DNA of 64,000 nt, taken from NCBI GenBank assembly GCA_030581615.1, contig JAKTTT010000026.1, positions 221,172 through 285,171 of the forward strand, given 5' to 3'. This document shows positions 1 to 64,000 of this stretch, piece after piece; position 1 is the stretch's first letter, and each line of letters starts with the position of its first letter. A program made the translations under genes and the position numbers. The DNA is from Alloascoidea africana (Eukaryota > Ascomycota > Alloascoideomycetes > Alloascoideales > Alloascoideaceae). The notes beneath the pieces were generated by a model, which did no database searches, was not told where the DNA came from, and worked only from the letters and a program-made list of their open reading frames with translations.

Positions 1-1099
1 GTTGGACCTTTATGCTGCTCAACTAGCCTCCACCATAGTAGGCTTACAAAACAACTTTGAAATTGAAAACTTTGAAGAGTCCAAATTGAAGCTTCTAATA
101 GCGTTGGTCTACGCATGCCTGGACATTGTCCCAGAACATTTGGTTCAACAGTTTTTCAAAGGCGACTACTCTCTTCAGCAGCGGCTTATTATTCTATCTG
201 GTCTGAGCTTAGGAGCGAGACAACTGTGCGGATATGAAGATCAAGTGCTGTTGGAGCTAGGAAATTCTGAGGAAAGGGCAAGACTAAATCAGTTTGCTTC
301 GAAGCTGTTACCTGCTCATTTACATGAAAGATTGTCGGCCGTCGGCAGTTCAAACAAAACTGTCACAAGCCGTATAGACCAGATAACAGCAAAGCTAGAA
401 AGCCATTCTTTGAAAGATACAATGGAAAAGGCCAGGGATGATGAATCGATAAGTGGTCCCAAAGTGCTGCGAGTGTCAAAGGGACTTCAACTCCAAAGAC
501 AAAAGAAAGAACAAGGTCCTTCCTCACAAACCAAGGTTTCTGTACAGCAAAAGGCTAGGTCATTCTACAAAGCTTCTGGCAAAAAGTTTTTTTTCCCTCT
601 TGTATCTGGATGGTGGGCTTCAGGAGGTGTTCTTGCTATTGGAGCTTATAGCGAAATTTTGATGTCTCAGTTCATCAAGACGCTGGGGCTTATACTGCAG
701 GCTTCTTATCCATCGAGTCTTGAATTAAAGGACATGGCGAACGAGTTATTTGGAATAATTTTGTCTGTCAGATCGGTTGCTGGGTCGTTGGACCGGTCAG
801 AGCAAATCAGGGGCAATTCAATAGAGCCGGTGATAATGGATGCGGTTCTATTTTCAGTTCTAGTAATTCTCGATGTCTTAGACCATGAATTCATAATAAA
901 AACCTGGTCTAGCGAAATTTTAGAGCTACAAGCATGGTTAGAAGAAACGTGGAAGAACATAATTGATGAAAGGGTCAGGAGTGTTGCGGCAGGAGTTCTC
1001 ATCCGTCTCCACGAATTAATAGAAAAATGGCAATTTGTTCTGTTAGGGCAAACCGTGGGAACTCAAAAGTTTCGTGGTAATGAGTTTCTTCCATATTGA
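1..1099 (+). CDS. TEL2: Telomere length regulation protein Tel2, C-terminal part (5' end outside window)
   Basis: The frame is open from base 2 to the TGA at 1097-1099 with no plausible start, so the window begins inside the gene and about 365 C-terminal residues are visible. Tel2 is the scaffold of the TTT complex (Tel2-Tti1-Tti2), which with Hsp90 matures PIKK kinases such as Tor, Tel1 and Mec1. The supporting match is the conserved Tel2 C-terminal domain, with a phenylalanine-rich segment KKFFFPLVSGWW around residue 195 followed by long amphipathic helices. A charged, Ser-rich linker before it (about residues 110-185) fits the disordered, CK2-phosphorylated linker known in the family. No introns are needed in the visible part. 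The call rests on the domain core and length; the N-terminal half cannot be checked here. Confidence 0.8.
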   Translation, partial: LDLYAAQLASTIVGLQNNFEIENFEESKLKLLIALVYACLDIVPEHLVQQFFKGDYSLQQRLIILSGLSLGARQLCGYEDQVLLELGNSEERARLNQFASKLLPAHLHERLSAVGSSNKTVTSRIDQITAKLESHSLKDTMEKARDDESISGPKVLRVSKGLQLQRQKKEQGPSSQTKVSVQQKARSFYKASGKKFFFPLVSGWWASGGVLAIGAYSEILMSQFIKTLGLILQASYPSSLELKDMANELFGIILSVRSVAGSLDRSEQIRGNSIEPVIMDAVLFSVLVILDVLDHEFIIKTWSSEILELQAWLEETWKNIIDERVRSVAAGVLIRLHELIEKWQFVLLGQTVGTQKFRGNEFLPY

Positions 1100-2460
1100 C
1101 GATTTAAAAGAATATTTTAATAAATGTCTCTAACAATTGAAAAAATGTCTCGGAGTTGGATATCTTGAATGGAAAAGTTCTGAACAGCATGATCAGAGAA
1201 GTGAATAGAACTCTTGGCTATGGGCTATGTGGCTCAGAGCTTTATTTAGTTTTTGAGCATAGTAGCTTTGCAAAATCTATGTGTAAAGATCGCTATTATA
1301 GTAGCAATTACAACTGCTGGTGTGATATCCAAAAACAAGTATATACAATATCAACATACGATAGTGTTTGTTTTGAATTGGTTAGAAAACCGCATGAGGT
1401 TTGAATCCGAGAATCGGTTATGTCCGTTATATCACGCGGATTTATCTAGATTTTATAATTTCTCAATCGGGTAGCCCCAATCACAGGAAAAGTTACACCA
1501 GCTGGAACATGAGATTTTGTTTTCTTTCTCGGAGGTACAAACTCCTAAAATTTGCTGGTGCATTTTTTTGACATCGGTCTAATGGCAGGCACGGCGGCAG
1601 CCTATCAACGGAGGTCATCTAGGAATGCTCCATGGGGGTTGTAATTCGACATCCGCTCATAAGCGAAATCATATGCGTCTGGCCAGCATTCTGATGGAAA
1701 AGAATAGGAAGGAAAAGGAAAGACTGTTTTAAGGCGTGTTGTTATTGTTTGGGTTATATGTATAGTAAAAATCTACTTCAACCACGTCTGGTGCTCAAAA
1801 CTCTGACGTTTTATGCATTGCCCCCGTGGGGAGATGAAGCGTAGCAGTTGAATGTAGATTGCTGGGAAATGGAGGTTACAGTTCCGAAATTGATAGATTT
1901 GATATCTCAACAACCCTACATAATCCCATTGTTTCTGTTGGTCTAATTGGCAATCGGTAAAAAGGAAGCAAAGTCTCATGTACGGATCGGAACTCCGAGG
2001 AAGAGTCGCAGAAGGCAAGAATCTGGTATATCTGTGAAGTGGGCAGATGAAGTAGAAAAAGGCGTGTTTGGTAACTGGAGGGCCAAAAACTGGAAATGGA
2101 AAACAAAAGAGTAGCATGTAAGGCACTTTGAAAATCATCATTATGCTTCTTGATTGCGATTTTTCTGACTACACCAGGAGTTAATCTGCTTCCCAAAGAC
2201 TTTATCTGAGCATTGAAAATATCTCGTTTCATTCCCCTCTGTCATCTACTGCCCCACTTTACATTAGATTTATTATTATTGTCAGTCTTGTTTGGTTATT
2301 GTTTGTCCCCGAAGCCATTCTTTGTTAAAGCCTGGGGCCAATTTCCAGGACAAAAGTAAACATCGATCTTGATGCGGCAGGCATGACGCCTAAGCGCCAA
2401 TCTTCTTTTTGTGTGTTTTATTTTCTTTCTGTGCTCCCACAGTCGCCAGGAATTGCAACC
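1100..2460. other. Intergenic, no supported gene
   Basis: Open frames here are short, overlap on both strands, and show no domain, splice structure or signal peptide that I recognise. The segment follows the TEL2 stop and leads into the GC-rich promoter of the zinc-finger gene at 3426. Confidence 0.6.
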
Positions 2461-2491
2461 CGCGGGATATGTGTGTCTTATCTGGGCTAAT

Positions 2492-2901
2492 CTGGGGAAA
2501 GGGGGATGAGCTGGTGGTATTATATACGTGTCTTGGCGGAAAAGGATGGGCGGGATGTGGGGGCGAGCCGCCCGAGCCGAAAAGTCCCGCGATCTGCATG
2601 CGTTGCCCCGGCAAAGGCGCTTGCCGGAAAAATACCCGCGCCAGAAACGGAATACACCCACACACCCGCGCTTTCGGAAAAACTTTCATGTGCTGCCGGG
2701 GCTGTTGCGTAACTTCTCGATTTGGGGTATACGGGTGCAGCGGTGAGAGCCCAGAGCTGGGGAACAGGCGAACAAAAGAGAGCGTATGTGACAAAGAGGC
2801 CCCCGTCTCATGGCTTGACCGCGAGAACACAGAAGGGTCTCATGGCATAGAGCAGACAAGGAAAGATGTGGAGCGCCATATACCCGAACGGCATGTGGGG
2901 G
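2492..2901. promoter_or_regulatory. Cluster of Mig1/CreA-type GC boxes upstream of the MIG1-like gene
   Basis: Matches to the Mig1/CreA consensus SYGGGG occur at 2492 (CTGGGG), 2557 (GTGGGG), 2607-2612 (minus strand, CCGGGG), 2696 (CCGGGG), 2757 (CTGGGG) and 2895 (GTGGGG). That is six sites in about 410 bp, within a GC-rich stretch of an otherwise AT-rich intergenic region. They lie 525-935 bp upstream of the start of the zinc-finger gene, whose fingers belong to the family that binds this sequence. Autoregulation is an inference, and in GC-rich DNA some matches are expected by chance. Confidence 0.45.
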
Positions 2902-3183
2902 CAGTCTCATTCGTATTAGAATATATCACGAAATGCAGGCTCATGATTGAGTTGTAGCCGGTATGGTCGTTGTTGGGAGCGAGCATCGGGGTACTTTAGC
3001 TATTATTTTCTTCGACTTTTCGGCATCCACTAGAATGGCAATAAAGGACTGGAAAGAAAGTAAGCTGGATTATTTTTAATGTTTTCTCCTATCCTTGACC
3101 GTAAGTTGCGTGCATAGGTCTGAAGGTTCTGAGAACCATAAGGTTTTTTCTCTTTGGCCCTTGCCATATAATCCGATGTTTTG

Positions 3184-3285
3184 TAAATCTTTTCTTTTTT
3201 TTTTTTTTTGCTACTTCTCTTCTTTCCTCTCCTTCTCTCCTTGTCTTTTTCTTTTTCTCTCTTCTCAACATTCTCTCGTCTCCTT
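3184..3285 (+). promoter_or_regulatory. Long polypyrimidine tract upstream of the MIG1-like start
   Basis: About 100 bases are almost wholly C and T, including a run of 15 or more T at about 3193-3209, and end about 140 bp before the ATG at 3426. Such tracts are common just upstream of transcription starts in yeast promoters (poly-dT nucleosome-depleted regions). The complement has a Lys/Glu/Arg-rich open frame that simply reflects this composition. Confidence 0.5.
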
Positions 3286-3425
3286 GAGGTATCAACTCTT
3301 CGTCTCTTCGTATCGGTCATTGAATGAGTAGCCTCATAATTTAACTTCGGTTTAACGAGCACCACTAAATCCCTCAAACCAACTGTCACACTTTGCCCTT
3401 GTAACCTGAAGAGCTTCACAGCCTA

Positions 3426-4979
3426 ATGCCAACAAATACTTCGACTACAGGTACGGATGCTACCAAAAAGCCTGAACAGCCCAGACCTTATAAATGTGTC
3501 ACATGCTCTAAGGCCTTCCATAGATTGGAGCACCTGCACCGTCATATAAGAACGCATACAGGCGAAAAACCACACCATTGCCAGTTTCCAGGGTGCGGGA
3601 AGAGGTTTTCGAGATCTGATGAACTTACAAGGCACTTGAGAATACATACAAATCCAAGTTCTAGGAGAAACAAAAGTAGTAACAATTTGAACAGCTTTGC
3701 GTTTCAGCAGATTGGGGTTCCGGTTAACGTCCAGCAAAACTTGAATCTTGACTACCTCAACTATCAACTGTACCAACAGCAATTACAGCAAATGCAACAA
3801 ATGCAACAACCAGTACAAGCGGTTCCACCGGCAATGGGTTGCTCAACGCGGCAGATGGTGTTAAACGGGCAACCAGTGTATATCATGACTCCTTTCGTTG
3901 CATCAACTAACCCACCTGCTGCAAATCCGGTTTTCATTTCTGGAGAAGGTCAATACCCTGGTGGACCCGTTACGCATGCTGGGCCTGAACAGCCTTCAAA
4001 CCAAGCGTTTACGTTCACCCCATTTCAAAACTATCCCTCCTCTGCGCCTTCTGGATCAAACCCTTGCTTGAGAAATGGTAATGTTACATTGCCTCCCTTA
4101 TCTACAAAGATTCCTGAGGTTCAAGCTCCTGTTCAGCCGTCTAGACCCCTATCTAGATCTCAGCCGACCTCTCCTCCCTCAAGCTCCATGGCAACTCCAT
4201 TTTCAATGTCACCCATTCTGCCTGAAAAGAAGCTGGTGGGGGTTGCCAAATCTTCCGCACAAGTGGCTACAACTCCTTCATTGGAATCTTTGAACGTCAA
4301 CAAGTCTTATCCATCTCTGTCAAGCTATTTTTCCACCGCAAACAGCTCTCATACAAACTCTTATGCTTCTTCGGCCTCGGGGTCTGCATCATCTTCTGCA
4401 TTCACAACCCCTTCATCCTCTGTTACAACCAGTGGCACATGGATGAAAGACTTACTGGCATCCAACTCTAGTATTTCTAGATCCTCCTCCTCCAACCAGC
4501 TACCCCATATCAATGAGTTATCGCCTCATTCTCGACCGCACCCACATAACGTTTTGGCTGGCTTACAACGTTTAACTCCGCTTAAACAGATTTTGCCTAC
4601 AGCTGACACTACTGATACACAAACTTCGCCTGTCTTAGTTCAGTGTTCTGATGTTAATGACCTTCCCTTCAGAAACAAGAGAACTCGACCCAATTCGCCT
4701 GTGTTTACTGTTCCTAATAGCCCTTCCCTATATGCCTCTGATCTGCATACATCATCTCACCACAAATCCAGTGCTGCAAACTCACCTTTCGCACATACTC
4801 CCTTGGTCACACCCAGCCAATCTCCAAAGTTAAGGCCACAATCGTCATCTGAACTTTCTCTTACCTTTAATAGTGCAAATAACCCGCCTGGATTGGCGTT
4901 GGATATTGTCAAAGGGAAGAGGTCTGACTCAGAGCCTCGCAGAGTAGGTATCTCTGTGTCAGATTTGATCAATAAATGA
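3426..4979 (+). CDS. MIG1: Mig1/CreA-type C2H2 zinc-finger transcription repressor
   Basis: A 517-residue protein with two N-terminal C2H2 fingers (about residues 22-76). The first carries [19 protein letters not shown] and the second [17 protein letters not shown]. These match the Mig1/Mig2/CreA finger pair, which binds GC boxes (SYGGGG) and mediates glucose repression by recruiting Cyc8-Tup1. The rest is low complexity: a Gln-rich stretch near residues 115-130, then long Ser/Thr/Pro/Asn regions typical of Mig1 effectors. The frame ends in a short conserved-looking tail (SVSDLINK). The start is the first ATG after a pyrimidine-rich leader, and no intron is needed. The family is secure; whether it is the strict MIG1 or a MIG2/3-type paralogue is not. 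TUP1, its expected partner, lies at 15654. Confidence 0.85.
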
Positions 4980-7900
4980 ACAGACATAAACGTATAGATT
5001 TCTATTAATTTGGGTAATGCTTAGATCATGTTGAATACCATGGAACCCTTTTTTTTCTACTTTGGGTCTTGGTTTTTGGGGGGTTTTATTATCTGCTGTC
5101 TTGCTGTTGTTGTTTTTTTCATGTTTGTTGAAATTGACGTCTATCTTTGGTACGTGGCTCTTTCTTTTTCCTGAAGCTCTGACAAGTGCGCCAGTAATGA
5201 TTTTTTTTCTTTGTTTCATATTTATTCAAGTAGGACAAGCTATATTAATGAGTATTAGAGCAATCTACAAGTGTATTATTATTAAGGTCTATCTATGTGT
5301 ACCGAGAATATAGGAAATAATTATTTATTACTCTATCAAGGAAACCTTCAGAGATAATATGATACAAGGGATGTGGCGATATTTAATTAATCGGCTAAGT
5401 GAAAAGTGTAAGTAAGCAATCATCTAAACATTTTTAACGCCATAGTTGTGATAGCACTTGTGTGCTCGGCCAGTTAAATAGATATACGGATACTTTCCCG
5501 AGAAAAAGGACCAAAAGATAGAGAATGAACTTGAGCCACCGTCATTTTGTGTTTATTCCCACGGCCTTGTAGAAAATTAAAAGTTGGTAGGTTTTCGTGG
5601 GGGTACAAGGCTTTGAAGGCAGGGTCCACGATACGATACATTCTGAGCCTCGGTAAGTGGGTTCGCTAGTCAATTCGTTGGGCAAATAATTATCTCGGTA
5701 AGTGGGGTGAGTGAATTATTTGCGACCTTAGAAATGGCCCCAAAGGTCCGTCTATAACAGTTTACTTTTTTGATCACACAGCATACCCAAATGTGTCACC
5801 AGTTCTGATAAAGCTAAAGAACAATCTTCATTCGTTCTGGACCGATTTTGTTTCAAATCTAGTTTTATTGCCATTTAATTATAAGGTTTTAGTTTTATCA
5901 AGTTCCTGAAGATCACCGTTCAGCGCCAAGAGAGGTAATTCTGTTTCTGAGAACATCAAGATCTTTTTCTGAATGTTTGTTTGATTTTACAAAAAGCTAT
6001 AGTTGACGATGAGCAACTCATACAAGAATTGCTCTTTATTTTCAAGTTGTAGGAAATGCACGTTTTTACTCTTTCCCTGTATTTGCATGTTTAATGTACA
6101 ACTCAGTTCTCAGTTATTAGTATCCAGGTGTAATCAGCAGAACACAAAGCCAAAGTTTGTACTCTTACAACTTTTTTCTGACAATTAAAATCACTTGCAA
6201 TGTTTTCAGGTATCTTTCCTTTTATCAATTTACTTGCAACATACAGACTGAAAGCAACGCATCTATTATAGTTGTGTGCTGAACGACTAGAAGCTGTGTA
6301 GAAGTGATTGCCATCGGTTAGTAGAAGTGACCGCAAGATCTAAGCTAAATTCCTAGCGGCTTCTAGGTTTCTTAAGTAATTACTAAGTCGTAGCAGTCAT
6401 GAAAAAGCATTCATTTATTGAGAAGAACGCTCACTTTTCTTCACTGGGATTCAATAGCCTCAGTCCCCTTCATGTATCTAATATCTTCAACACTTCTGTG
6501 GTTCAAAAAGCATAGAGTACAAATAATCGGTTTCTGGCTAAAGAATCTCCATGATGGACTGAATCTGAAAAGCAAAAAGTAGAATGCAAGGGTGAAATCT
6601 CAAGAAACTAGTGTATGATGAGTAAGTGAAACGGTTCAAGTGTTAGCATAGATCAAAGTAAATGCATTTTACAGATTCTTAAGATCAACCACGTTTTAAA
6701 AATTTGATAATAGATTCGATTTCGCATGATCTTCGCCCAGCTGAAAGACTATGATAGCCATAAACAAAGAAGCATCTTACAGAATCGAATTTACAAGATT
6801 TTGTTTGACACAAGGATAGGATTCAGGTTTCAAAAAACTTCCCCTTAGCTTTTGATAAATTAAAGAGAAAGCGTTTAGCTAGAGCAAATAATTAGGCATC
6901 TAGGATAAAAGTAAGCAAATTGATAATCCATACAATGTTATCAACCTCTTCATTTAGTAACCCGCTTCACATCTTTTTCTAGACAGGAGGGTTTTGATAT
7001 TTTTGATCTAAAATAACACCATCATAGGCCAAATCCTGAAAACTAGATTCTATTCCTTTACTATCTATATGACTATGCAACATACCTGATGGCTCATTCT
7101 TCTTTTGAATCTGATGATATTCAATTCCAGATAAGTAGTCGTTGAAATGTTGAAAAATTCCATATCAATCAGAAGGAAAGACATTAAGGAACTAAGTATT
7201 AACCAAGAACTGTTTTTGAACTTATGTATGCTTTCGACCTCGGTATTGTATTGTACGCATCTTTAAAGAAGAGCCCAACTATTAATTAAAGAGACGGGCA
7301 TAATCCAAATTGTGCTTTGTTCCTTAGAATTGAGGTTAGTCTTCTTTTAATAATCGAACAACTTTTATCTTGTTCTTGTACCTTTTTTTTTTTGATCATT
7401 TATATCATGTGAATCGTATCTTTTGAATAAATTTTTGCTGTTACAGAAACAATCTTGTTCATAAACATTCATTTCGTTTGTTTGCGTACTGGATTCATTG
7501 TAGATCCTGTCAATTAGGGTGGTGGTGTCAAGCCCATCATCCAGTACGCAAAAGATCCCAGGGTCAAAAGAGTGTCAGGGTGTGGTGAAGTGGTACAAAG
7601 ATCTCTTCAGTTCTGACATTAGACTGCCTTTAAACCGGACTGTGAATGACCTTCAGCTGGGGTTCTGCAAGAGCCCTCGGAATCTTGGATATGTATCGCC
7701 AAGATCTAAGGTGTTTCCTTTGATCGCTTACTACTGAGGAGGACGGCGTTGAGAATTAACGAGTAGCTTGATGTTTAACTACTTAGTGGGAGATATGGCC
7801 CTTTTATATTCACATTTTTTCGGACCTTGCCAATCCAGTTTGGTTGTGTACTGCTACCGACCGGGTCTATTATCAATGCACCCCATGCAAAATCATCGAA

Positions 7901-9095
7901 CACCTAATCTTTTCCCATTTTTAGAAAGGAATCAAAAAATATACAGCGTAATTCTATGGGTTTTGTCTCAGATAGTTAAATACAGTAACTAACTACTGTC
8001 TGATGGCGGAGATGGACTATCATTTTCAATTTGTGATCAAATCATTTCTCGAATGTAACGGTTCGGTGAGCTATATGTTCACGACTCACACACTTTTCTT
8101 GATGATTCCTCTATTGCTATGTAGGAACTAGGATATTTATATGGAGGAAAGCCTTGGCTGAAACCGGGATGCCATTACTCAGGGACATCCGTATCCTAAC
8201 ATCGAAGCTATTTTGCAAAATACTCGCCATTTACCCCCTAATTCTTTCTCTATAAGGAACATACCTGGGATATTTTATCAGAGTTAGGCAAGAATTGAAT
8301 GCCCCGAATCTCAGGTTTATACTATTTAACCAATTATAAGGCTATTGTTTTAAGAAGAGTTAAAGGAGGGACTTTGGCTTGAGCTTTGACATGATGCCAG
8401 TAGCAGAAGTGATAATTTCTATAGTGTCGCTGTCTTCTTTTGTGCTTTCTTGGCCAGGAAATCCAACTCATCCTATTATCTACTAGTGCTATCAACAACC
8501 AAGAGCCGAGATGATCATTTCATTCAAACTTTTCGGCATCATATAAAATTATTGAAAAGTTCAGGGCTGTTAACTATCAATTTTTCTCACATTCTTCAGC
8601 AAAACCTCCTTCCCTTTGTAACACCTTTCAATAAAAAGATGTCACCATCCAAATATAACGAATACTTGCAGGCAGAAGCTCCAGCACAAATCTTCCAGAG
8701 ATATCAGGACGGCACTAAAAAGTATGGATGTTGATCAAATTATTGGACATGGAAAATGAACCAGAGAATTTGTATTAAATGTTCAAAACAGCCATCATGG
8801 CATATTAGCTACAAGTCAAAAACAGTGAAATTTTAGCTTATTATAAGAACACTAGTCCAGTCTAGCTGTTCTTATCTTTCTTTGTTCTTCTTAATTAACT
8901 TTTTTTATTCTTTTCTTTTTCTTCCTTGTCCCCTTTTTCTTTAGGGAGACCCGGCTCTTTTAATTAGTACTTCCAAAATATCTAAATCAACTATACATTA
9001 TCCTAAATACACTTCGTGCCACATGATTGCATGTTCTGAAGTATCATTACAATTAGAAGATCTGGTTCAGTATGGTTCTTTCAATTATAATAACT
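4980..9095. other. Long AT-rich gene-poor region
   Basis: About 4.1 kb without a supportable gene. No open frame exceeds about 95 codons, and none of those examined shows a domain or convincing splice-joined extension. A slightly less AT-rich patch at about 7500-7760 has a 72-codon frame that could be old coding material but matches nothing I know. The region is bounded by the MIG1-like gene and tRNA-Ile. Such blocks next to tRNA genes are often old retrotransposon landing zones, but no LTR pair or pol motif was seen. Confidence 0.5.
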
Positions 9096-9169
9096 GGTCT
9101 CTTGGCCCAGTTGGTTAAGGCACCGTGCTAATAACGCGGGGATCAGCGGTTCGATCCCGCTAGAGACCA
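9096..9169 (+). tRNA. tRNA-Ile (anticodon AAT)
   Basis: This is a 74-nt cloverleaf. The acceptor arm GGTCTCT pairs with AGAGACC and the discriminator is A. The D-arm is GCCCAGTTGGTTAAGGC-like, the anticodon loop is CTAATAA with anticodon AAT, and the T-arm carries GGTTCGATCCC. From memory it is the same as, or nearly the same as, the S. cerevisiae tRNA-Ile(AAU). There is no intron. A 12-T tract follows four bases after the gene. Confidence 0.97.
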
Positions 9170-9173
9170 TCAA

Positions 9174-9185
9174 TTTTTTTTTTTT
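9174..9185 (+). terminator. RNA polymerase III T-run terminator of tRNA-Ile
   Basis: Twelve consecutive T start four bases after the discriminator base of tRNA-Ile, the normal Pol III termination signal. Confidence 0.9.
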
Positions 9186-10101
9186 GCATTGGATACAGCA
9201 TTACGATTATGAGGAACAGGCTTCAATTGGTTGAAAAAGGCTGTCTCATCCAAGATTTTGAGTGTGCCTACTGTGGAGCGACTGTTATATAATTCATTAG
9301 GCTGATTTCCAGTATTTCTATACTAAAAAAGTTTTCTGGTCTAGTGCTTTCTTCACTCAACTGATGTATGGAAAGCTTTGCTCTCAAGCCACATTGTACC
9401 TCTCCATGCCTGGCCCGGGCCTTCAGTTCATTCACCAAAGGCAAAATGAAACATTTTTCTTTTAGTGTATTTATCTATTTTCTACTTTGGTTCTTACCAT
9501 ACACAGATATGAACAAGACCCTAAATCTTGTCACCTGTTTGGGGGTGGAAAGTTAATCATCCAGAAACTGTAGGTTCCGAAAGCCTTAGTGGAGTCTTAG
9601 GAATGAGACATTTGGGGATTTAGTAGAGAAAATCAAGTGGCTTGAGCTTTCCTCGGTTTTATTTGAAAGTAGGCTTAAAATAAGATCACCATCTCAAGCA
9701 ATCGTGTTAATTCTTGGTATATATTTTACCAACCATTATTCGATATTTTTAGTTAAACACGGATCAGATACAAAACAAGCTTTAAACAGCCTTTCGAATA
9801 GTCGTCGCTAGATTCTATTCATTTGCAAATTCGAACCACAGCTCGCCTTTTGTAGAACCGATGACACTGAAGACTAGATCAGTAAAAGTGGTCACTTTCT
9901 CACATATACAGAAAAATCTCGGTACGATAGAAATGTTCTAGTTCCAGACCTCAATAAATCTGAACCAGAGATTTTCAAATAATGAGGTTCAAGATCCGTT
10001 TTAAGGTCAAATCAGAGCATACATAACCTAAAAGGCGTTCCTCAATTAATCCACGAAAAATACCTGAAAGCACAAAACAATCTAACCAAGTAAATAACAA
10101 A
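9186..10101. other. Intergenic between tRNA-Ile and the Pep12-like SNARE gene
   Basis: AT-rich, with no open frame above about 62 codons and no recognised motif. It holds the 3' flank of the syntaxin gene on the minus strand. Confidence 0.6.
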
Positions 10102-11017
10102 TCAGCCTAGAAACATTGCTAGTAAGATGACAAGAAGAACCACAACTAGAATCATCAGCAAACAGAAAGATTTCCCTCTCGATCTCTTCTGGTAAAAAGC
10201 GGCTTTGCTCAATTCAGAAGCAGCATTTCTGGTAGAAGATGCAACCTGATATATGTTGGATTCAATGTTATCTACAATGTGACAGAAATGTTAGTGGTCG
10301 ATGTTCAAGAAAAACTTTCGCCAGCTAATAGCATCAAACGACCAGATACTCACCAACAATCGTCCCCTGTTCTACCACGATTGTCCCCAAATCAGTAAAG
10401 ATTTCATTCAACTCTAGAATTCCTTGCTCTATATTCTGGATTTCTTCTTCTCTTTCAATTATTAAAGCCTGCTGATATTCTAGTTCTTGTTGATCCAGCT
10501 GTTCTTGTTCCAACAACTGTGCTTGCTCAGGACTATTTGCATCTATTATTGCGCCACCATCTGTGTGATGCGACTGCTCAGTATCCTGTATCACGGTTCT
10601 CGCCTCTAGTACTCTTTCCTTCTCATGCTCTGTAAATCGACTCTGTAGAGCCTGAAACTCGTTAAAAGCTCCTGATATTTCTCTTCCTAATTTCTGTATT
10701 GTAAAGCGTTGGGATGGGGATACATCATCCCATTCTTTCAGTTGCTTGCTAAGCTCACCCAAATGCCTGAACTTTGCTCTCGTATTTTCTAATAGTGCTA
10801 ACGTTCTATCATGAACACTTAGCTCTACAGAAGAGCGTTGACCAGAAACCGTTCGAGATTGGCTAGAAGATAGAGAGTCCATAAACTTGGTCAGAGAGAC
10901 CAGGCCTGTATTCACCTCAAACAAATCATTTGAAATTGATTCAGCCAGAGAATCAAACTCGGGTGAGTCTGAAAATGCAGGCTGAGATTCCAAAGACACC
11001 GCATCGTTAAAAGACAT
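10102..11017 (-). CDS. PEP12: Pep12/Vam3-type endosomal syntaxin (t-SNARE), two exons
   Basis: Joined from 11017-10354 and 10271-10102, giving 277 residues. The 82-nt intron (10353-10272) has donor GTGAGT, branch CACTAAC and acceptor TAG, and the phase joins exactly. The N-terminal part resembles the Habc three-helix bundle of endosomal syntaxins. Next comes a Qa-SNARE core with ELNEIFTDLGTIVVEQGTIV continuing across the splice into DNIESNIYQV. The second exon supplies the rest of the SNARE helix, a basic KRSRGK patch and a C-terminal membrane anchor of about 20 residues rich in Val, Ile and Leu. Pep12 drives Golgi-to-late-endosome fusion. Without splicing the frame stops a few codons after TIV, leaving a soluble protein with no anchor. 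A Vam3-like vacuolar role cannot be excluded. Confidence 0.85.
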
Positions 11018-11135
11018 TATTCTTGTGATCTATGTATTGGACTTAAGTCATCTGAGAAGAAGATGAATGACAATGGCTTATATACACCCACACATCCCAT
11101 CCCCACTTGTCCTGATATGATGAATATTTCTACAA

Positions 11136-12312
11136 TTACTCGTCCTTGTCTGCTTCTTTTGCAGAGTTTACAACTTTTCTTGTACTTTTTGTAGTTTCCT
11201 GTGATTCATCTTCGTCACTCTCAACACTTTTGGGGTTTGAGGGTTGTGGCCGTAGTTCCTGGGTCTTCTCTTCACCTTTGAGAAAGATATGATAGCTGAA
11301 GACAATTACTACCATCGTAAACAGGCCTATTATAACTTCTTTGTTTTGCTGTAAAATCTGCTGGTCAAATATTGTTGGCGGGTCCTCCTTAACTGGCAGG
11401 TTATGTCGTTTTGGAGGGAAAAACCTTTCCTTGGACTCCTGGCTCTCATGCTTGTTTTTTTGAACCTCCATGCGAGCTGATTTTTTGCCTGTTATATCTG
11501 GGAAAATTCGTTTGGGGAGCTCTTCATCGGGAGGAGTCTGTCCCCATTCAACATCGTCAAACTGTTCAGCAGGAGAAACGGTTGTATAATAGATGCTGTG
11601 ATATGGCGATGGGATTTTTCTAATAACGTCTCGGAGCAACTCATCTATGACCTGTTAGCTTTGCGGCGCGCTGTGATTGTTCATAGTACGTACCATTTTC
11701 TTTTAGCACTTCCTTTCTCAAGTACTCATTCTCCGGCAATTCTGGCATATTTATCCGAATAACTCTTTTCCTTGTGTCTATGTAATCTTCCAAATGGTCT
11801 GGGTCTTCATCCACTATGACCAACTCAGCACGACAGTTTCTGATAGCATACTTTTCAATTGCATTTATGTTCAGGATGCCATCAACGTCTGGAATCGTGA
11901 GAATTGTAGAAGCTTGTTCTAAGTAGTTCCTCAAGTTCATAAATATCTCATTTTTTTCTCTCAGGTTTATATTTGTAAAGTCCGAGATTCTCAGTCCTGG
12001 TTGGTTAACAATGATGTAAGCATCTGAGGAGCAAGGGGCAATCAGTCGCCGTGAAAGTGTTTGTAACGTTGAAACTGGAAAATGAACAGGCTTAGGGTCC
12101 GGGATATGCCGTAGAAAAGCCGGGACTCTTATCCAAATGAGAACGTGTTAGCAAGAAAGTAAGCACAAAAAGCCCAAAAAGCGTTCTGACTTGGCAAGAA
12201 AATATTTAGCTTACAGCCGGTGTGAAAGAAATAGTGCGGGAACAGCAGAGACCAGAGAACTGAGGCATGAGACGAGCAAAAAGATTGAAAGTGCGCGGTC
12301 CCTTGTAAGCAT
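11136..12312 (-). CDS. BIG1: Big1-like ER membrane protein of beta-1,6-glucan assembly, three exons
   Basis: Joined from 12312-12215, 12127-11694 and 11644-11136, giving 346 residues (S. cerevisiae Big1 is of similar length). Intron 1 (87 nt) has GTAAGC, GCTAAC and AAG. Intron 2 (49 nt) has GTACGT and GCTAAC, and skips the AG directly behind the branch site to use the next one (CATAG); only that choice keeps the frame. Exon 1 encodes a signal peptide (SIFLLVSCLSSLVSA). The luminal part has APCSSDAYIIVNQPGL followed by alpha/beta-type sequence. One transmembrane span (about residues 245-267) precedes a charged cytosolic tail, as in the Big1/VOA1 (Ac45-like) family. Big1 is an ER protein required for normal beta-1,6-glucan. 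The family match is by motif and topology; a VOA1-type V-ATPase assembly factor is the alternative. Confidence 0.62.
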
Positions 12313-12406
12313 TATTCTGGTGATGTGTCTTCTGAGAGCTGGATGGATGGAGAAGATGGGCTGAAATGAAGTATGCAAGAGTAGAGAAAACGGGTTGCAC
12401 TATAAA

Positions 12407-13934
12407 CTATGAAACAATAACATCTACAGTAAAGTCTTCCTCCAACTCTGTGTCCCCCACCGTTTCGTCCAAATTCAAATCTTCATCATCAAATAACAGC
12501 CGAACCTTTGCCGTCGGCGGAACGTTCTTTTGCTGTCTGTAGTAGCTTTCCAGTTTGTTCAGCATTGTGTCCGGGCTGACTTTAACTGGAACAGGGTCAT
12601 TATCCTTGCCCTTGAGCACGATTTTGAAATAGCTGTCTTCAGAGACAAAAGTTGAAGAAACTGGAACTTGTCTGCCATTGTCGTTTTCATCGTTCGGCAT
12701 ATCTGCGGTTTCACTAAAGTCAAACTGAAAGCTCAAATCTCCTTCTACTAGTTGTTCTCGTTTCTCTTTCTCGGCCAGTTCCTTTTCTAATTGCTCGTAT
12801 CCTGAAGTTGTCACTATCATGATATCTACTTTGTCTATTTCGGGGTCGAAATCATCGCCAAGCACCAGCGTGGAAGGAGTTGCAAATCCCAATAGCCTTG
12901 TGTTCTTCCAAAGGATAACCAACTCGTTCAAACTGTAAATCTGTTTAAATTCTTCTTCGGCAACCTCATTCGGTTGCACAATGGTGCCAGCATATTTTAC
13001 CCAGCCTCTGAGCAACGTATTGAACTCTTGATCACTCCTTAACTTGATACAAACTACGCTGTCCTCTGAATACGGTACATTTGACGTAATCTGAAATGTA
13101 TATATGACGATGTCTCCTGTAGGAGCTTTCTTTGCACGCTTCATCCTCCTCTGTGAGTGTTGCTGTTGCTCTGAGGGTTTCCACTCTGCCATGAACTTGG
13201 CCTCCTGTAATTTTTCGTTCTCTTTTTGCTTCATTTTTATCTGGCGCCGAATACTATCGACGTCTATGGTTGGTGGGGGAGTGATTTCTCTCCCTGAGTT
13301 ATGGAACTCTTCAAAATCTTCGAGATCTTCATTTGGTGATTTTGCAGTTCCCATCAGAGTGCCTTCGGTATCACTGAGTATCAGCACAGGATCGGAGTCT
13401 ATTTTCGATGCTACTCGCACAGGCTTGCTGATGGATGTTACCTGATCTTTCTTGGGAGACTTTTCTCTTTTGGAATGGTGCTTTCTATAAACAGGTTAAA
13501 AATCATGATCCGGACCCCGGAATAGGCAGCTAAAATACAAACTTTTTCTTCTTTTTCCTTTTTTCTTCCTTCTTTTTCTTCCACAGATAATGTAAAGTTG
13601 GATCAGATAGGGAAAAGAAGTCTTTATCATTTTCAAGATTCATAGATGGCGTAATAGGATCGCTGTCTTTGACAGGAGTCGGTTTGACTAGCATTTATAA
13701 AGTTAGGAGAACAAAACCATGGGCAAAGGAATCAAGATGCTTTTTCTTACCCTTTTGTGGTATTGTGGGAGGTGACATTGAGCCTTTGATATTTGCTTTT
13801 TGATCCAGAAGAGTGTGAGGAGAGCTAGTCTCATCTAAATTCAGCTCTGGAGAGGACTCCTCACTAGAGGATATGGACACCACATCATCTGCCATGATCT
13901 CTCCGGTTGTTTCTGTGATTGGTGATGCCAACAT
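12407..13934 (-). CDS. ESC2: Esc2/Rad60-type protein with C-terminal SUMO-like domain, three exons
   Basis: Joined from 13934-13751, 13687-13543 and 13484-12407, giving 468 residues (S. cerevisiae Esc2 is about 456). The introns are 63 nt (GTAAGA, CTAAC, TAG) and 58 nt (GTTTGT, weak branch, ATAG); both phases close correctly. The N-terminus has two SUMO-interacting motifs, DDVVSISSSEES at about residue 16 and DPVLILSDTEG in exon 3, separated by Lys-rich patches. The C-terminal half holds two ubiquitin/SUMO-like folds, the last being FKIVLKGKDNDPVPVKV through LLFDDEDL. Esc2/Rad60/NIP45 proteins guide sumoylation at stalled replication forks and act in genome stability and silencing. The 3' end lies 95 bp upstream of the BIG1 start on the same strand. 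Confidence 0.85.
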
Positions 13935-14186
13935 GAAAATCCAAGCTTCTCATCAGACTTGTTTGGGTGTTGTGTTGTTCAGGTTCAAGCTCAAGGGTAT
14001 CAAACCTGTAGCAGAAGTTGATATCACAGACTTGAATTTGATTCGAACTAATCTAGAAAAACGTTCATGGTTTTAACGCTCTAAAAAAGCATCCAGATCG
14101 CGTCATGGAAAAACTAGTGCGATTAGAGACACAGGTCTGAGTTACAACACCTTCCTCTTTCGTACATAAATCTATATAATGGGTCG

Positions 14187-15490
14187 TCATTCCCGCGCGC
14201 CACGCTGAAGCGCTCTTGTGATTTTGTAGTAAAACTGTTGTGACTATGAGAAAAGTTTGTCAGCACTTTGCCATAAAAAGAAACACAGATGGCACTCACG
14301 GTATCTATTGGGAACGTTAAAGAATCCAGAAAATACTCCGGAAGTACACCCTTCCACTGTTCTTCTTGAGCAGGATCTATGTCTGGCACATATGTAATCT
14401 CTTTGCCTTCCCCATTTTCTTCTTCTCCATCAGAGTCTCCCCGTGGAATGTACAATTTGTAGTCAAGAGCTAAGCACATGTTAGTTAGACCCGGATGCTT
14501 CTTCAAAATCAATTTCTTACCTCCATTTGGGCCTGAGTGTGTGCAGTCATAAACAATATAGGCATCTGTAATTGTGGTGTCATGCACTTGTAAACCACAT
14601 AGAATTAGCATAAATTCATCTTTCAAATCCTGAATAACCTCGGTCATTCCTATTCCTTCATTTTCAGACTTGAGCCGAGCAATTGTGGTTTCATTATCTT
14701 TAAGAATACTTTCAAGCATTGAAATCCGTTCCCTTAACTTTGCATTTTCTTCTTTCAATGATGGGTTTGAATCTGCTGGAGGTTCCTTCTGCGTCTTTTC
14801 TTGCATTAGCCGTCTATTTTTCATTAAAATATTGTGCTTCTCTTCCTCTAGCATAGTTAGTTTGTCAACGAGCGAGTTAACGAGGGAGTCGGATGCACTT
14901 AGCCTTGCATCCATCTTGACTCGATACTCCCGAAGTAAAGACTCTGAAGCACTGTCTTGTAGATTATTCATGATCAATTTTAACGATGTGCCGCTAATTG
15001 GGGGGAGTTTGTCCAGAAACATTTCTGCAACTTGCGATTGCCCATCTACACTCGTATCAGCTTCCTGCTCAGGCGATTTCTCACCATTAACGGTGTTCCT
15101 GGACTGTTGTTCAGTCTTGTTTCCTTTTATCGGAGTGTCATTACTGTCAAAAGTTTCATTCGGTTTTGTACTATCTGATATTAGCTCAGGAGACATTTCT
15201 CTTGTTTTGGACCTAGTAGATCTAGTGGTTTCAGTGGCAAAGCTCTTTGCTTTCCGCTTTCGCGTCTTACTACCCTTGTTTTCATCAATTTCTGTTGCCT
15301 TTTCCTCTCCTGGTTCTGCACATGGACTCGCTTCATTGGCTTCCACCTTGGGGTCCAAATCCTGCTCTGACGCGGCAGCTTTTTGCGACCTCTTCGAAGC
15401 CCGCGTATTTCGTGGTTTTGCAGTCGCAGTGCTTTTTTTAGCAGCCGTTGCCCTCTTTTTCGGCGGCATCTGTGAATATGGTCCAGGCAT
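14187..15490 (-). CDS. CSM1: Monopolin subunit Csm1/Pcs1, two exons
   Basis: Joined from 15490-14300 and 14243-14187, giving 415 residues. The 56-nt intron has GTGAGT, a GCTGAC branch and CATAG. Splicing makes the protein end in SQQFYYKITRALQRGARE, which fits the final helix of the Csm1 head after LPEYFLDSLTFP. In order: a basic, disordered N-terminus (MPPKKRATAAKK type), a Ser/Glu-rich linker, a coiled coil at about residues 195-285, and a C-terminal globular domain with GPNGGKK, DYKLYIPRGD and EITYVPDID. Csm1/Pcs1 crosslinks kinetochores and rDNA. The N-terminal extension makes it about twice the length of S. cerevisiae Csm1 (190 residues), as in other fungi. ATGs lie at 15490 and 15469; I chose the first. 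The unspliced frame also stays open to 14123, so the intron is easy to overlook. Confidence 0.8.
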
Positions 15491-15653
15491 AAACAGTTGC
15501 ACATCGAAGCTATCTTATGTTTACGCCACGTGACACTGAACACCCGCCCACCCTTTGCTAAACCACTTCACTCGCAAGCCCTTTTATCTTGTTCATCTAT
15601 CGCTTGTCAACATTTTTCACCGTGCATAGTCGAGAGATATTGCTAGTTTTGCG
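15491..15653. promoter_or_regulatory. Divergent CSM1/TUP1 promoter with CACGTGAC box
   Basis: 163 bp separate the divergent starts. A perfect CACGTGAC at 15527-15534 is a Cbf1-type E-box, known from yeast promoters as a general bHLH site. Which gene it serves cannot be told from the sequence. Confidence 0.45.
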
Positions 15654-17504
15654 ATGTCGTACCAACAGCGCCCTGTAATACGCCCCAACCACCTTGGGGA
15701 GTTGCTCGATGCTATTAAGCAGGAGTTTGATAATGCGACGAACGAAGCTTCGGTATATCGCATGCAGCAGAATGACTTTGACCAGAAGGTGTCCCAACAG
15801 ACTGCTGAGATACAACAGATTCGTCAGACAGTGTATGAGCTAGAAGTGACTCATAGAAAACTAAAAGAGCAGTATGAGGAGGAAATTATGAGATTGAAAC
15901 GAGAGATTGAGGCAAGGGATAGGGCAGCTGCTAATGCCCAGCAACAGCAACAGCAGCAGCAACAACAATCACAGACAAACCACACACAGCAGGCCCAGAG
16001 AGACCAGAATCCTCCTCCTTCATTCCACGCCAGTTCAAATGTTTTGGGAAATATCATGTCCGGGAACTCTGGTCCAGGCGGACCAATCCTCCCCCCTCAC
16101 CAACAAGCTAACCAAACACCTCAACCTAAGCCCGAGCTTCACCAACCCCAGCAACTGGGGCTCCCTGGCCAGTTGACTCAACCGCAACAAGGTCCTCCAT
16201 TTGGACAACAAGCCACACAACCCCCAAACCAAGTTCAGGCTCAGGCTCAGGCTCAGGCTCATGGCCAGCCTGTTTCTGTCCCAGCTACGGCCCCTCTGAT
16301 TGAGACCCCTCAACAGCCCAATCAACAACAACCTCTCCAGGCACTTCAGCCAATCGCTAATGGAAACGGCATCGCGCAAAAACGGAAGAGAATTCAGACT
16401 AATAACGGGATAATACCCCCTTATTTAGAGATGGATGTAAATACAATCCAGGCGCCCATGAAGAAACAGACAGATGACTATTACGTTATTTTCAACCCCG
16501 ACTTGCCAAGGCGTATTGATATCGAAATGGTTAACTCCCTAGATCACACGTCTGTTGTTTGTTGTGTCCGCTTTAGCAAAGATGGCAAATTTCTGGCAAC
16601 CGGTTGCAACAAAGCTACACAAGTCTTTAGCGTCGAGACAAGCGATATTGTAGCAAATCTTACTGACGAATCTGCAGGACCTGGGGCTGTAGACATGACT
16701 AATGTTTCTCCTTCTGGAGATTTGTATATCCGATCTGTTTGTTTTTCTCCGGACGGAAGACTTTTGGCTACTGGTGCAGAGGATAAACTAATAAGAATTT
16801 GGGACTTGACAACAAAGAGAATCATCAGATATCTTCGTGGGCACGAGCAAGACATTTATTCATTGGACTTTTTCCCAGATGGAAATCGCCTTGTATCCGG
16901 ATCCGGTGACCGAACAGTTCGCATCTGGGATTTAGAGACTGGCCAGTGCAGTCTTACTCTAAGCATTGAAGACGGTGTCACCACTGTTGCTGTCAGCCCC
17001 GAAGGCTCTCTGATTGCCGCTGGGTCTTTGGACAAGACTGTCAGAGTTTGGGATGCCTCAAATGGTTTCCTTGTTGAGCGTCTTGAAAGCGATAGTGAGC
17101 TAGGCGATGGCCACAGAGACAGTGTTTACAGTGTCGCCTTCACCGCAAATGGTAAAGAAATCGCATCTGGAAGTTTGGATCGAACGGTGAAACTTTGGTC
17201 TTTAGCTTCTTCTTCAAACTCTGGAGCTGCCAGCACTTGCGAAGTATCATACATTGGACACAAGGATTTTGTGCTCTCTGTGTGTACTACTCCAGGAGAC
17301 GAGTATATACTCTCTGGCTCGAAAGACAGAGGCGTGATGTTTTGGGACAAAAAGACAGGAGACAATTTGCTCATGTTGCAAGGTCATAGAAACAGTGTTA
17401 TAAGCGTTGCTGTTGCGCCGAATAGCGACCATAATGGTGGCCTTTTTGCAACTGGTAGTGGTGATTGCAAGGCCAGGATCTGGAGATGGTACAGGGCCAT
17501 TTAG
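15654..17504 (+). CDS. TUP1: General transcriptional co-repressor Tup1
   Basis: A 616-residue protein. The N-terminal 80 residues form the coiled-coil tetramerisation and Cyc8-binding region ([13 protein letters not shown]). It is followed by a long Gln/Pro-rich region with a pure Gln run near residues 97-106 and a short Gln-Ala dipeptide repeat near residues 195-202. A short conserved segment ([19 protein letters not shown]) leads into a seven-bladed WD40 propeller from about residue 300 to the end, with [30 protein letters not shown] and [13 protein letters not shown]. Tup1 with Cyc8 is recruited by DNA-binding repressors such as Mig1 and Nrg1. Blade 1 reads KFLATGCNK with CTG for the conserved leucine, evidence that CTG is leucine in this organism. 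No introns are needed. Confidence 0.97.
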
Positions 17505-17928
17505 AGTGTTGCGCATGTTTTATTCCCAACTTTCTCTGCACTTGTTTTTCAGCCACTGATTACGAAGCGTATTACTCTATGACATGAAATTGTAAAATCT
17601 ATGTAGAACTCCCATTGTATTGTTTTCTTTCTATTAACTCTAGTTTTTGGTATAATTTGACACTGTTGTTATACTGTAACAGACTCTAAACGATCTACAT
17701 TATAAGGTGCTAACTCATACTTTAGCTTCTTTTATTAAAAGAAGGGCATGATATTACTAGTTGAAACATTAAAATTAGTCAAAGGTCAATGCTTTTCCAA
17801 AGGCAAAACGGAATAATAAGGAAAGATAGTACATAAACAACAAATAGACAAACAAGGGTGGATAAAACGAGTAAAACTTTAGAGACCATGAATGTTTGGA
17901 GAATGCAATGAAATTCTAGCTATTGGAG
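17505..17928. other. Convergent intergenic region between TUP1 and the purine permease gene
   Basis: The two genes end tail to tail. The segment is AT-rich and presumably holds both 3' UTRs; nothing else is seen. Confidence 0.6.
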
Positions 17929-19680
17929 CTATGGCGTTATCTCTTCTTTATTGTGCAATTCGGACTTGGCCTCTAGTCCCTTTTGACTATTTGATGCAAC
18001 CTTTGAATCCTCTTCATCCGTGATCAGCTCGTCACCTTCAATACTCATTGGCTCGTTGTTGAGTTCCTGGGGGAGAATCAGATTCAGAATTAGGCAAACG
18101 ATTCCAGCAACGGCATAACCTGTCTCCATTACAAGCTCAATTGCATTCATAAATCCTCGCAAGGAGTGGTTACCGCCTTCATATGTGAAAACGTAGGAAA
18201 ACCAGGTTGGCACAAGTGTGGCACCAAAACCAAACAATAGACCAGCAGTCAGAACAAAACGATCACGTCTTGTCAACGGCGTTGTGGCAATAATGCAAAG
18301 ACCTGATACAGCAACAGAAGTGAACAAAAAGGTTGTCATTCCTCCAAGAACAGCCTTTGGGATAGCCACAAGTGCAGCTGCGAATTTGGAAAAGATTCCC
18401 ATGACGAGCAGGAAGAAGCAACACCAATATCCTGCCATTCTGTTGGCACATTTTGTCAGATTAATAACACCATTGTTTTGTGCGAATGTTGACATTGGGG
18501 TCACTGTCATGAGTCCCGCGAGACATCCATTCAAACCATCAGCGAGTACCCCACCTTGGATTCTGGATTCGTACTCCGGGCCTTCTACAGGTAAACGGGA
18601 TACATCGGAGGTTGCGGTGATATCGCCAATGGCCTCCATCATAAGGGTGATATAAACAGCAAGCATTGGCAGAACAGCAGGCCCATAAACCGATAGTTTG
18701 AAAGTCGTTGTCCAGATGAAAGTGGCAGCTGGAGCAGCATCGATATCAGTTCTATCGAAATATCCAACGCCAGCAGCCACGATACAGCCAACCAAAAGTC
18801 CGCAAATAACTGCGCATGATTTCATCAGCGGAGAGCCCCATTTCTCGCAAATGATTATGGTAACAAATACCAGAAAACCCAATCCGATAAACTCTGCTGA
18901 ACCCCAAGGCAGAGGATGAGGAGCGTTTATGGTAGGGCACATTGCGTAGATTCCAGTCTCTGGTCTGCTCATGCAGTTTCCTGCTCCGCCAGCCCAATCC
19001 TGGAACCCAGACTGGATCAAACTAGATCCTATAAGCAGGACCACCGGGCCAGTGACAATTGGAGGGAAAACCTTTTGCAGCACTTTTGCCGGCAAAAAGG
19101 AAAGCAGAATTTCGATGAGAGAGCAGACACATGCAGTTCCCAAAATAGCGCCATATCCTTCGGGACAGGGCAGCGGGCTTCCATTAGAGTCTGATTTGCA
19201 CAACCCAGTCTCGTACATTTGTGGGATCGCTCCGCTGACAATGGTAATAGTTGCAAAAGAAGTTCCCACTACAGAGAGCAAGCCGGTTCCGACATAGTAT
19301 GGAGACTTATATATGTGAAACCTAGTGATCTGAATCGCGGAGAGCAAACCGGACACAATTAGAGAAGCTGATACCAAGTACTGCTGTTGATCAGTACTAA
19401 GGTTTGTAACTCCGGAAATTATGATTGGAGGTGTGATGATCCCAGCAAGCATCGCCAGAGCGTGTTGTAACCCCAGAATAAGACCCAGAACGACAGGCAT
19501 TTCAGAGTCTAAGCTGAAGAAGGGCGACACTTTCGGTTTCCTTGACATGAAAGGAATGGACGGTATGAAGAGATAGGCATAGTCATAGTCGCCTAATAGG
19601 CCGTGCTTGGTGGTAAACTTTCGTCGTATCCTTCTCAAGATTTGCGAGACTGACTCGCCAGTATTAATGTTCCCAACCAT
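17929..19680 (-). CDS. Purine permease of the NAT/NCS2 family (UapA/UapC type: xanthine/uric acid)
   Basis: A 583-residue polytopic membrane protein with about 14 predicted spans. The NAT signature is complete: QNNGVINLTK in the TM9-10 region, MEAIGDITATSDVS in TM8, and GLQHALAMLAG in TM1. These residues line the substrate site in Aspergillus UapA, a proton symporter for xanthine and uric acid at the plasma membrane. The length and the hydrophilic cytosolic ends with acidic and Lys-rich tails fit fungal family members. It starts at an ATG with a cluster of GATA sites upstream, fitting control by nitrogen source. Exact specificity (urate, xanthine or both) cannot be read from sequence alone. 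S. cerevisiae lacks this carrier; Candida albicans has one (Xut1). Confidence 0.9.
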   Translation of the reverse strand: MVGNINTGESVSQILRRIRRKFTTKHGLLGDYDYAYLFIPSIPFMSRKPKVSPFFSLDSEMPVVLGLILGLQHALAMLAGIITPPIIISGVTNLSTDQQQYLVSASLIVSGLLSAIQITRFHIYKSPYYVGTGLLSVVGTSFATITIVSGAIPQMYETGLCKSDSNGSPLPCPEGYGAILGTACVCSLIEILLSFLPAKVLQKVFPPIVTGPVVLLIGSSLIQSGFQDWAGGAGNCMSRPETGIYAMCPTINAPHPLPWGSAEFIGLGFLVFVTIIICEKWGSPLMKSCAVICGLLVGCIVAAGVGYFDRTDIDAAPAATFIWTTTFKLSVYGPAVLPMLAVYITLMMEAIGDITATSDVSRLPVEGPEYESRIQGGVLADGLNGCLAGLMTVTPMSTFAQNNGVINLTKCANRMAGYWCCFFLLVMGIFSKFAAALVAIPKAVLGGMTTFLFTSVAVSGLCIIATTPLTRRDRFVLTAGLLFGFGATLVPTWFSYVFTYEGGNHSLRGFMNAIELVMETGYAVAGIVCLILNLILPQELNNEPMSIEGDELITDEEDSKVASNSQKGLEAKSELHNKEEITP

Positions 19681-19874
19681 TCTGTTAAATTTTTGCTAAT
19701 CGTTCACTGGTCGACGTGCCGTATGCGGATGAGTGAGGGCAAAGGAGAGTATGCCAAACTAAAGGCTCGTCTGCAGACTCGGAAATGGGGGAGACGGACT
19801 GGCGGTGGACGACAATACCCAGAGAGAAAGTAGAAACAGGACCAAACGGGATTAATATATGAATTTTTCAAGGT

Positions 19875-20206
19875 TTATCAGAAACATCGCTTTCAGGCCC
19901 TGGCTCGCTTGCTTTATCTGCCCGTACACCCGTGCACCCTCTCTATCTCCCGTATCTCGCCCTAAGACGCACCGCGCTGCACTATTTTCCCAAACAGGCA
20001 GGCGCCCACGGGGGTTGCCGGCTAGATTTGAGTGTGGCCAATCCCGTGCAGATACGGTGCAGGCTACTGCGTTTCTGTCTTGACTCCAGGATCGCTGGGG
20101 ACCGTGTAGGGACATCTGGAGGATACTATCTTCGTGTTTGGCTAGCTCTTTGGCTGGATGGGTACTCCGCTGGTTTATCTTCTGTTTTCCGCGTAAGCTA
20201 GATAAG
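19875..20206. promoter_or_regulatory. Cluster of GATA sites upstream of the purine permease gene
   Basis: TTATCA at 19875-19880, TTATCT at 19914-19919 and 20175-20180, and GATAAG at 20201-20206 all match the HGATAR site of Gln3/AreA-type nitrogen regulators. They lie about 195-525 bp upstream of the permease start. The stretch is also unusually GC-rich for this window. Nitrogen-catabolite control is an inference from the sites and the transporter's family. Confidence 0.4.
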
Positions 20207-21574
20207 AAGAGAACGCGAATAATATCCAGTCTTGGAGGGAGTCAACGAGTGATCGTGATAGTGATCGTGATCGTGACTCTACGACAGGCTGCTTGCCAGA
20301 TCACAATACATTTGAAATCACTTGGCCAGAAAATGGTTTGTAGGCTACTATTCAAGGCTTTGAGGATTAGCGGGCGTTCTATTTTTCACAGAGGCTAACA
20401 GTGAAAAAGCGCAAAAAGGAGGGTGTATCGATTATTTATGAGAATTGCAGAATTTATTTATTTCTCGGTCCGGGACTAAAACGTAAAGCATGCTAGGAGA
20501 CAAGAGTTTAGCGCTAGTGGAAGGAAACAAAGTACGAGGAGAAAACGTGGAGATGAGTGAAAGTCAATTCTATAGATTGTGTCAGATCTTGATCTGTAAC
20601 CGCCAAGAGTTTAATACTTAAAGTGCTACTGCCAGCGAAAAGCTACGTTTTTTTAAGTATAATCGCCACACCATCGTGATATCATAGGCAGTTGATCTAT
20701 CATTCTGATTGGTCTCTGCCTTCTACTATTTCATTAACCAGCAGATTTTATGAATCATTACCAAGTGATTTGGAAAAAGACAATGTAATCTCTCACAGCG
20801 GTGAATATTCGGAGTCAATGCCAAGCTTTACGGAAAATTGTTACCGCTGCAGAGTGGCCGACTATTCAAGTTCGGATATGTTGTGAAACAGAATAGAAAG
20901 AAGACCGATAAACAAAGTCAAGGATGCTTGATCTCGGCTACTTCCGAATGATGCAATTGCTCCTTCTGGAAGTGTGCTTTAGTCCTTATCGCCAAGCTTC
21001 GGCTCAGTTCTCAAAAACAACCACTTCAAGTGCGCGTTCCACAGTGGAAAATCAAATTGACCTAAAAAGTCATTAAGGATTAAGGACCTAGATTATTTTA
21101 ACTTAGTTCGTAGCTGTCGAATTTTTCTGTTTTTAGTGACAGAAGCTCTAGTATCGGAGTAAACTTTTTGATAGAGAAAGATAACCTTAATCAAAGGAGG
21201 CAGCCGCATGTGGAAAGTAGAGGAAGATTTTAATAGTGGGGACTATTCAAGGCAAAACACTAGGAGAAACATGGCCTACAAATCACTGTGACCAAAGAAA
21301 ATTTTGTTTAGACTACTTAACTAGAAGGTTATGATTTTCTGCGACATAAAGGAATGCAACACCCGGAAAATATGACATGCTTTGAAGCATGTCAAATGAT
21401 AAATATAAAAAGCAATCATAAAATGGACTCAATTTCAGCCCAGTGCCACTGAGAATCGTGGACACGCTTTAACAAAAGAAACAACACCATGAAGAAGGAA
21501 AATAAAAGTTGTGATATATGGGTCAATCAAAGTCAATGCCATAAAGGCAGAATCTGGCCCATGTTTAGAGTTGC
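20207..21574. other. Intergenic, no supported gene; short GTGATC-type tandem repeat at its start
   Basis: A short hexamer tandem (GTGATC/GTGATA units) sits at about 20250-20276. The rest is AT-rich with frames under 65 codons. It lies between the permease promoter and the 3' end of the Asp-repeat surface protein. Confidence 0.5.
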
Positions 21575-23407
21575 TCAAGGGCATTCAACAGTTTTGCATG
21601 TTTTTGTAATAGTGGTCAACGTAGTTTTTTGCACTGGCGTAGGGCAGTCGGTTTCGGTGACAGTGGTGTAGGTCGTCTTTTGAGGCGGAGGTGTAGGACA
21701 GTCGGTAATGGTGATTGTGCCTGCCTTTGTAACGGTGACAGTGACTCCATCATTCAGCACTATCTTTGTGGGCTCGGGGCAATAAGTGACATAAGTGGTG
21801 TAGTACCTTGTAGTGTAGGTAGTGTGATAATGAGTGTGGTCGTCGTCGTCGTCGTCATTATCATCATCGTCGTCATTATCATCATCGTCATCATCATCTC
21901 CAGGATCGGTTCCGTTATCATCATTATCATCGTCGTCATCATCGCCATCATCGCCATCATCGCCATCATCATTATCATCATTATCATCATCATCGTCATC
22001 ATCATCATCATCACCAGGATCGGTTCCGTTATCGTCACCAGGATCGGTTCCGTTATCATCACCAGGATCGGTTCCGTTGTCATCACCAGGATCTGTGCCG
22101 TTGTCATCACCAGGATCTGTGCCGTTGTCATCGCCTGGATCTGTGCCGTTGTCATCGCCTGGATCGGTTACATCTCCAGCACCGTCATCGTAGATTTCAG
22201 CTTTGATCACTATAGGAGAAGTAGCAATTCTCACTGGAATTGTGTGCGTATAGTTCATTGGGAACTTTTTAGCCTCCATTGTATAATACGGTCCAGATCC
22301 TATTTCGCCTTCTTTGGCCTGGCGAATATAGTATTCAAAATACAGAAAGTCAAGAGTTGCGAAATCGACGTTTGATGTGAGAGTCTGGGGAATATCATAG
22401 ACGACATATCGAAGCCCCTCCTCAGGCCCAAATGAATACTTGATAGAAACGGCTTTTGTAGAGCATTCGATTTCAGCCAAGGCATGTTCCTCCTCGCTAT
22501 AAGCAATATCTTTTGGATAGCCCCAGGCATTATAGGTGTTTGAGGTACCGACTTTGATCTCATCACAGTTTATATCAAAGAGATCACCTTCCTTTTTCTC
22601 GTATAGGAAAGTAGCATTGGTGTTATTATAGCCAGGAGTACCTGCATAAATATGAAGACTAGGGTCTTCAAAGTTCGAGGTGAGAACATATGCTTCGTAA
22701 TTCAAATAATACGTTCCAAGACGTCCAACAACAACCCCGGTTTGGTCGTAAGTATTTTCTTCGGTTTTTACTCCGAATTCCATAACTATTGGCTCAAAGA
22801 ACCTGGCAAAATAGTAACAGTCATCTTCATGTTCTTTCAAGCGCGCTGTGATTGCAAGAACACCTTTGGATCCATAACTTTCTTCTGGCTCTCCAACAAT
22901 GAGAAAGCGGATTGAATGGCTTTCTTCGTTGTAGAAAACATTGAGCACGTCTTCCCCTTTTTTGTTGGTTATTGTACGTCCAATTGGGGGAATATCGATT
23001 ACATCGTCTGGTAAAACAACATCAAAAAAAGTGTCTTTTTTCAAAGTGTTAGGGAGCTGGAAGAAAATTTGAATTGCAAACCACCCACTAGGGTGCTCAG
23101 TTACGCTTTTGAGTGTGTCATAGTCATGTACAAGAACAGCAGTGATCACATCAGAAAGCCCTTCCTTGTCGATTTCGTTTGAAGGCGACAAAGTAGGCAC
23201 GACATCAGGGCATAATGGACGAACAAAAGGTCCATCAACAGCGCCCACTATATAATCAGTGTGAGTGTACTCATCATCATCTAGAACACTTGGGTCAGGA
23301 ATTGGGTAAGTAGTAGTTGGGGTATCATTCTCGTCGGGCATGGGAGCAGCAATTGCGGCTTGTGCAAGCACAAGCGCAATTGCACAAAATTCTGCAAAGA
23401 GCTTCAT
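21575..23407 (-). CDS. Secreted/cell-surface adhesin-like protein with Asp-rich tandem repeats
   Basis: 610 residues from the ATG at 23407. The N-terminus is a clear signal peptide (MKLFAEFCAIALVLAQAAIA). Residues about 40-385 form a beta-rich domain with paired cysteines resembling the N-terminal ligand-binding regions of yeast adhesins, but I do not recognise a specific family. Then come about seven copies of the octapeptide DPGDDNGT and a long Asp/Asn run. The C-terminus is Thr/Cys-rich with repeated YCPEPT, TDCPTP and TVTETDCPTP motifs seen in yeast wall proteins. Oddly, the frame stops at ECP with no hydrophobic GPI tail, so it may be secreted, truncated, or held in the wall in another way. 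The open frame upstream of 23407 has no other ATG. Confidence 0.7.
   Translation of the reverse strand: MKLFAEFCAIALVLAQAAIAAPMPDENDTPTTTYPIPDPSVLDDDEYTHTDYIVGAVDGPFVRPLCPDVVPTLSPSNEIDKEGLSDVITAVLVHDYDTLKSVTEHPSGWFAIQIFFQLPNTLKKDTFFDVVLPDDVIDIPPIGRTITNKKGEDVLNVFYNEESHSIRFLIVGEPEESYGSKGVLAITARLKEHEDDCYYFARFFEPIVMEFGVKTEENTYDQTGVVVGRLGTYYLNYEAYVLTSNFEDPSLHIYAGTPGYNNTNATFLYEKKEGDLFDINCDEIKVGTSNTYNAWGYPKDIAYSEEEHALAEIECSTKAVSIKYSFGPEEGLRYVVYDIPQTLTSNVDFATLDFLYFEYYIRQAKEGEIGSGPYYTMEAKKFPMNYTHTIPVRIATSPIVIKAEIYDDGAGDVTDPGDDNGTDPGDDNGTDPGDDNGTDPGDDNGTDPGDDNGTDPGDDNGTDPGDDDDDDDDDDNDDNDDGDDGDDGDDDDDDNDDNGTDPGDDDDDDDNDDDDDNDDDDDDHTHYHTTYTTRYYTTYVTYCPEPTKIVLNDGVTVTVTKAGTITITDCPTPPPQKTTYTTVTETDCPTPVQKTTLTTITKTCKTVECP
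21838..22167 (-). repeat. In-frame tandem repeats in the surface-protein gene (GAC/GAT run plus 24-bp units)
   Basis: From 22167 down to about 22020, a 24-bp unit encoding DPGDDNGT recurs about seven times, with synonymous differences clustering neighbouring copies. Below that, to 21838, a GAT/GAC/AAC-rich run encodes an Asp-rich stretch interrupted once or more by NGTDPGD. Both are likely to vary in copy number between strains. The complementary strand shows matching but artefactual frames rich in Ser or Ile. Confidence 0.9.
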
Positions 23408-23659
23408 TTGATAGCGATTGAGAAGATCTTGAAGATGGGAAAAAAAAACCAGCGATAGCAGCAGATGGGATCTTTTTATAGACTGTGGGGAGCGCACTAT
23501 CGAATCAGCAGGGTGTTCTCGTAAAGTGGGACCCTGACCACCATCTTGGCAATTTCGGATTGTTGTGCTCGATCTAAAATTAGTTGGAGAATCTAGACAT
23601 TGCTAGCAGAGAAGCAAATCGGTATATACTATGCACACGTAAATAGCTATTTTTACAAT

Positions 23660-24970
23660 TCACACGTTGGTATAGTCAAACGCATAATTGAGACTCTCGA
23701 AAAACAGTATTTCGTCGAGAGATAGTGCCTCGTAATGATCTCCTTCCTGTCCGTAGAGTTCAAAAAAGTTTCCGCCCATCTCCTCCAGACCCCGTCTATA
23801 AGGAATAGACATAGGCTGGATAGGAGGGGTGAATTCTTTTTGCTCCACATTGCTCCAGGGAACATCTACTAAAAAAGGATGACTCTTGACTTCTTGGACA
23901 CCATATTTAGATCCAAGCCTATTGTTAGGATCCTTCTCCAATAGTAAAGAAATAAAATCGTATAGTTTTCTGGAAAGACCCGAGTTCTCAAATGGTGGCA
24001 TTGGATTAATCATTTTAATTTTCTGTGAGACGAGCGTAGAATCGTCTTCAAATGGAAGACGACCAAATGCCATCATGAAAGTCATCACGCCTAGAGCCCA
24101 CCAGTCCACCGCTTTTGTGAAACCCGGGGGATTTAGAGGATTTAATGGTATCATTTCTGGGGCCCTGTACTTCTGCGAACCTCCAATATTATAGCATTTA
24201 CTATCAGCATCTGGAAGCCCCAATTCCGACAGTCCATAGTCACACAACCGTATATGGCCAACATCGTCGAGCAAGATATTTGAGCTGTTCAAGTCTTTAT
24301 AGATGATTCCTCTTTCATGAAGGTATTCGAGGCCTAATATCATTTCTGCCACATAAAATCGTATTGCATTCTCCGTCACAAAGCTCTCTCTGATCTGAGG
24401 TTCCACAAAATACTTGCCAATCTCCCCACCTGTATAATAGTCCATAACTAGAAAAGCATAGAACCCGGTCTGGAAAGCATATCTCAGCGTGCCATTGAAA
24501 GGGCCGTCAAACACGCTTGCCATTATATTTCGCTCGTTCATGCACGACTCCTCAGACACATTCCTATTCAGCAGAGTTCGTTTGGAAAGAACTTTCATCG
24601 CATAAATCTGGCCTGTATGTTTGTCCATTACTTTGTAAACAATTCCATACACTCCCTCCCTGAGCTCGTTTAATAAAATGAAGTCGTTTATATCATAAAC
24701 GTGTGTTTGCTGTCCATGGTCCGACCTCAGCTTTTTGTGTCTGGCGTCTCCCACCATGTTGATGAGCGGTTTCGGTATTATTGGGTCCGAGACTACTCTT
24801 TTCCTTTTTCCTTTTGATGTGCTCTCTTTTGCATTATAACAAGGAGCTTGTATGCTGTCATTTTCTACCCCATTGTTGTCATTCGTCGTCCAGCCAAGGG
24901 AAGCGCTGTTATTGTCGCCGGTGTCCATTGGGAGAGGCCACGCTTTATAGATATTCTCCTGAAGGTTCAT
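23660..24970 (-). CDS. Divergent AGC-family protein kinase with altered catalytic motifs
   Basis: 436 residues. The kinase domain spans about residues 94-366. AGC affinity is shown by MKVLSK (Lys126), the alpha-C Glu (Glu146), VDWWALGVMTFMMAFGRLPF and the tail motif FTPPI (380-384). Several invariant or near-invariant positions differ. HRD is YKD (Asp226 kept) and the usual Lys two residues on is Asn228. DFG is DYG (244-246). The Gly loop is EGVYGIVY. The PDK1-type activation-loop Thr falls at about Asn261 in NIGGSQKYRAPE. The catalytic Asp, metal Asp and ATP Lys remain, so activity is possible but regulation should differ. The N-terminal 90 residues are disordered with a basic KGKRKR stretch. 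It looks like a fast-evolving Sch9/Ypk/PKA-like paralogue; I cannot assign an orthologue. Confidence 0.8.
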   Translation of the reverse strand: MNLQENIYKAWPLPMDTGDNNSASLGWTTNDNNGVENDSIQAPCYNAKESTSKGKRKRVVSDPIIPKPLINMVGDARHKKLRSDHGQQTHVYDINDFILLNELREGVYGIVYKVMDKHTGQIYAMKVLSKRTLLNRNVSEESCMNERNIMASVFDGPFNGTLRYAFQTGFYAFLVMDYYTGGEIGKYFVEPQIRESFVTENAIRFYVAEMILGLEYLHERGIIYKDLNSSNILLDDVGHIRLCDYGLSELGLPDADSKCYNIGGSQKYRAPEMIPLNPLNPPGFTKAVDWWALGVMTFMMAFGRLPFEDDSTLVSQKIKMINPMPPFENSGLSRKLYDFISLLLEKDPNNRLGSKYGVQEVKSHPFLVDVPWSNVEQKEFTPPIQPMSIPYRRGLEEMGGNFFELYGQEGDHYEALSLDEILFFESLNYAFDYTNV

Positions 24971-27430
24971 ATTTATTCATTATCTAAAAGAATGATACTG
25001 AGATAGTTAAAAAAAAATAAAATCAACGCTAGATCGTTGTTGCTGTCGCTGTTTTATTTGTATGAAGCCTACTATTCGGGTTTGTGTGATGTGAAGAAAA
25101 ACGAAGCGAGTCAATAGTGTCCATTTACATGCCAGTAGTGCACCTAAACCTTTTCGCACAGCACTTTCGCCGAGAAATGACAGAATATACCCGTTTCTTG
25201 TCTACTGCTTTCCAAAACAATGGTTAAGGAGTCTGTTTTTCGCTGCTTCATGATTTGTCCGAGTTATTTACCTTGCTCAACCCTGGTTTGGATCCGTGAG
25301 CAAAGGAACCGACAGCTACGCCCTCAATATCTTCTTTTTTAGCCCCTTGGAGTCAAATCTACACTTATATACCGAGATGCTAGGCTAAGAGGAAAAGGCC
25401 ATGGTGTACTTTGGAAACATGAGAGAAAAGCTACATGAACATATCATGGTACATGAAGTCGAATATAATAACAAATAAGCACCCCAGAGGGTTGCATGCA
25501 CAGCTAGTTTTGCATTCCGAATCGCGACAAACAGATTTGAGATCGCTTGCCATCTTGGCGGAGGACAGCAAGAAGGAGCATTGAGAAGCCTGGTCGAGTC
25601 GAGATTGTGGTTTGTGGTTTGTGCTATTTGCTACTTGCCAGCAGGAGAGGCGGACAGTCGTTCTCATATATACGCGTTAGCGGGTAACTGTCGTAACTTC
25701 TGACGAGAGGGTAACTTTAAACAGAGAAGCTTGTCTCCCACCACTTGTGGAGATCATTAAACTTGATCTGAATCTCAGAAGCAAATCTCTGCTTTGAATG
25801 AACAATCTGATTAGACTACTCTGAACGAAGTTATTGTTTCGCGTGTTCTCACTCCAAGCTGATCCGAGTAACCTAGGTATCATCCACAAGGAGTCCGATC
25901 TTTCAGCAGAGGAAGGTAATCCTGACCTGTTAGATTCCTGCTAATCTGAGCGTTGATCCACTCTGTATATATTTAGCTCAACCAGCTTCTCAGCATTGCC
26001 GCTTTCCTGTTCAAACAGTCATCACTTGAATGCATCCCACAGTGCTAACTGGCATAGTTTGTTTGACTTCACTTTCCTCATGGCAGATCTTGAAAGCAAT
26101 TGCTTCTGGGAAGGCCTGACCTCGAATGCAGCGCTGCATTATCGGATCTAAAATGTCAACTGGCTGACAGGAACTGGCTCATAATTCAAAGAGTTGCTAC
26201 TGCTTGACAGATGTATAATGCCAGTACAGATTCGCTTGGTCTTTTTATCATTTTTAGTAACAATGATAGCTGTTGCGAAAGATGAACATTGGGTATCCAT
26301 GTAGCCCTGCATAGTGTTGTGATTTATGCACACGAATCAAGGTGCCAAAATAAGAAATGAGAGTCATAAGAGTGGTGGTTATTTATCGAAGGCTCAAAAA
26401 CAGCAACTGGTCATTTGCTTTCACTAGATGGGGCCACTTGGTAAAATGACATCAATCGCTGCCTTTGTTGCTTTTATTCGCTAACAATTGTTGGCAAATT
26501 CTTTTTCTAACCTCTGGATGATCACATTTAGTGGTGAACTTAGTTCCAAGGAACAATCTTGTAGACAATTATCAGCTTTTTTCAATGCAATGAACGTCAT
26601 TTGTAGTAAAAAGAAAACACGCTCCTGGAAACAATTGGAACCTATCATAAACCTCAATGCGCAAAATCAGATAAAAAGTTGTAATTCCGTACCGATCTGG
26701 AAGCGATGAATCAGATGACTGATATAGTATCTAGAACCTAGTGAATTATGGCTTCAGTGCAGAGAATCTCGATTTGCCACGGCAATGATTTTAAGTCTTC
26801 CAGATGCGGAACTAGCAGTCTCTGTTGAAGAAAGAGGAACAACTGTACCGATCGAACTGACCTTTCTGGTGCTTTACTCCAGAGAAGGGCATTCGCCATT
26901 GGGAGTATTAATGGCAACGATTAAGAAAAACATTGGGCGATAGTGAGGTTTTGGACTTTAGGAGTTATAAAAAAGGCAATACAATTGAACTCTGAAACGC
27001 CATCACATTTTTCGCTGCTGATCCAAGCAGTTCGTGTATTAAACGCTTCTTTCCCGAATTACTCGATACAGAGACAAATGCAATTAATCCTGTAAAGATC
27101 CAGTAGTCTAACGCTCTGTAAATGAGTCAACCTGACGATGACCGTTTTCAACACTGCCAACTCCCCCGATCTGGCCTGGTGGTTCTATTCTGATTTGATC
27201 TTGGTTAATTATGAGAACTTAACCAAATTGCACTCAAAAAGCGATTCCGGTTTGCCCCCAGTAGATATCGATGAGTCGTAGACACTTGATTAAAAAGCTG
27301 GAGGACAAAATCGCCCACCAGACCTTTATACACTCCAAAGCTGAAAGTCCTGTATTTTGCGTATTTAAAAGCCAGAATCTTTCCTCATCTTTCCTTTCTC
27401 TTCAACAATCTCTCACATCCACTTTCTACA
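24971..27430. other. Gene-poor region upstream of the small heat-shock gene
   Basis: About 2.5 kb. Apart from a small Cys-rich frame at 25431-25553 (listed separately), the open frames are short and unremarkable. The last few hundred bases serve as promoter of the small heat-shock gene: an inverted heat-shock element (TTCCCGAA) at 27051-27058 and a TATTTAAAAG box near 27360. Confidence 0.5.
25431..25553 (-). CDS. Possible 40-residue Cys-rich small protein (metallothionein-like spacing)
   Basis: A short minus-strand frame whose N-terminal part reads MASDLKSVCRDSECKTS followed by CACNPLGC: six cysteines in 18 residues with C-x4-C-x3-C-x-C-x4-C spacing. The 14 residues after the last Cys are hydrophobic and look unlike the rest, so the true C-terminus may be shorter or spliced. 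The upstream context is gene-like: a TATATATG box near 25665, an A/C-rich leader, and the good start context CCGCCAAGATGG. I know no homologue and cannot exclude chance. Confidence 0.3.
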   Translation of the reverse strand: MASDLKSVCRDSECKTSCACNPLGCLFVIIFDFMYHDMFM

Positions 27431-28195
27431 ATGAGCTACGAAAACTACAACGCCAACTTTCTCGGCAGTCCTCGACTGCGTCGCGTCGTGACCGCGAGCC
27501 CTACTCCAAGCGCTTATTCTGGTTACTCTTCTCCTCCCTCCTCCTATCAAAGAGGCGCTTATTTTCAGCCCCCCCAAGACAAGACTGGCCCAAGAATCAT
27601 TGATCATGTAAGCCCTAAAAGTCCTAAAAGTCCTAAGACCCCAACCGGCTTCTATGCAGCAGTCGATCCGTGGAGCGGCCAGCCCTATCCTTCTAGTTGG
27701 TCTCCTGTGAAGCAGAATGGGCACCACATTCATAATGCATTGGGTAGGAGAGCCTCTTTTGAAAACATCCAACAGAAAAAGAAGAAAGAGATGAAGAAGC
27801 AGGAGCCATGGGAGAAACTTGAAGCCTTGTCATTTTTGGAGTATCCTGACCACTACCAACTGAAAGTTTCCCTTCCTTCAGATTACTTGGAATCAAACCT
27901 CGAAATTGATACAAACAGATCAAAAAAACAGGTTTTCATCTACGCCAAGTCAAAATACTTTCTCCAAAAGCACTGGCTGAACCAACACAGAATAGTGGAA
28001 AGGGAAAAGCAAATTACTAGAAGGTTCTGGTTGAACTTGAAAGATTACAAGACCAAAGAATGGTTGAGAGATATGAAGTTCAGATATGACCAAAATACTC
28101 ATGAATTGATGATAATTCTGACCAAAAAAGCAGATCCACAAGGCATCCCAGTTGCTGTTCCAATTGGAATACCTTTTTATCCTGTTAGGCATTGA
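27431..28195 (+). CDS. Small heat-shock protein (Hsp20/alpha-crystallin domain)
   Basis: 254 residues. The first 130 are Ser/Tyr/Pro-rich and disordered, with a triple SPK repeat near residue 60 (likely phosphosites). The alpha-crystallin domain spans about residues 138-238. It starts at YPDHYQLKVSLPSDYLESNLEID, continues through an ITRRFWLNL strand, and ends with NTHELMIILTKK, in place of the usual NGVLTITIPK. A short hydrophobic tail follows (GIPVAVPIGIPF), longer than the usual I-x-I motif. Family members are ATP-independent holdases in the cytosol. An inverted heat-shock element and a TATA-like box lie upstream. The order of parts resembles Hsp42/Hsp26, but similarity is low and no orthologue can be named. 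Confidence 0.7.
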   Translation: MSYENYNANFLGSPRLRRVVTASPTPSAYSGYSSPPSSYQRGAYFQPPQDKTGPRIIDHVSPKSPKSPKTPTGFYAAVDPWSGQPYPSSWSPVKQNGHHIHNALGRRASFENIQQKKKKEMKKQEPWEKLEALSFLEYPDHYQLKVSLPSDYLESNLEIDTNRSKKQVFIYAKSKYFLQKHWLNQHRIVEREKQITRRFWLNLKDYKTKEWLRDMKFRYDQNTHELMIILTKKADPQGIPVAVPIGIPFYPVRH

Positions 28196-28625
28196 ACAGA
28201 ACACTAGATACACATGTTATTGCGAAAGCTACTTTTCCCTCTTTGTTATACTATCAATCTCAGATTCATGGTTAGAGAAAAACCATCGATTTCTATATAA
28301 GAGGAAGATTGAATCTTTGTTATTTTAGCCCATCAGCTGATTTTGGCATTATATTATATTTCCTGCTTCACATACGATTTCTATATTATGGGTCTTAATA
28401 TACTTTTTTATTACTACTAAAGTTGTAATTCAATCCAGTTGAGCATTACAATTCTTTGGAATAAAGTGTATTCAAGCTTCTTGATCTGCATTACAAAGTT
28501 TCACCACAGAACACCAGAACTATGGATCAAGACACCCATTCATCAGGTCTAAAACCACCACTTTGTTTGATACTTGATCTAACCGCAGGAGGTGACTTGA
28601 ACTGGTTTGTCAGATTTCGTTCGGA
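28196..28625. other. Intergenic, no supported gene
   Basis: AT-rich spacer between two co-oriented genes, holding the 3' UTR of the heat-shock gene and the promoter of CSN4. Confidence 0.6.
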
Positions 28626-30197
28626 ATGACAATAGAATCAGACATTGATGCAATAATATCTTTGCCCAGGTCGCAACCTGAAAAGGCAAAAGCAGTGATT
28701 GAGTACTTTAAAAATGCTCTACCCTTGGATTATCAGAACGTGGTTTCGTTTGTAAACAAGTTACTTTCGTTAAACACTGGATTACTGCTACTTCGCCCTG
28801 TTTTCAGCGATGTCATTGAGTATTTACTTTCAATTGACTCTATATCTATAACCAAGAATACGACTGTGTCAAAAGCCGAGCAGTACAACAGTCAGGGGCA
28901 GGCCATTCAACAGCAACAAGATCTTGAAGACCGTCTCATAAAGATATACCAGTATATCTTAACTTGTTTAGATGATTCCAAGATAAATGTTTCTTTGGAT
29001 TTGGTTGAAATCAAGTTGCGGTTTAAACTGACATCTATCTATGAACATCTTTCTTACTCCAAGGAACCAAGTTATGAACGACAACAACTGAATCAGGCAA
29101 TTCAAGTTTTAAAAGTGATTAAACTCGATAACTTGGGATCCAACCCATCCGAAACGCTGCTCATTTTACAGGTACAAATTAGGCTGGCGCAACTTTACTA
29201 TTTATTAAGAGATTTTAGCAATGCTGATTTCTACATGAATAAAGCTGCCATAACGCTGGCACCATTCCTGGAAACGGATAGTGAGAATGCTTCTGGTGCA
29301 AGAACCAGCAACAGGTTTAATGATGAAGAAGAGAATCGTCTTTCCAGTTTGAAATTAAAATTCAGAATTTTGCAAACTGATTTGAATGATGAATACTTAA
29401 AATTTGCCGACACCTCCAACAGGTATTACCAACTGTCGAATAGAATGGAATTTTCTGAAATTGACAGGTATTGGTTTTTAATAAGAAGCATAATTGCAGC
29501 AATTCTTACGCCACCGGGTACTGTAGACAAATACAGAACTCTATCAATGCTGCTCAAAGACTTTAGGATCTGTTCAATTGATAATGTTACCTCGTATCGT
29601 ACCTTGCCCTTTGATCAGGTTGAGACTTTCCAAAAGAATAGAACAATTCTGAGCCGTTTGTTCAAGTACAGGTCACGAGTGTTCTTTGAAGACGAGCCTG
29701 AGTCGAGCGAGACTCAGTCTCTAGTGATTTCTACAGCGAGATTTCTGTTGTATCAGTTCAACTTTATGATGAAAAAGATGTACAACGACGAAATAATTCC
29801 TGCTTCTGAGCTCAACTTTCTCTCCGACAATACGCAATCAAAAGCAATTTGTCCCGAGATTCTCCAATCTCATCATATATCTGTGCTTGATCAGATTCTT
29901 TTTGAGCATAATGTCATTTCCATTTCTCGAATATTCAACAACGTCAAATATGACAATCTTTTAAACTTGTTGTTCCCACCCAAATCTTCCGTCACAAAAT
30001 CCAAAAAACAACTAGGGATAGATATTGGCAATATGATAACGGAGGGGAGATTGTACGCGTCATTGGATCAGATAAGCGAAATTGTCTATTTCAAAAATGA
30101 TTATGTGGAAAGAAGCCGAGATTACGATCAGAAAATGAGAATTGAAAAGATATGTAACATTTTAGACACGGTTGTTCAACAGATTACAACAAAGTAG
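28626..30197 (+). CDS. CSN4: COP9 signalosome subunit 4 (PCI domain)
   Basis: 523 residues, intronless. The N-terminal two thirds are helical repeats. The C-terminal part is a PCI/winged-helix domain with HNVISISRIFNNVKYDNLLNLL, a MITEGRLYASLDQISEIVYF segment, and a final amphipathic helix. That order (EHNLLAASKLYNNI-type start, MITEGR, DQI, final helix) is specific for CSN4 among PCI proteins; Rpn5 is the nearest alternative. The signalosome removes Nedd8/Rub1 from cullins. S. cerevisiae keeps only a divergent complex, so a recognisable CSN4 argues for a lineage with a more complete one. It is longer than most CSN4 proteins (about 400), because of Asn/Ser-rich insertions around residues 85-105 and 225-245. 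Confidence 0.82.
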   Translation: MTIESDIDAIISLPRSQPEKAKAVIEYFKNALPLDYQNVVSFVNKLLSLNTGLLLLRPVFSDVIEYLLSIDSISITKNTTVSKAEQYNSQGQAIQQQQDLEDRLIKIYQYILTCLDDSKINVSLDLVEIKLRFKLTSIYEHLSYSKEPSYERQQLNQAIQVLKVIKLDNLGSNPSETLLILQVQIRLAQLYYLLRDFSNADFYMNKAAITLAPFLETDSENASGARTSNRFNDEEENRLSSLKLKFRILQTDLNDEYLKFADTSNRYYQLSNRMEFSEIDRYWFLIRSIIAAILTPPGTVDKYRTLSMLLKDFRICSIDNVTSYRTLPFDQVETFQKNRTILSRLFKYRSRVFFEDEPESSETQSLVISTARFLLYQFNFMMKKMYNDEIIPASELNFLSDNTQSKAICPEILQSHHISVLDQILFEHNVISISRIFNNVKYDNLLNLLFPPKSSVTKSKKQLGIDIGNMITEGRLYASLDQISEIVYFKNDYVERSRDYDQKMRIEKICNILDTVVQQITTK

Positions 30198-30404
30198 GAT
30201 ACCTTGATACTATATCTTAATCTAGTGTTGAGTAAATTGGCTAAATAGCACAAAAATAAAGCTGATAAAATGGCTATGACGAGAGGTACAAAACTAAACA
30301 GAGAAAAAAAAAAAAGACATAAAAAACGTAAAACAATCTATTTATACATTGATAAAAAACAAAAACAAAAGAGGACTTTTGGGGTTGCAATTGTTTTGGC
30401 ACTC

Positions 30405-32309
30405 CTACTGTACAAGAGCTAGTTGGAGCAAACACTTTGCAGCTCCAGATTTTGAACTTGTTGGACTGGAAAACAAGTCGCTTCCTCCAGATCCATTGTC
30501 ATTGCCAGTTCCACATGTACCAGAACTGCTAGTACTGCTTCGCCGGTTCTCTTCATATTCCTCACTACCGCTACAATGGTTTTGGGATCGGGATAGGAGC
30601 GGTAAATGGGGAGGCAGTTGTGGTTGGTTGGAGCATGAGGACAAGGATGGAGACGAAGAGGTGAGAGAATCACTCGAAGAAGAGGTCAGCAACGTCGAAG
30701 CACGAGGCAGATTCAAAACCGGGGGGTTTGACGAGGGTAGTCTATTACCACCAGATTTCTTTAGCGAGTTTCCACTAGTGGAGTTTGACGAGAGTGGAGT
30801 GGAAGTTGACAATTTTGACGGAGTGAATGAGATTGGAGGCAGCCTACAATGGCTCGTGTTCAAGCTGTTGCCGATGACGGGTTTGAAATTAGCGACGGCG
30901 GTATCGTTGGAAACAGCAAATACATTCAGCTTTTTCCCAGACGCCGCTGTGTTTCCCAAAGGTGGATGGAAAGAAAGACGCGGTCGCGTGGTCCGGGAAT
31001 TGGAATTGGAATTCAAACCATTTTCAGAAGATGGCATCAGAGTCCTTTTCCTTTTCACTGGAGTCTGCAAGGAATCAAAAGACTTTAGTTTGTGTTTTGA
31101 AGCCCGGTTTGGCATGTTTTCTTTATCACCTTCGTCATCATCTTCAACGCCATTGCGGATCGCGCTCGAGAAGGACACGGACTTCATAAGTGGACTGCTT
31201 TTCAGGGTGGAGCGTTCCAGCTGCTTCACAGCAAAACGCGTATAGCCACCATCGGCCTGAGTTGGGAGGTGACGCGATCTCTGAGGAACTGGGGTTTTAG
31301 CTGAGACATGTCTACTTGAAGGAGATCCTGTTTTCCGTCTTGAGGAAGCGCTTTGAGGCCGTTCATGACCTGAAGCTTTCCTCTTTGCGTTTTGCGCTTT
31401 GAGTCTAGCGGATACAGAAAGTGACTCCGGCGTATTTGGCTCAGTAAAGTAAATTGTTCTCTGAGGCTGTTTTCCTTTCAGCTTTCTAGCAACTGGCGTA
31501 CTAGAAGGCTGTTTTGTAGGCGAAGATAAAGAGGCCAAAGGAATATGGGCTTGATTTGTTTCGATCTTGTAAAGTGCAAGCTTCAGTCTCAACCGAAGCT
31601 CTTCAGCTCGCTTTTTGTGATAAAGAAAAGGTTTGTCAGTACAGTGCTAAACTGTTCATGAAAAGTGAGAATAAAAACCAACCTTTAACGAAACGGCGTC
31701 GAGCTCAATTTCAGATTCGATCAAGTCTATTTCATCATCATCATTGGAAGAATTTGATGCTGTCTTTTCCAGACATTCTTGTATTTTCGGAACTACGCGT
31801 CTGGATTCGCGATCGTCACTCTGGTGGGACGCAATGAGAGATCATTAGTATTCGAATTTCACAAGAAGCAAGACAGACACAAGGGAAGAAGAAAAAAATA
31901 AAAATAAACGCGCGAATCAAATCGGACGAAGAAAACAGCAGATATATCAACATACACTAGACAGAGCCTGTGAAGGAGCGGTTGGATCTCCGGGACAAAT
32001 GTTCTGACTGGTAACCAGCTTCTCACACCGTGTTTGTGATTTGGCAGGAGAAGCGTGTAAAAACGAGTTGGAGACACTCGTGTTCATGGTCAAGTCCACG
32101 ATCCGAGAATCGCGTATGCTGGAATCGCCCTGGAATATGGGAGACGACGGAAAGGAGTGCAGACCATTGTTCTCGTGTAAAGGTGAGCTCTTCGTAGACG
32201 TACCTGCCGTGGTTCTTTCAATGCCGTCATTCTGGCGTCGGAGGCCAGCGAGATGGGGCCGGGAGTTGGCCTTGGAGGCGGGAATATCACCGAGTACGAG
32301 CCTGGACAT
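30405..32309 (-). CDS. Whi5/Nrm1-type G1/S transcription repressor, three exons
   Basis: Joined from 32309-31956, 31820-31683 and 31610-30405, giving 565 residues. Introns are 135 nt (GTATGT, branch TACTAAT, CAG) and 72 nt (GTTGGT, branch ACTGAC, AAG), both in phase 0. The second splice creates the family's GTB signature, RLRLKLALYKIETNQ, which Whi5, Nrm1 and their relatives use to bind SBF/MBF at G1/S promoters. The rest is disordered and rich in Ser, Thr and Pro with many SP/TP sites for CDK control (for example SLSSP, FTEPNTPES and LQTPVKRKRT). The start ATG (MSRLVLGDIPASK) is the first in frame; frames extending further upstream lack ATG. Whi5 and Nrm1 cannot be told apart here. Confidence 0.78.
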
Positions 32310-32544
32310 GGCGGCCTGGGACGCGACTGAAATTGCTGGGAGGACGTGTCTGGAAGGCCGTGCTGGGAAAGCAGGAGGAGGAGAGAGGAAGAGACGAAGC
32401 ACGAGCACCTAAAACAGGATGGAGCTTTTGGATTGGGCCCGCCAGCCAGATCGGCTCCAGCAGCACACCAGCACGTCTGGCAACATACTCTTCTTGTTTC
32501 TGGCAGATTTCGGGAAACGGCATCTCGGCAGAGGGTTTTGCTGG

Positions 32545-32601
32545 GTTTGTGTTTGTGTTTGTGTTTGAGGTTGAGGTTGAGGTTGAGGTTGAGGTTTCTC
32601 T
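32545..32601. repeat. Hexanucleotide microsatellite (GTTTGT then GAGGTT units)
   Basis: About four GTTTGT units run into about five GAGGTT units. The tract sits in the 389-bp gap between the 3' end of ATG3 and the start of the WHI5/NRM1-like gene. Read on the minus strand it gives Lys-His and Asn-Leu dipeptide runs, with no sign of a real gene. Confidence 0.9.
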
Positions 32602-32698
32602 GTGCTCTACAGGTACAGGGCTCCACAGTAAAAAAACACCATTACAGTAAAAGTAAACCATTAAAACAAACAGCAAAGATACCGAAAATATAACTATA

Positions 32699-33739
32699 CT
32701 AAAATGCATCCATCGTGTAGTCGTGCTCGATCCCGGGAGTCACGCTGGAGATGAACTTGAGAAATATCACCAGGTACTGGTCTACCCTGATTGCGTGCGA
32801 ATCTTCCTTATCGACCCGGGACAAGTCCTCCCAATCGTCCTCTTCCATCTTACTGCCGCCGGTGCTGTCCGCAAGACCCAGCTTTGTCACTCCCTCTATT
32901 ATCTTCTTGTCGTCCTCGTTCTGCCGCTGTTTCCTCTGGTCCCGCTCCAGCCTAGCAGCCTCGGTACGGTTCATGAGCACCTTCATCACGTTGGCGTGCC
33001 GGCAAGGATGTATGGACACCATCGTCACGTCTTGTAGAAAAGGAGCCTTTTCAATTGTTACGGTCTTGTGTTTGTACTCCTCGATGATATCCTCAAACAT
33101 TTCCGGTGGTGTCAGCGGGTTCCCGTCGCTTGTGAAGCCGGAAACATACATCTTTGGTACCCGGTAGGAGGTCGAGTAGGTGATATACAAATTGTAAGTT
33201 CTCGTTCCGCTGTTTCCTGCTTTCGCAGCTGCAAACGGTTCTTCAGCCCCAATGTCTAGAGCATCGTCGTCTTCTTCCTCAAAGTCGTCCTTGATCTCCA
33301 CAATCTCTTCGGGATCCTCTTGCAAGCCCTGTGTGGTACGTGTAGTGGAGGCGTTGGGGTCTAGTGTGCTCTCAACAGCCTTGGTGCGTAACTTGCTCAA
33401 CGATTCGCCAGCATTCGTCCATCCGTCTTCGTCTTCAACTCCGTCTTTCCCAGATCCGCCCGGTCCATCTTGGTCAGGGGCACCGGCATCGTCATACGAG
33501 CTGGCTCGGATGTAACTAGGAACGTGCTTTGTGACCAGAAACTGCTTATCAGCGGGCAGAAAGTCTCTCCGTTTAGAGCTGGGGCCGCTGGCCCAGCTCC
33601 ACGTCGGGAACTTGTAGACCAGGTAGTCTCCCGCCAGCACAAACTCCTCCGGGGTGATTTCCCCAGTCGTGCGAAAGGTCGAGACGTGCGACACTGGCGT
33701 GAGATACTCTCTCAAGGACGAGAGCGTGGATCGGATCAT
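32699..33739 (-). CDS. ATG3: Autophagy E2-like enzyme Atg3
   Basis: 346 residues from the ATG at 33739 (MIRSTLSSLREYLTPVSHVS); the frame continues upstream only with GTG. Atg3 conjugates the ubiquitin-like Atg8 to phosphatidylethanolamine during autophagosome growth. Hallmarks are the N-terminal membrane-binding amphipathic helix, the FVLAGDYLVYKFPTWSW strand pair, and the catalytic motif VSIHPCRHANVMKV with the active Cys at residue 246. The C-terminal FLKFISSVTPGIEHDYTMDAF is nearly invariant in the family. The flexible acidic region at about residues 85-160 is the usual Atg3 insertion that binds Atg7. No intron. It is transcribed toward the 3' side of ROT1 on the same strand, separated by about 200 bp. 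Confidence 0.97.
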   Translation of the reverse strand: MIRSTLSSLREYLTPVSHVSTFRTTGEITPEEFVLAGDYLVYKFPTWSWASGPSSKRRDFLPADKQFLVTKHVPSYIRASSYDDAGAPDQDGPGGSGKDGVEDEDGWTNAGESLSKLRTKAVESTLDPNASTTRTTQGLQEDPEEIVEIKDDFEEEDDDALDIGAEEPFAAAKAGNSGTRTYNLYITYSTSYRVPKMYVSGFTSDGNPLTPPEMFEDIIEEYKHKTVTIEKAPFLQDVTMVSIHPCRHANVMKVLMNRTEAARLERDQRKQRQNEDDKKIIEGVTKLGLADSTGGSKMEEDDWEDLSRVDKEDSHAIRVDQYLVIFLKFISSVTPGIEHDYTMDAF

Positions 33740-33941
33740 GTTGCAGTGCTCTGGTGCTGCTGTGGAGCGATGGAGCGATGGAGGCGATGGCGGTGGCGCA
33801 GAAGCCGGTGGAGCAAACACCCGTACACCCGGTGTCAGTGCAAAGTATACATTAATGCTGAGAATACGAAATATATCAAGAAAATGCGTTTATGTAGTCC
33901 CAAAGATCTTTGATCTTTCCCCCGTATCGGAGAACTGCAAC

Positions 33942-34727
33942 CTAGGAAAGAAACCAAGTGGTGGATCCAACCGCTATCATTCCAACACTGATCCACCACA
34001 GTTGATCGTACTTTCTCTCAGTCTTCTTGGCCGCGCCGGTTCGGCCCCTGTTCTCGAGAGACCTCTGGATTTTGCTCCGAAGACTCAGTTTCTTGGAGCT
34101 GCCGTCCTTCAGAGAGCCTTTGTCTCCAACCAGCTCTTTCGCCTCGTTCTGATCCGACGACGAGGTGGGGTTCAGTACTTGAGTGGGCAGCATCATGGGC
34201 GGCTTGTAAGCCAGATACAAGGGCTGTTTAGGAGTGCCATCCCATTCATACAGCCTCAGCTTGTAGCGTCCGTGGTAATCGTCTATCGAGACTGTGTAAG
34301 AAGAAATCAGTTCCTTCTGCTTGTATCTGGAGTAGATAGAACTATCAGAAGTTCCACCGCAAGGATCACTCAGCAGCTGACGGCCGTCAACAGTAAACGG
34401 ATTCAAAACCAAAGATCCGTTCGATAAAACCTCGTAAGTGCCATGTTGATAGATTAGCACTGCCGTTGGACATCGCGGGTCTCTGGGGTTTGCTGTGACA
34501 ACGTATAGAGCTTGTTCCCAGAATCCATCCTTTGTGAAAGAATAGCTTATTCCAGGTAGAGCCGGCTCAATCAACAGTTCGTCCACGGGGTCATAAAACC
34601 CGGGACCTGTGAACACGGTGTTGGATTTAGAGCTCCATGTCCCGACTAACGAATACTCTTCAGCTTGAACTGTGAATAATAGAGAAAGAACGAGAAACAA
34701 GCCGCCGTTTAGCAAATAGTTGAGCAT
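33942..34727 (-). CDS. ROT1: ER chaperone-like protein Rot1
   Basis: 261 residues. A signal peptide (about 1-22) is followed by LVGTWSSKSNTVFTGPGFYDP, the Rot1 family signature, then GISYSFTKDGFWEQALY and a Cys pair in the luminal domain. A basic Ser/Lys-rich stretch leads to a single C-terminal membrane span (WWISVGMIAVGSTTWF). Rot1 is an essential yeast ER membrane protein that assists folding and N/O-glycoprotein maturation and is needed for normal beta-1,6-glucan. Length and topology match the family (about 256 in S. cerevisiae). It lies just upstream of ATG3 on the same strand. BIG1 at 11136-12312 belongs to the same wall pathway. Confidence 0.93.
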   Translation of the reverse strand: MLNYLLNGGLFLVLSLLFTVQAEEYSLVGTWSSKSNTVFTGPGFYDPVDELLIEPALPGISYSFTKDGFWEQALYVVTANPRDPRCPTAVLIYQHGTYEVLSNGSLVLNPFTVDGRQLLSDPCGGTSDSSIYSRYKQKELISSYTVSIDDYHGRYKLRLYEWDGTPKQPLYLAYKPPMMLPTQVLNPTSSSDQNEAKELVGDKGSLKDGSSKKLSLRSKIQRSLENRGRTGAAKKTERKYDQLWWISVGMIAVGSTTWFLS

Positions 34728-35191
34728 TTTTTTATGTTCTCCCCCTTTAACGGATTAGAGTTTAAGATTAGGATGTCAAGAGTTAAAATCAGCCAAGTAT
34801 ATGTAAGTAGAAAGAGTGTTTATCCCGTGGCAAGAGGTAAAAGAATTACGGACACCCCCGAAAAACTTGGTTTAAAAAAAGAAATAAAAAAGTGCTTTCT
34901 TACAGATAACACTCTCTGGCTTGAACAAAAAAGTCGTGGCTGAATCTTGAAGCTGAAACAAAGCAATAAAGTTACCCGGACACATGAGCATTGTAATTTC
35001 TTGTCACGCACCCAAATTTCAGCTTTCTAAAGAAACCTGTGAAAATTTACTAGACACTACTGTTCATAGAACTATTATACCAAAAAAAATGTTCATTAAA
35101 CTTTTCTTTTTTATATTGAAAGTACAAACCGTATACCATGTTAACCCACTGCCGAATAGCTTTTAACATTTGTGTGTGTGTTTTTTTTTTT
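34728..35191. other. Intergenic: ROT1 promoter and LYS20/21 3' flank
   Basis: AT-rich; contains a GT repeat and 12-T run at about 35170-35192 next to the homocitrate synthase stop codon. No gene seen. Confidence 0.6.
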
Positions 35192-36526
35192 TTAATTTGC
35201 ATTGGAAGCCGATGCTGGCTCTTCGTGTATCGTTTCAGGAACACCTTCTTCGACCCGTCGCTTCTTCAAGCCAACAACATCATCATCGTTTCCCTGTTCC
35301 AGAGGTCTAATCTGGGGAGTTGTAACTTCCGCATGGTACTCTCTAATGATTGAGTCCACATCGTCAATGTTGAGAGATCGGATATCTCCCAGCTTCTTGA
35401 TCTTTGCTGTGACCTCTTTGCACTGGTCATCGGTAAGATGGAGGTTCAGTTGGTCCACACGACTCTTGATTGCATTCCATCCCGTCAACCTGTTTGCGAA
35501 ATGGATGTATCTCGTCAAGCCGAAATCTTCTGGCTTGAGAATTTCATATGTGGAAGGATTGGCCAAAATGGCCTTGGCATGAATACCGGCCTTGTGAGTA
35601 AAAGCACAGAAACCAGTAATGGGGTTATTAAAAGGAATGTTGACCTGAACAGCATCGGCAATCAGGTTTTCCAGATCACGAAGTTTGTGGAGCTTATACT
35701 TGGACAAAACATAGTCCCTGTCAGCAGCAATCATTCTGGCCATGAGTCCACCCAAAGATGTAATTCCATTTCTTTCACCAATTCCCAGGACAGAAACATC
35801 AATCAAGGTAGCTCCGGCTTCCAGAGCTGTGTATGCATTTGCAATTGCACAGCCGGTATCATTGTGGAAATGGCACTCAATATCACAAGAAACAACAGAC
35901 TTGAGAGTTCGGACAAGCTCATAAACCTGTCGGGGATTGGCACAGCCAACAGTATCAGCAATGCCGACCCGGTTAACGCCAATCTTGTCGACTGTTCTGT
36001 AAATGTTGAGCAAATCAACAAGGTCACTTCGGAAAGAGTCTTCCGAGGAAAATCGAATTTCGATTCCATGACTCTTGACAAACTCAATGACCTCAACAGC
36101 GCTCTTGGCAATGTAGTTCATATCCTTGCCATGTGAATAAGTCCTTAGGAACTGAGAAGTGCCAATAACGACATCCACACCGTCAACACCGGTAGCAACG
36201 GCCAACCTAGCATCGTCTATGTGGCATCTGATGTGTGTAAGAATTTTGGCCCTTAGTCCGAGCTTGCAGATTGCTTCGCAATCCAGGCGCGATTGTTCAG
36301 AGGCAGCAGGCGACGTGAGCTCGATGTAGTCGACGCCAAAGTCATCCAGAGCCTTTGCTATTTCGATTTTCTTTTGTGTGTCGAAGAAAGCGTTCGCAAA
36401 CTGCTCTCCCTCTCTCAGGGTGGACTCGATCAGCTGGAATCGGGAAACGTTAGAGAGGAAATCCTGTGGGTTGGAGGCATAGGGATTCTGATTGGTAGGC
36501 TCGGGAGCGGTATTGGAGGCACTCAT
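35192..36526 (-). CDS. LYS20: Homocitrate synthase (first step of lysine biosynthesis)
   Basis: 444 residues. Homocitrate synthase condenses acetyl-CoA with 2-oxoglutarate in the fungal alpha-aminoadipate lysine pathway. The HMGL-like TIM barrel begins at [20 protein letters not shown], includes [20 protein letters not shown] and HIRCHIDD, and carries the metal-binding [14 protein letters not shown]. Next come [16 protein letters not shown] and, further on, [16 protein letters not shown], whose His residues bind metal. The C-terminal region (about 330-415) is the LeuA-like/regulatory part sensed by lysine. S. cerevisiae has two copies, LYS20 and LYS21, which cannot be told apart here. Two Gcn4 sites and a TATA box lie in the 200 bp upstream. 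No intron. Confidence 0.96.
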
Positions 36527-36604
36527 TGTGGAATCGAAAAAGACGAGGAAAAAGAAGAATGGCTTGCGAAAATGAAAATTTTCAGATGTGGAGAAAGGCC
36601 CGTC

Positions 36605-36708
36605 TTATATAGCCCGGAGACGTAATAACAAGGCAACAAAGTCTTTGCGTCCTGACTCATCGTCTCGGGACACAACTGCTTTTCGTCCACGTGACCGCCG
36701 GTGACTCA
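36605..36708 (-). promoter_or_regulatory. LYS20/21 promoter: TATA box, two Gcn4 sites and an E-box
   Basis: TATATA lies at about 36605-36611, about 80 bp upstream of the ATG. The general amino-acid control element TGACTCA occurs at 36653-36659 and again at 36702-36708. A CACGTGAC box lies between them at 36688-36695. Gcn4 binding to TGACTCA drives amino-acid genes in fungi, so starvation induction of this lysine gene is expected. Confidence 0.75.
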
Positions 36709-37042
36709 TGGCGCGGAATTTTGAAAAAAGAGCAGACACAAACATCGGAATCAGACACAAAGCATCTTGGTTAGGAGTTCCACTCATCCAGACAAGACGG
36801 GCTCGCGGCCCTGCTCTCCGTTCACCCTTGGCTCCCCTGGTCCTCTCGACCTCCAAGCTTTCAGCTTTTTAATTCCCAAGAGGGGCTCTGGAGGAAGCCC
36901 ATCGCATCGGGTTTCAGAGGCAATATACGAGACAGAATCAGATCGGGAAGCGACAATTAAAAGTGTATGATCTGCAATTGCATTGTCAGTTGAAAAAAAA
37001 ACAAAAAAAACTCTACTTCTACATCTGTCGGTCGCTTCATAT
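36709..37042. other. Intergenic between LYS20/21 promoter and RTG2 3' end
   Basis: No supported gene. Includes a short A-run near 36992-37010 downstream of the RTG2 stop. Confidence 0.6.
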
Positions 37043-38857
37043 CTAGGAGCACGTAACATTTACCTTCACGTTCATCGAGCCCCCTAAAGTCTCTTCTTTG
37101 GACATCTTCTTGATTTTCTTCTCCAGCGTCAGGATCCGACTCCTGACCCCAAAAGCCGTGGTTCTGTAATCGTCCTTCGTAGTCCCAATTTCCAGAACAA
37201 ACGATTTAGAGCTCTTCTTGTCGTTTGCTTCACCACCGTCTTCCCCATCTCCAGATCCCTTCTTGTGCTGGTGCTGGAACTTCTCGCTTGTCGACAGCGA
37301 TAGTGAGCCTTCGTGGACAGTGCCCCCAGGATACACTCCACAGATCAAATGCATCAGCTTCCCGCTGTATCGAGCCCACCAAGCCAGCTTAGCATCTTCT
37401 TCGTAATCAGACCTGAAGAGCTTCGACATGGATGCCCTCGCTTTCTTATCGCACTCCGGTAGTTCTCCTCCCCATCGCTCACAAAGCGCCAAGCCCACAA
37501 GTGCTCGGTCTCGATGATCTAGCCCATACGTGCCTGAGATTATTCCGGTCGTTGAAATGTGCAATGCGGCCGATGCTTGCAAGTCCTTCGGGTACGAAGA
37601 GTGAACAAACGCCACATTTGCCAGCGCTGGAGCTAATCTGTGCCGTACCGGATCTGGCGCAAAGCCTGGTATGCCTTGAAGTAAAAGTTCGCAGTATTTG
37701 TGGGCCAGAAATGCCGCATAAGGTTTCGTGGCCACAATCAACGGGTCTTGTGCTTTTAAATCGGCTGAAAGCTTTCGATAAATCACTCCCTCACGGACCC
37801 CTCCTTGTGCAAACTTGACGGTCTTGACCATTGGCAAAGAATCAAATGTGGCACATATTAATAGCGAAACGGCTGGCAGTTGCTTCTTGCGTCGTTCGGA
37901 AACCCTGAATATTTTTTTCCTCTCTTCGTGCCCAGAAGTCGTGATACCTCCAGAAGCTGGTCCTTTGAAAAGTTGAAAAGCTGCCTCGTTTCTAAAACAA
38001 GAACCTGAAGTGGAGTATCCATTTATCACCGAGGGAATTGGGTAATCATCATCATCCGCTAGCAAAATGTGGCCAAACCCTCTAAATCCTCCTCCACAGC
38101 AAAACAGATTGTAACCGCCATGCCTCTTTGCATGTTGATGTATTTCTTCTGGAATATTTATCCCTTCCACTGCTTTAGCCACAGCAGTTTTGATCTCCTT
38201 AAACAACGATTCTGTGCTTTCCGTCTTCATCCTCAGTGTTAGAGCTGCAGCACCAAAGGGCAACGACACTGGTGAATTCGACATTTTCAAACTTCCATTT
38301 TTGCTTATTATCCATGAGAGCTGTGTGCTCCCTCCACCAAGATCCATAAACAAGCCCGAAATATTGTAAAAAGATGATGCAACACCATACGCTCCAATCG
38401 TCCCCTCTTCGACTTTGGTCAGCAATCGAACATGCCACCCAGTCTCGTCCAAAATTCTCTGTCTGAACTCAGCCGAGTTTGAAGCAGTCCTCGTTGCCTC
38501 TGTGGCTACTACAGTAACTGATGAATCAGATATTCCAAAATCTTTGCACACCAGTCCAAATCTTTTCATCCCGTAGATGATCTCATCAATGACATCCGAC
38601 GCAATCGGCTTCTTCTCAACAATTTCCTGCTCGTCCTCCGAAATTGAGGCCTCATTGGGGTGTTGCTGATTATCTCTGTGCCTTCTGGTAACTGAATACT
38701 GGGAGTCAAACAATGATATGCTAAGCCTATCCTGATAAACACATGGAATGATCCGAACATGATGGGGGGCTAGTGAAGATATTGAAAACCGCACGCCATT
38801 GGACCCAATGTCCACAACTGCGGCAAGAGCTTGAGAAACTGATCTCTCTTCACCCAT
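37043..38857 (-). CDS. RTG2: Retrograde regulator Rtg2 (Ppx/GppA phosphatase-like)
   Basis: 604 residues from the ATG at 38857 (MGEERSVSQALAAVVDIGSNG); frames further upstream have only a TTG. Rtg2 senses mitochondrial dysfunction and nitrogen state and releases Rtg1/Rtg3 from Mks1 to induce glutamate-supplying genes. The ASKHA fold is shown by AAVVDIGSNGVRFSISS (phosphate-1 motif), VVATEATRTASNSAEFRQRI and FMDLGGGSTQLSW (phosphate-2 motif). GGYNLFCCGGGFRGFGHILL corresponds to the adenosine region. The C-terminal half contains the HD-like helical domain of the Ppx/GppA family. It is slightly longer than S. cerevisiae Rtg2 (588), with a charged insertion (GDGEDGGEANDKKSS) near residue 555. The gene is divergent from MIM1 across about 510 bp. 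Confidence 0.93.
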   Translation of the reverse strand: MGEERSVSQALAAVVDIGSNGVRFSISSLAPHHVRIIPCVYQDRLSISLFDSQYSVTRRHRDNQQHPNEASISEDEQEIVEKKPIASDVIDEIIYGMKRFGLVCKDFGISDSSVTVVATEATRTASNSAEFRQRILDETGWHVRLLTKVEEGTIGAYGVASSFYNISGLFMDLGGGSTQLSWIISKNGSLKMSNSPVSLPFGAAALTLRMKTESTESLFKEIKTAVAKAVEGINIPEEIHQHAKRHGGYNLFCCGGGFRGFGHILLADDDDYPIPSVINGYSTSGSCFRNEAAFQLFKGPASGGITTSGHEERKKIFRVSERRKKQLPAVSLLICATFDSLPMVKTVKFAQGGVREGVIYRKLSADLKAQDPLIVATKPYAAFLAHKYCELLLQGIPGFAPDPVRHRLAPALANVAFVHSSYPKDLQASAALHISTTGIISGTYGLDHRDRALVGLALCERWGGELPECDKKARASMSKLFRSDYEEDAKLAWWARYSGKLMHLICGVYPGGTVHEGSLSLSTSEKFQHQHKKGSGDGEDGGEANDKKSSKSFVLEIGTTKDDYRTTAFGVRSRILTLEKKIKKMSKEETLGGSMNVKVNVTCS

Positions 38858-39368
38858 TTTTGCTTTGGAGTTATGTCTAGCGTGATGAAGAGCGAGGAAT
38901 AGCCCACACAATCAAGTTGAGTGATTATGTAAGGGGTTAGTAATTCCCAGTAATTGCTCAGGAGCCCATTTGCTGGAAGAGATGTTTCAGTGTTGCCTTT
39001 TTGGCTGCCTTTGATAAATTTCTAGTAGGTCATTATTGAGGACATCGGCTAGAGGATCAGAATACATAATCTATCTTGCAGTTGTTTTGGCTGTTTGGGG
39101 TCCATTGACAATGTCTATAATCGTATGATCAGCACGAAACTCGCACAAAACCCACATTTTCCTGTCTGGGAAATAATGTCTAGTTAATTGAGTAGTATCA
39201 GTAACCACAAGTCTAGTAATGAAGCTAGATTTTCCGATATTTTCCAACTCACAAGTTATATCTCAAAACCCTCTGATGCCAGCATCCAACCTCCACTTCC
39301 GGAGTTTGGATGTTTCTCACTCCAGCACCCATGATCACTACCAACCACTAGAGTATTCATTTTGAAAC
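38858..39368. other. Divergent RTG2/MIM1 promoter region
   Basis: 511 bp between divergent starts. No specific site I would assign; no gene frame. Confidence 0.6.
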
Positions 39369-39769
39369 ATGAGCTTTTTACCTCTCAATCCTTCAGAGGA
39401 TGGTCAGGGTGTACCAGGTGCCCCTTTCAATAGTGCCGAAGTTAAAGAGGTCCCGGAAAAAGACCTGACCCTGTCTCCTGAATCTTACAAATCTACCAAG
39501 TCAAACCCCGAAGATCTCTTACTGGCTGTGAAGTCAAACAGCTCAATCATTCTGGGATTCATATCAAGAGCAGCCATAAACCTTTTTTTGCCTTTTATTA
39601 ATGGGATGATGCTGGGATTTGGAGAGATTCTGGCTCATGAAATTGGTTACAAGTTTAACTGGGTTGGTGCTAGAGTAAGTTGATTTTGGCATCCAATACT
39701 TTAATGAGAGTTGAGCACTAATTTTGTTTAAAGGTTCATCCAAGAAGAAGGAGGGAGGGAAGATCTTAA
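39369..39769 (+). CDS. MIM1: Mitochondrial import protein Mim1, two exons
   Basis: Joined from 39369-39674 and 39734-39769, giving 113 residues, the same length as S. cerevisiae Mim1. The 59-nt intron has GTAAGT, a CACTAAT branch and AAG. Mim1 with Mim2 inserts alpha-helical proteins into the mitochondrial outer membrane and helps assemble the TOM complex. The single membrane span AAINLFLPFINGMMLGFGEI contains the glycine motif essential for Mim1 oligomers, followed by LAHEIGYKFNW. Exon 2 supplies a short basic tail (VHPRRRREGRS). Without splicing the frame ends two residues after the donor, so a single-exon call would lose the tail. The N-terminal 55 residues are hydrophilic and cytosolic. 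Confidence 0.88.
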
Positions 39770-41364
39770 ACTGGACATGAAGAAAATCGTTATTTATGAT
39801 GTTACAGGGTTTCTTATTATGATGGGAGCGGAATGAAATGGCTTAGAATCCATAACTACAGTATATAGAACTCTAAATTGCAGTCAATTTCATCGACTAC
39901 TGTCTCAAAGCTTTCCGGGCCATATTTCGGGGCCTTAACGAGTATAACTGCCAAAGTGATTACCACTAATATTCATGGATGGCACTCTTAGCTTGTATCC
40001 TAGCGGAAAATCGGAGGTTGATTCACTTTTATTTTTTTACTGCAAATTGTATTGTTCCCAGCTCAATTAACCGAAACTTTACTCCCAATTTAAATTCCAC
40101 TTGTTGGCATTTCCTTTTGTTGCTTAGAACTGATTCAAAAGTTCAACAAGGAGGTGGCGTCTTATGAGTTTAGCAATAAAGTTACGACCGAGTCCGTTCT
40201 AACAATCCAATAGAACTGCAATTGAAGAATATCGCTAGAGATTAAATAAAAGGAGGGCTTCATATCTTTTCGTCCAAAAATTGGCAATCAGAAAGCAAAG
40301 CTGTATGCAGTGTTGGGTGTGCGGGCCTCTTACTTTAACATTCTGTTGAAAGCTCTTTATCCCCTTCTAAAAAGTGACTGTGTTTATAGGTGATACGTTT
40401 AAATGTATTCAAACTTCGGTAACACGATAAAATAGCATGGCATGTTTTTCCTGCATTATCTCTAGATGATGTCAAAGGTGTCTGACCAGATATAGATTAA
40501 GCTGTTGTAGAAGTGTAATCTATATAAGCCAATATTTTCCGTGTGCTGATAGTTGCCGGCTTGCTGAAATAGTATTTGCCACTACTCGCTAGGCTTTCTT
40601 CCTACTTGCAGTTGTTTACCAGAATTCTGACCTCCATAAGCTCGAGTTCCTGTTGTGTACAGGTTGAAGACCAAACATTTGGGAAATTCAACACTCAAAA
40701 AAAGATGTGAATAAGAATATTGCGTATAATGTCTGGAATAAAGCCGTTTTTATCAACAAGTTTGTATCATTTATCACTTTAAATTTTCCGGTCCACAACA
40801 AAATTCTTTTTTTCACGACTTTGACAGGGGTAAAGATATTCACTGACAGATTTTTTTGACAAGCTTAGAAGAGAGTGACTAGAGGAGATGCCGGGCTTGA
40901 TCACGCCAGATGACAGAGAGACATAAGGTAAGCTTGAAACTTCTCAAGCACACCTTTAAAAAATTGTAAGTAGAGCTGTGGAATGATGACAGGAATTTGT
41001 GAATAGCCAATACGCTTGTAAAACACTTTACCTTTATTCGGTAGAATGGTCTGTTGTTTAGTTGAGCGAAAAGAAAGAAATCTTTTTGTGGTAATTATTA
41101 TGAGACGATGTACTTGAAATTGATCTAAATGTATGAGATTCACAGATCACACTCTTTTTAATTCCTGCTTCCACTTGTCCAGGATCTAAGTTATACGTTA
41201 AAAAAGCTCGCTCAAGGAAAACTAGAATGTCGTATCTAAGCGGTCACTCGTTCTGATTCTTTGTTCTTTACCCGCATAAAAAAAGTGTTATCTTCAATGA
41301 GTGTGTTTCTTTAGGCCTGATCCTCACAAAAGTAGCGTCTTATGGTCGTACTCAAAGAAACAAG
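39770..41364. other. Gene-poor AT-rich region upstream of tRNA-Glu terminator
   Basis: About 1.6 kb with no supported gene. One 80-codon frame on the minus strand (40901-41143, no ATG start) has a stretch loosely like the zinc-binding region of Ty3/gypsy integrases. Such elements target tRNA genes, but the resemblance is too weak to call. Confidence 0.45.
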
Positions 41365-41376
41365 AAAAATTAAAAA
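41365..41376 (-). terminator. Pol III T-run terminator of tRNA-Glu
   Basis: Directly after the discriminator base on the minus strand the sequence reads TTTTTA then further T's, the expected Pol III stop. Confidence 0.85.
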
Positions 41377-41448
41377 CTCCGAAACGGGGAATTGAACCCC
41401 GATTTGCCCGGTGAGAGCGGACCGTGCTAGCCATTACACTATTTCGGA
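41377..41448 (-). tRNA. tRNA-Glu (anticodon CTC)
   Basis: This is a 72-nt cloverleaf on the minus strand. Acceptor TCCGAAA pairs with TTTCGGA and the discriminator is G. The D-arm region is TAGTGTAATGGCTA, the anticodon loop reads CTCTCAC with anticodon CTC, and the T-arm has GGGTTCAATTCCC. The body resembles yeast tRNA-Glu. It is the CTC isoacceptor, which reads GAG, not the more common TTC type. No intron. Confidence 0.95.
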
Positions 41449-43125
41449 CGTTTTTTATTTTGAAATTTTGAACAACAATATCTCGAAAAGCATTGCTGCT
41501 GTTCTTGTATTTCTAAATTTATTCAATATTCGTTTTGTTTATACACTTCTTCTCAATTTCAGAGACAATACACTGTAGATATGAAATCTTTAGTATAAAT
41601 AATTAGCTATATAGGGAATCTGTCTAAAGATGCTCAGATATAGAAAGGTAGACGTGAATGATATCTTTCTGTCAGGAAACTTTTAAAGAGAAGCAAATAA
41701 AAAGAGGAAGTTCTGCAAGTAAAATGAAGTAAACAATGATCAATAAAATTAGTCAATAAGGAAATATTGATGAAATAGGACTCATTGAGTCATGTTGTAA
41801 GAACTGCGAATACCACTGCCACTTGATACTGTACAGTGGAACGGAGCTCAGAAATGTTCTCTTTTCCACGACGTTATAAAACCTTTCTCGAAAGGTTGCG
41901 CAAGTAGGTAGAACTTACTTGCAGATACAAAATGGAGCATATTCAAAGTTTTTTATCCAACGTTACCGGTATTTGAGTTCCTATTCGGCCTTTCTTCCTC
42001 TTGTTCGCAGTTGGCTACTGCTTCTTGCTGAGAATTTTTGATAGCTTTTCTACAGTAACTGTTAAGTGTTACATGCACTACTGACTTTTACTTTTGAATT
42101 TGGTAGTATATTGTTCCCCTATAGTGCCGGAAAGGAAGATTAAAAAGCTTTCTATACGCCACCCCTGATCTCTTCTTCATGCCACCTATTGATAACTGTT
42201 GAATCACGACTATAACCATCAGAGTGGAGGCTATGTTCTCTCACATGTCAGAAAAAGGTCTAGGTTATAGGCTTTGTATTGTTTTTGTTTACGCCTCTTA
42301 TTAGGGGAGTTTGAAGAGCATCAAATTTATAATTTCGATAGAAAATATACTGCAAAATATCAGAACCCAGTCTATTGGCACCACCTCCTAACGTGATAAA
42401 ATCAAAAGATATAGCGATATTGCTATTGCAAACTACAGGTCGGCTCTGGGTGAAGCATATGTTGTGTAATATGGGAAACTGATGCCAAGCTTTTGCATCA
42501 GTTCAACGTTGAAAGCGCCCTTGAATCTACTGTTATCGTCTGAACTGAACTTGTTCTTGCTATTTTTGTCTAGCATTTGGGTCCGGGTTGACTTGGCTCA
42601 AGTGCGCCGCTATTCATCTAGCATAGACATTCCTTCTAGATTCAACAGCTATGTCGGAGAAATAGTGAGTCCGTGGCTTCTCATAAATTGGTACCTTTAG
42701 CTTTTATTAATTTACTGCCCTTGAAATTTGTTCGCCTGAGTCAATAAAATTGCCCAATAGAATTCCTTATCTTGACCTGTACTTGAATTGTGTTGTTTCC
42801 AACTGTTTACCATCTGACTGGTTATTCCCCATTTGCCTTTACATTCAAACTAAAAGTGCTCATTGTGGGAATCTTTGATAGCTTCGCTGACACCAGATGA
42901 TGCTGATAATGAATCGAGTAAAGTAGATAAGGGCCCTGAGCGAGATTGGAAACAATAAGGCAAGAACGCACTTGGATAAATGACAGAACTAGACGATTCT
43001 CATAGGCACTTTATCGTTTCACTCCAAGATACTGTCACCCTGCCTTTGAGTGTGGTGTGCGGATGTAAGCGGTATCTTCTGGGAAAAGAGTAATTACCAG
43101 ACACTAACCTTCTCAAGACCATCAA
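41449..43125. other. Gene-poor AT-rich region between tRNA-Glu and POL32
   Basis: No supported gene. The longest frame is a 72-codon plus-strand ORF at 42482-42700, with no motif. The last few hundred bases are the POL32 promoter. Confidence 0.5.
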
Positions 43126-44882
43126 ATGAGCAAAGAGGCAGAAAAATATCTCTCACTGAAGTTACTAAATGAAGGAAAGCCTGTATGAGTTTACAGATTT
43201 TTTTATGCTAGCTTCACCAGATTGCTGACTACTCTTTAGGTGACGTATCGATTATTAAGTCGCGCTATTGGCGTTTCTGTGTCAGACGCGAAACAGTAAG
43301 TTGGACAAACCTCCACCTTTCGCAACTGTTTGAGGGATATGCACTAATTCACTTGCCTAGTCATTTATTTTCATTTTATGAAAACCATAATCGACAGAGC
43401 CCTGGATCTATACATGCCACATATGCGTTAACAGGAACGCCAAAAGTTGAAAACGCGAAAGTAGATGAGAGCGAGCTACTTCTTTCAACAATTGTACTGT
43501 GCTCAGAAAAGTCATTAGATGGTATGGCCAATTTGTGAATGAGCTGATAAGATTCAATATCTAATTAACATTGCAAAGCGGAGAAATCCAAGTTGAAGAA
43601 GATTTTCTCGATTCACATATATAGTGTTGAGCCCTCGCCATTGAAAGTGAGCAACTGGACTATACCTGCTTTTGGCATAATTACTGACTATATTATAGGA
43701 TATCAGCGAACTTTCAGCTGTTTCTCGAGAGATAACGGAAGAGTACGATTATAAAATTGACGAGTCCAAGTGCAAGTTGTATGGCATCATTAAACCACCG
43801 GCATTCTTGAAAGTATGTTTATATTATGTCCCAGATTCAGGGAAAGTCGAGCTAATAGAAATAGGAAACCAAAAATGGGCCAATGAAGGCTCCCGAGAAT
43901 TTTTCGATAGGACATGCGTCGAAATCAAAAGCGCCTTTCACATCGAAGAGCGCTACGCTGAGAAAATCAAAGAGCGAGACGAAGAAGAGCGCATCTCCGT
44001 TTTCGTCATTGTCCAAGTATGAACAGATTAAAGCCCGAGCGGCAAACAAAAGGGCGGAAACAGATCATACAACCGATAAGCTCAAAGACAGTTCTAAAAA
44101 TTCAACGATTCAGAAGCCTCATCCTCCAAGTAATGGTGATCTCGACAAGCCGAGGAAGTCGTCACTAGTCGAATCTCTTGAATCGAGCAGGAAAAGACCG
44201 CGTAAAGAGGCAAAGGACCTATTTGTCATCTCTAACGAAGATACAAACGAGGAGGAACTAGATGAAGATATTGAAATGAACCATGAAAAACGAAGGAAAG
44301 AAGAAGAAGATAAAAAGAAAAATCAAGAACGCTTGGAAAAGTTATTTGATGAGGATGAGGACATTGATATGGGTGAGTTTATTTTGAAGCAGGTATTGAG
44401 AAATTGGTTCTAACTGTTGAGTCCAAGACCTTGGCCTTCTTGACGAAGAAGATGAACCTCTTCAAGATGAAGACAGTGGGAAACAAAACAAGATTGTTAC
44501 CTCTGATAGTGATATGAAAGACTCAATCGGTTCTAGTCTTGCTTTATCCGAGTCAGAACCAATTACCGAAGGCGAAGATAATGATCTTCCCTCGGGCATG
44601 GAAACTAGGAAAGCTAGCATAACCCCAGACCCTAATGCAGCAAAACAAGAGAAAAAGCCTACTTCTAAGGTATCATATAAGGTAGATGAGAGAGGGTATC
44701 TAATAACCAAGTTTGATAATTCTTATTCAGATACAAGCTCTACCTCCACCGGAAGTGCTGTGTTACAACGGTTAAAAAGCGCACGGGAAAAACCGACTGG
44801 CAGTTTGAATGGAAACGGTAAAAAGACGAAAAATAAGAAATCAAAGACTCAACAATCTACCCTCTCAACTTTTTTCAAATGA
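43126..44882 (+). CDS. POL32: DNA polymerase delta subunit 3 (Pol32/Cdc27), seven exons
   Basis: Exons: 43126-43182, 43240-43295, 43361-43521, 43579-43646, 43699-43812, 43865-44372 and 44422-44882, giving 474 residues. All six introns (49-65 nt) have GT donors and AG acceptors and close in phase, with CTGAC or CTAAT-like branches in most. The N-terminal domain emerges only after joining: VTYRLLSRAIGVSVSDAK, then HATYALTG, then KKIFSIHIYSVE, matching the winged-helix part of Cdc27/p66 that binds the polymerase B-subunit. The long middle is Lys/Glu/Ser-rich and disordered. The protein ends in a canonical PCNA-binding box, QSTLSTFFK. Pol32 supports processive and translesion synthesis and break-induced replication. 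The last acceptor could shift by 6 nt (GAG or CCAAG). Confidence 0.86.
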
Positions 44883-45868
44883 GAACTATGTACAATGGAA
44901 GCTCAAACAGTACTGGTGGTTGGAGTCTTATTAAATGACAATATGATCTTCTATTCCAGTCACTGCCATAACCGGCATTTAACATAGTGTTGTTCATTCA
45001 TGCTCCACGGGATTGAACTTTTTCCAACTTTTGAATTTCGGCATTTTATTCCAACTATACTACAAACGCTTTGGAGTTATTACCAAGATCAATGTCTTCA
45101 CAAGTAATATGTCTGCAACAGTATCATAAAGTTATAGCGTTATAACATCTCGAGATTATGATCTTATTTGAAGGGCTTGGAGTTTTAATTGAGTAGGAAA
45201 GTAACGATAGCCAACATACAAGAATGAATCAAACTTGTAATAGTTTCTCTAAAACAGGTATATTTAAGATTGGTCTTTCTTAAACAAGGGAATACCTTAG
45301 TTGTAGATGAAGGAACTGATTTGCGATTACAAAAGTGTGAATTGTGATATTGATAGATAACCATAATACTTTCGGTTCTATGTTTAGAGAAGGCATAAGT
45401 AGGAGAATAAAAAGAGGTGGTCTCTGTGTCTATTGTCTAGTGCTTGCCTGGCGTTTGGTGATAATATGAGAGCATAGAGGTGAAGCTTGGTTCTCTTTAA
45501 CTGAGGTGCATTAAAGGCTTGAGTCAGTCTTATTGGAAGTGAGATCCCATGCTATTCTTTTTTTTTTCAATCCTTCTTCCATTATCTCTTTTGCCTTTGG
45601 TTCTAATTATTTGATCTAAGTAGATCAAAACGATCTTTGAAGGATTGTAATTCTCTTGAATTTCTCGTAGGTCCTTACAGATACCTTGTTTTTTGTAACC
45701 TTGTTACATTATCCTGTTATCTTAAGCATATTACTATTTTTTTTGCTTTATTTATCAAAATTTGATAAGATAACTTAATTGATTATCTATTTCTATTCTT
45801 TTGATCTCTCCTGGAATTTCATTTTAATTTCCAATATGGTCTAGCCTAAAATTTTAAACCCAAAAAAG
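44883..45868. other. Intergenic, AT-rich, no supported gene
   Basis: Holds the POL32 3' flank and T-rich DNA upstream of tRNA-Arg. Nothing gene-like. Confidence 0.55.
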
Positions 45869-45940
45869 TTCCTCGTGGCCCAATGGCAAGGCGTTCGCCT
45901 ACGAAGCGAAAGATTCCAGGTTCGACCCCTGGCGGGGAAG
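45869..45940 (+). tRNA. tRNA-Arg (anticodon ACG)
   Basis: This is a 72-nt cloverleaf. Acceptor TTCCTCG pairs with CGGGGAA (one G-T pair) and the discriminator is G. The D-arm region is GGCCCAATGGCAAGGC, the anticodon loop is CTACGAA with anticodon ACG (read as ICG), and the T-arm carries GGTTCGACCCC. The sequence closely resembles yeast tRNA-Arg(ACG). No intron. Six T follow three bases after the gene end. Confidence 0.96.
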
Positions 45941-45942
45941 AA

Positions 45943-45948
45943 TTTTTT
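45943..45948 (+). terminator. Pol III T-run terminator of tRNA-Arg
   Basis: Six T residues just after the tRNA 3' end. Confidence 0.85.
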
Positions 45949-46350
45949 GAACTTTCAGTATTTTGATTTTCTCGAGATGTTCTCTTTTTTAGACACCTAT
46001 ACAATATTCAAGGGACTGTTTGACTATCCCTAACTTTTAGTAGAGTTTCTGGGTTGCCAATCCATTAATTAATGGAATGGAGAACTACTATAGTAGGGAG
46101 CTCTGTGGTGCTCGCGTAATGGACAGGCAAACACAAGCGATGGTCTGCTTTGCTAGAGATTGTTTTTCCATGGGTAGCGATATTGTGAGTGAATAGCTAC
46201 GAGAATAGAAATCTAGAAAATATCGAGTATTGCCTCTTTTTAAAATGGCCGTTCATTGAGTTCAAGCCGTCATTGTACTTGTTTCAACTCCTCTAGATTT
46301 GACTATCGATTCGTCTAAAACTTCTTTATCGATATGATCCAATCTTTTAA

Positions 46351-47178
46351 ACTTTTGCTTTTTTAATTTTGAAACCTAGCACAAATTTCAACACTGAAAT
46401 CAGTTTGTTGTTTAATGACATCACCCCAAGTATGTATAGACCCTTCCCCAAGGATGGCACTGTAGTTCGCATGCTCCAAATTAAAAACACTGACCCATAT
46501 AAGCACATTGATCAGGTTCCGTTCTATACGTTGAATTTTAACCTACATCATTTCATTCACAATCAGGCTTTTTGAAGGAGTTTCTACCTGGTGAAGGCAG
46601 TGCTAAAAAAGCATGCTTGGCATCCCTAGACGTCTGGTTAGATTCCAACGAATGAACTCGGAGATACTTTTCTTGAAACAATCCCTTTATTTTGACACTT
46701 TTCGATCATTAACAATTTTGGGTGAAGAGGGTATACGAAAAAGAACCACATTTGCAATGATAGAAAGCAATTTTTGGGACTACACAACTATAGTACGCAT
46801 TTAGATCTGGTTTTTCCTTATGTGCGTTTAGAAGTAATGCAGAAGCACTTGACTTATCAACCAACGTTTACTAACAATAATTATGTTTATGAGATCGAAG
46901 TGATTGGGGAAAACTTTGGATATGCTTTATCTAAAGATTTAGACGCCTACCCCCTTTTGACTAGGAATGACGTTTTCCCCCATGTTTTTACTGTTTCGTG
47001 TTGGCGTTTTAACATCTGGGTTTATCGTCCAGTTTTTCCGGGTGGTTTCAAGAGTTTTGGAATATTCTGTTCCAGTGTTTGTATTTCTGTGGAAAAATCG
47101 TTGTACCTATGCTCTACCCCAACGAAAGGCAAAAAGCAAAACAGAAAACGTGTGACTTTATACATAGACAAGCTCTAA
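46351..47178 (+). pseudogene. Probable frameshifted relic of an unrecognised protein gene
   Basis: Four protein-like segments follow one another with almost no gap but in different frames. They run from about 46351 to 46575, 46566 to 46652, 46613 to 46804, and 46774 onward to about 47000. Their translations are well mixed in composition (for example RPFPKDGTVVRMLQIKNTD, LKEFLPGEGSAKKACLASL, NSEILFLKQSLYFDTFRSL and YVYEIEVIGENFGYALSKD), unlike the Lys/Asn/Phe noise of nearby spacers. Each shift has the same sign (-1), and no introns fit because the segments abut. A fifth segment in another frame (about 46985-47155) looks membrane-like. I do not recognise the family. A recently disabled gene is the simplest reading; chance is the alternative. 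Confidence 0.4.
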
Positions 47179-47504
47179 ACATGAAATAGATGAAGATCTC
47201 TGTGGACGAGAAACGGGGGTCGCACTAGGCCGAAGCTCTGGACTTTTCTCTCCAGGATGGCCAACCAGCCTCGCGATAACGGATCGCAGACTCCATGGGG
47301 TCCAGACCCCGATCAGCGAGCCAGCGAAGAACCGAAGAACCGAAGAACCAGCGAGCGAGACAGAAGATCAAACCAATTCGAAGGTTTACGAAGCAGGGAC
47401 TCTGTGAAAAGTTCAGGGGTCGCCGGGGGGCTTTAGTTCTGCCAAACGGCAGCCAGCCCCGGACACAACTGGCGTGGTATTTATAGAACGGGCCCAGGAC
47501 CAAG

Positions 47505-47510
47505 TATAAA
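47505..47510 (+). promoter_or_regulatory. TATA box of the GPI wall-protein gene
   Basis: TATAAA 57 bp before the start codon, in a GC-rich promoter that also has a TTTATAG-like box at about 47479-47486. Confidence 0.5.
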
Positions 47511-47566
47511 ACTCCTCCACTGCCTCCTGATCTCCACCCCAACTCCATATCCAACTCTCAACAAAC

Positions 47567-48394
47567 ATGAAATTCGCGACTTCTCTTTACACTGGCACAC
47601 TGGCACTTGCCTCGCTGGCCGCAGCGCAGCCTCTGGTCCTCACGAAAACCGTCTACGTTAACGCGGAGGGAAAGGTGGTCGAGCCGACCCCTACCTCGCA
47701 AGAGGAAACGATTGCTTCCACCTGTGTGCCTCACACCGCGACCTGGCTAGGGGGCAATGGCCATCTGTGGTCGACGACGGTGTTTGCCTCGCCCGAGGTC
47801 GTCACAAACGAGTGCTACGGCAGGGGAACGTGGGTCGTTGGTGAAGACGGATCAACCAGTGTCTCCAGCTTCTACAGCTACCCCATTTCGACCTACTATA
47901 CTTCTTTCGAGACCACCCAGCACGACTCGGGCTCCACCTGGGACTTCACGACGACCTTCACTTACTACGTTCCCACGTCGGTCGAGTACGGCAGCTGCGA
48001 GCTCTCCACGTCGACCTTCACGACGGGCACCTACACGGTGACTCGCACGGTGGGCAAGTGGACTGGAACCGAGTATGCGTTCTGCACTCCCGAAACCACT
48101 GCGACCGTCACTTTGCCCAGCACGACTTACACGACGACCGAGCACGAGGTAGAGATCCACACGGGAGAGGCCGGCGTCATTGACGATGCCAGGGCAAAGG
48201 TCAAGCGAGACGACGACGACCATGATGATGATGATGACGACGACGACAAGGCTTTTCACCAGTCTGCCTCCACTGTGACCCGAACGCAAACCGCTTCGTC
48301 TTCTTCCAACGCCGCAGTGGCTCCAAGCCAAGCTTTTTCGCTTTATCCCGTTGCTGCTGGACTACTTTCCGCTTTGTCCGTTCTCCTTCTCTAA
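47567..48394 (+). CDS. GPI-anchored cell-wall protein
   Basis: 275 residues. A signal peptide (MKFATSLYTGTLALASLAAA) leads into a Thr/Ser/Tyr-rich body with a few cysteines (TCVPHTATW, NECYGRGTW, YGSCELSTS and AFCTPETTA), then an acidic His/Asp run (about residues 215-227) right after a KR dibasic site. Next come a Ser-rich spacer and a hydrophobic tail (FSLYPVAAGLLSALSVLLL) typical of GPI attachment, with the likely omega site in the SSSNAA region. The likely mature location is the plasma membrane or the glucan wall. Codon use is markedly richer in G and C at third positions than in neighbouring genes, which often marks high expression in yeasts. It does not match a named family that I can identify. 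No intron. Confidence 0.8.
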   Translation: MKFATSLYTGTLALASLAAAQPLVLTKTVYVNAEGKVVEPTPTSQEETIASTCVPHTATWLGGNGHLWSTTVFASPEVVTNECYGRGTWVVGEDGSTSVSSFYSYPISTYYTSFETTQHDSGSTWDFTTTFTYYVPTSVEYGSCELSTSTFTTGTYTVTRTVGKWTGTEYAFCTPETTATVTLPSTTYTTTEHEVEIHTGEAGVIDDARAKVKRDDDDHDDDDDDDDKAFHQSASTVTRTQTASSSSNAAVAPSQAFSLYPVAAGLLSALSVLLL

Positions 48395-48899
48395 AGAGAT
48401 TAAAGTTTCCATCTCATCTCGTTGCTCTTCCCGATTGTGATCGGGTCCATTTTCAAAACCTAATTCACTCCACTCACTAATGAATCACCATCTTTAATCG
48501 ACGAATTCTCTCATTAATCAATACTGTTTAACGACATGCATGACTTTTCATCTCTCCTAATACTATCTTTTAATCAGCATGGTTTTATTTTTTGCATCGG
48601 TTTTTCCCAGGTCTTTAGAACTTGTTTTGTCCTTCTTGCACCCCCAGTTTTTTCTTTCGCATTACGTGTGTATCACGATCTTAAAAAGTTTACCAAATAA
48701 TGAATCAATCAATCAATGTAAAAGAATCACATATTTACAAGAACGTAGTACAGTGTATATCCATATATTAAACATAGCAAATTGATCTAGTACCAAGTGA
48801 ATGCAGGAAGAGAAAATAAACAGCAAACAAAAAAAAAACATACTATATTTTGAACGCATCAAACAGGTCTTATTAGATTAAACAAAAACTCGAATTGTA
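48395..48899. other. Convergent intergenic region
   Basis: AT-rich, holding the 3' ends of the GPI protein gene and the acyl-CoA synthetase gene; no other feature seen. Confidence 0.6.
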
Positions 48900-50993
48900 C
48901 TATGAGTTTGCATTGTACAAGGCATCAACAGCACCTTGATTATCCTTCAAAATATCTTTCCTCTTCAATTTTTGAGCGCTTGTGAGGAAACCATTCTGAG
49001 GAGACCATTCGACATCGGTGAGAACAACACCGAGCAAAAGTTGGATACCGGCAAGACCCTGTTCTTTACCCGTTTGTAAAATACTCTTGTGGACCTGTTT
49101 CTGGATCTTTTCATTCTTGACAAGTTTGCTCAACTCCTGTTCTTCCTCTGGGATTCCCAATTTCTTAGCAAGTAGTTTTAATTGTGCTTCGTTGGGGAAG
49201 ACAATGCCGATTGGCTTGACTTTGTTCTCATCGGCATAGCAGCATATGCTGTGTACGTTCAGATTGGATCTGTAAACGGACTCAATAAGTTCAAGTGCAA
49301 TGTATTCACCGTTCAAAGTCTTGATAAGGTTCTTTCTACGGTCAATCAGTTTCAACTGGCCGGTCTTTGTCCACTCGCCAATGTCTCCACTACGGAACCA
49401 TCCGTCCTCTGTATAGGCATTGCTCGTCTCTTCGCTATTTTTAAAGTATTCGGGACTTACGGCTGCACCTTTTATTAGGACCTCACCCTGGTTGTTTTTC
49501 GCAAAGTATCCAGCTTCAGGCACATCTATCAATTTTATGGTCACAGCACCAACGATGGCGCCTGCGACGCCGAGTTCAAAATGGTCAGGAGAGGTAATTG
49601 TGCAATTTGCGTTGGTTTCAGTGAGACCATAACCCAGAAGCATGGGTGCGATGATTGTACTGATGAACTGCTGGGTGGAGACGGAGATTGCAGAGCCACC
49701 ATTCATAATGTATCTGAGTTTACCGCCTGTAGCCTCTTTCACTTTTTTGAAGATAACCTTGTCGAGAATGGAAGAACCGGGAATTTTGTATCTGTTCATG
49801 GATATCTTCAAGTTGTAAGCGGCCCAAAAAAGCTGTTGGGTCAGGGGAGGCAAGGCATTGACCTGGGCCACGATACCCTTGCGGACGGTTTCCCAAACTG
49901 CAGCAACGCCAACCATGATGGTGGGCTTGTACTCAGTAATATCTCCCACACAGTTTCTCATGGATCCGCTGGAAAGGGTTCGGACGGAGGCATAACCTAG
50001 AGTTGCACCCCACCAGAAACACACGAGTTCGTAGGTGAGTTCAAAAATGTGGGCCAGTGGCAGGAAGGCAAGGCCTCTATCCTTCTTGTCGAAGATCCTG
50101 TGGGGCAGGAGGGAGGTGAGGCCTGAGACGCCGGCGACCACGTTCGAATGGAGCAACACGACGCCCTTCGGGGCGCCGGTGGAGCCGGAGGTGTACATGA
50201 TGGTGCAAATATCGTCTGGCTTCGGAGGGTGGGGTTCGATTTCGGAGTTGAGATTGCCCAATTCTAGAACCTTGTCGTAGGACACAACCTTGATGTCGGG
50301 TCTTGAGAGGAGGATCTCGTCCAGGGCTGATTTTGCGTCTCTGTAGAGCTTGCCGCCCTGTCTCTTGTCGTTTTCCGAGATTTCTTCAGAGTGGATGAGG
50401 TATTTTACAGAGACCAGGTGCTTGAGAGGGTTGACCAATGAGCGCAACAGAGCATTGTCGGTGAAGATTGCGGCGGAATCTGTTTCTGCGATGGAGTGGG
50501 ACAGGCCAGCTTCGCCAAGAGTGTCGTATGCGGTCACTATGGGGATTGACTGAGTTCCGCAAGCGAGGAAGACTTGGAGCCATTTGTGCGAAGTGGAGGC
50601 ATACAGATGGAGTCTGTTTTTGTTTTCTGGTTCTAGACCCAGAGACAAAAGCCCCCTGCCAAAGGCTTCGATTGTGAGACGCAGTTGGGTGAAGCTGATG
50701 TACTTGTAGCCTGATTTCTCAAAGTACTGCCATGCCTTTTCTACAGTAGTTTCTTGGCCATTCACGACCTTGACGATTTTTTTCTTTTCTTCGTGGACCT
50801 CCAGCAGATCTCTCCATCCCATAGCATGGTGGCACTGATGTTGTTGTGCACACTCGTTGAAGAATTCGTAGATCGTGTTGCAAGTGAGGCCAGCAGGACG
50901 GACAGAAGGCCCGTCTTTCATGGGGGCCGTTCTGCGAGGAGCCGTTTCGCCGGGAAGAGGGTCGCCCACGGGGACGTTGACCTGTTGTGTCAT
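48900..50993 (-). CDS. FAA1: Long-chain fatty acyl-CoA synthetase (Faa1/Faa4 type)
   Basis: 697 residues, intronless. The enzyme activates long-chain fatty acids to acyl-CoA via an acyl-adenylate, for lipid synthesis and protein acylation. Motifs of the adenylate-forming superfamily are all present: TIMYTSGSTGAPKGVVL (P-loop-like AMP-binding motif), LGYGLTETNANCT, then GWFRSGDIGEW, and LKLIDRRKNLIKTLNGEYIALE (FACS signature). Length and N-terminal arrangement (QQHQCHHAMGWRD) match Faa1/Faa4 and not the peroxisomal Faa2; there is no peroxisomal C-terminal signal (it ends NANS). Whether the genome has one or two such genes cannot be seen. Its promoter contains a pentamer repeat and abuts the GC island at 51180. 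Confidence 0.95.
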   Translation of the reverse strand: MTQQVNVPVGDPLPGETAPRRTAPMKDGPSVRPAGLTCNTIYEFFNECAQQHQCHHAMGWRDLLEVHEEKKKIVKVVNGQETTVEKAWQYFEKSGYKYISFTQLRLTIEAFGRGLLSLGLEPENKNRLHLYASTSHKWLQVFLACGTQSIPIVTAYDTLGEAGLSHSIAETDSAAIFTDNALLRSLVNPLKHLVSVKYLIHSEEISENDKRQGGKLYRDAKSALDEILLSRPDIKVVSYDKVLELGNLNSEIEPHPPKPDDICTIMYTSGSTGAPKGVVLLHSNVVAGVSGLTSLLPHRIFDKKDRGLAFLPLAHIFELTYELVCFWWGATLGYASVRTLSSGSMRNCVGDITEYKPTIMVGVAAVWETVRKGIVAQVNALPPLTQQLFWAAYNLKISMNRYKIPGSSILDKVIFKKVKEATGGKLRYIMNGGSAISVSTQQFISTIIAPMLLGYGLTETNANCTITSPDHFELGVAGAIVGAVTIKLIDVPEAGYFAKNNQGEVLIKGAAVSPEYFKNSEETSNAYTEDGWFRSGDIGEWTKTGQLKLIDRRKNLIKTLNGEYIALELIESVYRSNLNVHSICCYADENKVKPIGIVFPNEAQLKLLAKKLGIPEEEQELSKLVKNEKIQKQVHKSILQTGKEQGLAGIQLLLGVVLTDVEWSPQNGFLTSAQKLKRKDILKDNQGAVDALYNANS

Positions 50994-51089
50994 TGAGGTG
51001 ATGTGGGTGTGTTATTGCGAGGGCTCCAGACAGAGCAGATCAGAGTGGTCGATGTGTGGGTGGCGAGGAGATGAGACCAAGAACAACAA

Positions 51090-51116
51090 AAGAGAAGAGA
51101 AGAGAAGAGAAGAGAG
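51090..51116. repeat. AGAAG-type pentanucleotide tandem repeat in the FAA promoter
   Basis: About five tandem copies of AGAGA/AGAAG units, roughly 100 bp upstream of the FAA1/4 start codon. Confidence 0.85.
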
Positions 51117-51184
51117 ATGGGGTAGAGAAAAGTGCAAAGTGCAAATTGCAAATGTTGGCGGCGGGCTGATTATATATCAAGCGC

Positions 51185-51660
51185 CAACAGGCAGACCCGT
51201 AAAGTTTGTTGGGCTGCGGTGCCCGGGCGCGTCCGGGGCTTCCGTCACTCCTACGCCGGCCCGGCGGGTGCGTTACCAGCGACAAGCGGCAGCTCGCAGA
51301 CCGGGTCCGGAGAAGCCGTGCGGGTGCCGTCACCAAGCACCTGCGACGGTGGCGTAGCGGGGCGCATGGATGCGGGTACAGACCGCTCGGTCCCGTGCGG
51401 CCGAGCTCTCCGGGGCCGCGCATCGGGTGAACCGGAGAGCCGGTTCCTGCGGCGTGGAGTGTCGCCCACGTACGACCCGGCCGGCCCGGCCGGGTCCGGG
51501 GCGCGCAGGGCCGCGCCAGGATCGCGGAGAAGCGAGGCGCCCAGACGGTCTTTCAGCCGCAGCCGCAAGCATCGGAGCGCAGTGTTCCGCCGCGGGCTGC
51601 TGCAGAGGGGCGCGGGCGTGCGCAGGGCCCGCAGCTCTGGCTCAAACCAGCTGGGGGCGA
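51185..51660. other. Very GC-rich island
   Basis: About 475 bp in which G and C dominate strongly, against an AT-rich genome background. As a result, several frames on both strands are open throughout. It lies between FAA1/4 and COA6, covers the C-terminal half of the frame at 51251-52003, and contains many CpG steps (CGGCCCGGCC-like runs). Confidence 0.75.
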
Positions 51661-52003
51661 GTGCAGAATCATCACATACACGCTGTTGTGGTCCATCTTC
51701 ACTCTCAAAGCTGATCTTGGAATTGGAATTGGAATTAAAATCGAAATCGCCTTGGACCTCAATCTCGCAATCAGAGTCCGAGCCAGAGTCAGAAGCAGAA
51801 GCAGAAGCAGAAGCAGAATCGCGGCTGGCGCTGGGCTCTGGCCCGCCTTGGTCCGTCCGGCGCCGTTTGGCTCGCGTGGGCCGGCGTGTCTGAGTCTGAG
51901 TCTGAGTCTGGGTCTGGGTCCGAGTCCGTTTTCCAGCCGTAGCCGTAGACATTGACATCGACAGCGAGTGCCGCCTCTGTTTGTGGCCAGTCGTGCAATT
52001 CAT
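51251..52003 (-). CDS. Possible low-complexity protein with dipeptide repeats (doubtful gene)
   Basis: A 250-codon minus-strand frame from the ATG at 52003. The first 110 residues look like a disordered nuclear protein: KRTRTQTQTQTQTQTRR, a basic KRRRTD patch, then Ser-Ala and Ser-Asp runs, an acidic CEIEVQGDFD segment and an Asn-Ser run. These runs are coded by hexamer microsatellites. The second half is Arg/Pro/Ala-rich, as expected from any frame in the GC island. A strong donor-like GTATGT occurs near 51690, so a short spliced gene using only the first half is possible. It would be divergent from COA6. No homologue is known to me. Confidence 0.28.
   Translation of the reverse strand: MNCTTGHKQRRHSLSMSMSTATAGKRTRTQTQTQTQTQTRRPTRAKRRRTDQGGPEPSASRDSASASASASDSGSDSDCEIEVQGDFDFNSNSNSKISFESEDGPQQRVCDDSALAPSWFEPELRALRTPAPLCSSPRRNTALRCLRLRLKDRLGASLLRDPGAALRAPDPAGPAGSYVGDTPRRRNRLSGSPDARPRRARPHGTERSVPASMRPATPPSQVLGDGTRTASPDPVCELPLVAGNAPAGPA
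51719..51928. repeat. Three separate hexanucleotide microsatellites (GGAATT, AGAAGC, TCTGAG/TCTGGG)
   Basis: GGAATT x3 at 51719-51736, AGAAGC x4-5 at 51791-51818, and TCTGAG/TCTGGG x6 at 51889-51928. Read on the minus strand they encode Asn-Ser, Ser-Ala and Thr-Gln dipeptide runs in one shared frame. Confidence 0.88.
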
Positions 52004-52184
52004 CAAACAAACAAAAGCTGCTCTGGTCTGGTCGTTGCAGTGCTAATGAAACACAACAAGAGAAAAGAAGAGATGAGATGAGAGGCCATCTGCTCTCCTC
52101 CGGGTGTGTGGGTGTTATGGCCAAGATCGTGTCCTCACTCTCCCTTTTCTGTCCAGACAAAGTGCATCAACCATCAAACCAAAC

Positions 52185-52601
52185 ATGGGTTTCTTTTCCT
52201 CGTTAAAGGAAGAACCGTCCACAATCGACGTGACCAAAAAATCTGCTCGCAAACTGTGCTGGGATGCCCGAGATGAATTCTTCGTCTGTCTCGATCGCAT
52301 AGGCGTGGAAGATCCCATCATCAACCCCAAGCGTCCCGGTGACCTGGAAAAAGACAAACTCATAAAGAAAAACTGTAGCAATGAGGAGAAAAAATACGAA
52401 ACGGATTGTATAGCCAGCTGGGTATATTTTTGTTTTGCCGACACCTTCTTAAATCAACTCATGCTAACCTCTCTTATTAATCAGGTCACCTACTTCAAAG
52501 AAAAGCGAGCAACAGAGATTCTCAAACAGAAACAAATCGCAAAATGGGAGGCCCAAGGAGGCCAGCCTCTGAATTCCGTCATCAATCCAAATGCAAAATA
52601 G
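52185..52601 (+). CDS. COA6: Cytochrome c oxidase assembly factor Coa6, two exons
   Basis: Joined from 52185-52421 and 52485-52601, giving 117 residues. The 63-nt intron has GTATAT, a GCTAAC branch and CAG. It splits ASWVTYFKEKR, which is restored by splicing. Coa6 is a small intermembrane-space protein that helps deliver copper to Cox2/Sco. The twin-Cys pattern is diagnostic: CWDARDEFFVC is CX9C and CSNEEKKYETDC is CX10C, the unusual CX9C-CX10C spacing of Coa6. The start ATG (MGFFSSLKEEP) is the one that gives the normal length; an in-frame extension upstream is not needed. If the intron is retained, a 21-residue insertion keeps the frame open, so a gene finder may miss it. Confidence 0.92.
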   Translation: MGFFSSLKEEPSTIDVTKKSARKLCWDARDEFFVCLDRIGVEDPIINPKRPGDLEKDKLIKKNCSNEEKKYETDCIASWVYFCFADTFLNQLMLTSLINQVTYFKEKRATEILKQKQIAKWEAQGGQPLNSVINPNAK

Positions 52602-52897
52602 AGTCTTTTTGTGGAACTCTCACAGATGTAAATAGATCCTCTCGGATCCTCTAAGATCCAATCCAACAAAACAAACTGCTCTGTTTGAATACAATCACAT
52701 ATATGTATATCCTCTATGTAAATAATCCCAGTATCCCTTCATTTGGCTTTGAACCGCTATTCTCTTCTCCCAATTGTACTGTTTGCCGTTGTGGCCGCAA
52801 TTACAAGTTCCCCCATTATGGCGTATACCTATTCCCATCAGTAGCCACCTCTTTTTCCTCCTTATCATCTCCCCAAATGTCCTCCTAAACCTTCAAA
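52602..52897. other. Intergenic between COA6 and MOCS1A
   Basis: Under 300 bp of AT-rich spacer, both flanking genes on the plus strand; no feature. Confidence 0.6.
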
Positions 52898-54172
52898 ATG
52901 CTCAAACCGCCACCATTGTCGCCATCTTCATCTTCATATTACGCTATCGCATCGCTGGCTTCTCGTCCCCCGAAAAGCTCCCCTAGCCTGCTGCGTCGCT
53001 CCCCTTCATCCCCAATCAGATCCACTCACTCAAAGCCTCCGTCGGCCTCACCGCATCACTCAGATCTATCCCTATCATCATCTTCACAATATCCTACAAA
53101 TTCAAATGTCCCATCAGCAAGCCGATGGAAATCGGGCCCCAAATGGGAGGCTATCAAACACGCTAAACCCTTTTCCGACTTTTTAACCGATACCTTCCAC
53201 CGCAAACACGACTACCTCCGAATCTCAATAACCGAACGATGTAATCTACGATGCCTATATTGCATGCCAGAGGAAGGAATCGAACTCTCTCCTCCTTCGC
53301 ATCTCCTTTCAAAACACGAAATCATTTACCTTGCAAAACTTTTTGTAAAACAAGGTGTGACCAAAATCAGACTAACCGGTGGCGAGCCTACCGTTAGAAA
53401 AGACCTGATCGATATCGTCGCGGGCCTAGGTGAACTGCGCCCGCTGGGTCTAAAACAAATCTGCTTGACTACAAATGCCATATCTCTACATCGCAAACTT
53501 GAGAAACTGCAGCAAAACGGCCTTACTGCCCTCAATATCAGCCTCGATACTCTCATTGAGGGCAAATACATGCTCGTAACCAGAAGGAAAGGCTTGAGTG
53601 CAGTTCTAAAATCTATAGATAGAGCCTTGGAATTGGACATCCCCAAGGTTAAAATCAACGTTGTTGTAATGCGCAATTTCAACGAGGATGAGATTCTCAA
53701 TTTTGTTAAACTGACAGAATCAAAAAGACTGGAGGTCCGTTTCATCGAATATATGCCATTTGATGGTAACAAATGGTCCGAATTCAAAATGTTTCCCTAC
53801 AAAGAAATGCTCTCTTTGGTCCAATCCCATTATCCTTCCATCTATAGCATCCCCTTTGCCAGAGGTGAAACTTCCAAAACTTTCCAAATTCCCGGTTTTT
53901 TGGGCAAAATCGGCTTTATAACATCCATGACCTCCGATTTTTGCAGCTCATGTAATAGACTGCGGATCACAAGCGACGGTAACCTCAAAGTTTGTCTATT
54001 TGGTGATAATGATCATGAAGTCTCTTTAAGAGACATGATTAGAAAAAATTGTACAGAACAGGAGTTGTTGAATGTTATTGGCGCCACCGTAAAGGATAAA
54101 AAGGAGAAACATGCTGGAACTTCAGAGTTGGAAAAGATGAAAAATAGACCTATGATTTTAATAGGCGGATAG
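52898..54172 (+). CDS. GTP 3',8-cyclase MoaA/MOCS1A (molybdenum cofactor biosynthesis, step 1)
   Basis: 424 residues, intronless. MoaA is a radical-SAM enzyme that, with MoaC, turns GTP into cyclic pyranopterin monophosphate. The N-terminal 80 residues are Ser/Pro/Arg-rich and likely a mitochondrial targeting peptide. The radical-SAM cluster is ERCNLRCLYC (Cys115, Cys119, Cys122), followed by LTGGEPTVRKD near residue 160. The second 4Fe-4S site is DFCSSCNRLRITSDGNLKVC (Cys349, Cys352, Cys366). The protein ends in the Gly-Gly tail (RPMILIGG) needed for activity. No MoaC domain is fused, unlike Aspergillus CnxABC. S. cerevisiae lacks the whole pathway, so this yeast should have at least one molybdoenzyme (nitrate reductase, xanthine dehydrogenase, sulfite oxidase or mARC). 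Confidence 0.95.
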   Translation: MLKPPPLSPSSSSYYAIASLASRPPKSSPSLLRRSPSSPIRSTHSKPPSASPHHSDLSLSSSSQYPTNSNVPSASRWKSGPKWEAIKHAKPFSDFLTDTFHRKHDYLRISITERCNLRCLYCMPEEGIELSPPSHLLSKHEIIYLAKLFVKQGVTKIRLTGGEPTVRKDLIDIVAGLGELRPLGLKQICLTTNAISLHRKLEKLQQNGLTALNISLDTLIEGKYMLVTRRKGLSAVLKSIDRALELDIPKVKINVVVMRNFNEDEILNFVKLTESKRLEVRFIEYMPFDGNKWSEFKMFPYKEMLSLVQSHYPSIYSIPFARGETSKTFQIPGFLGKIGFITSMTSDFCSSCNRLRITSDGNLKVCLFGDNDHEVSLRDMIRKNCTEQELLNVIGATVKDKKEKHAGTSELEKMKNRPMILIGG

Positions 54173-55225
54173 TGTTCCAATACTAAGAACATAGTCTTTA
54201 GTAACATTCCTTACATGATATTTTTGTAATAAATACAGCATAATTTTGGACACTTGTAGATTATTGTTAAAATGGCTGGGAAAAGAAAAGAAAGTATCAA
54301 TAAAAGGTTCATGGTGGAGTTGCAAACTGGGCTGTTGGAGATGACCACCATCATCTCCTGAATATCAAAACCTAATGAGCGTTTTACCCCTGGTATCAAG
54401 CCTTTTTTTTCCTATCTAAAGATCAACAATGTTCTAGTAGAATTCTTCCAATTGTTCACTGAAAACACACATGACTTGATGCACCTTTTAAGACAGAGCT
54501 GCAACTTTAAGCTTTTGCTCTTTCAAGTTTCTATTTCGCTGGTTTTGGAAGATCACTGGATAAACATTCTAAAACTCAACTACAATCAAGCTTGATTTGC
54601 TATTCAATTCATTGATTTGCGAGATAAAAGACAATCCTATTCTTAAGTCTCTAGTTTCTGGGGTTCCCTACTTCTGCCCACCCTCGGCTTTGTCCAACAA
54701 GCTCTCTTTCGTTCTTTCATCCTCGTTCTTGGTGGAACATGGGGATGAAAAAAGCCGGCCAAGTCCAAAGCCCGAGAGAGACAATTGCAATGTAGAATTA
54801 CCTTTGTTTGGCGTAGTGCGAAAGCCATCCAAATTCCAGCCGAGCCAACTAGTGACAAAATTGGCGCGGCAAACTCCCGCCGTTTCGAGCATACCGTCTA
54901 TAATATTCCCGCCCGCTGTTTGAATAAACTCGGATTTTCTAAATTATCCAAGAATAGAACTCTGTGATTTATCCATCTAGAAACCCCGATCGCCTACATG
55001 TGGGAATTGTATTTGCACAAAAAAGTAGATATTGTGGGATTTCCCTCATCTGGTTAAGAATAAAGTTTAATTGAGATCTGAGATAAAAAGGTTTAGGTGC
55101 GATTTATATCCCATTCTACTTGAAAATTTCCCAATTTCCCGCTACCGTGTGACTTTAAAGTCTTCCAAAACCCCAGAATTTCAAGAAATGCTCTTCGTGC
55201 TCTCCCATGACAACACACAAAACAG
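54173..55225. other. Intergenic region and 5' leader of the ECM3-like gene
   Basis: No supported protein gene. The last part, from about 55170, probably belongs to the spliced leader of the transporter gene at 55390. Confidence 0.5.
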
Positions 55226-55290
55226 GTATGAATAATTTTTTTTTCTTCTTTTGTTGATGACAACGACTCTAACTCACGTTTGGCTTTTAG
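55226..55290 (+). other. Probable 5'-leader intron of the ECM3-like gene
   Basis: 65 nt with donor GTATGA (the same as POL32 intron 1), a pyrimidine run, branch CTCTAAC and acceptor TTTTAG, ending 99 bp before the start codon at 55390. Short upstream frames beginning with ATG at about 55193 and 55206 would be extended or closed across the splice, so splicing could affect translation. There is no coding exon upstream that I can support. Confidence 0.5.
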
Positions 55291-55389
55291 AAATTCCAAC
55301 AGTTTGATTTAATGAGTCACTCAACCACATTTTTTAAAGATTCTCACCAATTTTTTTGATCGACAAACAGAATCAGTCATCGTTCCAAA

Positions 55390-57021
55390 ATGGTGACAAT
55401 AGGCCAGGCCATATTCATCTCTGTTAAACCAGTTATCAAAATCCTTCTAAACATCTTGGCTGGATTTATCCTGGGGAAACAAAAGATCCTTACAGATGAG
55501 TCCAGCCGTACAATAGCAAGTCTTATAATCATGATGTTCTATCCTTGCCTCATCTTCAATAAAGTTGTTTCTTCTCTCGATGGGTCGGACATAAAAATGC
55601 TGGGAATCATGCTACTTTCAAGTGTCATGTATACAGGAATTGGAATGGTACTTGGTGTTGTATTGCTTTGTTTCCTGCCATGCCCAAGAAGATGGAGAGG
55701 CGGCTTAATCTCGACAACAATTTGGTCAAACTGTGGTGACTTGCCTATAGCATATCTCACAAGTCTCATAAGTACTGGAGATGGGAGTGGGTTATTCACA
55801 GTCAAGGAAGGCAACAAAGGAATAGCATATGTCACAGTATATCTGGGAGTTCTAACATTCACTTTTTGGAGTATGGGGGGTTTCTATCTGATAAAGGAAG
55901 ATTTCAAAGAAATAGATCCCTTGCCGAATGGTCTCCAGAGTAGAAATATCGAATTTGATAATGATGAAAACCTCGATTGCGAACCATTATTATCCTCATT
56001 TTTAGGCAAAATGAGACTAAATTTTAAAAAAACTTTTTGCAAAGAACCTGAACAAAATTGCAAAACTAATAGCATCGTTCAAAAAGAACATTCTTTGGAG
56101 TTAACTCCTAATCAATCTTTCTCATCTTTTGAGTATTCTAATTATCGCATTAATTCTTATTGCAAGTCACTGAATGACCTGTCAGTAACGCCAAACCTTC
56201 AACAAGAACTTTGCCGAAGACCAACACGAATCACCGATGACATCATTCAAGACTATAATGAAACAACCATGATAAGAAATTCAAGAAAACAGTTTCAAAC
56301 CGAACCCGAAGATAGCGATATCTTGTTGAAAAGCTGGACCCGAGGAAGCGAAAAACCACAAACTCGTATCGAAGATTCCCACTCCAAAGTATTCGTTAAA
56401 ACTGTTTGGCGTGGTGCTTTATTCTTTTGGAAAAACTTGTTTAAACCTCAATCGGTTGCTCTGTTGACTTCTCTCACCATTACTATGATTCCCTGGGTCC
56501 GTCGTCTTTTCTTTAAAGAGGCAAAGGCGGATCTTCCTGACGCACCAGACCAACTACCAATTTTGAACTTTGTCATGGACTTTACTTCCTTTATGGGTGC
56601 AGCAACAGTGCCTTTGGGACTCTCCATGCTAGGTTCTCTGTTCTCTAGACTCTCAATCGGAAAGTTTCCTCCAGGGTTTTATGTTAGCATATTGCTAATG
56701 TCGGTTTTGAGATTCACCGTATTCCCGGTCATTTTCACAGTATTTGCAAATCACCTGGTTAGAATCGGGTGGATTGACGAGAAAGATACCATCGCAAAGT
56801 TTGTGATCATTTTAGAGTCTTGTGTTTGTAGCCAAACTACAAACATGTATGTAACTGCTTTCTTCACCCCGCCACCTCCTCCAAGAGAAAAGGGAGAAGA
56901 GCAAGAGTCAAGTGTTTTGCAAATGAACTGCGTTGGATTGGCTCTTTTGTTTCAGTACCCTTTGCTTATTATAGCTTGGCCAATTTTGATGACTTATACA
57001 CTGAAAAATATGGATATTTAA
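55390..57021 (+). CDS. Membrane transporter of the auxin-efflux-carrier-like (Ecm3/PIN-like) family
   Basis: 543 residues with two blocks of about five membrane spans (residues about 8-175 and 350-540) separated by a long hydrophilic loop. This is the architecture of the fungal PF03547 family (Ecm3, YNL095C, YOR092W). Family signatures include NILAGFILGKQKILTDESSRTI, WSNCGDLPIAYLTSL (the conserved N-N-x-G/D region) and, near the end, QTTNMYVTAFFTPPPPPREK. The substrate is not settled; in yeasts the proteins sit in ER or plasma membrane and affect wall integrity or amino-acid handling. The loop is Asn/Ser/Glu-rich and disordered. The transcript seems to carry a leader intron (55226-55290). No coding intron is seen. 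Confidence 0.88.
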   Translation: MVTIGQAIFISVKPVIKILLNILAGFILGKQKILTDESSRTIASLIIMMFYPCLIFNKVVSSLDGSDIKMLGIMLLSSVMYTGIGMVLGVVLLCFLPCPRRWRGGLISTTIWSNCGDLPIAYLTSLISTGDGSGLFTVKEGNKGIAYVTVYLGVLTFTFWSMGGFYLIKEDFKEIDPLPNGLQSRNIEFDNDENLDCEPLLSSFLGKMRLNFKKTFCKEPEQNCKTNSIVQKEHSLELTPNQSFSSFEYSNYRINSYCKSLNDLSVTPNLQQELCRRPTRITDDIIQDYNETTMIRNSRKQFQTEPEDSDILLKSWTRGSEKPQTRIEDSHSKVFVKTVWRGALFFWKNLFKPQSVALLTSLTITMIPWVRRLFFKEAKADLPDAPDQLPILNFVMDFTSFMGAATVPLGLSMLGSLFSRLSIGKFPPGFYVSILLMSVLRFTVFPVIFTVFANHLVRIGWIDEKDTIAKFVIILESCVCSQTTNMYVTAFFTPPPPPREKGEEQESSVLQMNCVGLALLFQYPLLIIAWPILMTYTLKNMDI

Positions 57022-59197
57022 ATGCTTTTGGAAACGGTTGTGCTCGTTTGGTATATGACTTCGTTAACCTTATACTTAGAAACATTAAAATGTTTGCTAG
57101 TAAAGAGCTGCCTTGTAATGAAAGCACACTCCAATAATTGTTCCAGTTATAAATTCTGTTGCTTGGACTTGGTTCCTACATTCTACAGGCCTTTGCAAGA
57201 GTTTTGCCTACTCTTCTTTTTTTGCTGCTTGTTGCATGGGTGTATTGATATTGACATTTTGTATCATGTGCGAATGCAATAAGAATGGTGTCAACAAAAC
57301 TGTCTGGAGAAGTCAAACTTGACTCCCAGACTCAGAATGCAGAAAGTGATCAAATCATTGTCTATTTTTATGGTGCAAATATTGAGTTAGAACCATCCTT
57401 CAATCTGTTTGAATCTTGTCAGCAATTTTGGTAAGTACCAGAAGCAAGTTATTTCTCTAGTTTCTTCAGACACCTTTGACCATGTTTTAAAGTGCTCAAT
57501 CGAGTCTGCGGTAATGCTCCTCATGCTCGCATGCATTTATTCACGGAACAAACCCCAACGACTCGTCATCAATATCAGTAGTATCAAATAGGTGAACAGT
57601 ATGGGTTGAAATGAATCATTACAAGTTGTTTGAGTGGCAATAGTGACGTTAAAAATCATCGCAAAAAGCAACTAGAAAACGGAAAGTTTTCCAGGAAGCG
57701 TGTCCTCATCTATCGATTTCAAGTGTTTGTAATGCGTTTTATCGATTCAACATTAAGATTTCTCATTGGGACACTTTCAAAAAAGATTCGTTTCACAAAA
57801 AGACAGTAGGGAAAATGACTTGCTGGCTGCCTTTTGATACCTCGCGATGAGACAACTCCAACTACAGGAAAAATTTATAAAGATGATACCACCAAAAGCG
57901 TTGAACCTCGCAAATATATCTTGATTGTTTCAGCAATTTTGACATCATTGCTACAACCTATAAAACTTGAGTACGGCCGCGTCCTCTCCAAAAAGCGCTT
58001 GAATATTCCCTGCTCAAAAACAATCAATTATACTTGGACAAAGTACCAGTGTACTCGATAATGGAGAGCATGGTTTGAAAAATAAAACTCTGAATCTTGT
58101 CTCGCTTCATTCCGAGATACTCGGCTATTTAAATGTCTAACTTGTCAAGTCTCATAACTCATGAATCATTGGAATGTGAAATCTTGACTGCGAACGGAAA
58201 TATCTACGCTCTTGTCTTGGGTAAAAGTCCTTCAACCCCAAAGAATATGTGCTCTCTCTTCAATTACTCAGTCTTCAGTTCACATACCTAGGTTCTTTCA
58301 GTCCTTATCACGACCGTGTCAAGGCAGAAAAAAACTCTAATTATTGGTCCCAGTTTGTACTAGAATCGTGGATAGATCTCGTGTCGTGATAGGAAACAAA
58401 TTCTTCAAAACCTTGGTTCGCTGGCATCTGCTTTGAATAGAATTGAACTGTTTTACAATCTCCACCCTTACGCGATCCAGCTGGAAGCTTAAATCCAATC
58501 ACATCGTACCACACCCTCCTTATATACTTTAACAATAATGCCGTTTGGCCTTTTGAGATAAACATGTCAAAGAAAAGCAACGAGTAAAGAAAGAAAGTGC
58601 GGTGTACTTTTTTATTTTCTACGGTTGTTGGTCATCTCAAAGAGCTATTAAACAAGCAAAAAAGTGCATTCTGTGTTTGCTGCTACCACTCTGGTCCATC
58701 TCAAGGAATCAAAACATCACCGTTTCACACAATTTTTGTTTAGCTAGCCTTTTTGATAGGATGTTTGAATAAACCCATGGGAACTGTATTTTGGGATGCA
58801 GAACTTTTGAATACACGCCTGTGATTATTCTCATGATTAAAGTTTAAGAAAAAATAGGTTGGCTAACGATTCTAATGAACTTGCACAAGCTCGACGATGA
58901 CCTATTGAGACTTGACTGGTTTTCAAAGTTGTCCAAAGCATGGACAGCTTTTATCATACAAGGCGATTCATGGAAAACCCGATTAAATAGTGAAGGGAGT
59001 AAAATGGGAAGGACCCTGTATACATAAATCTTAATTGTAGTGGAACGGCTCAGAACGTTATTGTATGGAGCTAAGCATGAACTTTTTCCAAAATATCAAA
59101 CAGTGATCCTTGATTAGAAGAAACAATTTTGTAGCTAAGACTTTTTTAGCAACAGGGATTTTTACTTCAACACTATTTTCACATCAAAAGTAAATTG
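57022..59197. other. Gene-poor AT-rich region
   Basis: 2.2 kb. Frames are at most about 86 codons and none has a recognisable domain, signal peptide with following body, or consistent splice chain. A 75-codon frame at 57834-58061 has balanced composition but no match known to me. Confidence 0.5.
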
Positions 59198-59206
59198 TAT
59201 AAAAGG
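59198..59206 (+). promoter_or_regulatory. TATA box of the small GPI-protein gene
   Basis: TATAAAAGG, 99 bp before the ATG at 59297; a strong match to the TATA consensus. Confidence 0.65.
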
Positions 59207-59240
59207 CTATCATTTTCTTACAACAACAACCATCTGTAAA

Positions 59241-59291
59241 TTACAATCGCTTACTACTCTTACAGTACCAACTAATATTTACAATCGCTTA
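59241..59291 (+). repeat. 13-bp direct repeat in the 5' leader of the small GPI-protein gene
   Basis: TTACAATCGCTTA occurs at 59241-59253 and again at 59279-59291, the second copy ending five bases before the start codon. It is too long for chance in such a short leader. It may mark a regulatory RNA element or a short duplication. Confidence 0.8.
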
Positions 59292-59296
59292 TAATA

Positions 59297-59794
59297 ATGA
59301 AATTTTCAACTTCAGTTTTGGCTCTTTCTTTGGCTCAGATCGCTCTCGCCGAGGGAGAGGAAACCACTTTGACCATCACCAAGGCCACTGAGTTCCAGTA
59401 TTGCAACACTCCTTACACCGTCAATGAACCCACCACACTTGCTATTCCTTCTTGCACTGATGAATGTACCGCTGATAAAATCCATTGCGATTTCTGGCCT
59501 TTTGGAGTCATTGATGTTCGCCCATCAGTGACACCTGTTTCGTCTCTTCCTACTCCCGGCCCTGATCCAGGATACAACACCACAGAAACCGACACCGACG
59601 TCATCACCGTTACTTCCTGTTCAGACAACAATAGCACCACCACTTCTACTCAGACCTGCACTGACTGCTCAACTCCAGTACCAGTTCCCAACCCCAGCCC
59701 CGAGCCTATTAGCTCATATGAGGGTGCTGCTGCCAAAATTGGAGCTGGCTCCATTTCTGCAGTTCTCGCTCTTGCGGCTGTTTACTTTATTTAA
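59297..59794 (+). CDS. Small GPI-anchored cell-wall protein
   Basis: 165 residues. The signal peptide is MKFSTSVLALSLAQIALA. The mature part has eight or so cysteines (QYCNTPYTV, SCTDECTADKIHC, TSCSDN and TCTDCSTPVP), a Pro/Thr spacer, N-glycosylation sites (YNTT and NNST) and a C-terminal hydrophobic tail (GAGSISAVLALAAVYFI) preceded by small residues suited to GPI attachment. It resembles the short structural wall proteins of yeasts in the SED1/CCW-like class, but no named family is certain. Third-position C preference and a strong TATA box suggest high expression. The TTVTETDC-like and Cys-Pro motifs recall the C-terminus of the large surface protein at 21575-23407. Confidence 0.82.
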   Translation: MKFSTSVLALSLAQIALAEGEETTLTITKATEFQYCNTPYTVNEPTTLAIPSCTDECTADKIHCDFWPFGVIDVRPSVTPVSSLPTPGPDPGYNTTETDTDVITVTSCSDNNSTTTSTQTCTDCSTPVPVPNPSPEPISSYEGAAAKIGAGSISAVLALAAVYFI

Positions 59795-62700
59795 ATCTTT
59801 TGGCCAATCAATTGTTTCGACTAAGTTTTAAATTTCTAAATTTTCTTATCGTCTTTCTGTTAAAGCCTTTGGTTTCTTTGTTTCAAGGATAACAATTTAT
59901 GATTTATACCATTTGGGACAATTCTTCCCTCTTTAGCGCACTTTCAGCTGTAAAGCTCTTGGTGAACTTGAATATTGGACTTGTCATGATTTCACTTTTG
60001 TTTTGTTCTGTATATATAGACTTCTGTAGTATACTGGACTGAAATATTAAAGCATTTATCTTTCTTTTCTTTGCTGTTGAAGATAGACACTAAATTTTCC
60101 TTCCTCGAAATTTAGTTTTTAACTACAGTTGTGTTTTGAAAACTAAATTGTTGAGATATATCGCCATGCTTGTAAGCTGGGGACGAAATTTCTCTTGATG
60201 ATTCAAAAAACGTTCAATTTGAAGTGTTTTTGTAAACAATCATATTGAATGATTTTTCGAGTGACTTGAATAGTACACACTGGTATCTCTGTGCCAAAAA
60301 GAAAAGGCACCGGTTGAAACAGTCTATACACAAGTTTTTATTAATGAATTCGAATTTCACAATATCTATTGTTTGAGCATTATCAAATAATCTAAACGAA
60401 CTCGAGGGAGAACATTTAGCGTACTATTCCCTGATTTTTGAGCATCCTATTTCCTCAAGTTGTAAGCATTATGATCCCTACAATTGAAACATGCAAGAAA
60501 AATCAAAAGACTGGCCATTTGATGTATATTAGTAATGGCACATTTTCATCTAGTGATTTGGGTGAAAGATTCTGTGAAAAGCACTAGAACTGATACTTTT
60601 ACGAAATTCTAATTTGAACTTACAGTGACCCTTATCCAAACCTGAGACCCTTGATTGAGTGCGATCGTTTTTTAACTTGTTAATAGAATGGCTTATGTTT
60701 TAGAGCATTTGCTAATGGAAGAAAAATTCTTTTGGCCTCGTGATTCTTCTTTCCTACTTGATTTGCTGGATACACTTGTAAACTTTGTGAGAAGAACATT
60801 GAGCACCCAATTTTAAGTGCTATATTCTTCCTCTGTGTGATGTTTGTGGCATGGGATATTTTATAGATCAAAAGCTTGTGTGTTAACAGAATGCATTCAA
60901 AAGGTTCAATCTTGGTTTGTTCCTCAAAGATATATCAATCGGATTGAAAGACATCACTCTCTTGCTTTGTTCAGAGCTTCTCATTATTCACTATTGCTCT
61001 TCGAACTCCCGTGGATGCTTTGACACAAGGCGCGGTGATTGTAGATTCTATATGCCCTGGCAAATAAAATATTATTTCTAAGGAAAGCCAGGTATTTGGA
61101 AATGAATTTCCTTTGGTAGTTTGCTGTTAATACTTCAATTGTTGAAATCCATTTACGCGTTTCTTGAAACAGAATAGACGTCATTTCTTTCATAGACTCT
61201 AGGAGAAACTATTGGCCATGCGTAAACCAGCCAGAGTATAAGCAAAATTTGGTTATTCTTCTTTTAAAACCCATTCTTTAGTCAATTCCTAGTACCATGA
61301 TCTTGTCTTGTATACACTAAAAGGAAAAGTAGTTTGATGTTATGCTCAGCTTTCCCACAACGGACTGATACGGTTAATTTTTATAATTTGGAAGAGTAAA
61401 GCTAATAGCACCTTCATATAGATCCACTGTGAAATGAGAAGGTGTAGAGAAATAGCTATGGTGATTACTTGTAAGGAATGGAGGTTCATGCCCCCAAAGT
61501 GTGTACGCATCACCTATTGCTGAACCACCAAGTTGCCTCAAAACACAAATTTCAGAGTCCAAAGCATGTAATTCCATTCTTCAGTGAGAGTAAATCGGAT
61601 AGAAATCGAATGCTAATAGAACTCCTTTGAAGACGGCAAGGCTTATTAAGAAAAGCTTTTTGTCTCGTCTGACTTTAACCAACTGTCAAAACTTCTATGA
61701 CTCGCTTTATGCGACTAATTTAGATCCATACTATTCATGCTCGAACATTTTATCTTATGCTGAACACATACTTTTTTCAAGGTCAAGACAATCCGCGAAG
61801 GCTGTTCATGGCACTGCCAAAAACAAGCAAAATTCGCTATACTTGCTAGCCAAATATTTTGATACTATAGGTGTTATGCCGTTTTTATTACCATGACAAT
61901 GTAACTCCCCCATTATGGGCGCATGCTTCATAAAGGGAGAGCTGGTGGAGTTTTCTGAACGATGTTATTGGAATTTCTGCTAACCAAGGTTCTCAAAACA
62001 GCTCAGAGTGAGACCATCTTCATAAATCATTATGCTCAAGCATCCCACTCTTTATCTATTATAGTTGGTACCTGTTTCTCTCAGATCATTGCCTTCCTTG
62101 ACAATCTACATCTGTTTCCGCCTATCTTCCAAATGGTCAAATGGACACCGTGTTCTAACTTTATCAATAGCGCAGCAGCAGCCAAGGATTTAAAGAGAAG
62201 CGTGTTGAAAGTCGATCACTTGCAAATGCTACAAATCGCCGCACTTTCTGGCGGTTGAGTTTGGAGAAAGAATCCCAACCAACTTTTTCCGAAATACAAG
62301 GTTATCTCGTTACTCATCACAATGATCCTTTAGAGAGACAGTCGAAGCAGCGGATAACTGGATAGAGAATAAAAACCAGACGGTATCATTCGCACAAGTG
62401 AACGGAAAAGCTCATGTTGCTGATATTTGTCAAAGCTGGATATTAATGATTGAAACAGCTTTACCTTACAAGGAAATATGTGACAAATCAAGCTGCTTAA
62501 GGTCTGAAACAAATGGAAGAGGCATGTAACAGTTTCCAGTGATTGCGGCGTAAGAGTATTTGAAAGGAAAGGAATTGAATTTCCACCAGGGTTGTTAACT
62601 TGATAAAGATGCACAGACTAAACTGTTAGAGAAAACTATTCTCTTTAGTAATTAACGTAGACATCATATCTCGTCATCTCATTTCTCTGTATCAAGTTAA

Positions 62701-64000
62701 CGTGCTAACTTGCACTTGCGCTTTAACTGATTCTTTTGTACAAATTCAACCCTTGAGAGTAAATTAGGACTGGTGTGGAGGAGATGAAATATTCTTCTGG
62801 TGAAATAATGCAGTTCTTCCATTTTGATTCATATGAGAAATGAGAAGAGCTTTCTCCATATCACGCAGGATAATTGGATACGAAGCGATTGTCTTTGAAT
62901 ATTAACAGTGTTCTTTTGTCAGAAACAGCGAATCTTCTAGATTGCCAGTTTACTCTTTGTGAAAAGAGCATACCATTTTGTTGGTGGGGAAGATTTAGAG
63001 CACACATCCCATTGGGACTTGTTCATGAATGGTGAAATCCACAGAACTAAGTGTCACCAACAGGTCCTAAATCTGTGAATCTGAGAGGTCATTCATCGTA
63101 TCAGGGCAAATATAGTTGCTTAATGGGCTAGAATCAGTAGTTTCGAACAATGTGGCCAAGCATATAATCGATGTTCCCTCCTTGTCCTCAAACCTAAAGA
63201 ACCATCTCAAACAGAGAGGTTGCTTGACCATACAGATCCATGTACTTCTCGATTATGATGTCACCTCAAGGCTCTTCAGTGTGAGATTTAAAGAGGCAGA
63301 AGCCTGCTCTGTTTCTTCTTTCAAAGTCCTCCGATCAATTTTTATTGGAGCTTGTTCTTTGGCGTTGAACACAATTTGAAGGCACAAATATGTATGCTAA
63401 AGCGAATTTTAGCCAACAGGAGGCCATACTCACAACAGTAACGAGGAAGCAAAATGCGACACAAGCTTCCAAACTTCCAAACAAATCTCTAAACTTCACT
63501 GCCTGTACTCTCTAAGCTGAATATTATCCTTGTTATTATATGTTTGCACGAAATGGACATCTGGTGTTGCGTAGGCTCAATTGTGTGAAATCTATTTGTA
63601 GTCAGGGGCACCATCAATATCAAGTCAAGTCGACAAGCAGTTTCAATCTCGCCAATATGCACAAGACGTCCGTGATCCTGATTGACAGTATGTTAATCGA
63701 TAACTCAAGTCTCGGACACTGACCGCTTTCCGCAACCGTTCAACTCCTTAGTCGACGCGTCAATATCGTTACCTCTCGCCACAAGCGCCCATTTCTTCAA
63801 GAATCTAGGCAGCAAAGGCAAGAACCAAAACTCGTGCATTTGAGCGTCCCATCACTCTTCATAATAGTGTGAGTTGGCAACATAGGCTATTGTCTGTCAA
63901 ATGGGTGGTGTATGTTGAGGGAATGGAGGAGGAGAAAAATCTGGTGTTGGTGTGGAGGAGGTTGGCAGTATAGGTTAGAATTATTCAACAGTGCAGCTAA
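59795..64000. other. Long AT-rich gene-poor region to window end
   Basis: 4.2 kb without a firm gene. Plus- and minus-strand frames reach at most about 98 codons. Near the right edge, a minus-strand 44-codon frame (63705-63839, MHEFWFLPLLPRFLKK...) and a following 62-codon open stretch without ATG (about 63505-63690), separated by plausible splice signals, could be the 5' exons of a spliced gene, but no homology supports it. Confidence 0.45.

Follow-up and report, generated by a model that had tools for sequence, protein, structure and literature searches.

The 64-kb stretch of DNA considered here (the window) carries on its plus strand, between 43126 and 44882, a gene that homology identifies as POL32 (CDC27/POLD3), encoding the third subunit of Pol delta, and that is divided into seven exons by six short introns. 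Exon 1 (43126..43182, 57 nt) opens with the ATG at 43126 and encodes MSKEAEKYLSLKLLNEGKP, of which residue 19 is the start of the match to the Pfam CDC27 profile (PF09507). It is followed by intron 1 (43183..43239, 57 nt, GTATGA...CTGAC...TAG) and by exon 2 (43240..43295, 56 nt, VTYRLLSRAIGVSVSDAK), matched in frame to PF09507 2-21 at 13.6 bits, below the cut-off. Intron 2 (43296..43360, 65 nt, GTAAGT...CTAAT...TAG) leads into exon 3 (43361..43521, 161 nt), which starts with HLFSFYENHNRQSPGSIHATYALTG, and intron 3 (43522..43578, 57 nt, GTATGG...CTAAT...AAG) splits the first codon of exon 4 (43579..43646, 68 nt, AEKSKLKKIFSIHIYSVEPSPLK). Beyond intron 4 (43647..43698, 52 nt, GTGAGC...CTGAC...TAG) lie exon 5 (43699..43812, 114 nt, DISELSAVSREITEEYDYKIDESKCKLYGIIKPPAFLK), intron 5 (43813..43864, 52 nt, GTATGT...CTAAT...TAG) and exon 6 (43865..44372, 508 nt), which encodes the charged tail and matches PF09507 161-329 in frame at 16.1 bits, again below the cut-off. 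Intron 6 (44373..44421, 49 nt, GTGAGT...CTAAC...GAG) precedes exon 7 (44422..44882, 461 nt), which ends on a TGA at 44882. The joined coding sequence comprises 474 codons with no internal stop, and the first-pass annotation, which had proposed seven exons and six introns of 49-65 nt over this interval, had every coordinate exact. It had also remarked that no frame here exceeds about 176 codons; indeed, the longest open reading frame listed (the list holding those of at least 150 aa) is 176 aa, at 43883-44413.

The identity of the gene is carried by the spliced product as a whole. The 474-aa protein matches PF09507 at 5e-40 and 138.7 bits, against a curated cut-off of 24.5, over positions 2-440 of the 443 in the profile, which is the Cdc27/POLD3 check that had been suggested for it. 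A six-frame Pfam scan of the unspliced region recovers CDC27 in pieces only, the best at 44.8 bits. A phmmer search, run with a copy of the product bearing one extra Q, found 'DNA polymerase subunit delta-3' (3e0j_B, which we take to be human POLD3) at an E-value of 2.4e-9 over query residues 15-124. The N-terminal domain of the POL32 family has a winged-helix fold, and residues 15 to about 123, which include VTYRLLSRAIG, HATYALTG and SIHIYSVE, align with POLD3. The earlier claim of a winged-helix core and a PCNA box stands as far as these N-terminal motifs and the C-terminal QSTLSTFF are concerned, and the fold would be that of the family. In exon 7, DERGYLIT (44685..44708, plus strand) agrees by eye with D(D/E)-G--(V/I)(T/S), the consensus for a DPIM. 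It is followed, one residue ahead of the stop codon, by the PIP box QSTLSTFF (44853..44876, plus strand); PMC545490 gives this consensus and places the Cdc27 PIP box at the extreme C-terminus. The profile match, the POLD3 alignment and these two ordered C-terminal motifs bear out the assignment to POL32/Cdc27.

The broken frames of the raw DNA could also be read as those of a decayed POL32 pseudogene, in which the apparent introns would be chance interruptions. We find this barely credible, because the breaks vanish on removal of 49-65 nt segments that bear donor, branch-like and acceptor motifs, because the spliced protein has its full length and keeps the DPIM and the PIP box, and because no other CDC27 copy above the cut-off was found in the genome. 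The genome searched comprises 23,180,953 bases (23.18 Mb) in 138 contigs, and PF09507 exceeds its cut-off in one place, the POL32 locus; the remaining matches are the gene's own exon 2 (15.5 bits) and a place on contig C11 (11.1 bits). A DNA search of the genome with POL32 likewise returned a single match, to itself.

How far the exon structure exceeds chance can be judged in several ways. An open frame is weak evidence by itself, because with the six donors of the first-pass model 648 of the 32,928 possible sets of acceptors (the numbers of acceptors for each intron multiplied together) stay open to the end; homology decides. Two other open models with different acceptors score 103.6 and 35.2 bits against PF09507, as opposed to 138.7 for the model given above. 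For introns 1-4 we enumerated 1600 choices, each intron taking each acceptor or no splice, cut the products at the first stop, and scored the 182 distinct products of at least 40 aa against a POLD3 fragment. The proposed junctions came out on top at 46.2 bits; products altered at intron 1, 2 or 3 reached at most 27.9 bits, and those altered at intron 4 alone scored 43.1-45.2 bits, changes there costing little because the fragment ends nearby. All six donors fit GTRNG, a motif found at 556 of the 6761 GTs of the window on both strands, a count that is not independent evidence because the donors had been chosen partly by motif. A CTRAY element lies within 22 nt upstream of the acceptor in all six introns, compared with 361 of the 8209 AGs in the window (4.4%). 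On this sequence evidence, we predict that the POL32 transcript is spliced.

Within this gene model, the chances are about even that POL32 is real while one or two of its intron boundaries differ from those given, most likely at intron 6, which would then end at 44427 instead of 44421 and yield a protein of 472 aa. The acceptor at 44421 is a GAG, a rare acceptor, while introns 1-5 all end in TAG or AAG; 44427 is the next AG, an AAG served by the same upstream CTAAC, and would make the intron 55 nt long and the protein two residues shorter. The ab initio gene finder described below picked 44427 in all three of its runs, with weights that penalise GAG. Against this, the PF09507 score leans slightly to 44421 (138.7 bits, against 136.4 for 44427), and the first AG downstream of a branch point is frequently the one used. 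The two ends score too near to each other to be separated. For intron 5, two later acceptors give 132.7 and 128.8 bits, a loss of 6-10 bits.

The gene finder was trained on the long open reading frames of the same sequence and run on the window and on a 264-kb sample made up of the window and twenty 10-kb stretches. In both runs it placed introns 1-4 of POL32 exactly, missed intron 5, and added false POL32 introns, three in the window run and four in the 264-kb run. The latter predicted 71 genes with 30 introns, in a run made without a control. When the finder was retrained, it called 16 introns in 69 genes and reduced POL32 to its 3' part, with the N-terminal half lost, whereas a decoy run, in which the splice signals had been complemented, yielded 23 introns in as many genes; since the decoy produced more introns than the real signals, we draw no intron density from it. 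A count of the signature GTRNGN...CTRAY...YAG spanning 40-90 nt over the 264 kb is equally uninformative on intron density, because the reversed-sequence control exceeded the real count (136 against 102 matches). A plain scan for open reading frames misses this gene, as had been claimed, and our simple gene finder rebuilt it only in part. A conserved replication gene in pieces of 56-508 nt can thus be passed over by frame length, and in such yeasts no gene should be declared absent from a catalogue until annotation has taken splicing into account.

The related suggestion, that other gene-poor stretches might hide genes of short exons, did not hold in the stretches scanned. Six-frame Pfam scans of five of them (38930-43101, 44900-47568, 5000-9978, 57023-62001 and 25000-27431; 19.2 kb in all, with 62002-64000 among those left out) revealed no hidden short-exon gene by Pfam, a method that genes without Pfam domains escape and that did find CDC27 when applied over POL32 as a positive control. 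The one match over the cut-off in these 19.2 kb is an unspliced TOM13 gene of 104 aa (Mim1-type outer-membrane protein; 39369-39683, plus strand, 1.7e-23), and one sub-threshold match is AglB core-like (19.8 bits against 27). Elsewhere in the window, the region of a tRNA-Glu gene (about 41350-41476) has eleven other matches in the genome at 73-99% identity, and the minus strand at 21575-23497 encodes a predicted protein with GTDPGDDN-type repeats, adhesin-like by eye. A relative of the segment 21600-24358, 72% identical to it, lies where the same contig begins, and contig C94 carries further pieces. A MoaA-like molybdenum cofactor biosynthesis protein (Radical_SAM and Mob_synth_C) is encoded at 52898-54172 on the plus strand; most budding yeasts are not known to have this cofactor pathway.

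The nature of the host bears on how unusual these introns are. For the genome's uL3, among the best 60 of 73 matches, the ten highest score 699-728 bits, and nine of these ten we take to be from Candida, Kluyveromyces or Saccharomyces, the remaining one (9spj) being left unassigned. Further down the same 60, a shorter chain, presumably from yeast, scores 656 bits, and others at 643-653 bits are presumably from Chaetomium, S. pombe and Neurospora. For the 49-kDa subunit of complex I, NUCM entries that we take to be from Yarrowia score 820 bits, 9iho, likewise left unassigned, 808, and another, presumably from Chaetomium, 774. These scores of two proteins, with the organisms of the entries presumed, point to a budding yeast. 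Six introns would be less noteworthy if the host were instead an ascomycete of the filamentous or fission-yeast-like kind, and a 23-Mb genome with short introns would suit such an organism; we consider this very unlikely, because nine of the ten best uL3 scores belong to presumed budding yeasts and exceed those of the presumed Chaetomium, S. pombe and Neurospora entries, and because the 49-kDa subunit scores best against presumed Yarrowia entries and lower against the presumed Chaetomium one.

Both marker proteins are encoded twice in this genome. The two 49-kDa genes (C18:89091-89903 and C34:228183-228995) share 82.8% DNA identity, and the two RPL3 genes (C31:50336-51385 and C24:234505-235554) share 89.5%. 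These diverged pairs may stem from a partial duplication or from hybrid ancestry. Whole-genome duplication was considered on the strength of these pairs and set aside, as a DNA search with 18001-58000 gave no parallel copy of the region; what it returned were scattered permease, homocitrate-synthase-like and AMP-binding relatives, together with a single local block at about 21.3-24.4 kb.

Taking the host as a budding yeast, we inspected ten conserved genes of the genome by eye, naming POL31, POL12, PCNA, DPB2 and POL3 from PF04042, PF00705 and PF00136 together with presumed resemblance. With six introns POL32 has the most, and five others also seem to be split. The POL31-like gene has at least two introns, 54 and 51 nt long, whose removal leaves the exons in frame; the POL12-like gene apparently has one of 52 nt, seen unjoined; the PCNA gene loses its frame at a GTATGA that follows about codon 14; and one and the same GTAAGT interrupts the two RPL3 copies, which thus have this intron position in common. 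The DPB2-like gene, with a 661-codon frame and a Pfam match that crosses stops, may be split too. The two 49-kDa genes have open frames of 505 and 492 codons; that of the POL3-like gene runs to 990. In the 264-kb sample, 69 non-overlapping ATG-initiated frames of at least 250 aa span 102 kb (39%), hence many genes must be unbroken or nearly so. We do not follow the earlier view that POL32 marks an intron-rich lineage; a single gene cannot do so. That six introns are extreme for a budding yeast is right against the average, POL32 having about 4.2 introns per kb (six in 1.4 kb of coding sequence) where one survey (PMC8476143) puts the mean for the Saccharomycotina at 0.04 and Lipomyces starkeyi at 1.1, and it needs qualifying by lineage, the basal yeasts being known as intron-rich. 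Indeed, published accounts credit L. starkeyi with about three introns per gene and describe Nadsonia and Tortispora as intron-rich too (PMC5499181), and they liken the intron density of L. starkeyi to that of the Pezizomycotina (PMC7138796). Our search for literature on POL32 and introns found no paper on a multi-intron POL32, which we do not claim as absence.

We are highly confident that this is the single-copy POL32 of a budding yeast, probably an early-branching one, from whose transcript six short U2-type introns would be removed and whose protein would work as it does elsewhere. By analogy with the family, Pol31, the B-subunit, would be held by the N-terminal domain, the DPIM of the long charged tail would make the contact with Pol alpha, and PCNA would be bound by the final residues, so that the protein may link Pol31, Pol1 and PCNA to one another within Pol delta. 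One could go further and imagine POL32 and POL31 as members of a small set of replication genes that keep ancestral introns, many other genes having lost theirs, with splicing setting the dose or timing of the Pol delta accessory subunits. We regard this as highly improbable. POL32 is an ordinary conserved gene, and its intron load is high and of a kind already known from basal yeasts.

Set beside the Pol32/Cdc27/POLD3 family, the gene described here is alike in its near full-length profile match, its POLD3-alignable N-terminal domain, its DPIM and C-terminal PIP box, and the one copy found; it differs in being cut by six short introns, the introns of other POL32 genes lying outside this comparison. 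Among the basal Saccharomycotina, Geotrichum candidum offers a parallel in architecture only. Its GC content differs (48%, against 42.4% in the window), and according to PMC4479816 and PMC5499181 35% of its genes are split, with 0.56 introns per gene, a median intron of 71 nt, and little conservation of either the 5' splice site or the branch point. Its genome, at 24.2 Mb, is close in size to the 23.18 Mb here, short introns are common to both, and so is a large non-coding share, 45% of that genome being coding and long unbroken frames taking up 39% of the 264-kb sample (PMC4479816, PMC5499181). The introns of POL32 raise no new question by themselves, and they fit the published picture of the early-branching budding yeasts.
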